NCBI RefSeq assembly: GCF_001719125.1
Contig: NZ_CP017006.1
Coordinates: 2,556,384 to 2,620,383, forward strand
Length of the DNA: 64,000 nucleotides
Direction of reading: 5' to 3'
DNA from: Sulfolobus sp. A20
Lineage (GTDB): Archaea; Thermoproteota; Thermoprotei_A; Sulfolobales; Sulfolobaceae
Shown piece by piece: positions 1-64,000 of the stretch (position 1 is the stretch's first letter; each line of letters starts with the position of its first letter). The notes below the pieces were generated by a model. That model searched no databases and was not told the origin of the DNA. It saw nothing but the letters and a program-made list of their open reading frames with translations. The position numbers and the translations under genes are program-made.

Positions 1-2
1 AT

Positions 3-1292
3 GAAATCATTGAATTCCCATCTATCTTAAGTGAGGAATGGAACTTAACGTTATTCCTTAAGGGGAGGGGTTTAGAGAAATCTCATGAATTTCAGGTTAA
101 AATTAATACTTCCTTTAATTCCTTTTCGTTCAGATCGGAAATTCATAAGCATTATAACATAATTTCTAAAATAGAGAGACAATATGGACAGTTAGACCAT
201 AACTCTGCCTTAGCTTTAGCTTTTATATTAGACAACGGATTCTCAGAAGTCTTCCTATATAAAGATAAGAAATATGAGAAGTTAAACCTTCATATTGCGA
301 GGAGTAACTGGGATGATGAATTCATTAGATTAATAAAATACGTAAAGGATAGCCAAACATATCTAGTATTCTTATTGGACGACCTATATGACGATCAAGG
401 TAAGAATGAGTTCAGTGAGGGGATATTTACGCAATCATTATTACCCCCAGATGAGGCTTTGAGAAAGGTAGGAGTCATTAGCTCTTTAACAGGTTACCCA
501 ATGTTATATAACTACGTCTCTAACGTAATAAGACAATTTAAGGTTAAGCTGTTAGGCATTATTGGTAAAAGCGATGAAAGAGATTACTTACTGTTCGCTA
601 AGATCTTACCTATCATATACAAGCGTAAGTTCAAGCTACCAAAATTTCTAATCCATAAGAGGAGTATGATTAAAGAAATTAACGTTGATAAGGCAATAGA
701 CCTATCCTTAACTCAAGGAGACGTAGTAATAAAACTTCATAACGAGGACCCTGAAAAATATTTAGACAAAGTAAAGGTAAACGCACTGAAGTGCTTCACG
801 CTCACTCTTAACCCTTCACGTAATATTAGCTTTCCAGTAATTAGGAAAGATATTTCATCAGATGACCTATTGACTATAGTAAACTCAATTGACGGAGAGT
901 ATACCTTTGATTTTTTGGGTACACATTCCCACTTCTTAAAAGTAAACAAGGGTTTGATAGTATTCTCTCCAAAGTATAGATGTAAACATTTAATTTTCAA
1001 TTACACTGGAGTTTACAATAGTCAACATAGTAATAAGATCGCAACATATCTAGGAGTAGCTAGCGGGAATAGGACAAGTGAGAACTTAGAGATCCCATCA
1101 TATCTATTTAGGCAGGAGCATATTTTGGGAATAATCCACTTAATGAAGAATGGCTTCGTTGAGTTGTTCCACGTTTCGAGATCGTATCCTCATAAAAGAG
1201 TTTTAATAAGGGCGCTAGAGGAAGTTAAATTGCCGTTTGAGGCGTGGGTAGAGAGTCAAGCCGTTTACACTGATAGATGGTCCCTAATTTGA
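3..1292 (+). CDS. 5'-truncated protein, possibly a divergent short Argonaute (MID-PIWI)
   Basis: The reading frame is open from the first bases of the window to the stop at 1290-1292, so the gene starts upstream; about 430 codons are visible. No family is certain. Features that recall a PIWI domain are the stretch around LIHKRSMIKEI (a beta strand followed by an acidic helix start, like the 'HRDG..' strand of PIWI), a long C-terminal helical/strand region with HILGIIHLMKNG, and a C-terminus ending in hydrophobic residues (RWSLI), which Argonautes usually do. No DEDX catalytic tetrad can be assigned, so if it is an Argonaute it is inactive. A second gene follows within 10 bases, and an McrBC-type restriction pair follows on the same strand. 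In Sulfolobus islandicus an inactive short Argonaute works with two partner proteins in abortive antiviral defence; membership here is inference only. Confidence 0.75.
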   Translation, partial: EIIEFPSILSEEWNLTLFLKGRGLEKSHEFQVKINTSFNSFSFRSEIHKHYNIISKIERQYGQLDHNSALALAFILDNGFSEVFLYKDKKYEKLNLHIARSNWDDEFIRLIKYVKDSQTYLVFLLDDLYDDQGKNEFSEGIFTQSLLPPDEALRKVGVISSLTGYPMLYNYVSNVIRQFKVKLLGIIGKSDERDYLLFAKILPIIYKRKFKLPKFLIHKRSMIKEINVDKAIDLSLTQGDVVIKLHNEDPEKYLDKVKVNALKCFTLTLNPSRNISFPVIRKDISSDDLLTIVNSIDGEYTFDFLGTHSHFLKVNKGLIVFSPKYRCKHLIFNYTGVYNSQHSNKIATYLGVASGNRTSENLEIPSYLFRQEHILGIIHLMKNGFVELFHVSRSYPHKRVLIRALEEVKLPFEAWVESQAVYTDRWSLI

Positions 1293-1302
1293 GGTGACCT
1301 TT

Positions 1303-2106
1303 TTGAATCTGGCCATAGACGACATTGAAGAGATAGAAGAAATATATGAAGTATTAGAGAAATTAACTAATAGTCTCAAAAAGCTAAGTTGGGTTGAGGA
1401 ATATAAGGCTAGCCTAGGTTTCACACTTAAAAATAATAATATTAACGTTAAGATAAAGAAGAGGGATGCTGAACTCTCCCTACCCTTAGATCTCATAGAT
1501 AAAGCTGAGAGCATTTTTAGGGAAATTATGGGTTTTGAAGTTAACCTGGTGATTAACGACAATCCTTTACTAATACATAGGGTTGTCGACAATTTCGCCA
1601 AGAATTTCAAATATATTGAGATAAACCATAATAGTATAGGCTTAGGAAGTAACGATAGGGCTCATTTCATCCTCGTTAACTGTTTCGACCAGATGGACAT
1701 TTTACGTGATATCTTGACTACTAAGTTGTGGTTCAGTAAAGCCTTTTTGGACTGCAGTCACATCAGCAACGATCTTTTGAGTTTTATTATTAGGAGTAAA
1801 GTTTACTTCAGGGAGTTGAAGGTGAATAGTGATGGTGTACTAATTTACTTTAACTCTTTCGAGGAACAGACATATGATAAAGAGTTTAAGGTAGTCTTTT
1901 CCCCTCCCTCTTCATTTAATGGAGAATTCCTTTATGGCTTACTTAAGAGAGAGATCAGAGTACCTAAAGTGGAGTTGGTCGCCATCGATCATCAACTGAG
2001 CAAAGAAAATGGGGAGTTAATACCTAATTTAGAAAATCCCCAAGGCTATAAGAAGCTGTGCATATACTTTATAGAAGGTAAGAGATATCTGACTTACAAC
2101 TGTTAA
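1303..2106 (+). CDS. Unknown partner protein of the upstream gene
   Basis: A 267-codon protein starting with acidic helices (MNLAIDDIEEIEEIYEVLEK) and followed by mixed alpha/beta sequence without a recognisable catalytic motif. The start chosen is TTG at 1303, because a strong Shine-Dalgarno sequence GAGGTGA (1291-1297) overlaps the stop of the previous gene and sits five bases upstream; the GTG at 1294 lies inside that site. The tight coupling means it is co-translated with the upstream gene and is probably its functional partner. If the upstream gene is a short Argonaute, this could be an Aga1-like accessory protein, but that rests on context alone. Confidence 0.7.
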   Translation: MNLAIDDIEEIEEIYEVLEKLTNSLKKLSWVEEYKASLGFTLKNNNINVKIKKRDAELSLPLDLIDKAESIFREIMGFEVNLVINDNPLLIHRVVDNFAKNFKYIEINHNSIGLGSNDRAHFILVNCFDQMDILRDILTTKLWFSKAFLDCSHISNDLLSFIIRSKVYFRELKVNSDGVLIYFNSFEEQTYDKEFKVVFSPPSSFNGEFLYGLLKREIRVPKVELVAIDHQLSKENGELIPNLENPQGYKKLCIYFIEGKRYLTYNC

Positions 2107-2290
2107 GCAATCTAAAAATTGCTGAGTGGGGAAATCAACTCTATTAACATAATTAAATAGATGACCAAAAATTTTTCTTCTGTAAAGAAAAAATCTATTT
2201 TATACTAAAAGCTGTTTTCCACATTATGTGTTAATTGTGGTCATAGGAATGATAGAATTTTAACCATTAACCTTCTTAATTCTTCTCGAC

Positions 2291-2320
2291 TTCTCCTCAA
2301 ACAAGAATCAATGAGGAGAA
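2291..2320. repeat. Perfect inverted repeat (hairpin)
   Basis: TTCTCCTCA (2291-2299) and TGAGGAGAA (2312-2320) form a perfect 9-bp stem with a 12-base loop, followed at once by a second small palindrome CCCTATAAGGG (2321-2331). It lies in the 300-base gene-free stretch 2107-2407, where nothing else was recognised. It could be a terminator for the upstream pair or the hairpin of a lost IS200/IS605-type end. Confidence 0.45.
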
Positions 2321-2407
2321 CCCTATAAGGGTAAGGTCAAGTAATTTTTATCTCTCTTTTCCTTTAAATTATATAAGACATTTACACTAATTTTCTTAAT
2401 AATTTAA

Positions 2408-2923
2408 TGGACTGGTTGGTCGGAGGATATAAATGAGGTTAGGGGAAGGAAAAGATTTGAGAGAGCAGTAAAGGTCTTTAGAGATCTTAGCTTGCTTGAA
2501 GGGGATTACATAATCTTAGAGTTACCGGTGATTGGTGAAATAGCCTCAACCAAAGCGTTACTAGAAAAAGGTTCTAATGTTAAGCTAATAATAACGGATT
2601 TTGAAGTATTAGAAAAGGCTAAGCAATTCTCTGAATAGATCTTAGGTTACGAGGTTAGGACAACTAATGTGATGGAGGCTCATAAGCTTAACTGTTAAAA
2701 AATGTTAATGTGCAGAAATTCTCTTCCACTTTTCAACTTAAAGTATGATAAGGATCTTAGCTTCTTTCTAGTTAATCTTAAGTTATGTAAGATCTTTTTC
2801 AGAGAAGTTTCGCTGTTCAAGTACGGAGAATATAGGGGAGTAATTATGTTTAAAGGGCGCAGAAGGACAATAAGGTCAAGAGGTTGTTTTAGGAGTACAA
2901 GAAAAGTGGTGAAAACTTATTAG
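2408..2923 (+). pseudogene. Broken SAM-dependent methyltransferase-like gene
   Basis: One frame reads WTGWSEDINEVRGRKRFERA, then a strand-helix series ending in VKLIITDFEVLEKAKQFSE before an in-frame TAG at about 2636. After the stop the same frame continues LGYEVRTTNVMEAHKLN, as expected at the post-motif-II acidic strand of a Rossmann methyltransferase, and then more stops occur. A 73-codon open stretch (2702-2923) is part of this debris and not an independent gene. The family call is from pattern only: the first glycine-rich SAM loop appears replaced by ELPVIGEIAS. The gene is clearly non-functional. Confidence 0.45.
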
Positions 2924-2949
2924 GGTGTGAGAGTAATACCTATACAAAA

Positions 2950-4650
2950 ATGTATGGAAAGTGGTTAAACACTAGAAAAGCAATAGGTTTTGATCTTGAC
3001 AGCTACGAAGATGAGAATATTCAAAAGATAATAGATTTCATAAAGAAAGCAGTGGAAAAAAAGAACTTTTACCTATGCTTCTTCGAAGGCGGTATAGAAC
3101 ATTGGATCAATTCAATAAAGTATTCCCTAGAAGGAGAGATCGGATATACCTTATGGGGAGATCCAGGGGAAAACAAGGGACAAGATGAGATGACAGGTTT
3201 TAGTTTTGCCACTCTAGTAAACAAGTATCGTGAGGGTCACATAAAAATAGAAAATGGAGCTGTGAAATTAGCCCCTGATATTCATCCATTGATTGGCGTA
3301 TTTTACGCCACTAAAAAAGACTCTGGCGAAAAGTCTGGAGTCCTCGGCTTTGGTATAGTAACTGATATTGATTTTGACGTCTACAGAAACTTTAAGGGAT
3401 GGAAAGAGGATAATGATAAGCTATGGTTAGTTAGGTTTAGGATCAAAGTTCTCTACTTGAATGACTCAATACGAAATAATTTAGGTAACCCCGATAAGTG
3501 GAGTGGTGATAATATAGAGGGATTTGCCGGGTTCCGTACAAATCAATGCTTTGATGTGAATAAGAATAATAGTATCGTAAATGTATTAATGCCTTATATT
3601 CAAGATAAATTAGATCAAGGAGTTAGGACTACGTTAGAGTTATACCGTTCTCCACAAGATAATAAGACTAAAACGACTCAATTACAAGTACTAGAGTGTA
3701 AGGAAAATGGCTTTAAACCAGACTATAACTCGCTCTATCTCAATATAGATAAATACTCTGACATTAGTAATCCATTAGACTTTATCAAAACGGCTATGAG
3801 TGTGGGAAACGTATTATTTGTAGGACCCCCTGGCACTGGTAAAACGACTTTAGCTACTTACTTAGTGAGAGAACTGGTCGGGGATAATAAGGAATGTTAC
3901 ACTGTAACCACTGCAAATTCGTTGTGGTTTAGGAGACACGTGATAGGCGGAGAAAGTCTGTATGAGAAGGGAGTGATATGGAGGAGTGGGCTATTCATAC
4001 GGGCTTACAACAAGGCAAGTAAGATAACCGGAGACGGCTTATACTTTGTTGTCATAGATGAGATTAACAGAGCTGATGTTGATAAGGCTTTTGGGGAATT
4101 ATTTACAATGTTTTCCAGCTTTAACCCTGACGAGTGGAAGATACCTTCATCACTAATAGATGAGATAAAGAGTTATGGATCATCAATTGATGGTGAGGCT
4201 GGTGAATTCTTAGAAAACTACAAAAATAATGGGGATTCACCATTACGGAAGATAAGGATTATAGCTACAATGAACCTTGTTGACGTTAAGAACTTATTCT
4301 ATTTGGGAGAGGCTATCTTGAGGAGGTTTACAATATTTAATTTTGGATATCCAAATGAAGCTGAGGACGTGGAGAAATTTGCTGAAAACCTTGATCAAAA
4401 TGAAAAGAAAGATATAACTGACATAGTTAAAAAGTTAAGGAAAGAGTTTAATAATGATGGGGAGCTGAGTACTGAGGGAATAACTTTTAACATTTCTCCA
4501 GCTTCCGTAAGAAAGGCGTTACTCTTATACTCCAAATTACCAAAAGATAAACGCAACGTTGACACCTTCATTTGGCTACTGAGATCTTCATTAGGTACGA
4601 TCGATAGTAGGATTATCGATAAGTTTGATGAGATAATCAGAAGGAGGTAA
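2950..4650 (+). CDS. McrB-like AAA+ GTPase of a type IV (McrBC-like) restriction system
   Basis: A 566-aa motor subunit expected to drive a McrC-type nuclease on modified or foreign DNA. Residues 1-240 form a target-recognition-type N-terminal domain. The AAA+ core follows: Walker A GPPGTGKT at 292-299, Walker B FVVIDEIN at 366-373, and the McrB-type MNxxD nucleotide-specificity motif (MNLVD, 441-445), with LRRF near 457-460 as likely arginine finger. The stop overlaps the Shine-Dalgarno region of the McrC-like gene 8 bases downstream, so the two form an operon. The N-terminal domain has a stand-alone homologue on the minus strand at 26276-26917 (shared (S/T)(F/L)EGEIG, GFG(I/V)(I/V)TD and end-of-domain helix), which shows that the domain is modular. 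Confidence 0.88.
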   Translation: MYGKWLNTRKAIGFDLDSYEDENIQKIIDFIKKAVEKKNFYLCFFEGGIEHWINSIKYSLEGEIGYTLWGDPGENKGQDEMTGFSFATLVNKYREGHIKIENGAVKLAPDIHPLIGVFYATKKDSGEKSGVLGFGIVTDIDFDVYRNFKGWKEDNDKLWLVRFRIKVLYLNDSIRNNLGNPDKWSGDNIEGFAGFRTNQCFDVNKNNSIVNVLMPYIQDKLDQGVRTTLELYRSPQDNKTKTTQLQVLECKENGFKPDYNSLYLNIDKYSDISNPLDFIKTAMSVGNVLFVGPPGTGKTTLATYLVRELVGDNKECYTVTTANSLWFRRHVIGGESLYEKGVIWRSGLFIRAYNKASKITGDGLYFVVIDEINRADVDKAFGELFTMFSSFNPDEWKIPSSLIDEIKSYGSSIDGEAGEFLENYKNNGDSPLRKIRIIATMNLVDVKNLFYLGEAILRRFTIFNFGYPNEAEDVEKFAENLDQNEKKDITDIVKKLRKEFNNDGELSTEGITFNISPASVRKALLLYSKLPKDKRNVDTFIWLLRSSLGTIDSRIIDKFDEIIRRR

Positions 4651-4657
4651 GGCCAAC

Positions 4658-5869
4658 TTGACGGAGAGGGATAAGGCATTACTGAATAAAATATCAGCAT
4701 TTTACTTACAATATACCGGCGTAATAAGGCTAAATGAACTTTTAGGAATCCAAAAGGTAGATATAGAAATAGAGAAAGTAAATAAGAACGTCTTGAATTA
4801 TATTAGGCTTTATGTAGCATATATAGCAGTAAAGGAGGTCTTGGAGTCAGCAAAAGAAGCATTGAAAGACAAATTAACGTATAGGGAGTTAAGCGTAGAA
4901 TATGCTAATCAAGTCTTAGGACAGTTAGACGTTGATAGGACAATTTTAGTCTTACCTCAGAAGTTATATTCATACTACACTTATAGGGAAGGGATGAATG
5001 CGCCAGAATATAGGGTGTTTGGAACAATCTTGAGATCAGTATATGAAATGGCGACAAGGCTTTTAAAAGGGTATGAGATTATTAATACAGACCTCCCAGA
5101 ATACTTCAACTTCATCGACAACTTTTGGACATCCCTAAACGAGCTAAAAGAAAAATACTTTAAACTATTCCCCGGAGGTTACTTCAGAGGGCCAATCTAC
5201 ACGGACCCACAGTGGTTGATAAGAGCTTATAAAGCGTATGAAGTGTTAAAGAAAAGGATAGAGATAGGCACTAGACCAGCTGAGATTAAAGAGAAAGAAG
5301 AGCTAGTATTGAAGTTGAAGTTCCTACTCTGGAGGCTATACGAAATTTACGTATTCTATTTACTAGCATCACTGCTCGAATCAGAAGGTTATAAAATTTC
5401 CAAGAGAGGGGAAAAATACGAAGCAACTAAGGATTCGAGGACATTATACTTTTACTTCAACTCAAGCCTTGAAGCGTCAAAACTAAGATCGGTAGATAAT
5501 ATAGTTAATGTGAAAAGGTTTAGGGGAAAACCCGATGTATCATTATCTAATAACTACTTAATACTTTTTGAGTGTAAGTACTCGAGTGAGCCTAGTTATA
5601 TAACTCTAGGTAGGTTTAAGATAATGGCGTATACTTATGAGTATGACCCTACTACAGCAATTTTAGTATATCCCGGATTAGGAGAGGATAACGAATATTA
5701 TGACGAGGAAGAGTTGGCAACAAGCGAGTTAGATAAAGTCGTTGAAAAGGAGGGATTTATAGAATTTCAATATAATGGTAAAAAGCTGTACATGATGAAG
5801 ATTGACCCCATTGATAGTGACTACATCAATAGGGAGAGGTTAAAAAGAGTCTTAGAGAATTTAGTCTAG
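4658..5869 (+). CDS. McrC-like PD-(D/E)xK nuclease subunit
   Basis: A 403-aa protein with a long helical N-terminal half (residues 1-230) and a C-terminal restriction-endonuclease-fold domain. The catalytic motif is visible as GKPDVSL, a strand, then LILFECKYS, i.e. D...ExK near residues 290-305, followed by a conserved tyrosine-rich helix. The start is TTG at 4658, set by the excellent Shine-Dalgarno AAGGAGGT at 4641-4648. It follows the McrB-like gene in one operon, the standard arrangement for McrBC-like systems, where the AAA+ ring translocates DNA and this subunit cuts. Confidence 0.85.
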   Translation: MTERDKALLNKISAFYLQYTGVIRLNELLGIQKVDIEIEKVNKNVLNYIRLYVAYIAVKEVLESAKEALKDKLTYRELSVEYANQVLGQLDVDRTILVLPQKLYSYYTYREGMNAPEYRVFGTILRSVYEMATRLLKGYEIINTDLPEYFNFIDNFWTSLNELKEKYFKLFPGGYFRGPIYTDPQWLIRAYKAYEVLKKRIEIGTRPAEIKEKEELVLKLKFLLWRLYEIYVFYLLASLLESEGYKISKRGEKYEATKDSRTLYFYFNSSLEASKLRSVDNIVNVKRFRGKPDVSLSNNYLILFECKYSSEPSYITLGRFKIMAYTYEYDPTTAILVYPGLGEDNEYYDEEELATSELDKVVEKEGFIEFQYNGKKLYMMKIDPIDSDYINRERLKRVLENLV

Positions 5870-5919
5870 TACAATTCTTTCACCTAACACTCCCTCATAT
5901 ATACTTTAAACTATCTAAC

Positions 5920-6039
5920 ATGATACTCAAAAAAGTAAGGGGATTGGAGGTAATATTTCCAGATGAGAAGACAATGGAAAAAATCCTAAGAAAGGCTAAT
6001 GTAAAAGAGGAAGAAATTAAGGAATGGGAAATAAAATAG
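5920..6039 (+). CDS. Possible 39-aa small protein
   Basis: ATG at 5920 opens a short frame, MILKKVRGLEVIFPDEKTME..., ending in a charged helix KEEEIKEWEIK. The composition (lysine/glutamate-rich, no rare codons) is like real Sulfolobus protein, but no Shine-Dalgarno or clear TATA box was found and no family was recognised. It may be a remnant of a longer gene. The rest of the gene-free stretch to 6680 holds IS scraps, a repeat and a GC-rich block listed separately. Confidence 0.3.
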   Translation: MILKKVRGLEVIFPDEKTMEKILRKANVKEEEIKEWEIK

Positions 6040-6287
6040 GAATGAATAATAACCTCTATATGTCCTCAAGCTCATACATACAATCACAAAAATATAATTA
6101 CACTGGAAATGAATATCGTGCCAAAGGTTTAATTCATTCATAAGAGGATAACGAAAAGGTGGGAAGCATCACCTTTTAAAACAAACGTGAACAACAATTT
6201 TTATTATATGCAAAATTTTTTTTGATAAAGGCATCTAATCTTGAATTTGAACAACAATTCCGCTCTTGGTATAGTGTTATGATCAAG

Positions 6288-6342
6288 AAGCTATAAACTC
6301 TGGTTAAAGTCCCAATTCAAACTTCTACGTAATTGAGCGTTT
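6288..6342 (+). repeat. 55-bp direct repeat, copy 1 (left of vapBC)
   Basis: Starts AAGCTATAAA and ends AATTGAGCGTTT. It matches 7470-7524 with two mismatches. The two copies lie about 1.18 kb apart in the same orientation and bracket the vapBC pair. The identity of the repeat is unknown; no transposase or terminal inverted repeats belong to it. Confidence 0.75.
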
Positions 6343-6372
6343 CTAAGCTTACTACCTTTGTTACTCTCTTAT

Positions 6373-6420
6373 AAAGAAAGTTCAATTTATATCAAAATAA
6401 CTAAATCGTTGTCCACACTC
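6373..6420 (-). mobile_element. IS6-family end relic
   Basis: The sequence reads as the terminal 48 bases of the IS6-family element present elsewhere in this window (AAAGAAAGTTCAATTTATATC, then a degenerate TCGTTGTCCACACTC end), in inverted orientation. Only one end is left. It shows that the segment left of vapBC was once hit by this element. Confidence 0.6.
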
Positions 6421-6540
6421 GTTTGCCAGAGTAGATTACATTATTTTCATCAGACTACTGAAAATAGAGACGACTTGTGTCATACAACATTGTACACCTA
6501 AGTTAAGAGCCAGAAAGAAGTTTGACTTGTACATATGCTC

Positions 6541-6710
6541 AGTATATACTTTGAGGGGTTTGGGTTTCATCGGATCTCATATATATCAACCCTTGGGCTT
6601 CACGGGAGTCGAGCGAATTCTTCGCCCTCCTTCGCCCCATTAGCGGGATAACCCCAACCCACAGTGGGGAATCATCTTGGGCTATGCAAGCCTTTCGGGA
6701 TACATACCCA
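6541..6710. other. GC-rich block, IS-derived or structured RNA
   Basis: In otherwise AT-rich DNA this block is markedly GC-rich (CCTCCTTCGCCCC, CCCCAACCCACAGTGGGG and similar). The segment CCCCA...TGGGG forms a local hairpin. It runs into the last codons of vapC, whose C-terminus (MYPERLA) is unusual. Similar GC-rich patches elsewhere in the window are 3' remnants of tnpB-type elements, so that is the preferred reading on the minus strand; a structured RNA is the alternative. Identity was not proven. Confidence 0.35.
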
Positions 6711-7140
6711 CATCTTGCATTATGTAAAAAATATTAGTATGGAGTTGTATAAACTTAATTCTCTCACTGAAACTGCTTACCACGGGTTTACTTCTCAGCA
6801 CGTTATCATCTGTTACTAATACAAGGTTTTTGCGCTTAGCAATTAATAAATAAGATGCGTCATAGATCGTTAAATCCTCCTTTGAGGCTAGGTCAAACAC
6901 CTCTTCCTCTAGACCCTTTATTATATTAATAGGTATTACCTCCATCACCCTTCTTACTACTCTAATATACCTTTTGGACAAATCCTTACTGATTACCTTT
7001 AGCTTTGAGTATTCCTTCCATATAGCATTAATAGCCTCATATAGGGCTAGGTCCAACGTCTCTCCATCAGCTAAGAGTGTAACAGTGCCCCTTTTCATCA
7101 GGTTTATAATAGAACTTGCGTCAAATAGGTACTTACTCAA
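6682..7140 (-). CDS. vapC: VapC-family PIN-domain toxin
   Basis: A 152-aa PIN ribonuclease, the toxin half of a VapBC pair that cleaves RNA when released from its antitoxin. PIN acidic residues are visible: D7 (LFDASS), E35 (LYEAI), D94 (IYDASYLL) and D111/D112 (VTDD). It overlaps the antitoxin gene by four bases (7137-7140), typical for translationally coupled vapBC. The last residues run into a GC-rich probable IS remnant, so the natural C-terminus may have been replaced. An 18-bp piece of this gene (6768-6785) recurs inverted at 12482-12499 among other debris. Confidence 0.9.
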   Translation of the reverse strand: MSKYLFDASSIINLMKRGTVTLLADGETLDLALYEAINAIWKEYSKLKVISKDLSKRYIRVVRRVMEVIPINIIKGLEEEVFDLASKEDLTIYDASYLLIAKRKNLVLVTDDNVLRSKPVVSSFSERIKFIQLHTNIFYIMQDVGMYPERLA

Positions 7141-7367
7141 AGGTTATCCCTATCTTCACGTATTAATCTAGCAATCTCCTCGTCAGATATTTCTACTGTG
7201 CTTAACTCTTTGAGTTCCCCCTCTAACTCCTCCAATACTCTCCTCCTCACCTCCTCCTCTAGAGGCTTCCTAATTATTGGACCGGGCTTTATGCTATACT
7301 TATCCATTAAGTCTTTCAACTCACGGGGTATTTTGGCAGACACTGTTACATATTTTTTATTTTCCAT
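7137..7367 (-). CDS. vapB: VapB-family antitoxin
   Basis: A 76-aa antitoxin. The N-terminal strand (KYVTVSAKIPRELKDLMDKY) fits a ribbon-helix-helix/AbrB-like DNA-binding element, followed by a charged helix (PLEEEVRRRVLEELEGELKEL) that would wrap the VapC toxin. It is first in the operon and overlaps vapC by ATGA. A TATA box 22-29 bases upstream of the ATG indicates a leaderless transcript, and VapB-type proteins normally repress their own promoter. Confidence 0.88.
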   Translation of the reverse strand: MENKKYVTVSAKIPRELKDLMDKYSIKPGPIIRKPLEEEVRRRVLEELEGELKELSTVEISDEEIARLIREDRDNL

Positions 7368-7388
7368 AGTTTATTACTTAGTGTAGAC

Positions 7389-7396
7389 ATATATAA
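7389..7396 (-). promoter_or_regulatory. TATA box of vapBC
   Basis: ATATATAA on the plus strand (TTATATAT on the sense strand) sits 22-29 bases upstream of the vapB ATG. That spacing puts the transcription start at or next to the start codon (leaderless mRNA). Confidence 0.6.
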
Positions 7397-7469
7397 GGTT
7401 TACCCGCAATGTTATACCTTGAGTTCTTACCATATTAATCTTTACAACTAGCTGAGTATCCCTGTCATG

Positions 7470-7524
7470 AAGCTATAAATTCTGGTTAAGGTCCCAATTC
7501 AAACTTCTACGTAATTGAGCGTTT
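7470..7524 (+). repeat. 55-bp direct repeat, copy 2 (right of vapBC)
   Basis: Same orientation as 6288-6342 and two mismatches from it. It lies 100 bases upstream of vapB in the gene-free stretch 7368-7777, where nothing else was recognised apart from the vapB promoter. Confidence 0.75.
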
Positions 7525-7777
7525 TACTCTTTTGATTAGCTTCTCCTCCTTCCTCCTACCCCTTCTACCGATATGAAAAAAGGTTCAATAAGTTTTACTT
7601 TCATAACTACAATAGTAAAACTAGGAAACGTGTTTATTGGGAAACTCGTGACAACGTTTAGTCATTGACGCATATTCGTGCCTTAAGTTAGAAATTGTCT
7701 TATTATAAGGATATCACTACTCCCATCACCGAAAATTATCTTAGGTACGTCACTTCGCGTAATATCTACTTTCACTC

Positions 7778-9217
7778 TTACTTGCCCTCTCGCTGTATAG
7801 CCTTGTACCTTAAATCTATAAAGTCCATCTCTTTAAGGGCTTCGTCCGCATTATATATCTCATAACTACCGTCACTTTTCAGTAATAAATAATAGACCAT
7901 ATCACTCTTTTCCTCATATACTGCCACATTTCCAATATAATATTCAATATCCATGCTTTGAGTAGTTATTATAAACTTAGACTCCAAGCCTAAAAGTATC
8001 TTTACCACTTTCTTCAATAACTCTGGGTGCATTGCAAATGCCTCCATGTCGTCAATCATGACTAAATCGTAAGGCTTTGTAAAATAGTTTAAAAGGAAGT
8101 AAATTAATGACCTATAACCTTGTCCAAGATCGTCTAATCTGATGTCAGACAAGTCCTCAAAAAGTACTCTAAGGACCTTCTTCTTTTCTTGCCCCTCCAC
8201 TGTTAAGTAGATGTAGTGAATCCTTCTGTCAATGTTGTCTTTAACCCTCTTAGAAATCTCTTTTAACTGCTCAACACTAATGTTTATTTTTTCTATATCC
8301 TCGGACATTCTAGGCAAGATAAGCTGAAAGTCCATGTTACTTAATAGAGTTCTCCCTCTCCTCAACGCATACTTCCAGTTTATAAAAACCTCAATTATCG
8401 TATCTTGCCTTATTAACTTTTCAACTTCTTGTGGGGACGTGTTCCTATATTCGGCTATTTTATTTATATGATTATTAGAAGAAAGGAAATCTAAAGCTTC
8501 TAATATAGTAGTCTTTCCAACGTTATTATCTCCTAGTATTACTAACACTTTAAACTTAGGTAGTTTGATGTCTATCTTCTTATCAAACTTCTTAAAATTT
8601 AGTATCCTTATCCCCTCTCCTAGATCTTCCAGTCTTTCGGGTAAAGATAACAGATAGTCAACGTTAACGTACCTTGAATCATAAACCCTCACGAAGGCAC
8701 CACCACTATTTCCTATCATACTTATCCATGTCGAGTAGTAAATTTCATCCCCTTCCATATGGTAGCTTATTGGAATAAGTTGTTGTAAGGCAATCATAGG
8801 TCTAAATGACTCAACTGGTTGGTATCCTAATAGTTCCCCTACGATACTATTTTCAACACTCCTAAATACGGGCTTATCGTTAAGGTACCCAACATGTCCA
8901 AATATGTCCCCAGTCCCCATACTGGCAACTTTAGACCCACGTTTCTCGATGTAGAAAAATGGTACGTCTCCTGCCCATATCACCCTTCCTCCCCTATTCA
9001 TGTACTCAAATATGGGAGTCCTCTCTATTGGACTCTCAGGATAATTGAAGATCGTGAAAGGGATGACGTCCGTGCCGAAAATTAAGTAAGAGCCCTTACC
9101 GTGCTTATTTATCCATTCGAGAACTGACTGGTAATTTAGCCTTATAACTTCACCCTTGACCTTATCACAAATGTTAATCCAGCTGTAAATGTTGCCACAG
9201 TAGATTGCTTTCTCCAT
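7778..9217 (-). CDS. AAA/ABC-type ATPase with N-terminal Rossmann-like domain
   Basis: A 479-aa protein. Residues 1-190 form an alpha/beta domain of ThuA/amidotransferase-like look (RGGRVIWAGDVPFFYIEKRG); residues 200-479 are an AAA_21/OLD-like ATPase with Walker A GDNNVGKTT at 229-237, an ABC-signature-like LDDLGQGYRS, Walker B LVMIDDMEAF followed by AMHPE, and the switch motif TTQSM. ATPases of this class occur in defence systems and in DNA repair, but no nuclease domain is present and the neighbours do not settle the role. An AT-rich TATA-like stretch lies just upstream of the ATG (9240-9255). A roughly 318-bp piece coding for residues 60-166 is duplicated in inverted orientation at 12510-12827. 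Confidence 0.75.
   Translation of the reverse strand: MEKAIYCGNIYSWINICDKVKGEVIRLNYQSVLEWINKHGKGSYLIFGTDVIPFTIFNYPESPIERTPIFEYMNRGGRVIWAGDVPFFYIEKRGSKVASMGTGDIFGHVGYLNDKPVFRSVENSIVGELLGYQPVESFRPMIALQQLIPISYHMEGDEIYYSTWISMIGNSGGAFVRVYDSRYVNVDYLLSLPERLEDLGEGIRILNFKKFDKKIDIKLPKFKVLVILGDNNVGKTTILEALDFLSSNNHINKIAEYRNTSPQEVEKLIRQDTIIEVFINWKYALRRGRTLLSNMDFQLILPRMSEDIEKINISVEQLKEISKRVKDNIDRRIHYIYLTVEGQEKKKVLRVLFEDLSDIRLDDLGQGYRSLIYFLLNYFTKPYDLVMIDDMEAFAMHPELLKKVVKILLGLESKFIITTQSMDIEYYIGNVAVYEEKSDMVYYLLLKSDGSYEIYNADEALKEMDFIDLRYKAIQREGK
8719..9036 (-). repeat. Long inverted repeat, arm 1 (inside ATPase gene)
   Basis: This part of the ATPase gene recurs in opposite orientation at 12510-12827 with only scattered differences (in the translations, R/H, S/G, H/G, P/S and M/I/V changes). 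The arms enclose about 3.5 kb with the enoyl-CoA hydratase, the ParA-like gene, an IS6 derivative and the wHTH gene, a potential inversion substrate. Confidence 0.8.
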
Positions 9218-9488
9218 AATAGTATAATTATCTTTTCAGCATATTAATATATTATTATCGTGCACGGAATTAATAAGGGCGAGGCTTGTCGTTTCTTTTT
9301 ATCATTGTCGTGGACGAATATTGCGTTAAGCGGGTTTAATAACGTTATATGACAAATTAAAAATATCAATTAACCTACTTATGCACTTTTCTAAAAATCA
9401 TGTTAAGGTTACAATATTTGCACATACTTTAATTCACGAGAAGATCAAATAATTGGGAGACAAAAAATTGTACAGTATTTAAGAAGTG

Positions 9489-10235
9489 TTATACCCTTTT
9501 ACTTTTCTCTCTCGACTTTATGAACTCATACATCCTTCTTTTAGCCTCTTCACTTAGTGATAATAATGTTAACTCTTTCACAGCTTTCTCGACCTCGTCT
9601 CTTTTACTCCTCATCAACCATCTTTTCATCGTCAGTATGGATGTAGGACTTACCCTATTTAGCATTTCCATTACTTTGTTCAATCCTTCATCTAAGTTTT
9701 CAACAACGTAATCGACCAAGCCAATGTTTTTAGCTTCTTGGGAATCTATTTCCTCTCCTGTTAATACCAACCTATTTATGACTCTGCCTAAAGCGTTATA
9801 ACCTACACTGATAGCCATTGGAGGGATTAAGCCTAATCTACCTTCCGGGATTGAAAACTTAGCTTCCTTTAACGCTATTGTAATATCGCAAAAGAGTAAG
9901 ATTTCACAGCCTCCTCCATAGGCTAAACCATTAACGAGGCATATTAAAGGTTTAGTGAGGGTGATTAGTGAATCTATAGCCTGGAATAGAGAGTTGAAGA
10001 AGTCTACCGCTTCCTCATAAGTCTTCAACTCATACATGGCATGAATGTCATCTCCCGCACTGAAAGCCCTACCTTTGCCAGTCAAGATTACAGCTTTGAC
10101 TTCCTCATCTTTATCAGCGTTCCTCAAGTGTTGAGATAATAAAATCCAGCTTTCCTTATCTAAAGCGTTAATTTTCTCTTGTCTATTGAAAATTATCCAA
10201 GCCACTTCTCCCCTCTTCTCATAAATCACTTTCAT
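9489..10235 (-). CDS. Enoyl-CoA hydratase/isomerase family protein
   Basis: A 248-aa crotonase-fold enzyme expected to hydrate or isomerise enoyl-CoA thioesters in fatty-acid or aromatic-acid breakdown. The oxyanion-hole segments are visible: FSAGDDIHAMY (about residues 58-68) and GLAYGGGCE (about 104-112). A downstream SIPEGRLGLIP carries the usual glutamate. Length is normal. It stands alone between a 270-base and a 374-base gene-free stretch, so the exact substrate cannot be given. An acyl-CoA dehydrogenase 5.4 kb away (15622-16758) could act in the same pathway. Confidence 0.9.
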   Translation of the reverse strand: MKVIYEKRGEVAWIIFNRQEKINALDKESWILLSQHLRNADKDEEVKAVILTGKGRAFSAGDDIHAMYELKTYEEAVDFFNSLFQAIDSLITLTKPLICLVNGLAYGGGCEILLFCDITIALKEAKFSIPEGRLGLIPPMAISVGYNALGRVINRLVLTGEEIDSQEAKNIGLVDYVVENLDEGLNKVMEMLNRVSPTSILTMKRWLMRSKRDEVEKAVKELTLLSLSEEAKRRMYEFIKSREKSKRV

Positions 10236-10609
10236 GATAATAATAACTTTTTTATAACTATTTAACTCTGCTACGGACTAATGGAAAGGGATTAATTAAC
10301 GATGAAATCTTTTTAGAGAGAAAATTATATCCTAAAATATAGTCTATAAATATAAGGTGATATATATTGAAAATAGAGTATATTCATAATTCTTTATCTT
10401 AAAAACTTTTTAAGACACAGAAACTCATCTTTCTTTAATGACTAGGCTTGTTCTCGTTTTATCATAATGATTAAAAGGATACAACAGCGTACGATTGCGA
10501 GAGAATCTCAACCGCTTATTTAATATTCAATACTCACCCTTCTTTATCTAAACTTTGTTAATACTTTTCTTAAAAAATGATGATAGATTTCAATACTTTT
10601 AATCTAAAA
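10236..10609. other. Gene-free stretch, nothing recognised
   Basis: AT-rich sequence between the enoyl-CoA hydratase start and the end of the ParA-like gene. No open frame of credible length, repeat or IS end was seen. The hydratase promoter must lie at its left edge. Confidence 0.6.
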
Positions 10610-11356
10610 TTAATTCTTCGAAAGGAATTCATCTTCTATAATTTTGCCAATTCTAATCATTTCTTCATATTTACCTAAGTTTTTATATTGTAGGAACTCT
10701 TCCTTGAAGGGTATTTCGAAGATAGGACAACTGTTTTTAATTAACTGTCTTATTTCTTCTGATTTCGCTTCCAATTCTTCCTTTATATTACCAACCTCTG
10801 GTATCATATTTATCACGAAGGCTATCGGCTTTATGTTTAATTCCTTTACTACATTATTAAAGAACTTGCCGGTAATGATTACATCGTCGTAAATAGGATC
10901 AGTTACAGCAACGGCTCCTATTACGTAATTGGGAAATCTTTGTTTAAACTCCCTAATCTCATCTGTGATTACGGGTTCATCGACTAGACTTCCAAATACT
11001 CCATAGTCAGCAATTATTACATCATATCCTCTGGAGAGGACTTTAGTGTAGTGAAGAGCTGCTTTGCTCGCATTTTGATTATGTAAAATCTTATCCTCTA
11101 TTGGATCTCCAAACATTTTGAAAACGTCTAGACTTTCATTAACCTTATATAGATATTCCTCTTCTCCTAAATCCTTTGAAATAGCTTTATAAAATCCAAC
11201 ACCTTTAAAACCTAATATAAGTGAACCTAAGGACATAAGGTCCATGTCCAAGAATAAGACCTTATACTTTCGAGAGAGATAAAAAGCTGTATTTAAGGCT
11301 AAAGTAGTTTTACCTACGCCTCCTTTAGTTCCTATAAACTTGACCCTTACTTTCAT
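10610..11356 (-). CDS. ParA/MinD-family ATPase
   Basis: A 248-aa deviant-Walker ATPase. The motif KGGVGKTTLALNTAF at residues 11-25 carries the signature lysine; LFLDMDLMSLGS (about 34-45) is the A' region, and DVIIADYGVFG is the Walker B equivalent. Such proteins position or segregate DNA, cell-surface machines or other cargo on nucleoid or membrane. No ParB-like or centromere-binding gene is adjacent, so it is an orphan and its cargo is unknown. Length is normal and the gene appears intact. Confidence 0.88.
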   Translation of the reverse strand: MKVRVKFIGTKGGVGKTTLALNTAFYLSRKYKVLFLDMDLMSLGSLILGFKGVGFYKAISKDLGEEEYLYKVNESLDVFKMFGDPIEDKILHNQNASKAALHYTKVLSRGYDVIIADYGVFGSLVDEPVITDEIREFKQRFPNYVIGAVAVTDPIYDDVIITGKFFNNVVKELNIKPIAFVINMIPEVGNIKEELEAKSEEIRQLIKNSCPIFEIPFKEEFLQYKNLGKYEEMIRIGKIIEDEFLSKN

Positions 11357-11462
11357 GACAAATATATCCCATAAATTGAGTTTTAAAAGTTTCTATTATC
11401 GTGATGATCTTAGTACAGAAATATTTCGATCATTAAGATATGGATAGTGTGATTCGAAATTT

Positions 11463-11682
11463 GTGTGTGGACAACAATTTGGTTGATATGAATTGAATTT
11501 TGTCTATTGTGGAAAAGTATTTTGGTAAGGCAACTCATCTATTGGGACGAGAATGGGTTTGATCTCCTAACAATCACCTAACTCAACCAATGACGAGATG
11601 GCTAAAAATATTCTTCAATACGATTTACTCGAAATCTATTGACATAAGTTAGAATATGTGGATGAAATTGTTGTCCACACAC
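11463..11682 (+). mobile_element. IS6-family deletion derivative (MITE-like, 220 bp)
   Basis: Left end GTGTGTGGACAACAATTTGG, right end ...AAATTGTTGTCCACACAC: 18-bp terminal inverted repeats as in the nearly complete element at 52353-53154. Inside are the left 100 bases plus the last 100 or so bases (the TRWLKIFF codons are still readable); the transposase core is deleted. No target-site duplication is apparent. Confidence 0.85.
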
Positions 11683-11754
11683 TAAACTATAATGGAAATT
11701 AACTTAAAGTGCAGTAAAGAAATTTTAGTTTTATGATGGCAGTATAAATTAAGT

Positions 11755-11784
11755 TCAAGAAGTTAATTCGAATACAAAAGAGTT
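11755..11784 (+). repeat. 30-bp direct repeat, copy 1
   Basis: TCAAGAAGTTAATTCGAATA... matches 11817-11846 with three mismatches, 62 bases apart and upstream of the wHTH gene. It could be an operator pair or a duplication scar. Confidence 0.65.
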
Positions 11785-11816
11785 CTAACTAATAATTAGC
11801 ATCAAGAACAAGGAGC

Positions 11817-11846
11817 TCAAGAAACTAATTTGAATACAAAAGAGTT
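11817..11846 (+). repeat. 30-bp direct repeat, copy 2
   Basis: Second copy of the repeat, ending in ACAAAAGAGTT 28 bases before the preferred ATG of the wHTH gene, i.e. in the core promoter. That position would suit an autoregulatory operator. Confidence 0.65.
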
Positions 11847-11874
11847 ATTTAGCTTCTCTCATAATATAATATAT

Positions 11875-12357
11875 ATGCCGATTATCGTGAGAAAAACACA
11901 TAACGATAACGGAAAAAAGATATACATTAGAGTTGGGGAGAGTCCTCCCATTGTAAAGGATGGGAAAATTAAAGACGGTGCATTCTTCATAATTGTAGGA
12001 GACAGTGAGGGAGAGAAAAGCATAAGACTCACAGATCAAGAAGCATTAGATATAGCTCAGAGAATAATAATAATGTATCACTCTCATGTAAGGGTTTATA
12101 GAAAATTGGATAGAAAGGTGTATGAAGAATATAAAGAAATGAAAAACAAGGATGCGAGAGATTTAGAACTGGAGAACGAAATTTTGAAATTTCTTTTGAA
12201 GTCTGGTGGAGAGTCAACTGTAGAGGAGGTAAGAAATATGTTAGGGATAAGATATGCCGACTATCTTAACCAGATGGAAATGCAAGGTCTTGTGGAGATA
12301 ATTGGTAATAGGGTAATTGTAAAGAGAGAGAAAAGCACTAAACAAGACTCTCCTTAA
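11875..12357 (+). CDS. Unknown protein with C-terminal winged helix
   Basis: A 160-aa protein with two parts. Residues 1-85 (MPIIVRKTHNDNGKKIY...) form a beta-rich domain with no known family. After a charged linker, the C-terminal 60 residues (ELENEILKFLLKSGGESTVEEVRNMLGI...YLNQMEMQGLVEIIGNRVIV) look like a winged-helix DNA-binding domain. The ATG at 11875 is preferred over the TTG at 11830 because the earlier one lies inside a direct repeat (11817-11846) and because the AT-rich element at 11842-11850 would serve as a TATA box for a leaderless start. Likely an autoregulated small transcription factor. Confidence 0.7.
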   Translation: MPIIVRKTHNDNGKKIYIRVGESPPIVKDGKIKDGAFFIIVGDSEGEKSIRLTDQEALDIAQRIIIMYHSHVRVYRKLDRKVYEEYKEMKNKDARDLELENEILKFLLKSGGESTVEEVRNMLGIRYADYLNQMEMQGLVEIIGNRVIVKREKSTKQDSP

Positions 12358-12481
12358 GATGACTTTTTCATAAAGATAACTACTAATTATCTTATTCCCT
12401 TTTGTCCTCATTTAGCTATGAATCTAATGCGCTAATAGATCTCCTCCCCTAGAGGGTTCCCCTCATCGATTTAGGAGAAAG

Positions 12482-12499
12482 CCGTGGTAAGCAGTTTCA
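12482..12499 (+). repeat. 18-bp fragment of vapC
   Basis: CCGTGGTAAGCAGTTTCA is the exact reverse complement of 6768-6785 inside vapC. It directly precedes the duplicated ATPase fragment, so two unrelated gene pieces have been joined here by rearrangement. Confidence 0.6.
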
Positions 12500-12509
12500 C
12501 TGAAAGATC

Positions 12510-12832
12510 ATGAGAGTCCAATAGAGAGGACTCCCATATTTGAGTACATGAATAGGGGAGGAAGGGTAATATGGGCAGGAGACGTACCATTTTTCTATAT
12601 CGAGAAACATGGGTCTAAAGTTGCCGGTATGGGGACTGGGGACATATTTGGGGGTGTTGGGTACCTTAACGATAAGTCCGTATTTAGGAGTGTTGAAAAT
12701 AGTATCGTAGGGGAACTATTAGGATACCAACCAGTTGAGTCATTTAGACCTATAATTGCCTTACAACAACTTATTCCGATAAGCTACCATGTGGAAAGGG
12801 ATGAAATTTACTACTCGTCATGGATAAAATAG
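12510..12832 (+). pseudogene. Inverted partial duplicate of the ATPase gene
   Basis: Encodes ESPIERTPIFEYMNRGGRVIW... to DEIYYSSWIK, matching residues 60-166 of the ATPase at 7778-9217 with few changes; it has neither the start of the gene nor the ATPase domain. A stop follows directly. The open frame from 12548 is a by-product of the duplication rather than a gene. Confidence 0.8.
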
Positions 12833-12882
12833 ATGATATAAAAAAATTTTTATATTTATTTTGAAATTATTAATAGGTAAAT

Positions 12883-14121
12883 ATGAGCTGGAAACCAGGT
12901 GAGGAATGGAATAGAGCATTAAAGATGGCTTTCGTATCTTTCTCCGTAGGTATGTTCTTGGAATCCTTCATCTTTGGGTTAGAGTCTATTGCGACAAGTT
13001 GGTATACTGTGCCAAAAATACTAGAGAGTTTATTACTAGCTTGGGCTCCGCTATGGCTTATAATTGGTATAGCCTTTGCCGGTCCAATAGCTGATAGAAT
13101 TGGTAGAAAAACCACGTTATGGATCACATTAGCAATATACGTTATTGGAGGAATAGGATTAATCTTCTCGTTTAACTACGCTCTAGTACTAGTATTTACT
13201 GCTATAATGCTATTTAGTGCTGGAGGTGAGATGAACACTATTATGGCTGCTACGCATGAGATCATGCCTCAAAGAAACAGAAGCAAAATTATGTTTTTGG
13301 AAATAAACTTTATAAACCTAGGAGGAGCTGTACTAGGTGGTCTAGGTTTATTAACTCAGTTCTCCTCTATTTTCTTTCAAAGGTTAGTCCTAGGTGTAGT
13401 GATTATAATAGCAGCTGTAGTACTCTTCATTACTAGACTAGAATTGCCTGAATCAATTAGGTGGTTAAGTGCTAAGCGTAAAATGACTAATGGAGGTAGT
13501 GTAGTAAAACAGAAACTAGATAAGGATACAGCGTTTAAGCTATTTGTGACAACAGCAATTGCTTTTGCCAATTCTGCTGGATTTGGTTTAATAACTTATG
13601 TGTTAGGACCTTACTTCTTCTCAAATTTAACCGGTACTATAATATTTGTAGCTGATATAACGGAGTTCGTGGTGGGCTTAGTAATTTCCTTCTTAGCAGA
13701 TTCCTTTAGTAGAAAGGGATTATTATTGTGGTCAAATCTCGGAATTGTGATATTTACATTTTTAACTTATTATTTCATCCCCGCTTGGAAGTCAGACTTA
13801 ATAATATTCTGGGCTCTGCTAGTTGCCATAAATGCGTTCACGTCTGTACAGTATTTAACAGAAGATACATTCAAAGCTGAGTTATGGTCCACCATCAGAA
13901 GAGGAACTTATACGGCTATTGCTAGGGTAGTTTCAATAGGTCTCTACATACCAACCATATTTCTCACTCTATCCTTCTCCTTATCTCAATACGTTCTATT
14001 TAATTTAGGAATATGGAGTATAGGATTATTTGCTGCAATCTTGTGGTATATTTTTGGATTTGAGACGGGAAAGGGAATGAGCATAGATGAAATAGAGAAA
14101 AAGAAGGTATTTGAAGATTAA
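12883..14121 (+). CDS. Major facilitator superfamily transporter
   Basis: A 412-aa membrane protein with about twelve hydrophobic segments and the MFS cytoplasmic loop motif GPIADRIGRKTTLW (about residues 66-79) plus its second-half echo FLADSFSRKGLLLW. The N-terminal 15 residues are cytoplasmic. It belongs to the sugar/metabolite MFS branch common in Sulfolobus, where most substrates are unassigned. It starts at ATG 12883 (ATATGAGCTGG) downstream of the AT-rich TTTATATTTATT element. The next gene starts 34 bases after its stop and could be co-transcribed. Confidence 0.88.
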   Translation: MSWKPGEEWNRALKMAFVSFSVGMFLESFIFGLESIATSWYTVPKILESLLLAWAPLWLIIGIAFAGPIADRIGRKTTLWITLAIYVIGGIGLIFSFNYALVLVFTAIMLFSAGGEMNTIMAATHEIMPQRNRSKIMFLEINFINLGGAVLGGLGLLTQFSSIFFQRLVLGVVIIIAAVVLFITRLELPESIRWLSAKRKMTNGGSVVKQKLDKDTAFKLFVTTAIAFANSAGFGLITYVLGPYFFSNLTGTIIFVADITEFVVGLVISFLADSFSRKGLLLWSNLGIVIFTFLTYYFIPAWKSDLIIFWALLVAINAFTSVQYLTEDTFKAELWSTIRRGTYTAIARVVSIGLYIPTIFLTLSFSLSQYVLFNLGIWSIGLFAAILWYIFGFETGKGMSIDEIEKKKVFED

Positions 14122-14155
14122 AGGTTTTTAATCCTTTTTCTTCAAAATATTTCTC

Positions 14156-15313
14156 GTGATACTAACATCTGATTACGCTACCTTTCACTCTTTACCCTCC
14201 TTACCTTTAAGATTAATTCCCAACTTGCTTAGGAAAAATAAGTATCCTCCCTACGGGTTAAGAAAAATAGAAAGTCTAACCAATTCTAGAATCGTTCCAC
14301 CTAATTCCTTACGCGTTAAGAATGGGGAAATAATAGGAATTTACGTAAATGACCCTTTAGGAATGAGTGAAGTGACGAGAGGACTTACTGAAGTGTTTGG
14401 AGAACCACCTTACTTTGTCGAATCCTTCAAAGAGTTAGGGGATAGGATAATGAGATTGAAGAGAAAACTCGAGCTTAAAGTTATTGTTGGAGGTCCGGGT
14501 AGTTGGGAATTAACTATAGACGTCCCGGATTGGATAGATACAGTATTAGTTGGAGAAGCGGAAATAACTCTTCCTAGGCTATTAAAAGAGAGAGACTTTC
14601 CTAAGGTAGTTTATGGTGAAGAGAGTGACAAATTCTTCCCTATAAGAGGCCCTTCAGCATTAGCTGAAGTGGAGATTAGTAGAAAGGAAAGGAAGATCCC
14701 ACTTGAGGTGTTTAAGAAAGAGATGGAAATACAGTCTAAGTATCATGGAAAAGTTAACTTAATATCAAAGGATCTTTTCTCTTATAAACCAGAAGAAGAA
14801 CTTTTCTCTTTGCTTAAATTGGCTTCGAGTTACGGAAAAGTATACTTCTCACAGATTACTGTAGAGTCAGTGCCCGAGGTAAGATTAGAGAGAGTTAGGG
14901 AGATCTTAGGACTTAATGAAAATAATTGGAGATCCCCAGTCTTATCTACTAGGAAGGAAGCGTGTTCGTTAAAAGGGATTGATGAGGACGTCATGAAAGA
15001 GTTAAATAATAACTTCATTTACCCCGTAGTCTATGTAGAGGATGAAATGGTAGATGAGTTAAGTAAGTATAAGAGCATAATAATTCCGCTACCGAAAAGT
15101 AAGGCTTACTACAATGCCTTATACGAGAGTTGGATTCACAACAGTAAAGACGTTATGAGGATTAATGGAAGTTTGAGTAGGATTGTTGAGTACGTTTTAT
15201 ATAAGAATAAGGAGACTAAGGGGGAGTACTTAAAAAGACTAAGGTTAAGAGGGATCAACATTTTTAACCTATTCGTAATCGCACTATCGTCACTTATATT
15301 CTTTAAAGGATAA
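14156..15313 (+). CDS. Degenerate B12-binding/radical-SAM family protein lacking the FeS cysteines
   Basis: A 385-aa protein. The first 170 residues match the N-terminal pattern of archaeal cobalamin-binding radical-SAM proteins: YPPYGLRKIESL, RIVPPNSLRV, an ...YVNDPLGM... turn, KVIVGGPGSWEL and TVLVGEAEITLPRL. Where those proteins carry the iron-sulfur CxxxCxxC loop (E(V/I)(S/T)RGCGRGCRFC type), this one reads AEVEISRKERKIPLEVF, with no cysteine at all. The following helix and strand (FKKEMEIQSKYHGKVNLISKDLFSY) still fit the family. A C-terminal hydrophobic helix (FNLFVIALSSLIFF) suggests membrane attachment. The start is GTG at 14156. It is presumably not a radical-SAM catalyst any more; the role is unknown. 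Confidence 0.72.
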   Translation: MILTSDYATFHSLPSLPLRLIPNLLRKNKYPPYGLRKIESLTNSRIVPPNSLRVKNGEIIGIYVNDPLGMSEVTRGLTEVFGEPPYFVESFKELGDRIMRLKRKLELKVIVGGPGSWELTIDVPDWIDTVLVGEAEITLPRLLKERDFPKVVYGEESDKFFPIRGPSALAEVEISRKERKIPLEVFKKEMEIQSKYHGKVNLISKDLFSYKPEEELFSLLKLASSYGKVYFSQITVESVPEVRLERVREILGLNENNWRSPVLSTRKEACSLKGIDEDVMKELNNNFIYPVVYVEDEMVDELSKYKSIIIPLPKSKAYYNALYESWIHNSKDVMRINGSLSRIVEYVLYKNKETKGEYLKRLRLRGINIFNLFVIALSSLIFFKG

Positions 15314-15314
15314 T

Positions 15315-15500
15315 CTGACCTCCTCCCCGCCCCTAAAGGTTCCCTTAAGGTGGTTCACAAGTTTACCGCCTTCACCACTTCATAGCTAGTGGGCTTTGAC
15401 ACCCGCTCCGTTCATCCAGTGGTAGACCAACGGCTTGGTCTTCAGCCACTTTACCCCTATCCCTTTGGTAGAGTCCCCACTCCATCCTCCTAGGGACTTG
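15315..15500 (-). mobile_element. 3' remnant of a tnpB-type (IS200/IS605) element
   Basis: On the minus strand the sequence reads STKGIGVKWLKTKPLVYHWM, then NGAGVKAH and a stop at 15386-15388, a TnpB-like C-terminal tail. A GC-rich 3' flank follows, ending at CTGACCTCCTCCCCGCCC (15315 onward), the same type of end seen next to a clear TnpB zinc-finger fragment at 16975-17317. No further tnpB sequence exists to the right. The rest of the gene-free stretch (15500-15620) shows no other feature. Confidence 0.55.
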
Positions 15501-15621
15501 GGGATATGTACTGAGGAGGAAGGACACGTTTTACTTTTTGCTTCCCTCCTCCCAAAAACCTAATTCACTTAAAAACTTTAAACCCCGGGAGAAAAGCTTG
15601 TCCTTCCTTTGTCAACAATAT

Positions 15622-16758
15622 TCACTTCTTAGCTTGAAGCGATCTCGAAATCGCTAACAATTGCATTTCATTCGTACCTTCTGCAATCTCCATTATCTTA
15701 GAGTCCCTATAGAGTCTTTCAACCTTTGAACCCCTATTCAATCCATGTCCTCCGAATATGTGAAGAGCGGTTCTAGTTACTTCAGCTGCCGTAACTGCTG
15801 AGAAGTATTTAGCCATAGATGCTTCAGTTAAAGCTTCAATACCCCTATCTAACAAGTTAGCTGCTCTCCACGTTAAAAGTCTTGACGCCTCTACTTTGAC
15901 TTGAGCATCAGCTAGATTGAACGCTATCCATTCTTGTTCAATTAGTGCCTTTCCAAATTGTTTTCTCTGTGTTGCTCTATTTATTGCCTCATCTAGAGCA
16001 CCCCTAGCTATTCCAACTGCAATTCCAGCATAACCGTTTCTACTTATCATTAATGCCTTTATAGCCCCTCTAAACGCATCTCCTTCCCTACCTATTATAC
16101 TATCCTTACTGACCCTAGCGTTATTGAACTTTACGTAACTTACACCTGCCCCTCTTATGCCCATTAAGTCTAGTTTTCTAACCTCTATCCCCGGGGTTTT
16201 GGAATCAACTAGAAGTAAGGAAATTCCTTGTCTATCCCCCGGGTTTCCGCTCGTCCTAGCTAAGACCACCATTTTAGTCGAGAACGTAGCTGCGCTGGTA
16301 AATATTTTCTCTCCGCTAATTACCAGTTCATTACCATCCGTTTTAGCAGTAGTTTGCAATGCTCCTAGGTCTGATCCAGCACCGGGTTCTGTCAAGGCTA
16401 CAGCATAGATTTCCTCTCCTTTCACACCTCTCTCTATCCAGTCCTTAGCTGAATCCCCACCTATCGACATTAAAAGTTGAATAGCGTTGAGCTGTGTGTG
16501 CAAGCTATGTGAGGCTCCTCCACTTTCACTTCCCAACTCTTCAGTGGCTATAGCAAAAGCGATTTCCCCTAGACCTAAACCATTGTATTGTCTAGGTACT
16601 TTCATTCCTAATAATTCTAATCTAGCGAAGTCACGCACTATTTTATCTCCTCCATCATTAGTTTCATCCATTTGTTTAGCGAATTCCTTAACTTCTTTTT
16701 GTACGTAATCCTTAACCCTATACCAATACTCCTCTACTTCTTTAGGTAACTGAAACAT
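15622..16758 (-). CDS. Acyl-CoA dehydrogenase
   Basis: A 378-aa flavoenzyme (start at ATG 16758, MFQLPKEVEEYW) that introduces the alpha-beta double bond into acyl-CoA. Family signatures are clear: ALTEPGAGSDLGALQT (FAD/substrate-binding loop), RKQFGKALIEQEWIAFNLAD, and the C-terminal block GGHGLNRGSKVERLYRDSK followed by EIAEGTNEMQ, which contains the catalytic glutamate. An in-frame ATG 17 codons upstream (16809) would add a hydrophobic tail not expected in this family, so the downstream start is preferred. It probably works with the enoyl-CoA hydratase at 9489-10235. Confidence 0.93.
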   Translation of the reverse strand: MFQLPKEVEEYWYRVKDYVQKEVKEFAKQMDETNDGGDKIVRDFARLELLGMKVPRQYNGLGLGEIAFAIATEELGSESGGASHSLHTQLNAIQLLMSIGGDSAKDWIERGVKGEEIYAVALTEPGAGSDLGALQTTAKTDGNELVISGEKIFTSAATFSTKMVVLARTSGNPGDRQGISLLLVDSKTPGIEVRKLDLMGIRGAGVSYVKFNNARVSKDSIIGREGDAFRGAIKALMISRNGYAGIAVGIARGALDEAINRATQRKQFGKALIEQEWIAFNLADAQVKVEASRLLTWRAANLLDRGIEALTEASMAKYFSAVTAAEVTRTALHIFGGHGLNRGSKVERLYRDSKIMEIAEGTNEMQLLAISRSLQAKK

Positions 16759-16974
16759 GATGACCAATATATAAAGAGTATAAGTAGTAATAAACTTTAC
16801 GTTATTCATTATTAAGATTTAATTTTTGCAAAAAACCTTAAGACCTCATGCTAAGAATTTTTAAAATGTTTTTATGTTTTTTCAACATATTTTTATGTTT
16901 CCACCCTTACTGATTGGAAAAATTAGAAGATATATTTCGGTTATAATAATTTATTTTTAAGACCAATCTCATGA

Positions 16975-17317
16975 GGTTAGGAGAAAGCCTGGTTCATTAA
17001 TTGTCCTCAGGCTGACCTCCTTACGTCCTAAAGGGTTTTGCTAAGGTCTAAAGCGTTACTCCCCTTTGTTACTTTATTCAACGTTAGAGGAAGGAAAGGA
17101 GCTTCTTTAGCATAATTACAATCCTCTTTATTCCCATTTTCATTATGTTTTCCATTAACGTCACTATGAAGCTTATGACCTAAAGGGCAGTTAATGACTA
17201 TCTTAGGCTTCCTCTCAATCTTAACGCCATGAAAAGCACAGAGCTTTGAAGTATTATACTCGACAACTAGAAACACCTTTATACCGTATTCATAGAGCTT
17301 ATATAGATCAATTAGCT
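16975..17317 (-). mobile_element. tnpB C-terminal fragment and element end
   Basis: Minus-strand translation gives KVFLVVEYNTSKLCAFHGV, then CPLGHKLHSDVNG, the TnpB zinc-finger/RuvC-III region; the usual second CxxC half and the DVNGALN motif are decayed. The 3' side ends with a CTGACCTCCTT..CCTAAAGGG-type end at 17021-17040. The 5' side is cut exactly by an IS6-family element starting at 17318. The guide-RNA-type nuclease of this IS200/IS605 member is inactive. Confidence 0.75.
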
Positions 17318-17837
17318 GTGTGTGGATAACAATTTGGTTGATATAAATTGAATTTTCTTTATCACGAGAAGTATTTTTAGGGCGAGAACAGGTTTGATTT
17401 CCCAAATTATCCTTTTAAGCCTAGGTTTCACTCCTTGGACGAGATTGCATTAGCATCTTACTTGCTAGGTGAAGGACTTCATTGCCTCACTTGCTCTTCA
17501 CAAGTTGGCTAATGTTAATTATGAGCTTGATCTTATGGTGATCGTTTGCTCGTTAATGAGGGTTAATGGTGAGTTAGGCATTACGAGTCTGGGCTAATTC
17601 TTCATGTGGTTTCTTTAAGCTTGAGAATTTGAGGGATAGAGTTACACGATAAGGCATTCTCTTGGTCAAAACTTTTGGCAAGCTTAGTAAGTTTTCAGAA
17701 GCTTAAGTAAACATGGACTTTCTATGGAACTCAACATGGAACACAATAACGAGATAGTTAAAAATATTCTTCAACATAAATTTACTCGAAATCTATTGAC
17801 ATAAGTTGGAATATGGATGAAATTGTTGTCCACACAC
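17318..17837 (+). mobile_element. IS6-family element, degenerate copy (520 bp)
   Basis: Terminal repeats GTGTGTGGATAACAATTTGG and AAATTGTTGTCCACACAC at 17318 and 17837. Inside, pieces of the transposase seen intact at 52538-53137 can be read (PRFHSLDEIALA..., later TRWLKIFF..), but with deletions and stops. There is no matching target-site duplication: the two flanks are fragments of a tnpB element in opposite orientations. Confidence 0.85.
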
Positions 17838-17870
17838 GAAAAGGTTGGGGAAAAGAAGTTAAAAAACCTT

Positions 17871-17975
17871 TACCCTGCCTTAAAAGGCGAGTTTGCCGTT
17901 CTTTTCATCATTTCTAGTATAACGGAGTAACAAAGGGGAGTAACACCTTAGACCTCACCATAACCCTTCCCCTTT
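17871..17975 (+). mobile_element. tnpB-element end fragments, inverted relative to 16975-17317
   Basis: CCTGCCTTAAAAGGCGAG (17871-17888) matches the hairpin upstream of the tnpB wreck at 56121-56140. After it, AACAAAGGGGAGTAACACC repeats, in opposite orientation, the codons KVTKGSNALDL of the fragment at 17041-17075. Thus pieces of tnpB-element ends flank the IS6 copy on both sides in inverted order. Confidence 0.55.
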
Positions 17976-18053
17976 AGGCAGGGAGAAGGTGTAATAAACA
18001 GTTTTTAAATAAGACAAAAACATTTATTTAGACCAGACTTATATTTATACGTC

Positions 18054-20423
18054 ATGTCAATAAGCAGGGTTCCAAGGATCGTTAACATAACCTCTAGAGT
18101 TCTAAAAATTTTAGGCATATTAGAGACGTTGTTCTTTGGCATATTTATTTTTGCTTATATTGCTCTAACTATAAATAGTAAAATTTATCCCATAATTCCC
18201 ATATACGTGTTAATGCTCTCCTTCTTCTTGGCTATAGCCTCATTTGTATCTGGTAGTCCCAAGTCATTTGGTTATGCAATCTTCTTAAGCTTATTCTTTG
18301 GATCACCTTTTCTAGGAGAGATTCCAAGCATAGCAGGATTGAGTACTAGCCAGGCGGATCTATTTGTAATATTCTTCTTATATTGTTTATTTTTCCCTTT
18401 AATTATGATAAGGTTTGGAGGGAAAAAAGCGTTCATTGGAGCACTTATCGCAACACTATTGATAGCTTTACCAGCCTTTACCTACTCATTAACCCTAATA
18501 CCCTCAGCCTTTAATGTAAACAATTTACCTATTGTGATTTTCCTTAATTATCCTAATCGTGAGGTAGATAACATTGGTTTGTACGTAAGTTTCATGCTTA
18601 TTCTAGGAACTATATTAATAAGCTTCAGAAGAGGTTATAAGACTGGGAGGGCCTTATTTGACATTTTTTTACCATCATTCTTGATCTCTCTCTTCGCCCT
18701 TTCTTTTTCATTAATATACGTGAATAATTCCATTTCATATTCAATTATTCTCCTAATTTTAGCATTACTCACCATTATAACAGTGTTCAGAAGGGGTATA
18801 AAAGGAGTACCTCTTAACTTGATTTCATCAATACCTTCATTTATATTTTCAACTCTTCTGGCTTATGCGGGATATAAGCCATTTCTTTACTTAATAACAC
18901 ATCACCCCTCATTAAGCCTCTTACCTTTACCAGTTTACTTTTCCCCCATACCCTTAGCTTTTCTTTCCCTAGTAGGATTGAATTCCCCTCGTGTAGCTGA
19001 TCCCTCTACTTTAATCGATAAACTGTTTAACGCTCTACGTCAAAGGGATTACAATAGCGCTAGACATTACATATCTCTCCTAAGGACATACAATTTTAAT
19101 CAAAATGACATCTTTTGCAGGGTATTATCGAAAAGAGACTGTAATTCAATCTTATGGATGATGGAGAACTATGACTTAAAGTACGATTATTGCGGTAGGT
19201 TACTCACTAATTCAGTTGATTGTATCATATCTAAGAATACATTACCTTCCTCAACTGATGAGATATTAGATGCATTAGAGAAGATTGATCTGGAGTCAGC
19301 TGAGAAACTAGCTGGATTTATTCTCTCTAAAGGAACAAGGGACATTAGGGCAGAAAAGGCTAAGAAGGTTATAAGTAAATTAATAACTCAACAACAAACT
19401 CCTACTACTATAAATGAAAAAGCACCTCCCTTGGATCAATGGGATCCTAACCTATGGAAGAATAGGGAAATTTACGGTTATTTGGTAGAAGGAGTGTTGG
19501 GGACTGGAGGAACTTCTTATGTCTTGTTAGCTTCTAGAGGCAATGAGAAGTATGCCATAAAAATCCCAAAGTTGTCTTCTGCACAAAAGGAAGCAACTAG
19601 GCAGAGCTTCACTACCTTTGCTGACCTATCCAAGGAATCATCTAATTTACAGAGGATGTCAGAGTCAAATAGCAACATTGTTAGAATCTATGGAATGTTT
19701 ATAGATGTAAATATAATAAAGAGCATAAGCTTAGGTGATACGATATACTATCTTAAGAACCCTCCAGCAATAGTTATGGAATTGATGGAAGGAGGGACCT
19801 TAAACGATTTGATAAAGAGAGGAGAAATAGTGAACTCAAAATATTGGAAGGAGATAGTTAAGGAAGTCTTCATAAGAATTGGTTACGCATTAAGCTATAT
19901 TCACAAGGAAGGTTACGTACATTTAGACATTAAACCTCAAAACATATTCTTCGATAAGTTCCCCGGTAAATTAGGGGAAGAAGTACTTAATAACATAAGA
20001 AATGGGCATGTTAAAGTTAAGTTAGGAGATTTAGGTTCAGCAAAGAGGATAGGAGAGCGTTTCTTTGAGTACACTCCAGACTACTGTCCAATAGATCAAG
20101 TCAGGTCAATATTGATGGGTAGAGGTGCAAATCCCTCAATGGACGTTTACGCATTTGGAGCTTCAATATATAAAGCTTTAACGGGTAGTTCATACAATCC
20201 TATAGAGGTAATTAAATTAATGGATTCAGCGATTGATAGTTACTTAAGAGGAGAAGCGGGTTTTCTATCTTATTTGGATCAAGCTGAAGTAATATATAGG
20301 AACTACTACGGCAAACTCCCGCTAAGTATACCAGATGTGTATAAAAAAATAATAATAATGGCAACTAACCCTGAACCTAGCAAAAGACCAACGATTGATG
20401 AGATATTAAAGATGCTAGCATAA
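18054..20423 (+). CDS. Membrane-anchored Ser/Thr protein kinase
   Basis: A 789-aa protein in two halves. Residues 1-330 contain about ten hydrophobic segments; a cytosolic linker of helical repeats (residues 335-450) follows. A Hanks-type kinase domain fills residues 475-789: glycine loop LGTGGTS (481-487), lysine in YAIKIPK, catalytic loop HLDIKPQN (about 621-628), a DLG replacing DFG (about 659), then SMDVYAFGASIYKALTG and a C-terminal NPEPSKRPTIDEIL. All catalytic residues are present, so it should be active, phosphorylating Ser/Thr from a membrane position. A paralogue of its C-terminal half is the broken gene at 50606-51078 next to the tubulin-like operon. A TATA-like CTTATATTTATA lies only 6-17 bases before the ATG, so the true start is not certain. 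Confidence 0.9.
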   Translation: MSISRVPRIVNITSRVLKILGILETLFFGIFIFAYIALTINSKIYPIIPIYVLMLSFFLAIASFVSGSPKSFGYAIFLSLFFGSPFLGEIPSIAGLSTSQADLFVIFFLYCLFFPLIMIRFGGKKAFIGALIATLLIALPAFTYSLTLIPSAFNVNNLPIVIFLNYPNREVDNIGLYVSFMLILGTILISFRRGYKTGRALFDIFLPSFLISLFALSFSLIYVNNSISYSIILLILALLTIITVFRRGIKGVPLNLISSIPSFIFSTLLAYAGYKPFLYLITHHPSLSLLPLPVYFSPIPLAFLSLVGLNSPRVADPSTLIDKLFNALRQRDYNSARHYISLLRTYNFNQNDIFCRVLSKRDCNSILWMMENYDLKYDYCGRLLTNSVDCIISKNTLPSSTDEILDALEKIDLESAEKLAGFILSKGTRDIRAEKAKKVISKLITQQQTPTTINEKAPPLDQWDPNLWKNREIYGYLVEGVLGTGGTSYVLLASRGNEKYAIKIPKLSSAQKEATRQSFTTFADLSKESSNLQRMSESNSNIVRIYGMFIDVNIIKSISLGDTIYYLKNPPAIVMELMEGGTLNDLIKRGEIVNSKYWKEIVKEVFIRIGYALSYIHKEGYVHLDIKPQNIFFDKFPGKLGEEVLNNIRNGHVKVKLGDLGSAKRIGERFFEYTPDYCPIDQVRSILMGRGANPSMDVYAFGASIYKALTGSSYNPIEVIKLMDSAIDSYLRGEAGFLSYLDQAEVIYRNYYGKLPLSIPDVYKKIIIMATNPEPSKRPTIDEILKMLA

Positions 20424-20466
20424 CTTTTCTGACCTTTAAAAATTGTTATTTATTAAAAATAATTAA

Positions 20467-21789
20467 TTATTTACTAATCCCATCTACTACAGAGATTTCC
20501 CTCTCTACTAGGCTCTTACCTCTAGGCTCTTCTAATATTAACGTTAACCCCGACCCCAGAATACCTAAAATTCCTAAAATTATCATTACTGGTAAAATTC
20601 CTAGGCTATTCAACAATATCGGGAATAGCAGAGTAGTAGTTATGACTCCCAATCTCCCTCCTATTACTGTAATTCCTTGTGTGAAACCTCTGACATTTGC
20701 CGGAAACAATTCAACTCCCCAATAGCCTATAATGTTCCCCGGTCCCAATGAGTTGAAAGCATTGCTTAAGCCAAACATAAGTAAATCGACCATAACATTT
20801 TTACTACCCACATAAGCGAAGATAAATAATGGCAATCCCATACCTAGAAACCCTATGCTCTGTAATACTCTCCTCCCTAGAATGCCATCGGATAAAAAAG
20901 CCCCTATAAAGTTGAACGGTAAGGAGAAGGCTGAAATCACAATCAAATTAAATATTATCCCATTTACTCCTAAGTAGTTCGCTATTACGTTTGGTCCGAA
21001 GAAGCCTTGAGAATACCCAATTACGTCGTAGAGATACCAACACGCAGCTGCTATAATTAGATACAATACCATTCTAGCTGTTAATCGCTTATACCCTTTA
21101 GGTATGGTTTTCACGGTTAAGCCGTATTTTTCCTTTAACGTTCTAGCATCACCTTTTACAAACGCTAAATAGTGAGGTGTCTCAGGCATTTTAGTCCTCT
21201 CATATAAAACAAAAATGGAAGGTATTGCACCAGATGCTAAAACTACCCTCCATACTAATGAAGAGGGTAGTATATTTATTATCAGTAGTGTTGCTAACGT
21301 CGATAGTAGAGCCCCAAACATCCACATGAACCCACCAGAGATTCCTAATAATTTGCCCCTATCCCTCCTATTCGAATACTCAGCCATTAATAATGGCGAT
21401 AAAACGTAATCCGCGCCTATACCTATGCCGAGAATAAATCTAGCAATAGCCAGCTCTATTGGCGTACTAATAAAAGCTTGAAGTAAAGCACCAATAATCA
21501 TTAGTAACGCGTCTATTCCGTAGAACTTAGTCCTACCTCTTCTAGCTAGATAACCGAAAAGTAAAGCTCCTACAATGTTTCCAGATATAATTGAAGCGAA
21601 GAGGACTATAGAGACCGACTCTAAATTCAGCCTTAAGTACGATAAGACCATTGATAGTACTAAAGCTCCAGCTGTTAGATCATATCCATCCGTTATTTGC
21701 CCTGCTCCTGCTAAAAACATTGCCTTAATGTGAAAAGAGTTTATACCTTTTTCTTCATAATCACCTAATGGATTATCCATATGCTTCAT
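20467..21789 (-). CDS. MFS transporter, sugar-porter-like
   Basis: A 440-aa membrane protein with twelve expected helices, the loop motif GYLARRGRTKFYG after helix 2, FILGIGIGADYVLSPLLMAEY in helix 4-5 (as in phosphate/sugar/aromatic-acid symporters), and RGKLLGISGG plus the second-half SDGILGRRVLQSIG loop. The cytoplasmic ends are charged. Substrate unknown. It converges tail-to-tail with the kinase gene (44 bases between stops), so the two are not co-regulated. Confidence 0.88.
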   Translation of the reverse strand: MKHMDNPLGDYEEKGINSFHIKAMFLAGAGQITDGYDLTAGALVLSMVLSYLRLNLESVSIVLFASIISGNIVGALLFGYLARRGRTKFYGIDALLMIIGALLQAFISTPIELAIARFILGIGIGADYVLSPLLMAEYSNRRDRGKLLGISGGFMWMFGALLSTLATLLIINILPSSLVWRVVLASGAIPSIFVLYERTKMPETPHYLAFVKGDARTLKEKYGLTVKTIPKGYKRLTARMVLYLIIAAACWYLYDVIGYSQGFFGPNVIANYLGVNGIIFNLIVISAFSLPFNFIGAFLSDGILGRRVLQSIGFLGMGLPLFIFAYVGSKNVMVDLLMFGLSNAFNSLGPGNIIGYWGVELFPANVRGFTQGITVIGGRLGVITTTLLFPILLNSLGILPVMIILGILGILGSGLTLILEEPRGKSLVEREISVVDGISK

Positions 21790-21872
21790 AACTTATAATA
21801 ATAATTAAATTTTTCCTATATATTATATATTTACGAAAATAAACTATTTAGATTATAGAGGGAATTCTCGTT

Positions 21873-21920
21873 CTGACTTTCTCCTCACCCCAAAGGACAA
21901 GGCTTTCCTTAATTTCTAAA
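21873..21920. repeat. Solo tnpB-type element end relic
   Basis: CTGACTTTCTCCTCACCCCAA... AAGGCTTTCC resembles the CTGACCTCCTCC..CCTAAAGG..AGGCTTTCC ends found at 16975-17040 and 36029-36065. It is the only recognisable item in the 300-base stretch before the phosphodiesterase gene, apart from a promoter region near 22040. Confidence 0.35.
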
Positions 21921-22088
21921 AACTTCTCATTAAAATGTTATGATTTTCTTTAGGAAGAAAGACTGTTTTAAAGAACTATATTCGAATAGTTGTACTATAT
22001 ATTCTATTTGTTTGTATATATGATATGTTCCAATATATATAATATATTGTAAAAATTTAAAGCCTAACGCTATACATTTTTAATCAGC

Positions 22089-23093
22089 ATGATAATCCCA
22101 AATCTAGACAAAAGTCTTTTATCATTATCTGTAGAAATTAAAAATAACTTTGAAGATAAGACAACTGAAATGATAACAAGAAAGAAACTGATTTTTATTC
22201 TGGTAGATGGTTTAGGTTACGATTTAGCCAAGAGAGTACTCTCTAAACGGTTACCCGATTACGTAAATATAAATAAGATTCATTCCGTCTTTCCAACCAT
22301 AACGATAACTGTCCTATCGACCCTATTCACAGCGACTCCACCTGGAGTTCACGGCATAATGGGGTGGAAGATATTCGATAAGAGGAGAGGTAGAATAATT
22401 GACCTATTGAAGGAGAAGTCGTACAAAATTAATTTAGAGAGTTATTTGCCAAAGGAATCAGTAATCTTAACGAGCTATGAGGAAAATGTACTAAGGTTCA
22501 CTAAGATGGTAAGTGGAGAACGTATGATAATACCATACTATTCACCTTGGGACGCTTTTACTCAGGCTTACAATTTAGCCCAAAACGATTCTCCCTTCAT
22601 CTTCTTGTATCTACCATACGTTGACATGGTAAGCCACCACTTAGGACCTTACTCTGAGCATACGATAAGGGTTGCAAGGGAGGTAATGGACTTGACCTTT
22701 AAGTTAGCCAACGACGTAAAGGAGAAATACGATGTAATAGTCACTGCAGACCATGGTCATGTCCCTGTAAAGGGTTATGTAAGGGTGAGCGAGGAAATAC
22801 TCAAGATAGTAGACTTTCCTCCTTTTGGAGGAGCTAGAAACTTGATGTTCATTTCTAAGAGAAACCCTAAGGAGTGGTTAGAGGAGAATTACGATATGGC
22901 CATATTTGATAAGGAAAAGTTGAAGAATATTTGCGGGGGAGATAACGTGCCAGACTTCGCTGGAGTTCCGTTAAGCAATATGGTATACGATTATTGGGAT
23001 GATGAAGAGGAGAAGACGTACTTAGGATCTCATGGAGGTCTATCAAAAGAGGAAATTGAAATACCTCTGATAGTAATAAGTAAGAAAGGATAG
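22089..23093 (+). CDS. Alkaline-phosphatase-superfamily phosphodiesterase/nucleotide pyrophosphatase
   Basis: A 334-aa cytosolic (no signal peptide) metal enzyme that should hydrolyse phosphodiester or pyrophosphate bonds. Motifs: LIFILVDGLGYD with the first metal aspartate (about residue 38), FPTITITVLSTLFTAT with the nucleophilic threonine, GVHGIMGW, DMVSHHLGPYSEHT with metal aspartate/histidine, VTADHGHVPVKGY, and a C-terminal LGSHGGLS supplying the last histidine. The full set of ligands is present, so it should be active. Stands alone. Confidence 0.9.
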   Translation: MIIPNLDKSLLSLSVEIKNNFEDKTTEMITRKKLIFILVDGLGYDLAKRVLSKRLPDYVNINKIHSVFPTITITVLSTLFTATPPGVHGIMGWKIFDKRRGRIIDLLKEKSYKINLESYLPKESVILTSYEENVLRFTKMVSGERMIIPYYSPWDAFTQAYNLAQNDSPFIFLYLPYVDMVSHHLGPYSEHTIRVAREVMDLTFKLANDVKEKYDVIVTADHGHVPVKGYVRVSEEILKIVDFPPFGGARNLMFISKRNPKEWLEENYDMAIFDKEKLKNICGGDNVPDFAGVPLSNMVYDYWDDEEEKTYLGSHGGLSKEEIEIPLIVISKKG

Positions 23094-23405
23094 CCCCTCG
23101 TTAATTTCACCCTTATCAAGAATAGGCTTAGAAAATTAGGAAAGTCCTTATAAGGCTGTGATGATAAAAATTTTTAAAAGCCAATTCTATACGCTGATAG
23201 CAGGTTATCCAAATCTCTAAGCTATCTCACATTAGAGAATTGATGGTTTACCCTAGAAGTCAGAAAATGGGAATAAGATACACTCTTTAAGTTAGGTAAG
23301 ATGAAAAGTAATTCTATACAAAATATGAATTTTTCTACATTTATGTACGACAATACAGATAAACTTTAATATATAGTGTAAGGGTACTTTATAACCTAGA
23401 GTGTT

Positions 23406-25370
23406 ATGAAATACTTATTTCTGTTGTTGATTATTATATTCAGCTATATACCAATAATAACTATTTCATCATCTAGCACAACCATAAACTATGTTATAAA
23501 CGCAACTGAAACAATCCCTTCGAATTATTATTTCTGTTATAGATTTTACGTGCCTAATACGTCTCCAAACGTAGCATTCGGGGTATATTATACAATTAGT
23601 AATACCAGCGTTATTACCGCAATATTAACCTCATCACAGTTTTTGGCTTTTAATCAGACTGGAAGTTTTTCAAAGGGTTATGTAACACTTCAAAATGGTA
23701 CACTGAATTTTGACGGACTTCTCTTCACTCAAGGGACGTATTATCTAGTAGTCTACGCTTATCAGTCTAGTGCTAAAGTTCAGATTTTTTTAAATATTTC
23801 AAGTAACTTGCAAGAACAGAATAGCTCAACATTCGTAGGAGACTTCATCACAATTCCCCCTTATCAAAGTGAACTTATACGAATACATTACGAGACGATA
23901 GGCTCACCATTTAATTTGACAATTTTTGGAATATCGAACCAAACTGTCGTATATTCATTATATAATATTAATTCTAGCAATAGGCCGATACTGGTCTCAC
24001 CCCCTACTACCGTAACTAACCTAGGCGTATCTCCGCTCACATATAATTACACACTAAGGGACTTATCTCCAGGAATTTACTACTTAACCATCGAAAATAA
24101 TCACTCGACACCAGCACTAGTTTACTTTATGTATAAGGTATATCCTGAATATGTGAACCCATTCATTTACCCTATGCTTCGTAGCGGTGCTTATGCTCCC
24201 ATGGGAATAGCTTCGTACGGTGTGATAAATCAGAGCGGTATCATCACCACATATACTGTTTTAACAAATAGTATTATAGGTTTTGGAAATATTACCTCTA
24301 TATTAGCGTACAATACCTCAGCCCCTGAAGTGGGTGTATCTCCTTATGAAGCTAGCTTACAATTAAATGCTATGCTAGTAGTAGATTCTAATGGTTCGTT
24401 ATATACTTATTGGCCCCAGAACGTACTAATATTTTTCACAAATCAGTCAGAAGTGGAACTTCACGACAACGTTCTGAACGTTACTGGAGATAACGCAACT
24501 CTAACTAATAATAGTATAACATCGCCTAACGGTTACGTTTATAATAATTATTATGGCAATTACCTTAATGCCCCAATTTTACCCTACCGCACTCCCTTTG
24601 CCTTTTACCTAATTCTGAACGAGTCAATTGTAGAGGGGCAGGGAGTACAAATTACAATGGCTATAGAGGTACTCCAGAACGGAAGTGTACTCAATAATCC
24701 AAGAGTCTATACCTTCGACACTATCTTAATTCACGATCCATTGGCTGAAGCTTCAGCCCTTGTAGTTTCTGGAAATGCCTATACGCCGGTAGGAGCACAT
24801 AGCATTATAGGAAATTATTACGACGCTGAACTAGTCTTTGGAGGAGGAGGAAATGGAGAAATAACCACATTTAAGCAACTGTCGGCTGAACTAGGCTTAT
24901 ATTATTACAACGTAACAACTGGAAGTTACGTTCCGTTCCCCTCTTATTATAGTTTTGGTGCTGACACAGCTGAGGCTACTTATAATGTTCATGTGAATTA
25001 TTTAGGAAATGGGTTAGTAACAGTGTCAACGGGTAAACTGGACTTAATGTATCTATCTACCCAAAGCAATTCATTTACAACAACCACTACTACAACAACA
25101 CAGAGTACTTCTACGACTACTTCTACGACAACCACGACAACTACACAGAGTACTTCCTCTACTACGACCACGACAACTTCATCTACAACTGAAACCTCTG
25201 TTTCATCAAGTACAGAGAGTTCATCAATACATTCTATAATCAATTCTACTACATCAATAAATAGTACATCAACAAGTCCTCAAGCATCCTCGGAATTGGG
25301 TTTAGGTATTATTATTCTTCTCATAATAATCATAGTGGCAGCAATAGTGCTCCTGAGGAGAAGGCACTAA
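23406..25370 (+). CDS. Thermopsin-family (A5) secreted acid protease, cell-anchored
   Basis: A 654-aa extracellular protein. Residues 1-22 are a signal peptide. The catalytic region is of thermopsin type: YAPMGIASYGV, ITTYTVLTNSIIGFGNITSI, then AYNTSAPEVGVSPYEASLQL and YWPQNVLIFF. Many N-glycosylation sequons (NxS/T) fit an acid-exposed surface protein. Residues about 557-628 are a Thr/Ser stalk, and a final hydrophobic helix with RRRH tail anchors it in the membrane. Unlike the classical secreted thermopsin it would stay on the cell and digest peptides near the surface. The promoter TTTAATATATAG (about 23367-23378) lies 28-39 bases before the ATG. Confidence 0.88.
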   Translation: MKYLFLLLIIIFSYIPIITISSSSTTINYVINATETIPSNYYFCYRFYVPNTSPNVAFGVYYTISNTSVITAILTSSQFLAFNQTGSFSKGYVTLQNGTLNFDGLLFTQGTYYLVVYAYQSSAKVQIFLNISSNLQEQNSSTFVGDFITIPPYQSELIRIHYETIGSPFNLTIFGISNQTVVYSLYNINSSNRPILVSPPTTVTNLGVSPLTYNYTLRDLSPGIYYLTIENNHSTPALVYFMYKVYPEYVNPFIYPMLRSGAYAPMGIASYGVINQSGIITTYTVLTNSIIGFGNITSILAYNTSAPEVGVSPYEASLQLNAMLVVDSNGSLYTYWPQNVLIFFTNQSEVELHDNVLNVTGDNATLTNNSITSPNGYVYNNYYGNYLNAPILPYRTPFAFYLILNESIVEGQGVQITMAIEVLQNGSVLNNPRVYTFDTILIHDPLAEASALVVSGNAYTPVGAHSIIGNYYDAELVFGGGGNGEITTFKQLSAELGLYYYNVTTGSYVPFPSYYSFGADTAEATYNVHVNYLGNGLVTVSTGKLDLMYLSTQSNSFTTTTTTTTQSTSTTTSTTTTTTTQSTSSTTTTTTSSTTETSVSSSTESSSIHSIINSTTSINSTSTSPQASSELGLGIIILLIIIIVAAIVLLRRRH

Positions 25371-25473
25371 GCTTTTTACTCATAAATTAAAAAGAAAACT
25401 TTTTTAAGGTGGGGAAGAGGTCAGTAACTCACGTCAATTAAGTTTTATAAAGCTTTTTGAGAAGTTTAATTAA

Positions 25474-26163
25474 ATGATAGTGAAAATAGGAAAGATTTCT
25501 AAGGATGAGGAGGAATATTATTTCGCTTACACTGGAAATAAGTGGAGGCAAGTGAAAGTCAAGGATAAGGTATGGCATTCCGTGAAGTCTATAAAATATT
25601 TAGAAGGGGAGTTAGATGAGCCTGAGGGGACTCTGATAAAGAGGATATTTAAAAGAGAAGGTAAGGTAGTTAGTATAACCTATCAAATCTATGATGGTGA
25701 GGAATTAAAAGATTTATCGTGTAAGCCTAAGCTTAACCTAGATAGTGGAGAGGTTATTAGTATATGTGAAGTAATAGTTAGAAATGAAAATGTTAGTGAT
25801 AAAGTTTCCTTGACGATTTATAAATTAGATGATAAGTATTTCTTTGAGAGTAAAGAGGACATGATAAATTTCATAATCAATAAGAGAAAGAGGGAGGTTG
25901 AGGGTAAATTAGGCAATGAGTTGGTCAGATTGAGAGCTTCTATAAAGGTTGAGAGTAATAAAGCTTACCTCTTAAAATTCCAAAATAAGGAACTATGGGT
26001 TCCTAAAAGTATAGCTTATTTAAGGGAAAATAGTGAGGTAGAACTTCCTTATTGGTATGTTAAGAATAATGAGTTAGGAAAGGTTGAGGATATAGAGAGG
26101 AGGGTAAATGAGGAGATGAGAAGGTTCGAGAACGACTTAAATAGACTACTATTCGATTTATGA
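25474..26163 (+). CDS. Unknown cytosolic protein, charged
   Basis: A 229-aa protein rich in Lys/Glu with repeated beta-strand-like segments (YYFAYTGNKWRQVKVKDKVWHSVKSIKY; later KLDDKYFFESKEDMINFI and a second strand set). A C-terminal coiled helix EDIERRVNEEMRRFENDLNRLLF could dimerise it. No signal peptide, membrane helix or catalytic motif seen. I do not recognise the family. It has its own AT-rich promoter and no operon partner. Confidence 0.75.
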   Translation: MIVKIGKISKDEEEYYFAYTGNKWRQVKVKDKVWHSVKSIKYLEGELDEPEGTLIKRIFKREGKVVSITYQIYDGEELKDLSCKPKLNLDSGEVISICEVIVRNENVSDKVSLTIYKLDDKYFFESKEDMINFIINKRKREVEGKLGNELVRLRASIKVESNKAYLLKFQNKELWVPKSIAYLRENSEVELPYWYVKNNELGKVEDIERRVNEEMRRFENDLNRLLFDL

Positions 26164-26275
26164 ACAATTTAAATAGTTGTACCTCAGATAAACCCTCTTA
26201 AAGTAAAGACTTTACACAACAATTTTTTGAGGATTAGTGAGCTATCAAGATGGTTCAGCCTAATTTAAATCCTCG

Positions 26276-26917
26276 TTAAGTTCCCTCCTTTAGACCATTA
26301 TAGAAGGATAATGTCTCTTCAATCCCTCTTTCCATTCCCAGTATGAAATCTTTGACAAAGGGTCTAATTGGCTTTCCTTTAAAACGTTCAATACACACAA
26401 CGCCAGCAGGCAAAGGAACTAAAGGTGGATTACTTTTCTCCTTAACCCACTTAGTATAATCCTTCCAAGAATTAATTACACTATTATGTAGCCAAAATAC
26501 TTTAATTCCTATCCTCAGTGGATAGAATCCAGTAGTTTCATCAGTGTATACATATTTTCTCAAAGCGTCTAACTCAACGTCAGTTATCACCCCAAAACTC
26601 AGTAACCCCAGCTCCTTTGCGAATACTAGAGAAATTAATATATTATCGTTTATATCACCTTCGCTATTGAAGTAAACTTGAACGTACTTATTAATCACAC
26701 TAGTGTTGACACCCTTATACCTCACACTCCAGTACATATGCCCAATTTCTCCTTCAAAGGAATAAGTTAAATGATCTGCAATTTGTTTTAATCTGCCTGT
26801 AATATAACAAACTGAAAATTTATCGTCTACAATATAATTTAGAAAAACTTGCTTAGCTTCAAGGGAGAAAGAAAAGAGCTTAGAAAATCTATCCCTAGGA
26901 ACTATCCACTTTGCCAC
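26276..26917 (-). CDS. Stand-alone homologue of the McrB N-terminal domain
   Basis: A 213-aa protein without ATPase domain that aligns along its length with residues 30-235 of the McrB-like protein at 2950-4650: YSFEGEIGHMYW against YSLEGEIGYTLW, LLSFGVITDVELDALRKY against VLGFGIVTDIDFDVYRNF, IGIKVFWLHNSVINSW against FRIKVLYLNDSIRNNL, and FILGMERGIEETLSFYNG against YIQDKLDQGVRTTLELY. In McrB-like systems this part recognises the DNA target. Alone it could be a truncated remnant, a decoy or a regulatory DNA-binding protein. The gene is uninterrupted; a second, truncated copy of its 5' end lies at 27709-27766. Confidence 0.75.
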   Translation of the reverse strand: MAKWIVPRDRFSKLFSFSLEAKQVFLNYIVDDKFSVCYITGRLKQIADHLTYSFEGEIGHMYWSVRYKGVNTSVINKYVQVYFNSEGDINDNILISLVFAKELGLLSFGVITDVELDALRKYVYTDETTGFYPLRIGIKVFWLHNSVINSWKDYTKWVKEKSNPPLVPLPAGVVCIERFKGKPIRPFVKDFILGMERGIEETLSFYNGLKEGT

Positions 26918-26957
26918 ATTTATATTCTTAAAGCAATCCTAATAAGTCTCCTCCTCG
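26900..26957 (-). repeat. 58-bp direct repeat, copy 1 (5' end of McrB-N-like gene)
   Basis: Covers the first codons and upstream region of the McrB-N-like gene. It recurs at 27709-27766 in the same orientation with a few mismatches, directly after an IS6-derived element. Confidence 0.75.
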
Positions 26958-27086
26958 ATAGTTAAACCCTCATACTTGTTAAGAGCATTATTTTGCTGAC
27001 CCCTTTTCATTTTAACGGGTAAGGCTTCACCTATTTCTTAAAAGCTGATAGAAAGCCTTATTTATCTTTAAGACAAAAGAGAATCA

Positions 27087-27176
27087 GGGAGTGGCGGGTC
27101 AACTGCCACGCCCCCCTTCACGGGGGTTCTGCTCCCAAGCCGTTCATCATTCCCGCCAACCCCACCCGCCACTCCC
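27087..27176. ncRNA. GC-rich long-stem palindrome, candidate structured RNA or IS-derived element
   Basis: GGGAGTGGCGGGT (27087-27099) pairs perfectly with ACCCGCCACTCCC (27164-27176), a 13-bp stem closing 64 bases. Inside lies a second hairpin, CCCCC-TTCAC-GGGGG (27112-27126), and GTGGC (27091-27095) can alternatively pair with GCCAC (27105-27109). Such GC content in an AT-rich hyperthermophile suggests selection on RNA or DNA structure. On the minus strand a short frame (ATGATGAACGGCTTGGGAGC) recalls the TnpB C-terminal tail at 15386-15500, so it may be the solo 3' end or guide-RNA part of a tnpB-type element. Which strand is transcribed is unknown. Confidence 0.4.
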
Positions 27177-27289
27177 CAATTCCTCTTCTATATATTCGAA
27201 TACCTTTGTTATTATAGTATTACAATCGTCAATATTACAAAGTTAAGGAAGTGCTCATCATTTATGGCTAGAAGAGGTAAACTGTCAAG

Positions 27290-27450
27290 TTGTGGAGCTT
27301 TATTCACGTTGCCTTGCTTTTCTTAAGTTATTATAAGCTTAATACCATGAGGGTTATTTGCTCGCTAATGAGGATTCATGGTCAGCATTTTCATTATATG
27401 CGTTACGATTCTGGGCTAGTAGAATTCTTCATACCTTATGACTAGTCTCA
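27290..27450 (+). mobile_element. Scrap of IS6-family transposase
   Basis: Short pieces match the middle of the transposase gene in order: a CACTTACCTTGC-like start, TTGCTCGCTAATGAGG, then CGTTACGATTCTGGGCTAG and TTCTTCAT, with long deletions. It directly precedes a second, more complete element (27461-27706). Confidence 0.6.
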
Positions 27451-27460
27451 CATTTACGCA

Positions 27461-27706
27461 GTTTGTGGACAACAATTTGGTTGTTTTGATATAAATTGAA
27501 TTTTCTTTATTGTGGAAAAGTATTTTTAGGGTTATTCATTGGGACTAGTAGATGAATCGGTTTGATTCCCTAACACTCACCTAACCCATTAAGAAACAAA
27601 ATAACGAGATGGCTAAAAAATATTCTTCAATACAATTTACTCTAAATCTATTGGCATAAGTTGGAATAAAATTTTATGGGGGTGGATGAAATTGTTGTCC
27701 ACACAC
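27461..27706 (+). mobile_element. IS6-family deletion derivative (MITE-like, 246 bp)
   Basis: Left end GTTTGTGGACAACAATTTGG (two changes from consensus), right end AAATTGTTGTCCACACAC. The inner part is the fused left and right ends of the element. It abuts a truncated duplicate of the McrB-N-like gene start at 27709. Confidence 0.85.
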
Positions 27707-27708
27707 GG

Positions 27709-27766
27709 AACTATCCACTCTGTCACATTTATATTCTTAAAGCAATCCTAATAAGTTTCCTCCTCG
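27709..27766 (-). repeat. 58-bp direct repeat, copy 2 (truncated second gene start)
   Basis: Reads as the first codons ...TEWIVP and upstream region of a second McrB-N-like gene, cut by the IS6 derivative two bases away. Nothing else was seen between here and 27992 except a CCTTCCCGCC..AGGCTTT tnpB-type end relic near 27901. Confidence 0.75.
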
Positions 27767-27992
27767 CTCGTGAAACCTTCCTAAAAACTTTTTAGTGCTT
27801 TATAACAAGTCTTGCCAATTTAATGAAGAGTATTCTCTTGCTAATTATAGAACAATTTTCCTCTGTCTTGTACCATATTTCAGATTAGAAGAAATCTAAC
27901 CTCCTTCCCGCCAGAGAGGCTTTACATCACTTTGTAAATGCCAATAAACCGTGAAGAAGTTTAATAAGAATTATAGGTCTCTTCAATATTTT

Positions 27993-29051
27993 TCATTCTC
28001 GTTTAAGGACATTAACTAAGGCTTTTTTCATATTATTCATCATTTCCTCTAACGATATTTCCCATTTACCATCCTTAGAGAAGTGCTCATAAGGTAGAGA
28101 TGCAGTAACTGTATACTCTCTAAACGGATTCAATGGATGAATGAAAACATCGTAAGTAAAGTCGTAATCATAAGATAACTTGTTTATAAAGGAGAGTATA
28201 TCTAATAAAACGTGATTTTGACCTACCACTAATGCGTAAATCTTATCGTTATGTAAGTATGATATTCTCATTAGTGTGGGTATCCTAGTTAACTCCTTTG
28301 CTACTTCCTTTTTTACAGTGTTCATTATTAACGTTATTCTGTAGTCATATTTTCCTATATATACGTAAAATGCATCTATTAGGCTTTTTCCAATTACGTG
28401 ATCATAATAGTGATTCTTCACCTCATCTACGCTTATACCTAATGCTTTTGCTATTTGCTCAAAAGTTAAGTTTACCCCCTCTTGCCTTTTTCCTATCATC
28501 ACAACATCGTACCAGTCAGGTTTAAAATCATCCTCTAAATATCTCAAATAAATGGGCTCTCTAGGCTTGTCAAGTATGAAGTTATCATAAAACTTTAGCT
28601 CATTAAAATTAAACTTTTCATAATTTATAGAGTAAACTTCTCTCTCATACTCCATATAAACCTTGTAATCATTTATTAGTCCAGCCTCATCTCGCAAATA
28701 ATCTAAGATCTGTATAAATGCCCACTTTCCACTAGGAAACAATATATCGAGTATTACCTTATTTGCAACTACTACATCTCTTAAGATACCAATTGGGAAA
28801 CCATTTAGCAAATAGTAAAAATCTACTAAATTTAATTTCCTATTTAAATCAATTACTGTGTGGTAGAAGGTTAACCCAATTCTTTTAAAATTCGGTGATG
28901 GAGATACACGTACCTTTTTCTCTTCTAAAAAATTTATATAATCTTCAACATTTTTTACTCCACTTAACTCTTTGAGTAATTCAATGTTATCATAACCAAA
29001 ATGTTCGATCAGATGAATGATGGCAGTAAGTTTACTATTGTCGATAATCAT
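27993..29051 (-). CDS. Unknown protein with helix-turn-helix, probable regulator
   Basis: A 352-aa cytosolic protein. A clear helix-turn-helix, LTFEQIAKALGISVDEVKNHYYDHV, lies near residues 197-221. The N-terminal part (LTAIIHLIEHFGYDNIELLKELSGV, then a linker) looks like a second, degenerate HTH. The C-terminal part has repeated beta-alpha units (YRITLIMNTVKKEVAKELTRIPTL and DKIYALVVGQNHVLLDILSFI), reminiscent of Lrp-type ligand domains but not clearly of that family. Probably a Sulfolobales-specific transcription factor; its target is unknown. Confidence 0.75.
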   Translation of the reverse strand: MIIDNSKLTAIIHLIEHFGYDNIELLKELSGVKNVEDYINFLEEKKVRVSPSPNFKRIGLTFYHTVIDLNRKLNLVDFYYLLNGFPIGILRDVVVANKVILDILFPSGKWAFIQILDYLRDEAGLINDYKVYMEYEREVYSINYEKFNFNELKFYDNFILDKPREPIYLRYLEDDFKPDWYDVVMIGKRQEGVNLTFEQIAKALGISVDEVKNHYYDHVIGKSLIDAFYVYIGKYDYRITLIMNTVKKEVAKELTRIPTLMRISYLHNDKIYALVVGQNHVLLDILSFINKLSYDYDFTYDVFIHPLNPFREYTVTASLPYEHFSKDGKWEISLEEMMNNMKKALVNVLKRE

Positions 29052-29121
29052 AGTATAAAAGAAGATAGGTATACTTAGTTAAAAAACTCTCGTATAAGAT
29101 TTTGAAAAATATTTAATGAGC

Positions 29122-29262
29122 TCAACCTGTAGCTGGATCTGTTGATAGACCAGCGTGTACTATGTGTAGTGCTGCTAGAATTAATGGTAGAGATGCCGCT
29201 GTTACTATTATTGCTGTTCTTACAAATTGACTTGAAATTAGGACTTGTGTGTTTATTTTCAT
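29122..29262 (-). CDS. 46-aa single-span membrane protein
   Basis: A short frame from ATG 29262 to TGA 29122: MKINTQVLISSQFVRTAIIV..., a 20-residue hydrophobic helix (VTAASLPLILAALHIVHAG) and a polar tail LSTDPATG. Codon use is regular, with varied third positions, and the hydrophobic-helix pattern is unlike random frame. It sits in an otherwise gene-free 590-base stretch (29052-29641). No family was recognised. Small membrane subunits of respiratory or secretion complexes have this shape, but there is no partner gene next to it. Confidence 0.6.
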   Translation of the reverse strand: MKINTQVLISSQFVRTAIIVTAASLPLILAALHIVHAGLSTDPATG

Positions 29263-29587
29263 GGAGATCAATAGCCTAGATCCTTTAACACCCCTTAAAC
29301 CTTTAAGTTAGACTAAAATAATGCTTTAATATGATAAAAAAATGGTATAAGGTTAACATGACATTGAACAAATTTTTATATAGAACCTTTAAACCTTAAA
29401 TAATTTTCATCAGAGTACGGCTTATTTATTTGGTATTACGAAGTTGAATCAACACTTTAAAAGTACTTTCATAATATTCTTTTATGGAAAGTTTAAAAGT
29501 TTATTTTAGTCAAATTCTATATAATTCTCTACACATAGTATGTAATATCATTATAAACCATACTTATACAAAAATTTTTTAAAGAAT

Positions 29588-29628
29588 ACTTTCGGTCAAC
29601 TCTCTCAAAACTTATTAGGTAGATTTTC
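29588..29628 (+). promoter_or_regulatory. Possible DNA-damage-response hexamers upstream of the PolB2 operon
   Basis: ACTTTC (29588-29593) and ATTTTC (29623-29628) fit the ANTTTC hexamer reported for Orc1-2-controlled damage-response promoters in Sulfolobus; another ACTTTC lies at 29465-29470. They sit within 60 bases of the first gene of the operon, where such sites are expected. The motif is short and AT-rich, so chance matches are possible. Confidence 0.4.
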
Positions 29629-29641
29629 CATATATTTATAC

Positions 29642-29881
29642 ATGGGAAGAACACAGCCATCGTTTACTAAAGTGATTGATGATGAGTTAAATAAGTTATC
29701 TAGACTCTCTAAGAGATTAAGTTACCCTTGCTTTGATGAAGTGATCTTAGAAGCCTCTAAGAGGATTAGATATTTCCAGAGCGCTTTATATGATGAAGTA
29801 TCCGACCCACAAGAAATCGTTTTTCTAGCGATCATCTCAGTATTGGCTGAGAGAGTATGTAATAAGAGTGATGAAGTCTGA
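29642..29881 (+). CDS. Small protein of the PolB2 operon
   Basis: A 79-aa helical protein (MGRTQPSFTKVIDDELNKLSRLSKRL...), predicted as a compact helix bundle. It is the first gene of a three-gene unit with the PolB2-type polymerase and a RadA-like protein, and its stop overlaps the longest possible frame of the polymerase. In Sulfolobus this operon is known to be induced by DNA damage. The exact role of the small subunit is unknown; a DNA-binding or polymerase-binding helper is likely. Confidence 0.8.
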   Translation: MGRTQPSFTKVIDDELNKLSRLSKRLSYPCFDEVILEASKRIRYFQSALYDEVSDPQEIVFLAIISVLAERVCNKSDEV

Positions 29882-29906
29882 TACGTTCACAAGACGGGGG
29901 TTTGTA

Positions 29907-31619
29907 ATGGAAGGCTACGTGGTTGATGCCGTTCCATCTTATAATAGCGTTGAGCTAGTTTTAGATAACTTCAGAAGGGTTAAGGTGAAAACAACTTTCC
30001 CGATTTATGTTATGACTGATAATCCCGAGAGGATAACTGAACATCCATCGGTAATAAGTTATGAGGAAGAGATTTGGAGGGATTTGAGTGGTAAGGAAGT
30101 AAAGTTATATAGGTTTGAGTTAACTGACCTGAACGCTTATTATTACATAAGAAAGAGGGTTAAAACAGTAAATGAATTGCCAACGGTCATGTCTCAAGTT
30201 CTGAATAGACTTAACGCTTTACCCTTTAGGAAAGTTAGCATAAGTAAGAGAGGGATTGAGTTAATACAAGACGACTTGTCCTTTCCTGACATAATTTACG
30301 CTAGTGTTATAACTAAAGACTGGTATGGTAAATCCTTTTACGGTAAAAAATACGTTGCTAACGTGAATGGTAAGACGTTTGAAGGAAAGGTGGATGAATT
30401 GGACTTAACGGTAGACGTTGCGGAATGTTATGGAATAGCTTGTAAAAGTGTTAAGGCTTCAGTCCTAATAACGAGTAAGAGAGCTCCTGTTTCAGTAAAG
30501 GGATTAATAGAGTGGTCTTTACTTAGTAAGACTTTAATAAGGGAATTGAAAGATGCAACAATAGGCAAAGCTTTAACTACTAATGAAACCTGGGTAGCGT
30601 TTAAGAGAAGGATTATAATTCCTAACGTAGTTCCCAGGGTGGAAAAGGTAAGGACTATAGAGGAGTTGAAGAGTGTTGATAAAGGTGGTTTAATTCTATT
30701 CCCTAAAATCGGTTGTTATAATAACGTTTCTCAACTGGACTTTTCTTCAATGTACCCCTCGCTTATAGTTAAGTATAATATTTCAGCTGAAACTGTTGAT
30801 AAGTGTAATGATGTATTGACCGAGATTGGGCATAGTATCTGTTTGAAGGAAAAGGGAATAGTGCCAGAGGCTTTGGAATGGTTAATAAAGAGAAAAGAGG
30901 AGTTGAAGAGAATAGATGAGGAGAGAGCAGAGGCTGTAAAGTGGATTTTAGTAGCTTCCTTTGGTTACTTAGGCTATAGGAATTCAAAGTTCGGTAAGAT
31001 AGAGGCTTACGAATTAGTGACTTACTTCGCTAGGAAGACGTTAAGAAAGGCTATTGAATTAGCTAAGGAGTATGACTTAGAGGTACTTCACGGGATAATA
31101 GATTCGTTAATAGTTAGAGGGGATAAGGTAGAGGATTATATGAAGAGAGTTGAGGAAGTCACCGGGCTTAAGATGAAGAGGGATGATATGAATTGGGTCA
31201 TTTTCTTTCAGAACAGAAAGGGAATGTCTTACCCAATGAGATACTTAGGTAAGCTAAAGAAGGGGGAGATGAAGGTTAAGGGGATGATAAGGGAGAACAT
31301 GCCAAACGTAATAAAGGATTTTTTGAGAGATGCTGTTGAAGTTTTATCTAAAGCTGATACTTGCGAGGAAATAGATGTTAGTAAATTAATTGCTTTACGC
31401 GACGAGTATAGGAAGAGAATAGCATTAAGTAGGGATCCGACTGATTACGTCTTATGGGTTAAGGATAATCCATTAGTTAGAGGAGTTAGGGGATTCTATG
31501 ACGCTAGGAGAGGTTATATGGGAAGAGACGTTGATTACTATTTAAACTACTTAGATAGAGTTTACCATGATTTATTGGGTGGTATTATTGGCATTAATGA
31601 CTGGATTCCAAATTATTGA
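29907..31619 (+). CDS. PolB2-type B-family DNA polymerase with altered active site (Dpo2)
   Basis: A 570-aa polymerase lacking a recognisable 3'-5' exonuclease domain and much shorter than replicative B polymerases (about 850-900 aa). Motif A is kept (LDFSSMYPSLIVKYN, near 30735). Motif B is degenerate (KWILVASFG instead of KxxxNxxYG). In motif C the usual YGDTDS reads HGIIDS (near 31090): the first Asp is lost, the second is retained. This is the hallmark of the archaeal 'inactivated' PolB2 group, linked in Sulfolobus to damage tolerance and targeted mutagenesis. ATG 29907 is chosen (MEGYVVDAV, with GGGGG 7-11 bases upstream); GTG 29868 is an alternative adding 13 residues. Confidence 0.9.
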   Translation: MEGYVVDAVPSYNSVELVLDNFRRVKVKTTFPIYVMTDNPERITEHPSVISYEEEIWRDLSGKEVKLYRFELTDLNAYYYIRKRVKTVNELPTVMSQVLNRLNALPFRKVSISKRGIELIQDDLSFPDIIYASVITKDWYGKSFYGKKYVANVNGKTFEGKVDELDLTVDVAECYGIACKSVKASVLITSKRAPVSVKGLIEWSLLSKTLIRELKDATIGKALTTNETWVAFKRRIIIPNVVPRVEKVRTIEELKSVDKGGLILFPKIGCYNNVSQLDFSSMYPSLIVKYNISAETVDKCNDVLTEIGHSICLKEKGIVPEALEWLIKRKEELKRIDEERAEAVKWILVASFGYLGYRNSKFGKIEAYELVTYFARKTLRKAIELAKEYDLEVLHGIIDSLIVRGDKVEDYMKRVEEVTGLKMKRDDMNWVIFFQNRKGMSYPMRYLGKLKKGEMKVKGMIRENMPNVIKDFLRDAVEVLSKADTCEEIDVSKLIALRDEYRKRIALSRDPTDYVLWVKDNPLVRGVRGFYDARRGYMGRDVDYYLNYLDRVYHDLLGGIIGINDWIPNY

Positions 31620-32172
31620 TAGGATAATTGAGAAGGACGAGATAGTGGAGTTTTACTCCATTGACGAGAGGTTATTATATAACTTTTATCACAGGGTAAT
31701 TGTACTCTCCTCTCCAGTGAACGTAATAATTATAGGAGAGAGGGGAGGGATTGACCCATTGCTGATTGAAAGGTTTAGGAGAATATTTGAGAAGAGTGAT
31801 GAGATATTCATTAGGAGAGCCTTTAAGGTTGAGGATGTTAGACCAACTGTTGAGGCTATGGGAAAGGGGGACCTGATATTGATTAATCCTTACCATCATG
31901 GTAAAAATTACACTGAGATAGTAGGTGCTATAAGGAGAAAGGCGTTTAATAGAGAGGAGAAAATTTTCATATTCAGTAACGTGGATAGAAGAGTTAAAGG
32001 GTCTACATTTGGTCTTCACTCTGCTAACTCTGTTATCGAATTAAAATCCACTAAAAGAGGTTTTATTGCTAAGATAGTCAAGAGCGTTATCGCTAAAGAA
32101 GTTGAGATACCTTATGGTTTTTGGGATATTTATGGTAAATATGATGATGGTTTAATGAAATGGCTATTATAA
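31597..32172 (+). CDS. RadA/RecA-like protein without Walker A
   Basis: A 191-aa protein translated in overlap with the polymerase end (polymerase stop 31617-31619). The C-terminal half carries the RecA-core signature FSNVDRR...STFGLHSANSVIELKSTKRG..AKIVKS, typical of archaeal RadA paralogues. The N-terminal half has no GxxxxGKT, so it should not hydrolyse ATP. ATG 31597 (MTGFQIIDRI) is preferred because the upstream ATG 31567 would add a hydrophobic stretch and overlaps the polymerase by 17 codons. In the PolB2 operon it may recruit or modulate the polymerase at damaged DNA. Confidence 0.82.
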   Translation: MTGFQIIDRIIEKDEIVEFYSIDERLLYNFYHRVIVLSSPVNVIIIGERGGIDPLLIERFRRIFEKSDEIFIRRAFKVEDVRPTVEAMGKGDLILINPYHHGKNYTEIVGAIRRKAFNREEKIFIFSNVDRRVKGSTFGLHSANSVIELKSTKRGFIAKIVKSVIAKEVEIPYGFWDIYGKYDDGLMKWLL

Positions 32173-32690
32173 AATAAAAATCACTTAAGCCGTCAGGATT
32201 TGGTCCTCCTCATTTCGTAATCATATTCAAGGTGGCTTTTTTCAGCTTTTATTTTAAAAAATTAATGGTAAAAACTGTCTATATCGAGCTTAATCATGGT
32301 TAGGGATTCGCTAAAAAGGTTTTTCTCCACAGCATTAAATTAAATAGTTACACGGTAACGAAGGGAATAATTCTGAAATCTTTTCGAAAATACCTCTCAG
32401 CTGGGACGGACTGCATCACACATCATCGACTACACAGTTCATCATCTATAAGCGTTTAAAAGAGCAAAAATATAAAAGCTATCCCTAAATAACTTAGAAT
32501 AACGTGAAAATCTTATAACTTATACTTAGTAAAATTTTTATTATTACACCGCCCATTCAAACTAAAATTTTTATATGGCTCGCCTTGATGAAATAGACTA
32601 GATAAAAGTTTTATTCCAATTAGCTTAGAAAGTATTGAAACCAAACTTTAGCGAATATAACTATTATTGTGATAGAACCAAAAATGTATA
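32173..32690. other. Gene-free stretch, nothing recognised
   Basis: About 520 bases between the PolB2 operon and the Rieske oxygenase promoter. It is AT-rich, and no repeat, IS end or credible small open frame was seen. Confidence 0.55.
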
Positions 32691-32695
32691 AAAAA

Positions 32696-32703
32696 TTTAT
32701 ATA
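32696..32703 (+). promoter_or_regulatory. TATA box of the Rieske oxygenase gene
   Basis: TTTATATA, 22-29 bases before ATG 32725, implies a leaderless transcript. Confidence 0.65.
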
Positions 32704-32724
32704 CTATTAAACTTAGTAGAACTT

Positions 32725-33636
32725 ATGCTTGAGGACTACTGGTATCCTATTGGCTTCACAGGATTAAAAGTTAAAGAAGTAAATCTCTTGTGCAGAGAAA
32801 TAATAGTATGGAGAGTAAACGATAATTACGTTGCCTTTCAGAATAGATGCCCTCATAGAAACGCTAAATTATCAATGGGTAAAATATTGGATGATAGAAT
32901 AAAGTGTCCTTATCACGGTTGGGAGTTTGATTCCAATGGAAGGCTAATCTATATTCCGTCGTATGAATCTCCAGGGAACGTGGTACTAAGGAAATACAAC
33001 GTTAAGGAAAAGTATGGAATAGTATGGATTTCATTAAATAATCGCAATGATATTCCAGAATTCCCAGAATATTATAATCCAACTTTTAAAAAAGTGAGAA
33101 TAGGTCCATTTACTTTTAACGCTAATCCATTTAGGGTAATGGATAACTTGCTAGACGTATCCCATTTCCCCTTTGTCCATGAGGGAATCCTAGCTGATCC
33201 AAAATATACTAGGGTTGACAATTATGAAGTAATTATTGAGGAGGAAGAAATAATAGCTAAAGGCATTAGAGTTTATGAACCAATTTCTGAGTCTTTCGTA
33301 AATTATACTTTTAAGGTCCTTAGTCCCCTAACATTATACTATAGAAAAGATTATGAAGATAATAAGGCGCTCTCCACATATATAAGTATATTTCCGGAGA
33401 GTAAAGATAAGAGTGTAGTTTACGGGATAATGGCGTTTAACCATGACATGCCAGAGGAAAAGGTCTTAGAACTACAAAATGAAATAATGGAACAAGAGAA
33501 AGCGTTATTAGAGTCATTGCCGAATGAGTTCTACCTAGATGAGGAACTTCACGTTGTAGCCGATAAGCTATCCCTAGTTTATAGGGATTGGCTGAAGAAG
33601 AGGGTTGGAAGGAGAAGCGACTTAGGTCTGATTTAA
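32725..33636 (+). CDS. Rieske non-heme iron oxygenase
   Basis: A 303-aa enzyme. The N-terminal Rieske [2Fe-2S] domain is complete: CPHRNAKLSMG and CPYHGWEFD (about residues 42-75) give the two Cys/two His ligands. The catalytic domain carries DNLLDVSHFPFVHEG, with the aspartate and two histidines that bind mononuclear iron. Size and motifs resemble pheophorbide a oxygenase/vanillate demethylase-type monooxygenases. Substrate unknown; a reductase must be encoded elsewhere, perhaps the FAD reductase at 57614-58828, though nothing links them directly. Confidence 0.9.
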   Translation: MLEDYWYPIGFTGLKVKEVNLLCREIIVWRVNDNYVAFQNRCPHRNAKLSMGKILDDRIKCPYHGWEFDSNGRLIYIPSYESPGNVVLRKYNVKEKYGIVWISLNNRNDIPEFPEYYNPTFKKVRIGPFTFNANPFRVMDNLLDVSHFPFVHEGILADPKYTRVDNYEVIIEEEEIIAKGIRVYEPISESFVNYTFKVLSPLTLYYRKDYEDNKALSTYISIFPESKDKSVVYGIMAFNHDMPEEKVLELQNEIMEQEKALLESLPNEFYLDEELHVVADKLSLVYRDWLKKRVGRRSDLGLI

Positions 33637-33720
33637 CTTCCAATGTATTTGGGATATTTAAGCAATTAGAATGAAAAAGCAATTAGAATGAAAAAAACTA
33701 AAAAATCTTTCTAAAAATTA

Positions 33721-34197
33721 TTATTTTTCATTATTGTTAGTTAAGGGTATTAGTTTATACTCACCATGTATGATAGCCAATTTATACATATCAACGTCAT
33801 CTCTCATGTTAGCCATTTCTAAAACGTTCTTCTCCTTAAACGCTAATATAAGGACGTATCTTATCCTATTTTTGTTGACGCTAGCTGGTATGAATCTTAT
33901 GAATTCGTTGTAGCTTTTTATTATGAATATTAGCTCTATGTGATCCTTGAACTCAATGTAATAATCCGCTTTTAAGCTATCGCCTAGAACGTAATCTTTT
34001 TTAGCATCTAGCACTTCACTCATTTTATCTATATTAGTTACTATGTTGTATAAATAAGTAGTTAAGATCTTATCCTTAACTTCCTCATTTTCAATTAATG
34101 ATCCACAGTTATAACAAAATAATCTACCCCTTTTGTTTATCGTTCCACACTCCTTACATTTTACGCCAACTTCTATTTGCCTCTCCATTTTTCTCAC
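33721..34197 (-). CDS. Zinc-ribbon protein coupled to the glycosyltransferase
   Basis: A 158-aa protein with an N-terminal zinc ribbon, CKECGTINKRGRLFCYNCG (about residues 14-32), a linker, and a C-terminal alpha/beta domain (DYVLGDSLKADYYIEFKDHIELIFIIKSYNEFIRFI...) of restriction-like or DUF type that I cannot name. It overlaps the end of the glycosyltransferase gene by four bases, so the two are translationally coupled and probably act together. A short tandem repeat of AGCAATTAGAATGAAAAA lies just downstream of its stop (33660-33696). Confidence 0.78.
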   Translation of the reverse strand: MRKMERQIEVGVKCKECGTINKRGRLFCYNCGSLIENEEVKDKILTTYLYNIVTNIDKMSEVLDAKKDYVLGDSLKADYYIEFKDHIELIFIIKSYNEFIRFIPASVNKNRIRYVLILAFKEKNVLEMANMRDDVDMYKLAIIHGEYKLIPLTNNNEK

Positions 34198-35444
34198 CTA
34201 GTTAACCATGACGTTACTTCTTTGTAAGTTAACATAGCATATAGATAAGTAGGGAAAATGATGAAAAGTCCTATCATAGGAATTAAAATATAGTCTAAAA
34301 TGTTTAATGATAGATTGCGAATTTCACTATATTTGATTCCTAAACTAGTAATACTTACGTTGAAAGTTATTACAGACCCTACAATGAATACTGCCAACGA
34401 ATATATGATTAGAGGAACATTGATTAACAACGTACTATTAACCAACTCTCCTATCTCATTAACGATCTGTACGTTCATTACCAATGTTTGTATTATAGAA
34501 ATTAGTAATGATAGTGGAGCAAAGAGGTAAGTAATCATCTGAAATCTATACCTTCTACTTGCCTTAAAGAATAACCCGGATTTAATATCTTTTAGAAAAT
34601 ATAAGTAACCTGATCTAGCCCACCTTAGTTGCTGTAGTATGAACCTATATAAAGTTGGTTGAGCAGCTGACTTGGCTAACGCTGTTGACTGATAAACCGT
34701 TTTATATCCCATAATATTAGCTAAGTAAGTCAAAGCTCTATCATCCCCTACCAATATCTTTCTTTTACCCCATCTATCAATTAAGAAATCCTTTACTATA
34801 CTTACCAAAAAACTCCTCCGATAAGCTGCTAATTTACCATCAATTACTATTAAGTTCTTATCTAACATTTTGCAAACGATATCCCTACTAAGTTCAATCA
34901 CTTGACCAAAAACATATGCCAACTTACTTCCAGTTTTAAATAAAAACGGGTGCCCCTGAACTCCAACAACTAAGGGATCTTTAAATGGCTTTATTATTTC
35001 ATCAATAGCCCCTTTTTCTAAAATAGTGTCACTATCAAGCTGGATTATAATATCTCCCTTAGCCATCAACCATCCCATCGCTAAGGAGCCCCTTTTACCT
35101 AACCTCCTATGAGATAAGTCTATCCCCTTTATGTTATACTTTTTTACTAGATTCTTAACTTCAGGTCTATCATCTTCATATAGTAGTATTACCTCATCCG
35201 GGTTATTCTCTTTTGCGCTTTTTATACATTTCTCTAATGTCTCTATATCCTCCTTATACTCTGGTATAACTACACTTACCTTGACTTCTTCTCTTTTAAG
35301 ACCATCACTATATGGCTTATATTGTCTCGCATATATCCCCCTGACGAGAGATGCACCTATTAAGAATATTAGAAAGTTTATTGGCCAGTATAGGAACTTA
35401 CCTGTTAGGAACATGTACAGCATTTCTAATAGCTCAAATATCAT
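34194..35444 (-). CDS. Membrane glycosyltransferase, family 2 (processive type)
   Basis: A 416-aa polytopic GT2 enzyme related to hyaluronan/cellulose synthases. An N-terminal membrane helix (residues 10-36) precedes the catalytic domain: VSVVIPEYKED, the UDP-sugar/metal motif LDSDT (136-140), GDDRA (231-235) with the catalytic aspartate, and the processivity motif QQLRW (269-273). About four C-terminal membrane helices follow. It should polymerise or transfer sugars to a lipid or surface glycan. First gene of an operon with the zinc-ribbon protein. Confidence 0.9.
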   Translation of the reverse strand: MIFELLEMLYMFLTGKFLYWPINFLIFLIGASLVRGIYARQYKPYSDGLKREEVKVSVVIPEYKEDIETLEKCIKSAKENNPDEVILLYEDDRPEVKNLVKKYNIKGIDLSHRRLGKRGSLAMGWLMAKGDIIIQLDSDTILEKGAIDEIIKPFKDPLVVGVQGHPFLFKTGSKLAYVFGQVIELSRDIVCKMLDKNLIVIDGKLAAYRRSFLVSIVKDFLIDRWGKRKILVGDDRALTYLANIMGYKTVYQSTALAKSAAQPTLYRFILQQLRWARSGYLYFLKDIKSGLFFKASRRYRFQMITYLFAPLSLLISIIQTLVMNVQIVNEIGELVNSTLLINVPLIIYSLAVFIVGSVITFNVSITSLGIKYSEIRNLSLNILDYILIPMIGLFIIFPTYLYAMLTYKEVTSWLTR

Positions 35445-35774
35445 TAACTGAAGAGTAAAGTTTCTGCATTTAAAAGTTTTTTGGATTTATGTAAATAGAT
35501 ATGATGGTAAATGATTTTAATACGACATATACTAAGAATATACAATTATCTATCACTCAATTAAGTTTGATATATATGATACTTCACTAAACTATGTATT
35601 TTGTTTCATTAAAAATAAGGTTATTTTTAAAATAGTTTACTAAAAGTAGCATTGACTACAACTACATAACAAACCATTAGTAGTAGATAGAATTTCAAAA
35701 AATTTATACGTTTCGACCTAGAGAAAGTTATTCATTTGAGACTACAATAAAGCTTAATTTATAAATGAAAACTT

Positions 35775-35788
35775 CGCCTTTTAAGGCG
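35775..35788. repeat. Hairpin of tnpB-element type
   Basis: CGCCTT-TT-AAGGCG, the same palindrome as upstream of the tnpB wreck (56124-56137). Only this end is present. A CTGACCTCCTCC..GCCCTAAAGGG-type end follows at 36021-36065, so this 830-base gene-free stretch (35445-36278) was probably once the site of a tnpB element. Confidence 0.45.
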
Positions 35789-35866
35789 GAAGTCAGATCA
35801 TTTTCGGTATTTTCTTTTAAGCTTCTCATTAAAAGTGAATAATTTTAAATTCAGCCTTTTGGCAGC

Positions 35867-35989
35867 TTAAATTATCATGAAATCTTTGAAGTCATCATAC
35901 CTTCTAGGATTGTTATTTACCGCGTAATATACATCTTTAAGCCTGTTTTCCACAACTTCTATTTTAGGATCTTCAAGTATCTTCTCCAT
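35867..35989 (-). CDS. Possible 40-aa protein (antitoxin-like remnant)
   Basis: ATG 35989 opens MEKILEDPKIEVVENRLKDV, ending YDDFKDFMII. The charged, helical composition resembles a small antitoxin or the tail of a larger protein. The frame continues upstream without a better start. It lies between two tnpB-type end relics, so it may be a leftover. No Shine-Dalgarno was found. Confidence 0.3.
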   Translation of the reverse strand: MEKILEDPKIEVVENRLKDVYYAVNNNPRRYDDFKDFMII

Positions 35990-36278
35990 AACCCTTTTGA
36001 CTTTGATATTATTCTTTCTGACCTCCTCCATGCCCTAAAGGGTGAGGCTTTCCCTACTTTGTAATAGATTTAATGTTTAGAAATTTTGTTATATTTAATA
36101 TAATATTCTGACATTATGAAATAATAATAGCGCCATAGGAAATCTCATTCCTTATGCTGTCGAAATCTAGCTCTATATAAATTAGTTTTCTATTCTATGG
36201 GGCGAAAGATGAGCATTCTTGCCTTTTATCAATTAACTTTAAATACCAAAACTAGAAACTCAGAGATAAGCTGATAAT

Positions 36279-38240
36279 ATGAATAGTAAAATCTACTTAA
36301 CAATAGTATTAGTTATCACTATAATTGGTATGCTATTCTCTCCTATTATGACTAGTACATACACCAGTGCTAAACCAGTATACGTGTATGTGAGCGGTAA
36401 TTGGAGTACTCCTCCATCAAACGATACAGCAAGCGTTAATGTCAGTGTTAGATATTTTACAACCGTACCAGTATTATATGCTATACTTCACTTATATTTA
36501 CCTGAGGGAATTTTTAATTCTACTGGAGGGAATGAAATAATTCAAGAATATTTACCATCTTCTCCTCAAGGGAATAATCATTTTAACTTTAACATCACGA
36601 TAGGTAATCATATATCATCTAGTAAGTTATATTTTCAAGGGTTCATAAACTGGAGTGTTGTACTTGATAACATGACGCAATACTACGTCACACCAATAAA
36701 TTTCACTCTTCCCTTTTATGGTCAACTAGACTTCTCTGTAACTCCCTTACAGAGGTCTTTGTCAGTAGGGGAAAATACGGTAACGTTAATAATTAACAAA
36801 AGCCAAGTACCAATATATAATTTATCTTTGATGGTTAACTCAGCTAAGGTGACCGTTAATAATAATGAAGCAAACGTAAGCTTGTTTGTATCCTCCTATT
36901 ACTACCTTTCGTTTTATCCTTTGACAATAAAGGCCTACTATTTAACTCCTTACGGTAATATAGTTTACTCAAAAACGATTTACCTTTTTGTAAATCAGAC
37001 TAGAAACTACAACATTACTTATGACGTTGTGTCCTCACCTAATCCATCATATTTAATTCCAGGTAAGAATTTAATTATGATATCTCTTAATAATACGTTC
37101 GGAGTTACCTTTTATAGAAGTTACGTCACACTCATGATAAATAACGGGACTTATACAAGTAAACTAGTGGAGTACTTAAATCAATGGGAACCTAATCAGA
37201 CGATTAATTTATACACACTAGTATACTCATCACATCCTATTTCGATTGAAGCCTTCGTATCTAACATCTCTGAAAACATCACTGAGTTAGATAAAATTAT
37301 AATTCCTGTGAAAAACCTTGATCCTATACAAGTGTATTATTATCATGGCAATTTAACTGTAATAAATAACCTTAAAGTTCCAATAGATAATCTAACAATT
37401 TATGGAATTACATTTAATCAAATTCCGCCTAATGGTAAAGTTACAACTATGATAAGTAACCCTTATCCTCTTGTTAATATAACATATTATGTTAATAACT
37501 ACCAATTTATGAAGAGTTTGATCATAAATGTTAGCCAATCTTTGAACGTTTCATATACGTTTATAAACGGTCAACTTGAGCTAGTCCTATATAATTCCTA
37601 TCTATACCCAATCACTAACGTATATGTTGTGTCTAATCAATTAAATCCTCACACGTATTATTTAACCTCACTTGGGGAAAATGCGTCAACCATAATAAGT
37701 TTTCAACCATTGTCTGGCAACATCTCGTTAAAACTCTACTACTACGTTAATGGAACAGAATACGTGAAATCAATTAAATTATCTCTAGGCAACATTAATC
37801 CAGATTTAGCATTAGAGAAGTATCAAATAGTTGAAGATGGTAATGCGTTTATTATAGTCCTTTATGTTAAAAATATAGGAAACATCAGTGCTTATAATAG
37901 CTATATACTAGTCTCCTCGAGCTCAATTAGTTATGTCAGCCCAAGCATGATTAACTTAGGTCAACTAAGTCCAAACGAGGAAGTAATAAGCTATTCCCAA
38001 TTCTCTAGCAACAGTATTAAGTTCAAGATCACAGTAACTTTACTTTACAGCAACGGAACTAGCGTCATGCAAAAGAATTATACAATTAATGTAATAAACA
38101 ACAATACTAGCCCCATTATAAAGTATATTAGCTTGGGACTGAACTATTTGGGATATAGTGTTTATCACGTTCCAGTTATATTTATAGTAGGTATAGTGAT
38201 ATTATTGGCAATAGTTCTATTTCCTAGAAATAGAAGTTAA
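36279..38240 (+). CDS. Secreted, membrane-anchored glycoprotein with beta-sandwich repeats
   Basis: A 653-aa surface protein. Residues 1-30 are a signal peptide (TIVLVITIIGMLFSPIM). The rest is rich in Asn, Ser, Thr and Tyr with dozens of N-glycosylation sequons; several segments look like CARDB/APHP-type beta-sandwich repeats (for example VYVKNIGNISAYNSYILVSS near residue 535). A hydrophobic helix FIVGIVILLAIVLF with NRS tail anchors it at the C-terminus. No protease motif seen. The S-layer-associated or adhesive role is inferred from architecture. Confidence 0.85.
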   Translation: MNSKIYLTIVLVITIIGMLFSPIMTSTYTSAKPVYVYVSGNWSTPPSNDTASVNVSVRYFTTVPVLYAILHLYLPEGIFNSTGGNEIIQEYLPSSPQGNNHFNFNITIGNHISSSKLYFQGFINWSVVLDNMTQYYVTPINFTLPFYGQLDFSVTPLQRSLSVGENTVTLIINKSQVPIYNLSLMVNSAKVTVNNNEANVSLFVSSYYYLSFYPLTIKAYYLTPYGNIVYSKTIYLFVNQTRNYNITYDVVSSPNPSYLIPGKNLIMISLNNTFGVTFYRSYVTLMINNGTYTSKLVEYLNQWEPNQTINLYTLVYSSHPISIEAFVSNISENITELDKIIIPVKNLDPIQVYYYHGNLTVINNLKVPIDNLTIYGITFNQIPPNGKVTTMISNPYPLVNITYYVNNYQFMKSLIINVSQSLNVSYTFINGQLELVLYNSYLYPITNVYVVSNQLNPHTYYLTSLGENASTIISFQPLSGNISLKLYYYVNGTEYVKSIKLSLGNINPDLALEKYQIVEDGNAFIIVLYVKNIGNISAYNSYILVSSSSISYVSPSMINLGQLSPNEEVISYSQFSSNSIKFKITVTLLYSNGTSVMQKNYTINVINNNTSPIIKYISLGLNYLGYSVYHVPVIFIVGIVILLAIVLFPRNRS

Positions 38241-38329
38241 TCTAATAAAAATCTAATTTTTTCCATTTTGATGTTATACGAAAGTATAATTACTATTAGA
38301 GCTATCATGTTACTTGATAATGAATTCAA

Positions 38330-38458
38330 TTATCTTTTCTCCTTATTACCCTTTAACAATTCTATGCAGTCCATCAAATAACTTGCCTCTAAAGGACTTA
38401 ATTTATCCAATCTCTGAATTAACTTCATACAATATTCCGTGTTTTTTACCTCAACCAT
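38330..38458 (-). CDS. Possible 42-aa small protein
   Basis: ATG 38458 to TAA 38330: MVEVKNTEYCMKLIQRLDKL..., a two-helix peptide with a CMKL...YLMDCIELL cysteine-containing core. A TATA-like TTATATAATT lies directly upstream. Composition is protein-like. It is the only candidate gene in the 680-base gap between the surface protein and the zinc-finger protein. Confidence 0.4.
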   Translation of the reverse strand: MVEVKNTEYCMKLIQRLDKLSPLEASYLMDCIELLKGNKEKR

Positions 38459-38923
38459 TAATTATATAATAGTTCATCCTACGATTAAAACATTTCTTTA
38501 TACGCCTTGACCTCAATATAAAAAATTATGAGGGGTTTTTTGGGTTTTCTTAAAAATGGACTCACTTGTGAAACTTTAAGCTTTGTTCGATTTTCTGGAA
38601 ATTCTAGACGAATTACCACTTTTATCCTACCTAAATTAGAACAGCAATTATCTTTTTATAGTCACGAATGATATTATATATTAGCTTATTCTGAGCTGTC
38701 AATTACATAAATTAAATATACGATCTATGAAGTTCAATGTTATTATAATTTATATTCTTTCGTAGATTTTTCAAGGTTAATGTGTCTCGGAAATGCAATA
38801 AGTTGTAACTCATAAATTAGAAAATCTTAATAACTCGTTCGAGCAACTCTTTAGAAAAAACTGAATTAGAAAAGTGTTAAAAATATTCCTCGATGTAAAG
38901 CTGCTTAAAGAATAAATTTACTA

Positions 38924-39874
38924 TTAAGGAGGATACCAGATTATATTATAATTCATTCCTACTGTTGGCTCAAATAACTCAAGAACAAGTTTATCCTGCT
39001 TCTTGTCAAAGTTATGATAACAGTCGACTTTTACTTTATCCATAGGTTGGTCCGAATGAAGGTACAAGAAGCTAGCTATCTCCGTAAATTCATACTTAAA
39101 TCCCTTAGGAAAAGTCATCTCTATTAAGGCTCTTAAGGTAGGTCCTCTTATCATTAACCCCTCTGAGCTAAAGGGTGCACCATATCTCTTTATAGCTTCA
39201 TCTTTCGTTAAAGCATAATGATTTTTAATTTTTAATCTATATCCGAATGAGATGAATTCCCCTACCTCTAAGGGTGGGTCAAAAATTGCCTTCAATTCCA
39301 TAACTTCTGGGTTAATTTTGATTCTTTTGATTACAACTTTTCTATCCGAGAAGTTCCTTATTATTTCATTTTTGATATAGGCTCTAAGATAATCCAATTG
39401 TTTCACTGAAGGCCATTTACCCTTCTTCCCCCAGATCTTTAGGAAGAGGTTCAATTCTTTCACCGGTCTTAATGCTATTCCATTATATATAGTCTCTGAT
39501 AGTCTTGTCCCAGAAGGATACATATAAGTATATTTTGAGATCATAAGATACATTAAGTCAAAATCACCAATCACTGTACTTCCACCTTCTTCCCTCAAAA
39601 CTTTTAGCTTTTTCAATCTTCTAACTAGATCACTTTGCCAATTCAAAGGACTTCCTTTATTTACCTTAATAATTATGTCCATATAGTCTCTTGCTTCATC
39701 TACTAAGTCTTTCGCCTCATTCAAGGAACCTAAGTAACAATATTCCGTTTTTTTAGTATAGGGATTGTAATGACTCAAATAAAGATACTCCTTGTTATTT
39801 ATAACTCTCCTTATCACGGAAGTACCGATTTTACCGCATCTACTGCATACTGTCATTCTATCTCTCAGTTCCAT
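38924..39874 (-). CDS. Zinc-finger protein with a C-terminal beta domain shared with the tubulin operon
   Basis: A 316-aa protein starting MELRDRMTVCSRCG; the CSRCG pair and later YCYLG suggest a zinc-binding head. The middle (residues 60-190) is helical and basic. The C-terminal 120 residues (PPLEVGEFISFGYRLKIKN..RGPTLRALIEMTFPKG..KLVLELFEPTVGMNYNIIWY) match the C-terminal domain of the third tubulin-operon protein (SVGEVVKFGYYIWN..APTLKYEIKVFLPYN..FEIVMQYVDYGIYGVSYSF). ATG 39874 is chosen because the TATA-like element at 39904-39915 places transcription start just upstream; ATG 39892 or 39856 remain possible. Function unknown. Confidence 0.75.
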   Translation of the reverse strand: MELRDRMTVCSRCGKIGTSVIRRVINNKEYLYLSHYNPYTKKTEYCYLGSLNEAKDLVDEARDYMDIIIKVNKGSPLNWQSDLVRRLKKLKVLREEGGSTVIGDFDLMYLMISKYTYMYPSGTRLSETIYNGIALRPVKELNLFLKIWGKKGKWPSVKQLDYLRAYIKNEIIRNFSDRKVVIKRIKINPEVMELKAIFDPPLEVGEFISFGYRLKIKNHYALTKDEAIKRYGAPFSSEGLMIRGPTLRALIEMTFPKGFKYEFTEIASFLYLHSDQPMDKVKVDCYHNFDKKQDKLVLELFEPTVGMNYNIIWYPP

Positions 39875-40189
39875 GAAACAAAGTATGGTCATGGTAACTT
39901 TAAATTATAATATAGCAAATTCATGTATTACTATATATATGTCAGATCGTTATTTTTCTATAAAATTAAGAGAATAAAAGAGGAATATTTTGATTCAGTG
40001 TAGGGAATTTCAGAAGTTAAAACACTAGTAGCTTATACAATCAGTAACAATCTTATAAAATATTCAATCTTATTTTCCATCTTTTTTAATATACTTTGAT
40101 ATTTTAGTTTTATTGTACAATTAACTGTCTGATTCCTTTATTTTTCCAGATAAAGTGAAAACACTATAATTTAATTATCTAGGAGGGGT

Positions 40190-40203
40190 ATATAAATATT
40201 TTA
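40190..40203 (+). promoter_or_regulatory. Orphan TATA box
   Basis: GGTATATAAATATT is a very good archaeal TATA box, but no gene follows: 90 bases downstream an IS6-family relic begins. The former gene may have been removed by the insertion, or a short RNA may be made. Confidence 0.4.
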
Positions 40204-40289
40204 TTGAAAGATAGCTTGTTGCGTAAACAGCGATTTCATTGTGAATGTAGTTTAGTGAAGCCTATAAAATTTTTTATCTTAGATCATGC

Positions 40290-40708
40290 GTGTGTGGACA
40301 ACAATTTCATCCACCCCATATTCCAACTTATGCTAATGGATTTCGAGTAAATTGTGTTGTGGAAGAATATTTTTAGCCATCTCGTTATTGTGTCCCCTGT
40401 TGAGTTCCATGTGGAGTCCATGCTTGCTTAAGCTTCTGAACACGAGCAAATGATCCCCACGCTTAATATTAACCTTGACCTCGTAATTAACATTAGCCAA
40501 TTTGTGAAGAGTAATGTAGCGTGAGGTAATAAAGTCCTTCAGCCTAGCAAGTAAAAGGCCAATACAATCTCGTCCAAGGAATGAAACCTAGGCTTAAAAG
40601 GACAATTTGGGAAATCAAACCTATTCTCGCCATAATAAATATCTCCAAAAATACTTTCCCGAAATAAAGAAAATTCAATTTATATCAATCAAATTGTTGT
40701 CAACACAC
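40290..40708 (-). mobile_element. IS6-family degenerate copy (419 bp)
   Basis: Ends GTGTGTGGACAACAATTTCA at 40290 and ...AAATTGTTGTCAACACAC at 40708; inverted relative to the nearly complete element. Transposase start (NRFDFPNCPFKPRFHSLDE) and end codons are readable, but the middle is deleted and stops occur. No target duplication. Confidence 0.85.
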
Positions 40709-40990
40709 AAATTTGTTGACCCGTATTAAGAGTATTATACAAGTGGATATTTAAATAATAGTCAGATAAGGGAACATATTCTCAGTTTGGATGAGAAAAA
40801 CTTTAAGGAAACTGAGATACAATCGAAAGAGAATTAAGTGACGACTACCACGTACTAGCTTGATAAACTGTAATACAATGAGACTCGTTAAGAGGGGAAC
40901 GAAGGAAAAATAACTCAAGCTATACGCTATTAAAATAGAACTATAATCCATTATAATCATAATAAGTTGAAAACACTTAAATGGGAAAAA

Positions 40991-43377
40991 TCATTTTCTC
41001 TTCGAGAGTAAAATAATTATTGCACTAATGGTAACTAATGCAACTATACTTATAAAAACGATATTGTAAGGCAATGACTTAGAGCCAAGGGTGCTAGACT
41101 TAGTTTGAGTTGTTAAACTTCTGGATTGAGAAGTTACGGAAGAGGTGTTGATGTTTTTTTGAGTATTTGTTTGAGTAGTAGAACTGTTCTTCTGATAATT
41201 TCCTTGTGTGTATACTGTTTCTCGCATATAGACGTAAGCGTACGCTATTTCCCCTTTTTCGTTTACCCCATATAAGGAGACGCTTAAAGTCATGTTTCCA
41301 CTTATGTTAAATTTTATTGGGAGCTCCATCAGCTTACTTCCATTCTGACTTAAAGTGAAATTATACTCAGTTCCATTAACTATGTATTTTCCGTCCACGG
41401 TCATCGATATAGTCAGTTTTACGTTCTCTGACGCATTACCTAAATTCTTTGCTATTATCCGTAGAGTATAAGTACTACCTTGTATCAGCCTCTTTACTAC
41501 AGAACCATTAGATAAGAAGGATATGTTAAGTATAGGCCTAAAGAGTTGAGGAGTGAATAATACCCTTATTGTGGAGTTATTATCAAGCTTTATATAACCT
41601 TTCTGGACTTGAGGAGTGTAACCAACTGTATAGTTAATACTATAGCTTACGTTTGATATTAAATAGTAATAATCTCCCTTTGTAACGTAGAATGTGATAG
41701 AAGAGGAGTTGCTGGCCTTAGTAGTACCATTGAGGGTAACTGACCACGTGGAGTTTTGCGGAAGACCTTGTTCAACAAAGGTCAAGGAATAGATCAGAGG
41801 CATAAAGCTAATATTTACGTAGGAGGAGACCAAAGTGTCATTAACCTCTATCTCATAACTGCCGTATGGAAAAGTGCTGTTCGGAGATGACGGGAATGAA
41901 ATTAAAGTAGTATTGTAAAGTCCAGAGGAAGACGTATTAACTAACTTCTCAACTACCTTTTCACCGTGTGGGTTAAACAACTTTATATCAACTTCTGAGT
42001 CTGGTATAGCTTTTCCGCTTAACAACAATTTCTCACCTGGGTTGAACACATATGCATTTAATTTAATGGTGGGAACCACATTTAATGGTATGTACATCTG
42101 TTGGTTATACGTTGTTTGTGTCCCTCCTAAATACAATGTACTTGCGTAGATCATAACCCCATATACCCCATTACCGTTTTTATCTGTTAATGAAAGGGGT
42201 GGAATAGACAAAGTTGTTGTAGAGTTTTCACGCAGTCTTAACGAGATTTGCTTAAGAATTATACCATTTGAGTTGATAAAGGCTATGGAAACGTAGGTCC
42301 TAGTCAGAGAGTGAAGGCTCAAAGTTCCATTAATTACTCTTACCTTAACTAATGTTGGACCATAATTACTACCTCCAATACTTGGTATATAACCCGGGGC
42401 TTGATATGTACCATATAAAGGATAATATCCCTCTGCAGGAGTAGAGACTACAGCAGACAGACCGTCTTGGATTAACAATGAATCGTTGGGTATACTACTG
42501 TTTTGCAAATGTCCCTCAATGCCCCAGAAAGGTATGGAACTCGCTGAAGTTGCGTTGCCATTCCACCAATTCTCACCAATCCCATTCACTATGAAATATA
42601 ATCCATTTGGCTTAATCCAAGTACCATTAACCTTAAAGAGCATCATAATGGGAACCTCGACCAGGTTGGTTATATTGTAGCTGGCTGAAAAAGCAGTTAA
42701 CGTCTCTATACCAAAGTCCTCACCACCGTTAGCATAAGTAGTCCCAGTGTGTATGTAACCTGGTAGACCGGGTTCAACAATTGGGGTACCATTAACCAAG
42801 AAAGCCCAATCCCCATTACCTACGTAAACCATAGTAAAGTTGTAAATAACGCCAGAGACTAGTGGGTAGTTAAAGTCTGTCCCACCAGGGCTACCGAAAT
42901 AGTTGGAAAATATGCCCCAGCCCGCGTGAGATACGTTGTCGTAGCTTTCAGACCAATCATTAAAGCCAACTTGTGCCCACCAGAAGTTTGTGGAATTATA
43001 GAATCCCTCCCCTATCCAAATAGCTAAAGGAGTTGGTGCGGTATAGTTTGGAGCCTTTAGAATAAGTGACATCCCAGTGTTATTTGGAGGATTTGAAGAT
43101 GGTCCTATATTCACTGCAAATTGGGGAGGTAATGTTATTAAGGAAGCTGTAAAGTTAGTGATAGGGGCGTTGTAAAGATTGTAAGCGAAGAGCGCTATAG
43201 TAGATCCGGGGTTATCAAGAATTATCCTCAACTCCTGCCCATTCGAAACAAAGTCTACATAACTATAGCTTAACGCCCTTGATGTTGCCACATAGTTGAA
43301 AGGGGGTCCTTCTATAGTCCCGTTGTATATAAGCTTTGACCCTTGATATATGGTAATGTTTAACGTACCATTGTAAA
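40991..43377 (-). CDS. Surface protein, C-terminal part of a frameshifted gene
   Basis: About 790 codons downstream of the frameshift near 43378-43390: VYNGTLNITIYQGSK..., a lectin-like beta domain (WIGEGFYNSTNFWWAQVGFN...DWAFLVNGTP), then several Ig-like beta-sandwich repeats (about residues 330-650 of this part), a Gln/Thr/Ser stalk and a final helix YNIVFISIVALVTISAIIIL with KRK tail. The protein would be exported and anchored at the cell surface. It continues the upstream 43360-43890 frame: adding one base within AGTTTAGAG restores a single protein of about 965 residues. Confidence 0.8.
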
Positions 43378-43890
43378 CTCTAAACTTAGCCCTAACGTAC
43401 CATTAGGTACAGGCTGGAGTATCTGGGTAGATTTATTTGGTAGAACCCCCCTATAAGGGGAGTAAAATATCGAGATTGGATAACCCTTACCTGGTTTCGC
43501 CCCTTTCTGTATCACAGGTGGAGAAGACTTACATGTTGGAGTATAGTAGGGTGATAAGAGGGTAACTGTGACCGAGGCTGAGGCGTTAAGCCCATTAGAC
43601 TGATGGGCAATGACCACTATATGATACGTACCATACTTTGAATATATGTGAGAGGCCGGAAACCAACTTGTAGTAATATTTCCATCACCCCATGACCACG
43701 TGATTGAGGTTATTGTACAACTGTTTCCTCCCGGTAATGCTACTCCGTTTATGGTTACTTCAGTTCCGTTAATTTCAGGCTCTCCTAGGGATATGGTTGG
43801 TGGGGAACAATTACCTTGTGATTCAGAGATTAAAGAAAATAGCGATAACATTAGAATTAAAAGTATGAGAAGTATAGGGATTTTTTTCAA
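43360..43890 (-). CDS. Surface protein, N-terminal part (signal peptide plus PKD domain)
   Basis: Residues 1-26 are a signal peptide (KKIPILLILLILMLSLFSLI). Residues 30-115 form a PKD domain (ITWSWGDGNITTSW..HIYSKYGTYHIVVIAH). The frame ends shortly after the point where homologous reading continues in the next frame (LGLSL / RVYNGTLN). A single missing base in AGTTTAGAG at about 43385 explains it. Either a real pseudogene-making mutation, a sequencing error or a phase-variable site; the run is only three T's, so slippage is not obvious. Confidence 0.8.
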   Translation of the reverse strand: MKKIPILLILLILMLSLFSLISESQGNCSPPTISLGEPEINGTEVTINGVALPGGNSCTITSITWSWGDGNITTSWFPASHIYSKYGTYHIVVIAHQSNGLNASASVTVTLLSPYYTPTCKSSPPVIQKGAKPGKGYPISIFYSPYRGVLPNKSTQILQPVPNGTLGLSLEFTMVR

Positions 43891-44037
43891 ACTCTCACAA
43901 ATTTAAAAACTCATTATTGTATTTAAACTTTATTGGAAAAATGCCCTTATGTGGATACGGTGCAGTTGTGTCAAAGTACATTTTGACTAATAGACGGATT
44001 TTAGGGATTTTAATCCCCTCATATCCCTTCCGATGGA

Positions 44038-44832
44038 TTACTTTAATTCATTTGAGTGGTCTTTGTTAGTGTGAAAGCTATACGATACTCCATATATTCC
44101 ATAATCAACGTATTGCATTACTATCTCAAAGTGGTTGTTACTTTGGTTTAAGGAATATGATCTCAAGATAGGTGCTCGAACTACTATGTTGTCGTTAACA
44201 TACATGTATCTTTCCATATTTATGGACTCTATTTTCATATTATACGGTAAAAAGACCTTAATTTCATATTTTAAAGTAGGTGCATATATCCAAGAGTAAC
44301 TTTCATGTACTTCATTATCCCCTTCTTTTTCTAGCTTATTCCATATATAGTATCCAAATTTTACTACCTCACCTACTGAGGCTGAGCCAAGATTAACTTC
44401 TCCATTGATTAAATTAGATAATCTCTTCACTGAGACCTTTGCAGAGATATCATTAGGTTTCATTAATTTATCAGACGTGAGTATCTCTGCTTTTCTCTTT
44501 TTAATTTTCACCACGCCTTTATTTGGAGTATAATGAAGAAATGAAATTTTTTCACAATCCTCATCCATTATCATGGTTAACAAAGATATTGACTCCGTAT
44601 ACATCAATTCTTTTTTAGACTCATGGACTTTTATGAGGTCTGAGTACTTGAGTATTATAAACTTATATGATACGTTCATGAAATAACTTCCTTTATCCTT
44701 GCTAACTATGCCTTGATTTATAAAGTAGTGTAACAACTCATTACTAAGCGTGAGCTTATTTTTTCTAACAGTTTTATTTTTGAAAAAATATGATAAGTTT
44801 TTTATTAGATTCTGATTTATTTTATCTGCCAT
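44038..44832 (-). CDS. Third protein of the tubulin-like operon
   Basis: A 264-aa protein. The N-terminal 75 residues (LTLSNELLHYFINQGIVSKDKGSYFMN) resemble a winged helix. The C-terminal 130 residues form a beta-rich domain with VGEVVKFGYYIW, YAPTLKYEIKVFLPYNMKI and IVMQYVDYGIYGVSYSF, shared with the zinc-finger protein at 38924-39874. No membrane helix. It starts 18 bases after the stop of the 769-aa gene and is the last gene of the operon. The role is unknown, but the domain sharing suggests a sensor or adaptor for the tubulin-like complex. Confidence 0.78.
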   Translation of the reverse strand: MADKINQNLIKNLSYFFKNKTVRKNKLTLSNELLHYFINQGIVSKDKGSYFMNVSYKFIILKYSDLIKVHESKKELMYTESISLLTMIMDEDCEKISFLHYTPNKGVVKIKKRKAEILTSDKLMKPNDISAKVSVKRLSNLINGEVNLGSASVGEVVKFGYYIWNKLEKEGDNEVHESYSWIYAPTLKYEIKVFLPYNMKIESINMERYMYVNDNIVVRAPILRSYSLNQSNNHFEIVMQYVDYGIYGVSYSFHTNKDHSNELK

Positions 44833-44850
44833 GTTACCAACTCTGTAAGG

Positions 44851-47160
44851 TCATTGAGTAATCGGTTTTCTTTCGTAGACATATATATATATTCCTAGTA
44901 TTAAATTAATTAAGTAAATTACTTTAATAATATTAATTACGTAAGTAGGAGGTCCAAATGCGATACTTGTGACTATAAAGAGTGCGGCGTAAAATATTAC
45001 TATCCCTTCGCCTATTATACTATAATCTGGTCTATTACTAAATGTAAGACTGAAGAGAACTAACCCTATTATAAAGATACCCAATCCAAAGATGAGGAGA
45101 TGCAGACTAATAGAGATCCATAAAATTGACCCAATTAAAGTTAAGAAAATACCTAGTCCCCCAGCAGTTGTAGGCTTACTCAAATCATTTTTAGGAGTTT
45201 TTTCAGGTTTAGGGATAGGCTGAGTACCAGTGATAGGGGATGTATTATTATATTCTCCTTGATTAGCCCCCTGAGGTTTTTCCGTTTTCATTTTTTGTTG
45301 ATTTTTAGTTTTTTCTGGTGCCTTCTCCTCAAACCAGATTAGATCAACAGAGGCTAAAGTATTCAAGTAGAACATCGTCATTCTTATAGCTAAATTATCA
45401 TCACTAATACCAAAACTTTTCTTAACATTATTTACAACGTCAACTACCGAATCCCCATCTTTAATAACACTCCACATTTGATATATTGGAGGTAAAGTTC
45501 TCACTACTCTAGTATCACTCTCGAAGTCATATTGCTCTGAATTTTTTATCATCGAGATATTTACTTCTCTCTTCCTAACTACCTTAGATGAGATAGTTGT
45601 ATAATCCAGTTTTTCAGGATTAGGTGGCTCCCCCTTTACCACTTTAATTAACATAGTTGATAATCTATCAATAATCTTATCATCCCTTAACTTATTAATA
45701 ACATCATTTAGGTTTACTAGATCGTTTATTAAGGTCGTATAATCTCTAATGTTCTCCAGCCTGTCTAAAAGCTTAACCGTATCACTGTATTCTGGATATC
45801 CTGCTAAGTATATCATCATCGCTTTGGAGGATAAAATTTTCTTAAACATCTTCACTATGTCCTCTGTTGTATATTTAGTTTCCATAGAGAGTAAAACGTA
45901 ATTATATAAGCTGCTAATTGCTCCAGCTACAGTGGTCTCGTTTGTATAAACCTGCCTTGAAATATCATTTAGAATCTGAGTACGATCATAAATTTCCCAG
46001 CAACTTAAGCTCTTGATACGTTGACTTCCCGTTCCTATTCCTAAAATGGAGGAGCTTATTCTCAATCTATCCTCATAAGGTATCTTCAATATTAAATCCT
46101 TAACTAGCTTTGTATCATTATTATACAAATCTAAGGCATCCACGATACTAAAGAAGATAAAAAAGAGTAAATCTGCCATATAAGCTTGGAGTAAACTTAG
46201 TTGTCCTCCATTAGTTAGAATACTCTCTAGCTTCTTAATATCCTTATTTTGTAAAACATTTATTAGAGTGTTTACTGTAGTAGTTAGTGCAGATCGAAAG
46301 TCTGTATACGATATAGCGTTAAAAGTGTTTTGAGGGATAAGGTTTAAGAAATCGCTCGTATGATCCTTAATATAATACAATATTTTTCGAGTAGAATCCC
46401 ATAAATATTGCTCGAGTTTGCTCAGGTGTTCAACAGAATCCCTATTTGCGTTAACTTCTACCGGAAAGAACCCTAGATAGATACACATGTCACATAAGAA
46501 CCTTGCCACATCTCTCAATATTCGAGCAGAATCCCTAAGTGATTGTATTGAACCTGGGTTCAATAAAACTTCGTTTACCGTTCTTATGGCATCTCCTATA
46601 TCCCCAAACCGATTATTATAGTTTACCTTCTCTGCGTAGTACTGGAAAAAATCCCTTGAAACCTTGTTGACTGCGTTGTAGGAATACCTTATTTTAGCCA
46701 CATAATAAGCAAATGAAAGAAGTCTTGAGGGAAAATTGTAATCCGCGTTATTGTATGGATCTGTATAAAGTTGAGTGCAGTCTTTATTCAAAACTATAGG
46801 GAACTTTGATTGGTTATAGTAACCTACAATTGTAGAGCATTCCTCACTTAACTTTCTCTCTAAGTCAGCAGCGAGACTTTGGGAAGTTTTTTCCAAAGCT
46901 CTAATATCGAATCTGTCAGATAACACCCTCTCCAATGTTCTTAGACCTCCACGTCTAGTTGTTAATTGTTTAGCTATGCTCAACATTAGTTGGTACTCGG
47001 TGATCACATTAAATAACTTTTCTTGATCATTAATAAATTCTCTATATTCTGAGAAATTTTTAACAAAATCATTAAGCCCTTTTAAAATAAAAAAACCCCT
47101 TTCTGCTCCACTTTTTTTAAAATATTCCAGTAAAAGCGATTCTGGATCCCTTTCTGGCAT
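44851..47160 (-). CDS. Large partner of the tubulin-like GTPase, membrane-anchored C-terminus
   Basis: A 769-aa protein. Residues 1-500 are mostly helical with no known motif. A winged-helix-like segment, DGDSVVDVVNNVKKSFGISDDNLAIRMTMFYLNTLASVDLIWF (about 555-600), follows. Then comes a Lys/Pro/Gln-rich linker (APEKTKNQQKMKTEKPQGANQ) and three to four membrane helices (residues 665-760). Thus the bulk is cytosolic, tethered at the C-terminus. It begins 7 bases after the stop of the tubulin-like gene and is surely co-translated. It is probably the main partner or regulator of that GTPase. Confidence 0.8.
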   Translation of the reverse strand: MPERDPESLLLEYFKKSGAERGFFILKGLNDFVKNFSEYREFINDQEKLFNVITEYQLMLSIAKQLTTRRGGLRTLERVLSDRFDIRALEKTSQSLAADLERKLSEECSTIVGYYNQSKFPIVLNKDCTQLYTDPYNNADYNFPSRLLSFAYYVAKIRYSYNAVNKVSRDFFQYYAEKVNYNNRFGDIGDAIRTVNEVLLNPGSIQSLRDSARILRDVARFLCDMCIYLGFFPVEVNANRDSVEHLSKLEQYLWDSTRKILYYIKDHTSDFLNLIPQNTFNAISYTDFRSALTTTVNTLINVLQNKDIKKLESILTNGGQLSLLQAYMADLLFFIFFSIVDALDLYNNDTKLVKDLILKIPYEDRLRISSSILGIGTGSQRIKSLSCWEIYDRTQILNDISRQVYTNETTVAGAISSLYNYVLLSMETKYTTEDIVKMFKKILSSKAMMIYLAGYPEYSDTVKLLDRLENIRDYTTLINDLVNLNDVINKLRDDKIIDRLSTMLIKVVKGEPPNPEKLDYTTISSKVVRKREVNISMIKNSEQYDFESDTRVVRTLPPIYQMWSVIKDGDSVVDVVNNVKKSFGISDDNLAIRMTMFYLNTLASVDLIWFEEKAPEKTKNQQKMKTEKPQGANQGEYNNTSPITGTQPIPKPEKTPKNDLSKPTTAGGLGIFLTLIGSILWISISLHLLIFGLGIFIIGLVLFSLTFSNRPDYSIIGEGIVIFYAALFIVTSIAFGPPTYVINIIKVIYLINLILGIYIYVYERKPITQ

Positions 47161-47167
47161 ATCTCTC

Positions 47168-50100
47168 TCACCCTCTTATTCTCATCCCTTGAGTCTCTTC
47201 CCTAAAATTATTTAGGACATTGAAAAGATCATCACAACTCCTGCTTAACCTATCTACGTAATTTATCAAGTTTTGAGCTATATTAGATAGGTAGTAGTCT
47301 GTAGTTTTCTTTTTGAGTTCATTCAACTTAGTTATGTAGTCTTTAGCGTATTTCTGTCTAATATCCTCTAATAACTGTAACGTATCAAACGTGAGTTTGT
47401 TTATATCTTCGATTGCCCTATTAACATTTTGATTGTTCACAGTTTCATTTTTCTCTCTTATATTGTTGAATATTTCAGCTGAAGGTAGTTTAACATTAGA
47501 GACTCTGTCAATAGCACTCCTTATTTTCGGAAGATCTATGTTAGTTGAACCATTTTCCAGGCTTCTTATAGCGTTGCTTAGCTCTAGCATTATATTCCTC
47601 AAGTCATTGTTGATACTCTTAATGCCACTATAAACGTATGACAAATCAATGATTCCCCATATATCTATATAGTATAACGTGGGGTCAAAGTTACTCCAAA
47701 AATCAGCTATTTTTCTCACCGCTTCTGATTGTATCGTATTGCCAATTCCGATATTGGTTATATTCTCAAATGCTTCTAAGTCGTCATAGAAGAGAGTATG
47801 ATGAAATATCATCTCTTCAGGTCTGTTGTCTTTCATTTCCTTATAGGATCTTTCTAGATAAGTTAAGTCTCTTAGAATTGGTTGTTCCTTACTGCTTATT
47901 TTCCACACGTATATGCCATTTATTATGTGATATGTAGATATATCAAACCTCTTGTATTGTATGTACCCTTTTTTGAACGTAGGATTAATGGCCTTACTTT
48001 GCAATCCATCTCTTATCGCTCTGTCATTCGGGAACTCATTTACTAATATGTTTTCATCGGACGAAGTGGTTACCATAAGGGCGGTAACTAATGGTGGAGA
48101 TGAAACTACATCTTGACCTCTGTCATCTTGACCTCTGACGTTTCTAATTAGACTGGGATTATGCTCTGAAATGAAATTCTTAGCATCTGTAGTAACGTTT
48201 AACGGAAGGTTTATCCTCGTATAATCAATGTTTAACATTGTTAGACCAATTTCACCTAGGGGAGACCTGAGATGTGATAGAGCCCTACTGAACTCATCCC
48301 TTCTTTGGGATAAAACTTCATAGAGGAAAGTTCTCTCGAGTGGATAGTTAAAGTTTTCTAAATTTGGTACTCCAAATACGTACTGTATAGAGGATGCAGG
48401 AGGATTCTTTAGGAACACCTCCTCAGATTTCACTGTAGAGTTAAACTCATTAATTCTTCTCTCTATCGTGTTTTTGTTTGGACCTTCTTCTGTAGAGCTC
48501 ATTAATCTATTATACGGAGTTTCTAAGTTACTAGGACCATAACTACCTCCCTCTTCTATTGAAGCCCTCCATAGGAGGAGATCTTTATGCATATTACTTG
48601 TTATTGAACTCCATTTCCTATAGACCTTAGTAATTAGCGAGTTAAGGTCTTCTATCAGCGTATTAATCTCATTTTCTAAGTTTGAAGTATTAGCCTTATA
48701 TTTGGATATATCATCACGGATCTCAGCCAAGAGCCTAGTTAATCTTGTGTATCGGTCATTTATCTCATTTGAGATACGTATCCCAATATTCTTATACCAC
48801 GATACTCTAGATGCAGGAAAATATATATCATATCTACTAAATGTTAAGAACGAATTGGGTGCTAAATTTACGTTTGTCCTAATATCATCTAAATCAAAAG
48901 TATCCGTGTAACCGGCTCCTCCAGGTTGAATATTGATGTTATTGGGCCTTGCCTCCCTCACACCAGACGTACCTATATCAGACAAAAATCTAGCTAACCC
49001 TATTCTTATATTCTCGTCAACATCCTTCTCTGGTCTGTCCCTGCTAATTAAGAAAAATGCTAAAAACGGATTCGTAACATTATTCTCCTCATCAGCCCTG
49101 GCCCCACCATTGCTTAATATAAATTGCATCTCTTTCATAGCTGCCATTGCATTTATGTGGAATATAGCTCCCTCTTCAGATCTAGGTAGTACACCAAATC
49201 CCAACACGTAAGGGTCGTTTACTCGAGTCGTCTCTCTTAATTTCTCTAACAAATCTCTAGTGAAATGTATGAAAGAGCCCGATCCTGTACCTCCCCCCAG
49301 AGAAGTTAACACTATTAAAAGTACTCTCGGAGTCATAGTCCTATTTATAAGAGCTGTTAACCTCATAGCGATATCTTGCATTAAAGCATCCTTAACTGTA
49401 TTATACATGGCGAAACCTACAGCTCTCCTGTTTCCCGCCCCTTGAATGTAGCTTAGACTGAACCCTGCCAACCAAGGATTATGATTTACTATGTTATTCG
49501 CAGAAAGTAGCTCAAAGTTATCGAACGTGTATAGAAGGTTTTCTACGACAGTCCCTTTATATGCGTTCCTAAGGTCTGATATATTAGCTTGGTTAGTGTC
49601 AAAAGCTACAAAAAGGAAAGGATTATCTGTATTTTCCCTAATAGATCCTTGAGACAACAAGTAGTCTATAAAACCCCTAAGTAAAGCAGTCCCTACACCT
49701 CCTAGTCCCACTACGACATAATTTATGTTTGGTCTGACCACATCTGGCATTTCAGGCTTATTATCTAAAGAGGTAATGATTAGATCGGGATTCCTTAAAG
49801 CTGTGTTATATAGCTCTGTTGCCTTATTAATGTTATCGATTACTTCCTTTATCTCATTCTGAGAAGTATTAAGTTTAGAGTTTATTTCCTGATAGGCTTG
49901 TTGAACCGATGTAATCTTTAAAGATATCTCCTGGTATCGCTTACTTAGATTATTAAAATTATGATATTTCCTAAGATACATCAACACGGGAATAATTCCT
50001 AAAATTACTAATGCAATGAAAATAGCCATGTAAAGTAAAGAGTAGAATCCTTTATTCGATTCATAAGCGTTATTAATTATGTTATAGAGAGGAGGAATTA

Positions 50101-50323
50101 TGAGAGGAGAGTTTGCAATAGAATATGCCAGCGAAATTATTAGATTAATTATCGTTATCACTTGTTCCCTCGTGGTAAGCTCCTCTGTAAGTAGCCATAA
50201 CACAACATATTCCACTATCATTAATATTGCAATAGTAAATCCAATAATAGATAGACCAACCGGATTAAACAATGTACTCAGCACTAACATTACTTCTAAA
50301 TTCCCAAATATACCAATACTCAT
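47168..50323 (-). CDS. Membrane-anchored tubulin/FtsZ-like GTPase
   Basis: A 1051-aa protein. Three membrane segments (about 10-46, 55-85, 94-117) are followed by a coiled coil (125-175). The tubulin-like nucleotide-binding domain begins with NYVVVGLGGVGTALLRG (201-217), then FVAFDTNQANISD (238-250), and the tubulin signature GGGTGSG at 343-349 followed by FIHFTRDLLEKLRE and VLGFGVLPRSEEG. This fits the 'Tubulin-like' (Tubulin_2) family, distinct from FtsZ and CetZ, and unlike them carried on a membrane anchor. The C-terminal 500 residues are helical/coiled. Start ATG 50323 has GGGGGTGT five bases upstream. It heads a three-gene operon; a broken kinase lies upstream. Confidence 0.88.
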   Translation of the reverse strand: MSIGIFGNLEVMLVLSTLFNPVGLSIIGFTIAILMIVEYVVLWLLTEELTTREQVITIINLIISLAYSIANSPLIIPPLYNIINNAYESNKGFYSLLYMAIFIALVILGIIPVLMYLRKYHNFNNLSKRYQEISLKITSVQQAYQEINSKLNTSQNEIKEVIDNINKATELYNTALRNPDLIITSLDNKPEMPDVVRPNINYVVVGLGGVGTALLRGFIDYLLSQGSIRENTDNPFLFVAFDTNQANISDLRNAYKGTVVENLLYTFDNFELLSANNIVNHNPWLAGFSLSYIQGAGNRRAVGFAMYNTVKDALMQDIAMRLTALINRTMTPRVLLIVLTSLGGGTGSGSFIHFTRDLLEKLRETTRVNDPYVLGFGVLPRSEEGAIFHINAMAAMKEMQFILSNGGARADEENNVTNPFLAFFLISRDRPEKDVDENIRIGLARFLSDIGTSGVREARPNNINIQPGGAGYTDTFDLDDIRTNVNLAPNSFLTFSRYDIYFPASRVSWYKNIGIRISNEINDRYTRLTRLLAEIRDDISKYKANTSNLENEINTLIEDLNSLITKVYRKWSSITSNMHKDLLLWRASIEEGGSYGPSNLETPYNRLMSSTEEGPNKNTIERRINEFNSTVKSEEVFLKNPPASSIQYVFGVPNLENFNYPLERTFLYEVLSQRRDEFSRALSHLRSPLGEIGLTMLNIDYTRINLPLNVTTDAKNFISEHNPSLIRNVRGQDDRGQDVVSSPPLVTALMVTTSSDENILVNEFPNDRAIRDGLQSKAINPTFKKGYIQYKRFDISTYHIINGIYVWKISSKEQPILRDLTYLERSYKEMKDNRPEEMIFHHTLFYDDLEAFENITNIGIGNTIQSEAVRKIADFWSNFDPTLYYIDIWGIIDLSYVYSGIKSINNDLRNIMLELSNAIRSLENGSTNIDLPKIRSAIDRVSNVKLPSAEIFNNIREKNETVNNQNVNRAIEDINKLTFDTLQLLEDIRQKYAKDYITKLNELKKKTTDYYLSNIAQNLINYVDRLSRSCDDLFNVLNNFREETQGMRIRG

Positions 50324-50365
50324 GTGTACACACCCCCTTTTATTTAAGAATTATATGAGAACCGT

Positions 50366-50378
50366 AATATAAATATAG
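50366..50378 (-). promoter_or_regulatory. Probable TATA box of the tubulin-like operon
   Basis: AATATAAATATAG (sense CTATATTTATATT) lies 43-55 bases before the ATG, leaving a leader of about 20 bases that contains the GGGGGTGT ribosome-binding site at 50329-50336. The rest of the 280-base gap upstream holds nothing recognised. Confidence 0.45.
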
Positions 50379-50605
50379 CTTTCATAAAAGAGTTCCAAAT
50401 TACGTAAAATTGGAACTAAATTATCGTCTAAGATTTACTTCGGAGTTACTTTAGTGGCAATGTATATCTTTAATATTACTGTGCTTATAGTTACCTAAAT
50501 AAAACTTACCTAATAACCTTAAATGATATTTACTTAAAACTAAATTAATGATGTTTAGATTTCATTCATATATTTGAAGATTGTTGAACTGCCTCACCTT
50601 AGAAT

Positions 50606-51078
50606 CTAGAGTAGGCTTATGATATAATCCATTCTAGGTCTCTTACTAGGATCTGGATTAGTAGTGAGCAAAATAACCTTTCTAAAATTATCTGGATAAG
50701 CGGAAAGAGAGGCTATTAACCCACCACTATAATATCTCATGTACTTCTCCTCAGCTTCCTTCAAGATACTCAAGAACCTACTCCCATTCCTCACATAATC
50801 ATCTAAAGCATCATCCATCAACTTAACCAACTCTGGGGATTAAAAGACCTCCTAGTCAAAGCCGTGTAAAGAGAAGCCCCAAAAGAGAACACATCCATTG
50901 ATGGGTCAGCCCTACCAACTATCATAGCCTTAACTTGATCAATAGAACAATACTGCGAAGTATACTGAGTAACCCTCTCCCCAACCCTCCTAGCAGAACC
51001 CAAATCCCCCAACTTAACCTCAGCATTACCATTAACCAAACTATTATAAACCTCCTCACCAGTCCCACCCAAAGGCTT
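50606..51078 (-). pseudogene. Ser/Thr kinase gene, C-terminal half, broken
   Basis: Encodes GGTGEEVYNSLVNGNAEVKL, GDLGSARRVGERV..SQYCSIDQVKAMIVG, SMDVFSFGASLYTALTRRSFNP and, after a one-base frameshift near 50829, LVKLMDDALDDYVRNGSRFL up to NPDPSKRPRMDYIISLL. This parallels residues 640-789 of the kinase at 18054-20423 closely. The N-terminal half is missing: an IS6-family element starts at 51081. So two lesions, a frameshift and an insertion/deletion. The gene reads toward the tubulin-like operon and probably belonged to it. Confidence 0.85.
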
Positions 51079-51080
51079 AC

Positions 51081-51692
51081 GTGTGTGGACAACAATTTCA
51101 TCCACCCCCATATTCCAACTTATGCTAATGGATTTCGAGTAAATTGTGTTGTAGAAGAATATTTTTAGCCATCTCGTTATTGTGTTTCTTGTTGAGTTCC
51201 ATGTGAAGTCCATAATTGCTTTAGGCTTCTGAACACTTACTAAGCTTGCCAAAAGTTTCAACATCATGTTTTAACCAAGAGAATACCTTATAGCCTTATC
51301 GTGTAACTTTATCCCTCCAATTCTCAAGCTTAAGCGTGGAAACTACATGAGGAATTAGCCCAGACTCGTAATGCCTAACAACCCACCTCACCATTAACCC
51401 TCATCAACGAGCAAACGATCCCATGCTTAATATCAAGCTTAAGCTCATAATTAACATTAGCCAACTTATGAAGAGCAAGGTAGTGTGAGGTAATGAAGTC
51501 CTCAACTTGACAAGTAAGATGTTAAGGCTAATACAATCTCGTCCAAGGAATGAAACCTAGGCTTAAAAGGACAATTTGGGAAATCAAACCTGTTCATCTT
51601 CTTGCCATAATAAATAACTCGCCCTCACCCCAAAAACACTTTTCCACAATAAAGAAAATTCAATTTATATAAAAAACAGATCGTTGCACACG
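51081..51692 (-). mobile_element. IS6-family degenerate copy (about 612 bp) inside the kinase gene
   Basis: Left end GTGTGTGGACAACAATTTCA at 51081. The transposase start (ATGAACAGGTTTGATTTCCC on the minus strand, near 51590) and C-terminal codons are present but interrupted by stops. The right end is decayed (ATCGTTGCACACGC, ending about 51692). No kinase sequence was found beyond it up to 52015, a stretch with no recognised gene. Confidence 0.8.
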
Positions 51693-52015
51693 CATGAATT
51701 ATATGTGAAAAACTTGTTTAATGATCTCAACTTAAATGAGTTCAATATTGTTTCATATCGAACAAAGAAGTCTTCGATGATATGTTTTAGCTTGTAAGTA
51801 ATTTTAAGGAGGTGGTCACTTCCTTTTATACTCGAAAACATCGTTCCAACTAAAAAAATAATATGTGTTTTCAAGTATAAAGAGTGAGGTGTCGTTAATG
51901 TGAGAATAACGCTATTATTTTGAATTAACCGAATCTAATATTTAAAAGCGATTACTATGATATCTCTTTTTTAAATCAACTCATATATGTAGTATTGTTG
52001 TAAATGCAGAAAAAA

Positions 52016-52236
52016 GTGTGTATGGACAACAATTTGGTTGTTTTGATATGAATTGAATTTTCTTTAAAAGTATTTTGTGTGAGGCAACTCATCTATTGAG
52101 GCGAGAAGATGAATGGGCTTAATTTCCTAGTACTTAACTCAACGAGAAACACAATAGCAAGATGGCTTATTCTTCTGCAATATACTCTAAATCCATTGAA
52201 TAAATAAAATTTTACAGTTAGATGAAGTCCACACAC
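52016..52236 (+). mobile_element. IS6-family deletion derivative (MITE-like, 221 bp)
   Basis: Left end GTGTGTATGGACAACAATTT, right end ...GATGAAGTCCACACAC with decay. Flanks AGAAAAAA and AGAAAGGT may be a mutated 8-bp target duplication. It sits just before the remaining MarR-like codons, so it probably also hit that gene. Confidence 0.8.
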
Positions 52237-52344
52237 AGAAAGGTAACGCAAAAGGAGATGTTAACTAGGCCACTTATAACCCAACCGACTCTAAGTGACT
52301 CGATAAATAATTTGATTAAAAAGGGATATTTATCGCCTACGCAG

Positions 52345-52352
52345 ATTAGAAG
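52345..52352 (+). repeat. 8-bp target-site duplication, left copy
   Basis: ATTAGAAG directly before the IS6 left end. The same eight bases occur at 53155-53162 directly after its right end, as expected for an IS6-family insertion. Confidence 0.9.
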
Positions 52353-53154
52353 GTGTGTGGACAACAATTTGGTTGTTTTGATATAAATTGAATTTTCTTT
52401 ATTGTGGAAAAGTGTTTTTAGGGTGAGGGCGAGTTATTTATGGGGGTGAGAATATCAATAGGTTTGATTTCCTCGCCCTCACCCAAATTATCTCTACCCT
52501 TTTAAAGTATATAAGTGTTAAGCCTAGGTTTCATTCCTTGGATGATATTGCATTAGCCTTAACCTCTTACTTGCTAGGCTTGTCAAGTTGGAGGACTTTA
52601 TTACCTCACACTACCTTGCTCTACTATTTTCACAAGTTGGCTAATGTTAATTATGAGGTTAAGGTTGATGTTAAGCGTGGGGATTATTTGCTCGTTGATG
52701 AGACTAAGGTTTTGAGGGTTAATGGTGAGTATTACTACTTATGGGTTGTTAGGCATTACGAGTCTGGGCTTGTTGTGTTCTTCATGTTGACTAGTCTTAG
52801 GAGTGGTTTCCACGTTTATGTGATATTAAATGGTATTAAGCTTGAGAATTGGAGGGATAAGGTTATCTTCCTACACGATAAGGCATCAGTCTACAAGGCA
52901 TTCTCTTGGTTCAATGCAAAACACGAGGTTGAAACTTTTGGCAAGAGAAGCTTAGTAGAACTAGTTTTTAGGAGCTTAAAACATAGGCTAGCAAGCATGG
53001 ACTCACACTTCACATGGAACTCAACAAGGAACACAATAACGAGATGGCTAAAAATATTCTTCCTAATCTACAACACAATTTACTCGAAATCTATTAGCAT
53101 AAGTTGGAATAAAATTGAATTTTATGGGGGTGGATGAAATTGTTGTCCACACAC
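52353..53154 (+). mobile_element. IS6-family element, nearly complete (802 bp)
   Basis: 18-bp inverted ends GTGTGTGGACAACAATTT..., flanked by a perfect 8-bp target duplication (ATTAGAAG). It holds the longest transposase frame in the window. Small insertions (near 52470-52515) and a changed start codon (ATCAATAGG where others have ATGAACAGG) set it apart from the consensus, so it may be defective, though the insertion itself is recent enough to keep an intact duplication. It is the likely parent type of at least eight relics here. Confidence 0.92.
52538..53137 (+). CDS. IS6-family DDE transposase, N-terminally shortened
   Basis: 199 codons from TTG 52538 (MDDIALALTSYLLGLSSWRT). The catalytic DDE core is readable: VDETKVLRVNGEYYYLWVV (first acidic pair), FLHDKASVYKAFSWF (second D) and VETFGKRSLVELVFRSLKHR with the final glutamate. 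The usual N-terminus (NRFDFPNCPFKPRFHSLDE in other copies) is damaged: the ATG became ATC and short insertions follow, so the DNA-binding region is shortened. Transposition activity is doubtful. Confidence 0.85.
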   Translation: MDDIALALTSYLLGLSSWRTLLPHTTLLYYFHKLANVNYEVKVDVKRGDYLLVDETKVLRVNGEYYYLWVVRHYESGLVVFFMLTSLRSGFHVYVILNGIKLENWRDKVIFLHDKASVYKAFSWFNAKHEVETFGKRSLVELVFRSLKHRLASMDSHFTWNSTRNTITRWLKIFFLIYNTIYSKSISISWNKIEFYGGG

Positions 53155-53162
53155 ATTAGAAG
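53155..53162 (+). repeat. 8-bp target-site duplication, right copy
   Basis: ATTAGAAG, identical to 52345-52352. It continues the MarR-like frame. Confidence 0.9.
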
Positions 53163-53329
53163 TGATAAAAGGAAAGTTGAGTTAAGCCTTAAAGGAAAAG
53201 GCATTGAAGTAGTCAACAATTTGGAGGAATGTATTGTGAAGTTTCAGGGGGTATTAGACGGGATAAGCAATAAGAATACACTTATTGTAGGGCTTATGGA
53301 GATTGTAAAAATACTCTATCTCCACGGGT

Positions 53330-53352
53330 TTTTAGTTTCTTGTCGTTAGTAC
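53330..53352 (+). repeat. 23-bp direct repeat, copy 1
   Basis: TTTTAGTTTCTTGTCGTTAG and three more bases, across the MarR stop. Exact copy at 53389-53411. Confidence 0.85.
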
Positions 53353-53388
53353 ACTTACTCCCCCACCTCCGAAAAATCCCGGTAAAGG

Positions 53389-53411
53389 TTTTAGTTTCTT
53401 GTCGTTAGTAC
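53389..53411 (+). repeat. 23-bp direct repeat, copy 2
   Basis: Exact copy, 59 bases from the first; it overlaps the start of the next open frame, so that gene's 5' end was joined here by a rearrangement. Confidence 0.85.
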
Positions 53412-53953
53412 CTTTTTCCTTCTCTATTATAACCACTCACGTTGTTGTTGTCGTCGTTCTTCTTCTGCTCTACGTAAGACTTCTTCATCGGATATCATAC
53501 ATTGTTATTTTAAACATAAGTGTTTACGCTAATTTAAAATATCCTTATGGCGAAGAGCCAATTTATGTTAGAGACGGAATTGTAATAGAGAATAGTTCAT
53601 TTAATATTTCTGTCTTAAACTATAACGATTCAACAGTGTCAGGTTCTTTCTATAGAGAGATTTTAATCAAGGCAACATCTGGGTATAACTATACTTACTT
53701 TTATGGAGCGTTTTTCTTAATACTCTTTGGAATATCAGCTTTCTTCATAGTTACTCCAGATGCTATGAAAATAATAAATAGGAATTCAATCAGAGGACCG
53801 CCCCCACCGACTAATATGACACAAATAAAGGTTAACTCCTTGGAGGACTTCATGAAAATGATGAGACACTACAACGCTAGAGCCATACGGTTTGATAGTG
53901 GATATTACTTTATACATGACAATGTAGTTTATTTGTATTCCTATAATTCATGA
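53399..53953 (+). CDS. Unknown two-span membrane protein, 5' end doubtful
   Basis: A 184-aa frame. The first 60 residues hold a hydrophobic stretch (THVVVVVVLLLLYVRLLH, then SYIVILNISVYANL), a second helix FFLILFGISAFFIV lies near 105-118, and a cytosolic tail with GPPPPTNMTQ follows. No family recognised. The only start is TTG inside a 23-bp repeat, and the GTTGTTGTTGTCG-rich beginning looks low-complexity, so the true N-terminus is probably lost or further downstream. It may be a remnant. Confidence 0.5.
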   Translation: MSLVPFSFSIITTHVVVVVVLLLLYVRLLHRISYIVILNISVYANLKYPYGEEPIYVRDGIVIENSSFNISVLNYNDSTVSGSFYREILIKATSGYNYTYFYGAFFLILFGISAFFIVTPDAMKIINRNSIRGPPPPTNMTQIKVNSLEDFMKMMRHYNARAIRFDSGYYFIHDNVVYLYSYNS

Positions 53954-54075
53954 TTTTTGTAGCAAAAATTAAGAACAATAATTTTTTATCGAGTAAGAAT
54001 TAATATTTTTCCCTTTGTTTACGTCCTTCTTTGATTAGCCGTAATCTTTAAAAGGTTTGTCTAATATAAATATAT

Positions 54076-54354
54076 ATGCTTTTAAAGAAAAAGAGGAATA
54101 GCCTAGAGATAACTATTACCATGTTGGAAGCTTGTACAGATGGTATTAATAAGACAAAACTCATGTATAAGGTTAACCTCAGTACCAGACCCTTCAACAA
54201 ATATTTAAATCAATTGGTAAAAAGCGGGTATATAAAAAGAGAAGGAAATTTGTACAAATTAACTGAAAAAGGTATGAAATATTTACAAAGAGCTAGGGAA
54301 TACTTAGAGTTAGCTAAGAAATTAGAAGAGTTAAGGAAGGAGATTGATAAGTGA
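54076..54354 (+). CDS. Winged-helix DNA-binding protein, Sso10a-like
   Basis: A 92-aa protein: a winged helix (SLEITITMLEACTDGINKTK, ..STRPFNKYLNQLVKSGYIKR, wing EGNLYKLTEKGMKYL) followed by a C-terminal dimerising helix (EYLELAKKLEELRKEIDK). This is the layout of archaeal Sso10a/HTH_45 proteins, which bind DNA as coiled-coil dimers. A TATA-like AATATAAATATATATG runs into the ATG. The next gene begins 28 bases after its stop and is likely in the same operon. Confidence 0.82.
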   Translation: MLLKKKRNSLEITITMLEACTDGINKTKLMYKVNLSTRPFNKYLNQLVKSGYIKREGNLYKLTEKGMKYLQRAREYLELAKKLEELRKEIDK

Positions 54355-54381
54355 TAAGCTAATAGTAAGAGGCTTATTTCT

Positions 54382-54732
54382 TTGACGGGAGAATTATCAC
54401 TTATATTACAATTTCTTTTAAGTTTGATTCTGGCTATTTTATTGATGTCAATAATGAAAGAATATATGAAGATTTTAGAGGATAAGGAGAGAGAGATGAG
54501 TATGAAAAGAACTTTAGATTTTCTCATAGCTCTTACTTCAGTTTTAGGTGATAGTAATACTAGTAATCTCTTAGAGGAGATTTTAGTTTACATTACTACA
54601 ATGAAGGGGGGAGATGTAAAAGCAATTTATGAGACTACCATTAAGAAGTTAAAACCAATCGAGAATGAGTTGAATTATGTTCTTGAAAAATCAAGAAAGA
54701 TAGAAGAGGTACAGAAAATTTCAAAAAAATAA
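54382..54732 (+). CDS. Single-span membrane protein with coiled coil
   Basis: A 116-aa protein starting at TTG 54382 (MTGELSLILQFLLSLILAILL): one membrane helix, then a cytosolic helical part (MKEYMKILEDKEREMSMKRT..) and a C-terminal coiled coil. Possibly a membrane partner of the winged-helix protein before it. Unknown family. An IS6 relic starts ten bases after its stop. Confidence 0.6.
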   Translation: MTGELSLILQFLLSLILAILLMSIMKEYMKILEDKEREMSMKRTLDFLIALTSVLGDSNTSNLLEEILVYITTMKGGDVKAIYETTIKKLKPIENELNYVLEKSRKIEEVQKISKK

Positions 54733-54741
54733 AATTATATG

Positions 54742-54985
54742 GTAATGTGGACAACAATTTCATCCACCCCCATATTCTAACTTATGTCGATAGATTTCGA
54801 GCAAATCGTATTGAAGAATATTTTTAGCCATCTTGCTATTGTGTTTCTCGTTGAGTTAGGTGAGTATTAGGAAATCAAACCCATTCATCTTCTCGCCTCA
54901 ATAGATGAGTTGCCTCATACAAAATACTTTTCCATAATAAACAAAATTCAATTTATTTCAAAACACCAAATTGTTGTCCACACAC
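54742..54985 (-). mobile_element. IS6-family deletion derivative (MITE-like, 244 bp)
   Basis: Ends GTAATGTGGACAACAATTTC and AAATTGTTGTCCACACAC; inverted. It abuts a partial transposase copy on its right without any base between, so it was probably joined by recombination between elements. Confidence 0.85.
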
Positions 54986-55189
54986 AGAAGCTTAGTAGAA
55001 CTAGTTTTTAGGAGCTTAAAACATAGGCTAGCAAGCATGGACTTTACATGGAACACAACAAGAAACACGATAACGAGATGGCTAAAAATATTCTTCCTAA
55101 TCTACAACACAATTTACTCGAAATCTATTAGCATAAGTTGGAATAAAATTGAATTTTATGGGGATGGGTGAAATTGTTGTCCATACATC
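54986..55189 (+). mobile_element. IS6-family 3' fragment
   Basis: Encodes RSLVELVFRSLKHRLASMDF..TRWLKIFFLIYNTIYSK..., the transposase C-terminus, and ends with a variant right end ...AAATTGTTGTCCATACATC. The left two thirds are missing. Confidence 0.85.
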
Positions 55190-55233
55190 TTTTCTATGAC
55201 ATAGTTAATCGATATAGATTGGCTTAGGCTTGT

Positions 55234-56060
55234 CTAAAAATTAATCTTCTCTGCCTCAGCCTTTAGTCTATCTAACTCTGCAACCTTCTTCCGAAAATAG
55301 AAGTAATCACTCTTAACTGTTGAACCACGGTAAAAGAGAACAGTACCATAATCTACTGTAACAGTTGCTAACATGTTAATGCCCAAGTCAATAGATGCTA
55401 TCTTATTACCTTTAGGTGTAGCTATCTGTGTCTTATCCCTCTCACCGTGAATTATGAGGGATTCCTTCATTGGTCTTTTGCTCTTCTTTGCAGTAACCCT
55501 ACCTACGTCAACAGGGATATAAGCATAGAACTTGTTGCCATCAATGTGTACCTCTAGCCTGCCTTGTGTACCGTACCACCTTAGCCTTCCTGCAAGGGGT
55601 ATCTCCATCTTCCAGTCCTTAAGGATTAGCAAGTGTTTCTCTTCGTCAACCTCATAACGGTCTTGCATAACTACTAGGATTAACTTCCTTTTCTTGTTAT
55701 CTTTCCAATACCCCGGTGGTAAATATGACGAACGAATGGTGGCAGGCTGTCTTTATTCTTTAGCGACAAGAAGAATGAAGACCATGCTTCGTTGTTCTTT
55801 TGTAATACAGCTTGTACATCAGTTTTAAGAATATCCTTGTACTTCTCGTAGAATTTATTCCAAGTAGCTTTGAAGTTTACTTTTTTTCTGTTGGAAGAAC
55901 TGTTGCCTTCTCTCATAGTTGACTTCATTCCACAACTTCGCTGAAACGTCTGCTAACTTCCTCAGTTTCTTTTGCTGTGCCCCACTAGGGAACAGTCTGA
56001 CAGCTACGGTGCGAATGCTCTGGTATTGCGGGAGTAATGATCGGGCTCCTCATCTTCTTG
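55234..56060 (-). pseudogene. tnpB: tnpB (IS200/IS605-type RNA-guided nuclease), broken
   Basis: The N-terminal part reads RLFPSGAQQKKLRKLADVSA, then KLWNEVNYERRQ and, after a frameshift near 55910, KKVNFKATWNKFYEKYKDIL. A second shift near 55670 leads to the middle part with RLRWYGTQGRLEVHIDGNKF and the RuvC-I motif IASIDLGINMLATV. The gene ends at a stop near 55234: RuvC-II, the zinc finger and RuvC-III are missing. No ATG start is left. TnpB normally is an RNA-guided DNA nuclease that keeps the transposon in place; this copy is dead. Confidence 0.85.
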
Positions 56061-56120
56061 AAGTTGACCAGAAGGGAGTGCCATAAGAAAAGGTGAGGAA
56101 AAGGAGTTTAAAAACCTTTA

Positions 56121-56140
56121 CCCCGCCTTAAAAGGCGAGG
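56121..56140. repeat. Hairpin end of the tnpB element
   Basis: CCCCGCCTTAAAAGGCGAGG: CGCCTT and AAGGCG form a 6-bp stem with a two-base loop, preceded by a TAAAAACCTTTA stretch. It lies at the 5' side of the broken tnpB. Similar copies at 17871-17888 and 35775-35788 mark other lost elements. Confidence 0.6.
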
Positions 56141-56160
56141 TTTTCTTTTATAAGCTAAAC

Positions 56161-57093
56161 CTATGCTAAACTAAATAGTTTTTTAGCATTCTCATAAAGT
56201 ATTTTATCCCTTTCTTCCTTAGTTAAGCTTCCTACTATCTTAATGAATAACTCAGGTTTAGAAATCGGGAATGGATGATCTGTTCCAAAGACTACCTTCT
56301 CAGTTCCTACCCTTTCGACCAATAATTCGAACTCTCTATTGTCGTACATTACTGTATCATAATAAACACTCTTTAAAAGGTATTCACTAGGTTTAAATTT
56401 ACTCCTTTTGCTCTCATATAACATGTCAATTCTACCTAGTTGGTATGGAATGAATCCTCCTCCATGTGGTATAATTATTTTTAAGTTATATTCTTCTAAA
56501 CTCCCACTTATAGCTAGCTCACTCATCACAAACGTTGTCTCAAATGGATAGCTCACTATAGTACTAAGGGCCCCTTCATTAATTCCTAAATTCAAAGTTC
56601 CAGGATGTATAAAAATTGGTTTATTCAATGAACTAATTTTGCTTAGTAATGGCTTGAATTCGTCATTCGCAATACTCTTGTTTCCAACACCTGTCCCCAG
56701 AATAAATCCGTCTAAATTCAACTCTTTTATAGCTCTCTCCGCTTCCCCTATTGCCTCATCTACATCATTCAAAGGTAAGGTAGCTAGACCCCTCAATTCT
56801 TTATCATTGACTATTTTAACTAACTCATCATTACACGACTTAGTCAACTTCACTTCCTCATCCTTAGGTAGAAAATATGTCCAAGGAGGTGGAATTGAAA
56901 GGAAGATAGTGACGTCTTCACCTTTAACCTTATTCTTAAAATCCCTTATCTTATCTTCTAAATTCAGTAATAGGTCATTAACCACGTAAACTCTGTTATT
57001 TACTATTATACCATTAGGTGTTAAGACGTTCTTCTTCGAAAGGTAATCCATATAAACCTTGGGATAAATATGGGAATGAACGTCGATTATCAT
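56161..57093 (-). CDS. Amidohydrolase (ACMSD/TIM-barrel type)
   Basis: A 310-aa metal hydrolase or decarboxylase. IDVHSHIYPKVY (the HxH zinc motif) is at the N-terminus; PIFIHPG, IPHGGGFIPYQLGRIDM and VVFGTDHPFP carry the remaining histidine and aspartate ligands. ATG 57093 is chosen (MIIDVHSH) with GTGAT upstream; GTG 57102 is the alternative. It sits in the aromatic-degradation cluster, where enzymes of this type decarboxylate or hydrolyse ring-cleavage products. It is directly behind the GlcG-like gene. Confidence 0.88.
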   Translation of the reverse strand: MIIDVHSHIYPKVYMDYLSKKNVLTPNGIIVNNRVYVVNDLLLNLEDKIRDFKNKVKGEDVTIFLSIPPPWTYFLPKDEEVKLTKSCNDELVKIVNDKELRGLATLPLNDVDEAIGEAERAIKELNLDGFILGTGVGNKSIANDEFKPLLSKISSLNKPIFIHPGTLNLGINEGALSTIVSYPFETTFVMSELAISGSLEEYNLKIIIPHGGGFIPYQLGRIDMLYESKRSKFKPSEYLLKSVYYDTVMYDNREFELLVERVGTEKVVFGTDHPFPISKPELFIKIVGSLTKEERDKILYENAKKLFSLA

Positions 57094-57103
57094 AAAAATC
57101 ACA

Positions 57104-57550
57104 TTAAAAGTCTAACTTCACGTTAAGCTTAGTATTCTCCTTAAAGTACTTTAACGCATAAAGTGCTATTTGCTCATCTTGTTCCCCAGTTCCTCCACTG
57201 ACACCTATCCCTCCCACAACCTTACCATCAACTATTATTGGAAACCCACCTGGTAGTATAGTGAACTTTCCTAAGTTACTAAATTGTAGACCATAATTTA
57301 CTTTCCCCGGATGAGCAGTTTCTCCGATTTGCCTAGTGGGCATTCCAACTGCCACTGCGGTAAATGCCTTTGATTGAGAAATCTCTATACTAATTAAAAA
57401 CGCTCCTTCCATTCTATGAAATAGTATTGGTAGACCACTATCATCAGAAATAGCAATGCAAACCTTTATTCCCAACCTCTTAGCTTCAGCCTCAGCCCCT
57501 TCAGCCAAGATTTTAGCCTCGCTTAAGGATAACTTATTCGAGGTTATCAT
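57104..57550 (-). CDS. GlcG/HbpS-family protein
   Basis: A 148-aa protein of the GlcG/HbpS (heme-degrading-like) fold: LSLSEAKILAEGAEAEAKRL, IAISDDSGLPILFHRMEGA, SQSKAFTAVAVGMPT and the C-terminal GGFPIIVDGKVVGGIGVSGG. Members accompany catabolic dehydrogenases or dioxygenases and may bind ligands or help metal handling. It lies between the FAD reductase and the amidohydrolase on the same strand, one operon. Confidence 0.88.
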   Translation of the reverse strand: MITSNKLSLSEAKILAEGAEAEAKRLGIKVCIAISDDSGLPILFHRMEGAFLISIEISQSKAFTAVAVGMPTRQIGETAHPGKVNYGLQFSNLGKFTILPGGFPIIVDGKVVGGIGVSGGTGEQDEQIALYALKYFKENTKLNVKLDF

Positions 57551-57613
57551 TGCGTGTTACATTAACGATGTCTAGGTTATTAAATCTTTTTGATAAACCG
57601 ACTTCACAAAAAA

Positions 57614-58828
57614 TTAAGAGATTTCCTCTAACTTTCCACTTCTCAATTTCTCCACATCATCAACTTTCTTCCTAATTAACCTCTTTATTACACTCTCCCT
57701 CAAGCTCGCATTCACTAACATAATGCCATTTATTACATTCCCCTTTAAGTAGAACCTTATCATTCCCCCTTTACCATCTGGACCTCTCTGAACTATATTG
57801 TCATATCTGTTTAAAACACCGTAGACCTTAAAGTTAAGCTTAGCATCAAACATCCTAGAGAAGAAGTAAGGTATCTCGTCGAATTTCTTCATCTCCCCTA
57901 CCATATTATAACCAGCGATTTTGCCTTGTTTAACAGCAACGTCGTAGTGCTCAATCCTCATGTATTCATTATAGATAGGGCTGAGAAATCTTGCGACATC
58001 ACCAGCAGAGAAAACTCCCTTCACGTCACTCTCCAAGTACTCATTCACGATTACCCCATTATCCACCTTTAAACCAGCATCCTTAGCTAAGGAATCGTTA
58101 GGAGATATTCCAACAGCCACAATGACGAGATCTCCCTTAATGATCTCCCCCTTATCAGTTTCTACACCAATAACCTTATTATTCTCGCCAATAAATTTAC
58201 TTATCCTAGTATTTAATTTTAAATTCACACCCTTATCTAAGAAGTACTTAGTTATCCACGTAGCCATTTCCTTATCTAAAACCGCACCTAAAAGACTATC
58301 TAACATCTCGACTATAGTAACTTTTAACCCCTTTACGTTTAGAGCAGAGGCTAGCTCACAACCTATAAAACCCCCTCCTACAATAATAACGTTACCAACT
58401 GAAGATAACTTGGACTTTATCCTCTCAGCGTCGTCTAAAGTCCTGAAGTAATAGATACCGTCAAGATTACTACCCTCAATCCTAAGTCTCCTAGGACTTC
58501 CTCCAGTTGAAATCAGTATCTTCTTAAAACTGACCTTCTCGTTATTATCTAATTTAGCAACCCTATTGGATAGGTCTATTTGTATTACCCTTCTCCCCAA
58601 CTCTACATTCACGGCATTGCTTTCCAGCTCTTCCCTAGTAGTGATGTATAACTGTTCCTTAGCTATCTTATCTAGTAAAAATTCTTTAGATAGGGGAACC
58701 CTGTCATATGGTAATTCCTTCTCCTCACTTATCAATAATATTTTTCCATTTTTGTCCTTTTCCCTTATCGAGAGGGAGGCGTATCCCCCAGCCAATCCTC
58801 CGCCTACTATTAAGTAATCTGTCTCCAT
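57614..58828 (-). CDS. FAD-dependent ferredoxin/rubredoxin reductase-like oxidoreductase
   Basis: A 404-aa pyridine-nucleotide-disulfide-type reductase. The FAD motif DYLIVGGGLAGGYAS is at residues 4-18, ELPYDRVPLSKEFLL follows (typical of ferredoxin-NAD reductases of oxygenases), NAD motif NVIIVGGGFIGCELASAL is near residue 150 and the second FAD contact GVFSAGDVARF near 270. It lacks the CxxxxC redox pair, so it transfers electrons to a partner such as a ferredoxin. In this cluster it probably supplies reducing power to an aromatic-ring oxygenase encoded outside the window. Confidence 0.9.
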   Translation of the reverse strand: METDYLIVGGGLAGGYASLSIREKDKNGKILLISEEKELPYDRVPLSKEFLLDKIAKEQLYITTREELESNAVNVELGRRVIQIDLSNRVAKLDNNEKVSFKKILISTGGSPRRLRIEGSNLDGIYYFRTLDDAERIKSKLSSVGNVIIVGGGFIGCELASALNVKGLKVTIVEMLDSLLGAVLDKEMATWITKYFLDKGVNLKLNTRISKFIGENNKVIGVETDKGEIIKGDLVIVAVGISPNDSLAKDAGLKVDNGVIVNEYLESDVKGVFSAGDVARFLSPIYNEYMRIEHYDVAVKQGKIAGYNMVGEMKKFDEIPYFFSRMFDAKLNFKVYGVLNRYDNIVQRGPDGKGGMIRFYLKGNVINGIMLVNASLRESVIKRLIRKKVDDVEKLRSGKLEEIS

Positions 58829-58962
58829 TTCACTATTACTTGTTTTTATAGTTAAAAAGTCTTACTGTGAATATAGATTAATATTAGCCTTTTTACTTAT
58901 AATCTAAGGATAAAATTTTAGTAATAAAAGGAAGAAAGTACTAGAAAAATATTCCCTAACGT

Positions 58963-59751
58963 TTACTTAACCTTATATAACAACTTCGCCCCTTTTTGCC
59001 TCAAGAACCAGTTGTAGTAATATCCCCCTAATACTTTTTCTACCTTAAACTTCTCTACCTCATCATTTATTCCTCCATTCAATTCCAGTTTAACCACATC
59101 ACCTTTCCACCCTTCCTTTACCTCAGCTTCTGCAACTACTTGAACTAACTCAAAAACATCAGTACCCTCGATAATTGAAGGAAATCTCCTAAACTGGACT
59201 ATTGGACCGAAGGGAAAGGGTATCTTATTAACCTTATCCTTCAACTCAATAACCATCTTCATCAATTTCTCTCCACCCCTAACTGAGTATCCACCTATTC
59301 TCACTCCTTCCTTTGGCTCGGAATATCCTTTCAACATTGGATTGAACCTACTCATCTCCACTTTTGCAAACTTCTTTGGGTAACCTAATATTATACCTCT
59401 ATATAATGCGAAGTCCTTATCAACCCACATGAATGGGAAAAACGTGTAGTAATTGTCATTGAACTTGACCTTTACCGCTATAGCCCACTCCATGTATTGG
59501 GTTAACTCCGGTTCTTCGTAAAGCATATCTAAGTTTCTCTCACTAGTAGATATTATGCTAGCGATGTAAATCCACCCCTCCCCATCTTCAACGTCTAATG
59601 GTTTTGGTATGAAATCCAGAATTGAATTAACGTTAAAATATACGTGAGCCGATATGTTTTCAATTCCATAAATCCAAGGTGGTGGTGGTACTAAGGAAGA
59701 CTTCCCAGAAGTTGAAAGTGGAGCGGTAAAAAAATACTCTTCTTTCTCCAT
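58963..59751 (-). CDS. Acetoacetate-decarboxylase-family protein
   Basis: A 262-aa member of the acetoacetate decarboxylase fold: SLVPPPPWIYG at the start, [30 protein letters not shown] in the core, with the GYPKK lysine pair where the Schiff-base lysine is expected. ATG 59751 is chosen (MEKEEYF) since AGGGGA sits seven bases upstream; a GTG 21 bases earlier overlaps the dioxygenase stop. It is translationally coupled behind the extradiol dioxygenase. A paralogue (61068-61871) lies divergently nearby. Probably acts on a ring-cleavage product, for example an oxo-acid decarboxylation or hydration. Confidence 0.88.
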   Translation of the reverse strand: MEKEEYFFTAPLSTSGKSSLVPPPPWIYGIENISAHVYFNVNSILDFIPKPLDVEDGEGWIYIASIISTSERNLDMLYEEPELTQYMEWAIAVKVKFNDNYYTFFPFMWVDKDFALYRGIILGYPKKFAKVEMSRFNPMLKGYSEPKEGVRIGGYSVRGGEKLMKMVIELKDKVNKIPFPFGPIVQFRRFPSIIEGTDVFELVQVVAEAEVKEGWKGDVVKLELNGGINDEVEKFKVEKVLGGYYYNWFLRQKGAKLLYKVK

Positions 59752-59768
59752 TTCATTTCCCCTAAATT

Positions 59769-60770
59769 TCACTTCCCAAGTTTTTGTCTGATTAATTCCC
59801 TTAACTCTGGGTCTACCCTGTCTTTAGGTACTGGACTACCATCCCAGAAAGCCTCCTTAACGTGACCCCAGTAATATAACCATCTGTACTCATCCTCTTT
59901 AGTGTCCCACACCACTGGCTCCCAGTCTGGCACAACGTTTATATACCCTCCATGTAGGAGTTCTATTACGTTACCTCCTGGCTCTTTTACGTATAATGAA
60001 TGGCTATCAGTTATACCATGTCTTAATGGTCCACCAACTATTTCTACACCATAATCACTATAGAAGTCTGCAGCTCTCAATATATCATCAGCGTAATCTA
60101 CGTTGAAAGTTAGGTGATTTAATCTTCCCGGAACACCAGAAGGATCTAGACTAATAGCCATATCGTGTGCGGTACCATTAAAGGCTCCCCAGTAGGCTAT
60201 CCTTTGATCTCCCTCCTTCAATATTTCAGTTACATGCCAAGTTAATGACTTAAACAAGTCAACAGTACTCTTCAACGCGTTTGGATCAAAGGCGAATATG
60301 AATACGTGAGCTAAATCCCTAGCCTGAACACCTTGTAACGGTTTCTTCATTGGTCTAGCCTTAAATCCTGACCTTAAGTTACCACTAGCCCTCCATAATT
60401 TCATCTCCCAGACTAACTTACCTACTTGTCCAGAGGGCAACATGAACTTATAACCTTTACCTACACCCATATCCGGTTCTCCGTTATCCCATCCTAACCC
60501 TAATCCCTTAGACTCTATCATCTTTATTGCTGTATGTAAGTCCTCCTCACTATAAGCCCTCCAAGTTATCTCTTTTACCCCACTAGTACTGGCTTCGGTA
60601 ACTTTAAGACTGTAAGTATACCAGTCCTCCCATCCCCTTAAATATACTGATCTATCTTTTCTTCCCACCTCATATAATCCTAACACATCCTTGAAAAACC
60701 ATAAGGTATCATCTATCTTTGGAGTTAATATTTCTACGCTAACTAATTGACTGATTAATTTATTTACCAT
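59769..60770 (-). CDS. Extradiol ring-cleavage dioxygenase (catechol 2,3-dioxygenase type)
   Basis: A 333-aa enzyme of the vicinal-oxygen-chelate superfamily, with two tandem beta-alpha-beta-beta-beta modules. The 2-His-1-Glu iron triad can be placed at LAHVFIFAF, then DSHSLYVKEPGG and NVIELLHGG. The N-terminal module starts VSVEILTPKIDDTLWFFKDVLGL. It should cleave catechols next to the hydroxyls (meta-cleavage). First gene of the minus-strand unit; its Shine-Dalgarno GGGTG lies about ten bases before the ATG. Confidence 0.9.
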   Translation of the reverse strand: MVNKLISQLVSVEILTPKIDDTLWFFKDVLGLYEVGRKDRSVYLRGWEDWYTYSLKVTEASTSGVKEITWRAYSEEDLHTAIKMIESKGLGLGWDNGEPDMGVGKGYKFMLPSGQVGKLVWEMKLWRASGNLRSGFKARPMKKPLQGVQARDLAHVFIFAFDPNALKSTVDLFKSLTWHVTEILKEGDQRIAYWGAFNGTAHDMAISLDPSGVPGRLNHLTFNVDYADDILRAADFYSDYGVEIVGGPLRHGITDSHSLYVKEPGGNVIELLHGGYINVVPDWEPVVWDTKEDEYRWLYYWGHVKEAFWDGSPVPKDRVDPELRELIRQKLGK

Positions 60771-60800
60771 ACTTCGTACACACCCTTATGTATTTAATCA

Positions 60801-60833
60801 TTTGAGTGATTTATAAACTTTTCTTTGAGTGAT
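60801..60833 (-). promoter_or_regulatory. Promoter of the dioxygenase gene with direct-repeat operator
   Basis: TTTGAGTGAT occurs twice in direct orientation (60801-60810 and 60824-60833), 23 bp or about two helix turns apart, with TTATAAAC (60811-60818) between them. That element, read on the minus strand as GTTTATAA, is 41-48 bases before the dioxygenase ATG and a good TATA box. A regulator bound to both repeats would cover it. The divergent gene at 61068 has its own TATA (CTTATATAC, 61027-61035). Confidence 0.5.
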
Positions 60834-61067
60834 ATAATGTATAAGTAAAATGTTTTGAAATCAAATTTTTCTATAAAAGCATGAAAAAGAACTAGAAAAG
60901 TTATAATTTTATAACTGAGGTTTAAACTTACACTAGAAAACTTATATTTAATTGAGGATCTCGATGCGATTTAACTTCTAATTTTATTATTATGAAAATC
61001 AAATCATGTAAATTTAAATGAAAAAACTTATATACAGTCAATCGCTTATGCTATACAGTGGTTTAAT

Positions 61068-61871
61068 ATGTCGTACAGCCTTCCTATAACAAGAACAGGG
61101 AAGTCAAGCATAGTACCACCCCCACCTTGGCATTATGGAGTAACGTATATAGGTGCTCACGTTAAGTTTGAAAGGGAGAGTGCAAATGAAGTATTACCAG
61201 ACTTCTTAACGACAGATGGTGAGGGATGGATTTACATAGCTGAATTTATATCTACTTCAGAATCAACGTGGGATTGGGTATACCAAGATCCAGATTTAAC
61301 ACAGTACATGGAGGGGGCAATAGGGTTAAAAGTCTATTATAAAGGAAACCATTACCTATACTTCCCATTCATGTGGGTTGATAAGGATTGGGCTTTAGTT
61401 AGAGGCTGGTTAGATGGATATCCAAAGAAAATAGCTAAGATAGCTATGACCAAGCTTCATCCCTTATTGCCTAAATATAATAAGCCAGGGAAAGGGTTGA
61501 AATTAGGAGGCTACACGATCAGGGGAGGAAACTTAATGTTTAGATTACAAGTGGAATTAGAAGAGAAGTCCGACTCAGTTCCTACCAAGGATTTCGGTCC
61601 ATTCCTTAACATCAGATACTTCCCTTCTAGGGGTGATGGCGAGCTAGACTTATTAGAAATCGTAAGTAGAGTTAGAGATGAAAACGTTTTAGGTGAGGTC
61701 TGGAAGGGAAAGGCTAACATTGAATTAGGAGGCTATGTTAACGATGAAGTAGATGTCTTAAAGTTAGAGGAAGTTAAAGGAGGATACTATTTCACTGCAT
61801 ATTTCAAAGTCACTTCTACTAAATTAATAGAGAGATTAGAAAAAATAAAAGTAACACAAAAAATAATCTAG
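61068..61871 (+). CDS. Second acetoacetate-decarboxylase-family protein
   Basis: A 267-aa paralogue of the protein at 58963-59751: [20 protein letters not shown], then [20 protein letters not shown] and [19 protein letters not shown]. Overall close resemblance including the GYPKK motif. It is transcribed divergently from the dioxygenase and converges with the alcohol dehydrogenase gene. Two such proteins in one cluster suggest different substrates or a hetero-oligomer. Confidence 0.88.
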
Positions 61872-61878
61872 CTTTTTT

Positions 61879-62961
61879 CTATTTGAACTTATTGATAATT
61901 ATCCTTCCAATGTTCTTGAATTCACTCATCTCTTTATATGCGTCATTAACATCCCACAAACTTATATACTTATATATTACACCATCCAGGTTAATCTTCC
62001 CCTCTCCCATTAATTTAAATATTCCATCATACTTTTGTGCGGGGAGCATTAAAACTCCTTGAATTCTAATTTCCCTAGCAACGACTAGATCAGCAGGCAA
62101 AGGTAAGATCTCTTTTCCCTTCATCATCAACCCAGCCATTAATAGAGTACCTTGAGGCCTTATAACTGGTAATAGAGGAGAAATCGCATCTGGATTGCCA
62201 GTAGTGTCAAATATTGCATCCACTAGACCAAAACTCTTAGTAATATCCTCAACTATCTTATTTAACTCATTCTTATCCTTGTAAGAATAAGTTGAAATTG
62301 CGCCTATTTTCTTTGCCCTCTCAACAGCACCTTCATTAATATCTATTCCAATCACCTTAATGCCCATGGCTGAAGCTATAGCAACTGCACTTAGTCCCAT
62401 CCCCCCAGTTCCCAGAACTATTAACGTATCTCCAGGCTTTAAGCTAGACTTCATAGTTAGCGCGTTCCACGCAGTTCCAAATCCACAACCAGTGATTGCA
62501 GCCCACTCAGGTTTAATGTTATCTGGAACTTTAACCAAGTCTACGACTGTCCTCTCTGGGATTAACATGTATTCCGCATAACATCCATCTATTCCATAAC
62601 CTGCTATGACTAGATGCTCACAGATGTTAGAGTTCCCCTCCATACAATACCTACAAGTCCTGTAATCCCCAGTAGACGACGCAGGCAAGACTACGTAATC
62701 CCCTTTCTTCACTTTCGTAACTCTATCCCCCATTTCAACTACTCTCCCAGCAACCTCATGCCCTTGTATTATAGGCAATTTTCCTCCACTCCATTCCATA
62801 TAAGCTACTAAAGATGGATCCCCTCTCCATAAGTGCCAATCTGATCTGCATATTCCACAAGCTTTAACTTCTATTAAGACATCTCCTTGACCGACCTTCG
62901 GGATAGGTATATCTTCGACTTTTAATGGTTGCATAAAATTATATAGTCTAGCTGCATACAT
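61879..62961 (-). CDS. Zinc-dependent medium-chain alcohol dehydrogenase
   Basis: A 360-aa NAD(P)-dependent enzyme. Catalytic zinc ligands: C38 in CGICRSDWH, H68/E69 in GHEVAG. The structural-zinc loop has C103, C106 and C114 (RTCRYCMEGNSNICEH), one cysteine fewer than usual. The Rossmann motif is VLGTGGMGLSAVA. It should oxidise alcohols or reduce aldehydes, here probably products of aromatic breakdown. It is divergent from the aldehyde dehydrogenase gene, with 160 bases between them. Confidence 0.92.
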   Translation of the reverse strand: MYAARLYNFMQPLKVEDIPIPKVGQGDVLIEVKACGICRSDWHLWRGDPSLVAYMEWSGGKLPIIQGHEVAGRVVEMGDRVTKVKKGDYVVLPASSTGDYRTCRYCMEGNSNICEHLVIAGYGIDGCYAEYMLIPERTVVDLVKVPDNIKPEWAAITGCGFGTAWNALTMKSSLKPGDTLIVLGTGGMGLSAVAIASAMGIKVIGIDINEGAVERAKKIGAISTYSYKDKNELNKIVEDITKSFGLVDAIFDTTGNPDAISPLLPVIRPQGTLLMAGLMMKGKEILPLPADLVVAREIRIQGVLMLPAQKYDGIFKLMGEGKINLDGVIYKYISLWDVNDAYKEMSEFKNIGRIIINKFK

Positions 62962-63124
62962 GTTGATAATATGTAATTAATCTCACATATTTAAACTTTT
63001 CTTAAAAAGATGATATATTAAATTATAACGAGAACTACAGAGCTTAAAATCTAACTAAATTTTTCTCCATTTTTGATGAAACTTTTTAACCATTTCCTCA
63101 AACTAATAGATTGGGAAATATTTC

Positions 63125-64000
63125 ATGACGGAAATGGGGGTTTATATAGGAGAATATGTAGTCCCAAGAGAAAGAGAGTATTATGAAGTAAAAAATCCTG
63201 CAGACTTAAGACGGGTGATTTCGAAATTCCCTAAGCTTAAGAGAAACGATGTGGTCAACGCTATTAGGTCAGCTAAGGAAGCTTTCGAGAAGTGGAGAGA
63301 ATATACTGCATATGATAGGGCTAAAATTCTATTTAGATTTGCTGATATCTTAGAACAAAGAATTGAAAGCATCTCCAAAATCTTAACCTTAGAGGAGGGA
63401 AAGACGTTACCAGAAAGTAGATATGAAGTTGAGAGGATTGCGGTATTGGCAAGGTTTTATGGTGGTCTTATCCTGAACTCCTTGGGTAAAACAATACCAT
63501 CAAGTATGAAGAATAGTTTTCACATAACAATGAGAGAACCTCTAGGAGTAGTAGGAATTATCACTCCATGGAACTTTCCATTCTTAATCCCTGGATGGAA
63601 GATAGTTCCCGCAATAGCCACTGGGAACACAGTAGTCTTTAAACCAGCTACAAATACTCCAACGGTAGCTTATGAATTAGTTAAAGCCTTTTATGATGCT
63701 GGTCTGCCAAAAGGAGTTTTAAATTTCGTGACAGGTTCAGGCGGAGAGGTTGGAGATGAGATAGTAGTAAATAAGGACATTTCAGCTATCTCATTTACGG
63801 GTTCATTACAAGTTGGAAAGGAGATTAATGGAAGAATAGGCAATAGATTCGTTAGAGTCCAATTAGAATTAGGTGGAAAGAACGCAACAGTGTTAACTAA
63901 AAATGGTGATTTTAACCTAGCCATAGAGCACGTGACGAGATCTGTCATAAGAAATGCTGGTCAAGTTTGCCTAGCCACATCTAGATTTTTAGTTCCCAAA
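63125..64000 (+). CDS. Aldehyde dehydrogenase, 3'-truncated by the window end
   Basis: 292 codons from ATG 63125 ([18 protein letters not shown]) to the last base, open throughout. Family marks: [58 protein letters not shown] with the catalytic glutamate, and GQVCLATSR with the catalytic cysteine near the end. About 180-200 residues are missing. In the meta-cleavage context it may be a hydroxymuconic- or other semialdehyde dehydrogenase; the exact substrate is inference. Confidence 0.92.

Follow-up and report, generated by a model that had tools for sequence, protein, structure and literature searches.

We found that the three-gene cluster at 44038-50323 of the window, as we call the whole 64,000-nucleotide stretch of Sulfolobus sp. 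A20 DNA analysed, centres on a GTPase that by its sequence is a member of the known FtsZl1/Tubulin_2 family and an intact copy of its membrane-anchored branch. As this family was first described as FtsZl1 by Makarova and Koonin in 2010, and its membrane-anchored crenarchaeal branch was described in the same work from a broken copy (PMC2875224), the original suggestion of an undescribed system does not hold for the GTPase family itself. As regards function, we suggest that the membrane-fixed GTPase assembles with its 769-aa partner under the membrane and organises surface proteins, a reading that we regard as plausible but a little short of probable. That its role lies in surface organisation, rather than in division or signalling, is put forward more hesitantly. 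The host genome is a single contig of 2,688,317 bases, in which this is the only Tubulin_2 gene, and the features of its neighbourhood are as follows.

47168..50323, minus strand: membrane-anchored tubulin-like GTPase of the FtsZl1/Tubulin_2 family, 1051 aa (ORF, Pfam, and motifs)
44851..47160, minus strand: 769-aa partner, helical, with four C-terminal TM segments and no known family (ORF and hydropathy scan)
44038..44832, minus strand: 264-aa protein with a winged-helix-like N-terminus and a C-terminal beta-like domain (ORF and paralogue comparison)
50607..51080, minus strand: 3' fragment of a kinase gene, 475 bp, frameshifted, not part of the system (DNA match)
51081..53155, no strand assigned: insertion-sequence (IS) debris where the three other GTPase copies have a surface-protein gene
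40991..43890, minus strand: surface-protein gene with PKD and MG2-like domains and a C-terminal TM segment, system membership uncertain
38924..39892, minus strand: neighbouring 322-aa paralogue of the 264-aa protein, system membership uncertain

The GTPase and its two partner genes

In a Pfam profile search, residues 203-507 of the 1051-aa protein matched Tubulin_2 (PF13809) with an E-value of 5.6e-17 and 62.5 bits, which passes the curated cut-off of 27, and residues 203-400 matched Tubulin (PF00091) with an E-value of 1.2e-6 and 29.3 bits, which lies under the cut-off of 33. No FtsZ_C or Tubulin_C domain was found with Pfam profiles, and the early assignment of the protein to a tubulin-type core that is neither FtsZ nor CetZ is thereby upheld. 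Here, a hydropathy scan placed three, perhaps four, N-terminal TM segments at about residues 13-118, and coiled coils were located at 122-176 (heptad z 4.9) and 516-575 (heptad z 4.7). The GTP-site motifs T1 (GLGGVG, 206-211) and T4 (GGGTGSG, 343-349) are both kept across the family alignment; these motifs, the membrane segments, and the first coiled coil are all features that had been read from the sequence at the outset. The TM segments and the Tubulin_2 match support the membrane-tethered, tubulin-like GTPase anticipated: the protein is almost certainly a tubulin-type GTPase and very probably anchored in the membrane.

When a profile built from 17 relatives was compared with solved structures, FtsZ was the top match (E-value 3.2e-8), followed by tubulin-like proteins. 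Compared directly by profile, E. coli FtsZ aligned over the T4 loop alone, and the match to 3zid (labelled TUBULIN/FTSZ, GTPASE) covered only about 95 residues. Single-sequence AlphaFold models of the 1051-aa and 769-aa proteins had pLDDT values of 35 and 37, which are too low for use, and the helical character of the C-terminal part of the former and of the whole of the latter is taken from such low-confidence models.

FtsZ carries a catalytic NxDxxD loop after H7, and a T7-like loop, FDLDD (476-480), was placed after the predicted H7 of the 1051-aa protein. The longer stretch to which it belongs, FDLDDIRT (476-483), resembles the T7 loop of E. coli FtsZ, NVDFADVRT. In the alignment of 17 relatives, D477 is invariant (17/17) and D480 occurs in at least 90%, and in a looser set of 25 sequences these residues are present in 23 and 20, respectively. 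Conservation of the two aspartates in this loop suggests hydrolysis between stacked subunits and hence polymerisation, and for this reason we think it likely that the GTPase forms a GTP-dependent polymer.

As originally called, the three genes are tightly spaced on the minus strand, with 7 bp between the GTPase and 769-aa genes and then 18 bp to the 264-aa gene, a spacing that points to one operon. Neither the 769-aa nor the 264-aa protein matched any Pfam family. The four C-terminal TM segments found in the 769-aa protein by the hydropathy scan agree with the membrane helices predicted for it, but the winged-helix part with which it was also credited has no profile support; that it might be a hidden tubulin was ruled out as well (hhalign probability 0.08%). 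For the 264-aa protein, the expected beta domain is seen as a C-terminal beta-like domain, and there is a winged-helix-like N-terminus besides, which is common to its paralogues. These paralogues adjoin surface-protein genes. Directly downstream of the operon, the surface-protein gene at 40991-43890 is broken, and its two ORFs lie at 40991-43291 and 43360-43890.

Distribution and neighbourhood of the membrane-anchored subfamily

When 229 genomes of the class were searched with a profile of three sequences, full-length relatives were recovered from four, namely the window genome, two genomes of the same genus (G131 and G175), and one from another family of the order (G046, 36% identity); a collection of named genomes gave one distant relative only. 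Two of the four copies, those of G131 and G175, have the GTPase gene split by transposase-sized ORFs, one of which is homologous to the IS of the window. Each of the three copies from what we take to be the Saccharolobus group has the GTPase gene next to the 769-aa gene and this next to the 264-aa gene, with 769-aa orthologues at 32% identity in the two other genomes and 264-aa orthologues that overlap the partner gene there by 4 bp. In G046, only the GTPase is conserved; the protein encoded next to it has 695 aa and shares with the partner an architecture that includes four C-terminal TM segments, though homology between the two was not detectable (hhalign probability 0.8%). Between the G131 and G175 copies, dN/dS values of 0.15 for the GTPase, 0.24 for the partner, and 0.24 for the 264-aa protein indicate purifying selection, which is mostly past selection, given that both GTPase genes are now interrupted. 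Plasmid sequences held no match for the cluster, and a plasmid origin was rejected on that account; no viral relatives were confirmed, and a defence system was discarded because no PADLOC family fits any of the three proteins.

Beside the GTPase gene in three of the four copies (G131, G175, and G046), we noticed a gene whose product is exported and has a membrane segment at its C-terminus (SP-ectodomain-TM); this gene is on the same strand in two copies and divergent in one. Identities among these surface proteins are 84% and 31%, and that of G175 has an altered annotated C-terminus, with its tail in a separate piece. The window genome has no counterpart gene, only short stalk-region matches. 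The best reading is that the surface ectodomain gene is part of the intact neighbourhood and was lost here to insertion sequences; the operon, itself intact, may work without this gene or be partly disabled.

What had been taken for a kinase gene upstream of the operon is a frameshifted 3' fragment next to IS debris. The ORF at 50818-51267 starts in the IS end and then encodes C-terminal protein kinase sequence, which changes frame and extends to about 50607. The DNA of 50607-51080 has 95.8% identity to the 3' end of a kinase gene that is complete and lies at another place in the same genome; the kinase stop codon and the IS end form the two limits of the match. No kinase was found near the other three GTPase copies, and related genomes without the GTPase gene also have kinases of this type. 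Since the fragment is frameshifted and IS-bounded, and the three other copies have no kinase, it is an IS-linked partial duplicate and not a regulator of the operon, and kinase control in cis was rejected. As regards the linkage of the three genes and a kinase, that of the three genes therefore stands for the Saccharolobus group, but it does not extend to G046 beyond the GTPase, and the kinase drops out.

The TM-less sister subfamily

A TM-less sister subfamily from Thermoproteota (loci L032, L034, L037, L039-L041, L045, L046, and L107-L116) has a GTPase core that is matched to the window GTPase with an hhalign probability of 99%. Homologous SP-ectodomain-TM proteins are encoded directly upstream of the GTPase at 17 of the sister loci, with the two genes overlapping or at most 80 bp apart in 15 of the 17 and separated by a 234-bp gap in two. 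Most of these ectodomain proteins have a short cytoplasmic end with heptad periodicity that is coiled-coil-like, and a deeper relative (L117) displays the same layout with a vWA domain as its ectodomain. The TM and coiled-coil start of the window protein looks like a fused version of this separate anchor, though homology between the two was not detectable (hhalign probability 18%).

Moreover, a protein about 380 aa long is conserved at the sister loci; in most of them, its gene lies between those for the GTPase and a polytopic membrane protein and has the opposite orientation. Its profile matched only tubulin-superfamily chains among solved structures (E-values 0.006-0.02), Pfam Tubulin is common to seven of 11 members (best E-value 3.8e-4), and its T4 loop is degenerate; we regard it as a putative second tubulin-like protein in degenerate form. 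In the Saccharolobus sister operon, a 343-aa protein is a still more divergent relative (hhalign 96%), and by profile comparison, the second tubulin-like protein is absent from the window operon. Speculatively, and on balance rather improbably, some Thermoproteota might possess a transmembrane tubulin cytoskeleton of integrin-like layout, in which sub-membrane filaments are coupled to the surface via ectodomain proteins that cross the membrane once (with vWA in one lineage); the anchor would be fused to the GTPase in the branch of the window, and separate and joined by the second, degenerate tubulin-like protein in the other.

Proposed role and comparison with known systems

Under the surface-organising reading that we favour, we infer polymerisation, complex formation, and a surface role along the following lines. 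The GTPase, very probably held in the cytoplasmic membrane through its N-terminal helices, would have its GTPase domain kept just beneath the membrane by the short coiled coil, and head-to-tail contacts, whereby the T7 loop of one subunit completes the GTP site of the next, would let it build filaments or patches on the membrane in a GTP-dependent manner. Its dedicated membrane partner would be the co-translated 769-aa protein, the 264-aa protein might act as a soluble adaptor or regulator, and the GTPase patch would organise cell-surface proteins. The surface role is suggested because of the surface-protein neighbours and a cyanobacterial precedent, as phototactic motility in Synechocystis depends on the Tubulin_2 protein Sll0445 and its two cluster neighbours, which occur in the same fractions as pilus-assembly proteins (PMC9880817). 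Counting against it are the absence of the surface-protein gene from the window genome, the different partner in G046, the undetected homology between the fused and the separate anchor, the doubt over canonical filaments expressed in 2010, and the position of the Synechocystis protein as a distant family member.

Alternatively, the cluster might encode a membrane-remodelling or vesicle machine, perhaps accessory to ESCRT-based division or extracellular vesicle release. Such a role was proposed for FtsZl1 in 2010 (PMC2875224) and suits a membrane-anchored GTPase whose helical partner has TM segments; however, the membrane-anchored subfamily has no linked gene for a vWA protein, a P-loop GTPase, or an ESCRT component, and, present in only four of 229 genomes of the class, it cannot be a core division component, and we judge this unlikely, if still of some weight. 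Distinctly unlikely is a non-polymerising, membrane-bound GTP switch or signalling hub, from which the 264-aa protein would relay a signal to gene expression. The winged-helix-like N-terminus of the 264-aa family, its paralogues beside surface-protein genes, and the two broad helical regions agree with this, as does the doubt over canonical filaments voiced in 2010, when T6-H7 could not be placed in FtsZl1 (PMC2875224), but the catalytic aspartates of T7, which serve hydrolysis between neighbouring subunits, are conserved, and the kinase that could have backed signalling is a fragment. We find it quite improbable that this is a decaying accessory or mobile-element cluster with little current function: while its patchy distribution, the two IS-split copies, the IS debris immediately upstream, and the broken neighbour gene in the window all fit decay, the three genes are intact in the window, the GTP-site motifs are conserved, the G131 and G175 copies show purifying selection between them, and plasmid matches are lacking. 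The kinase-controlled tubulin switch of the original prediction, for which kinases found alongside FtsZl1 in some euryarchaea and bacteria (PMC2875224) could be cited, is largely refuted in cis by the evidence on the fragment and highly improbable.

The sole FtsZl1/Tubulin_2 member that we found reported from Sulfolobales, SSO1376, was a broken gene, and with an intact operon, what this poorly studied tubulin-superfamily branch does can be tested in a cultivable group. Sulfolobales are a model for tubulin-free, ESCRT-driven division, and if the surface coupling is true, this would be a tubulin-type cytoskeleton that works with surface proteins and not in division.

SSO1376 of S. solfataricus was named the first crenarchaeal FtsZl1 member, transposon-disrupted and with N-terminal TM helices, and from it a crenarchaea-specific, membrane-anchored subfamily was predicted (PMC2875224); a full-text literature search for SSO1376 returned no other paper. 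It is probably the IS-split copy of G131 (51-53% identity), a genome that we infer to be of this species. FtsZl1/Tubulin_2 proteins, SSO1376 included, resemble the window protein in having the same GTPase domain, in which T1 and T4 occur, a coiled coil, and a C-terminal region of helical character, and SSO1376 also has the N-terminal TM helices, but it is broken where the window copy is intact. Whereas most FtsZl1 members are soluble and linked to vWA, kinase, GTPase, or OmpA genes, the window protein is membrane-anchored and linked to the 769-aa and 264-aa genes; no intact vWA, kinase, P-loop GTPase, or OmpA gene, links typical of FtsZl1 though not universal, lies beside any of the four copies. 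FtsZ and CetZ have the T1 and T4 motifs and a T7-like loop in common with the window protein, which, in contrast, lacks FtsZ_C and Tubulin_C, matches PF00091 below threshold, and has TM segments of its own and long coiled coils. The TM-less sister subfamily is alike in its GTPase core, membrane-associated neighbours, and surface ectodomain protein, and unlike in its separate upstream anchor, polytopic partner, and extra degenerate tubulin-like protein. Compared by description, the Synechocystis Sll0445-Sll0446-Sll0447 cluster likewise has a Tubulin_2 protein among three genes, and its phenotype is connected with surface pili, but Sll0446 contains an FtsA-like domain and Sll0447 a DivIC-like one, while the window partners have no known domains. 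Relative to the searchable literature, the operon, its partners, the intact copy, and the association with surface proteins are new.

Tubulin-like and vWA proteins at related loci

Conserved across 11 Tubulin_2 loci of the Thermoproteota sister subfamily that lacks membrane segments, we observed a protein of ~380 residues, its gene lying mostly on the strand opposite to the adjoining Tubulin_2 gene.

Table. Genes for the ~380-aa tubulin-like protein (locus:positions)
L040:11157-12164
L041:11121-12119
L107:8853-10010
L109:8661-10040
L110:3308-4459
L111:4326-5837
L112:3559-4920
L113:3294-4967
L114:9104-10237
L115:9086-10261
L116:9333-10460

This protein looks like a degenerate tubulin lacking the GGGTGSG loop, and it is possible that it acts as a non-GTPase partner of the Tubulin_2 protein. 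In the deep-branching relative L117, the Tubulin_2 gene has 18 bp upstream of it a gene for an exported protein:

L117:133-1401, carrying a vWA domain, a single TM segment and a tail that resembles a coiled coil

Kinase ORF, polymerase-like gene and insertion-sequence copies in the window

Part of a second long kinase ORF shares 61% identity with the kinase fragment that precedes the GTPase gene, and the insertion-sequence family of the 51.1-53.2 kb debris recurs as partial copies at five window sites. Homologues of the polymerase-like gene and of the 201-aa gene both occur at another Tubulin_2 locus (L042), ~8 kb from the Tubulin_2 gene, a proximity that is possibly coincidental.

about 19965-20204 (+), portion of the second kinase ORF (804-aa open frame)
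29868-32172 (+), B-family DNA polymerase-like gene and overlapping 201-aa gene
11.5-11.7 kb, partial copy
17.3-17.8 kb, partial copy
27.5-27.7 kb, partial copy
40.3-40.7 kb, partial copy
54.7-55.2 kb, partial copy

Surface-protein gene and paralogue of the 264-aa protein

40991-43890 (-), surface-protein gene, PKD and MG2-like
38924-39892 (-), gene paralogous to that of the 264-aa protein, its product bearing an additional N-terminus that contains cysteine

Genes related to this paralogue are found close to surface-protein genes in other Sulfolobaceae. The PKD/MG2-like gene itself, which is broken into two frames in the window, has an unbroken homologue in another genus, namely a single 972-aa ORF (L093:3881-6799).
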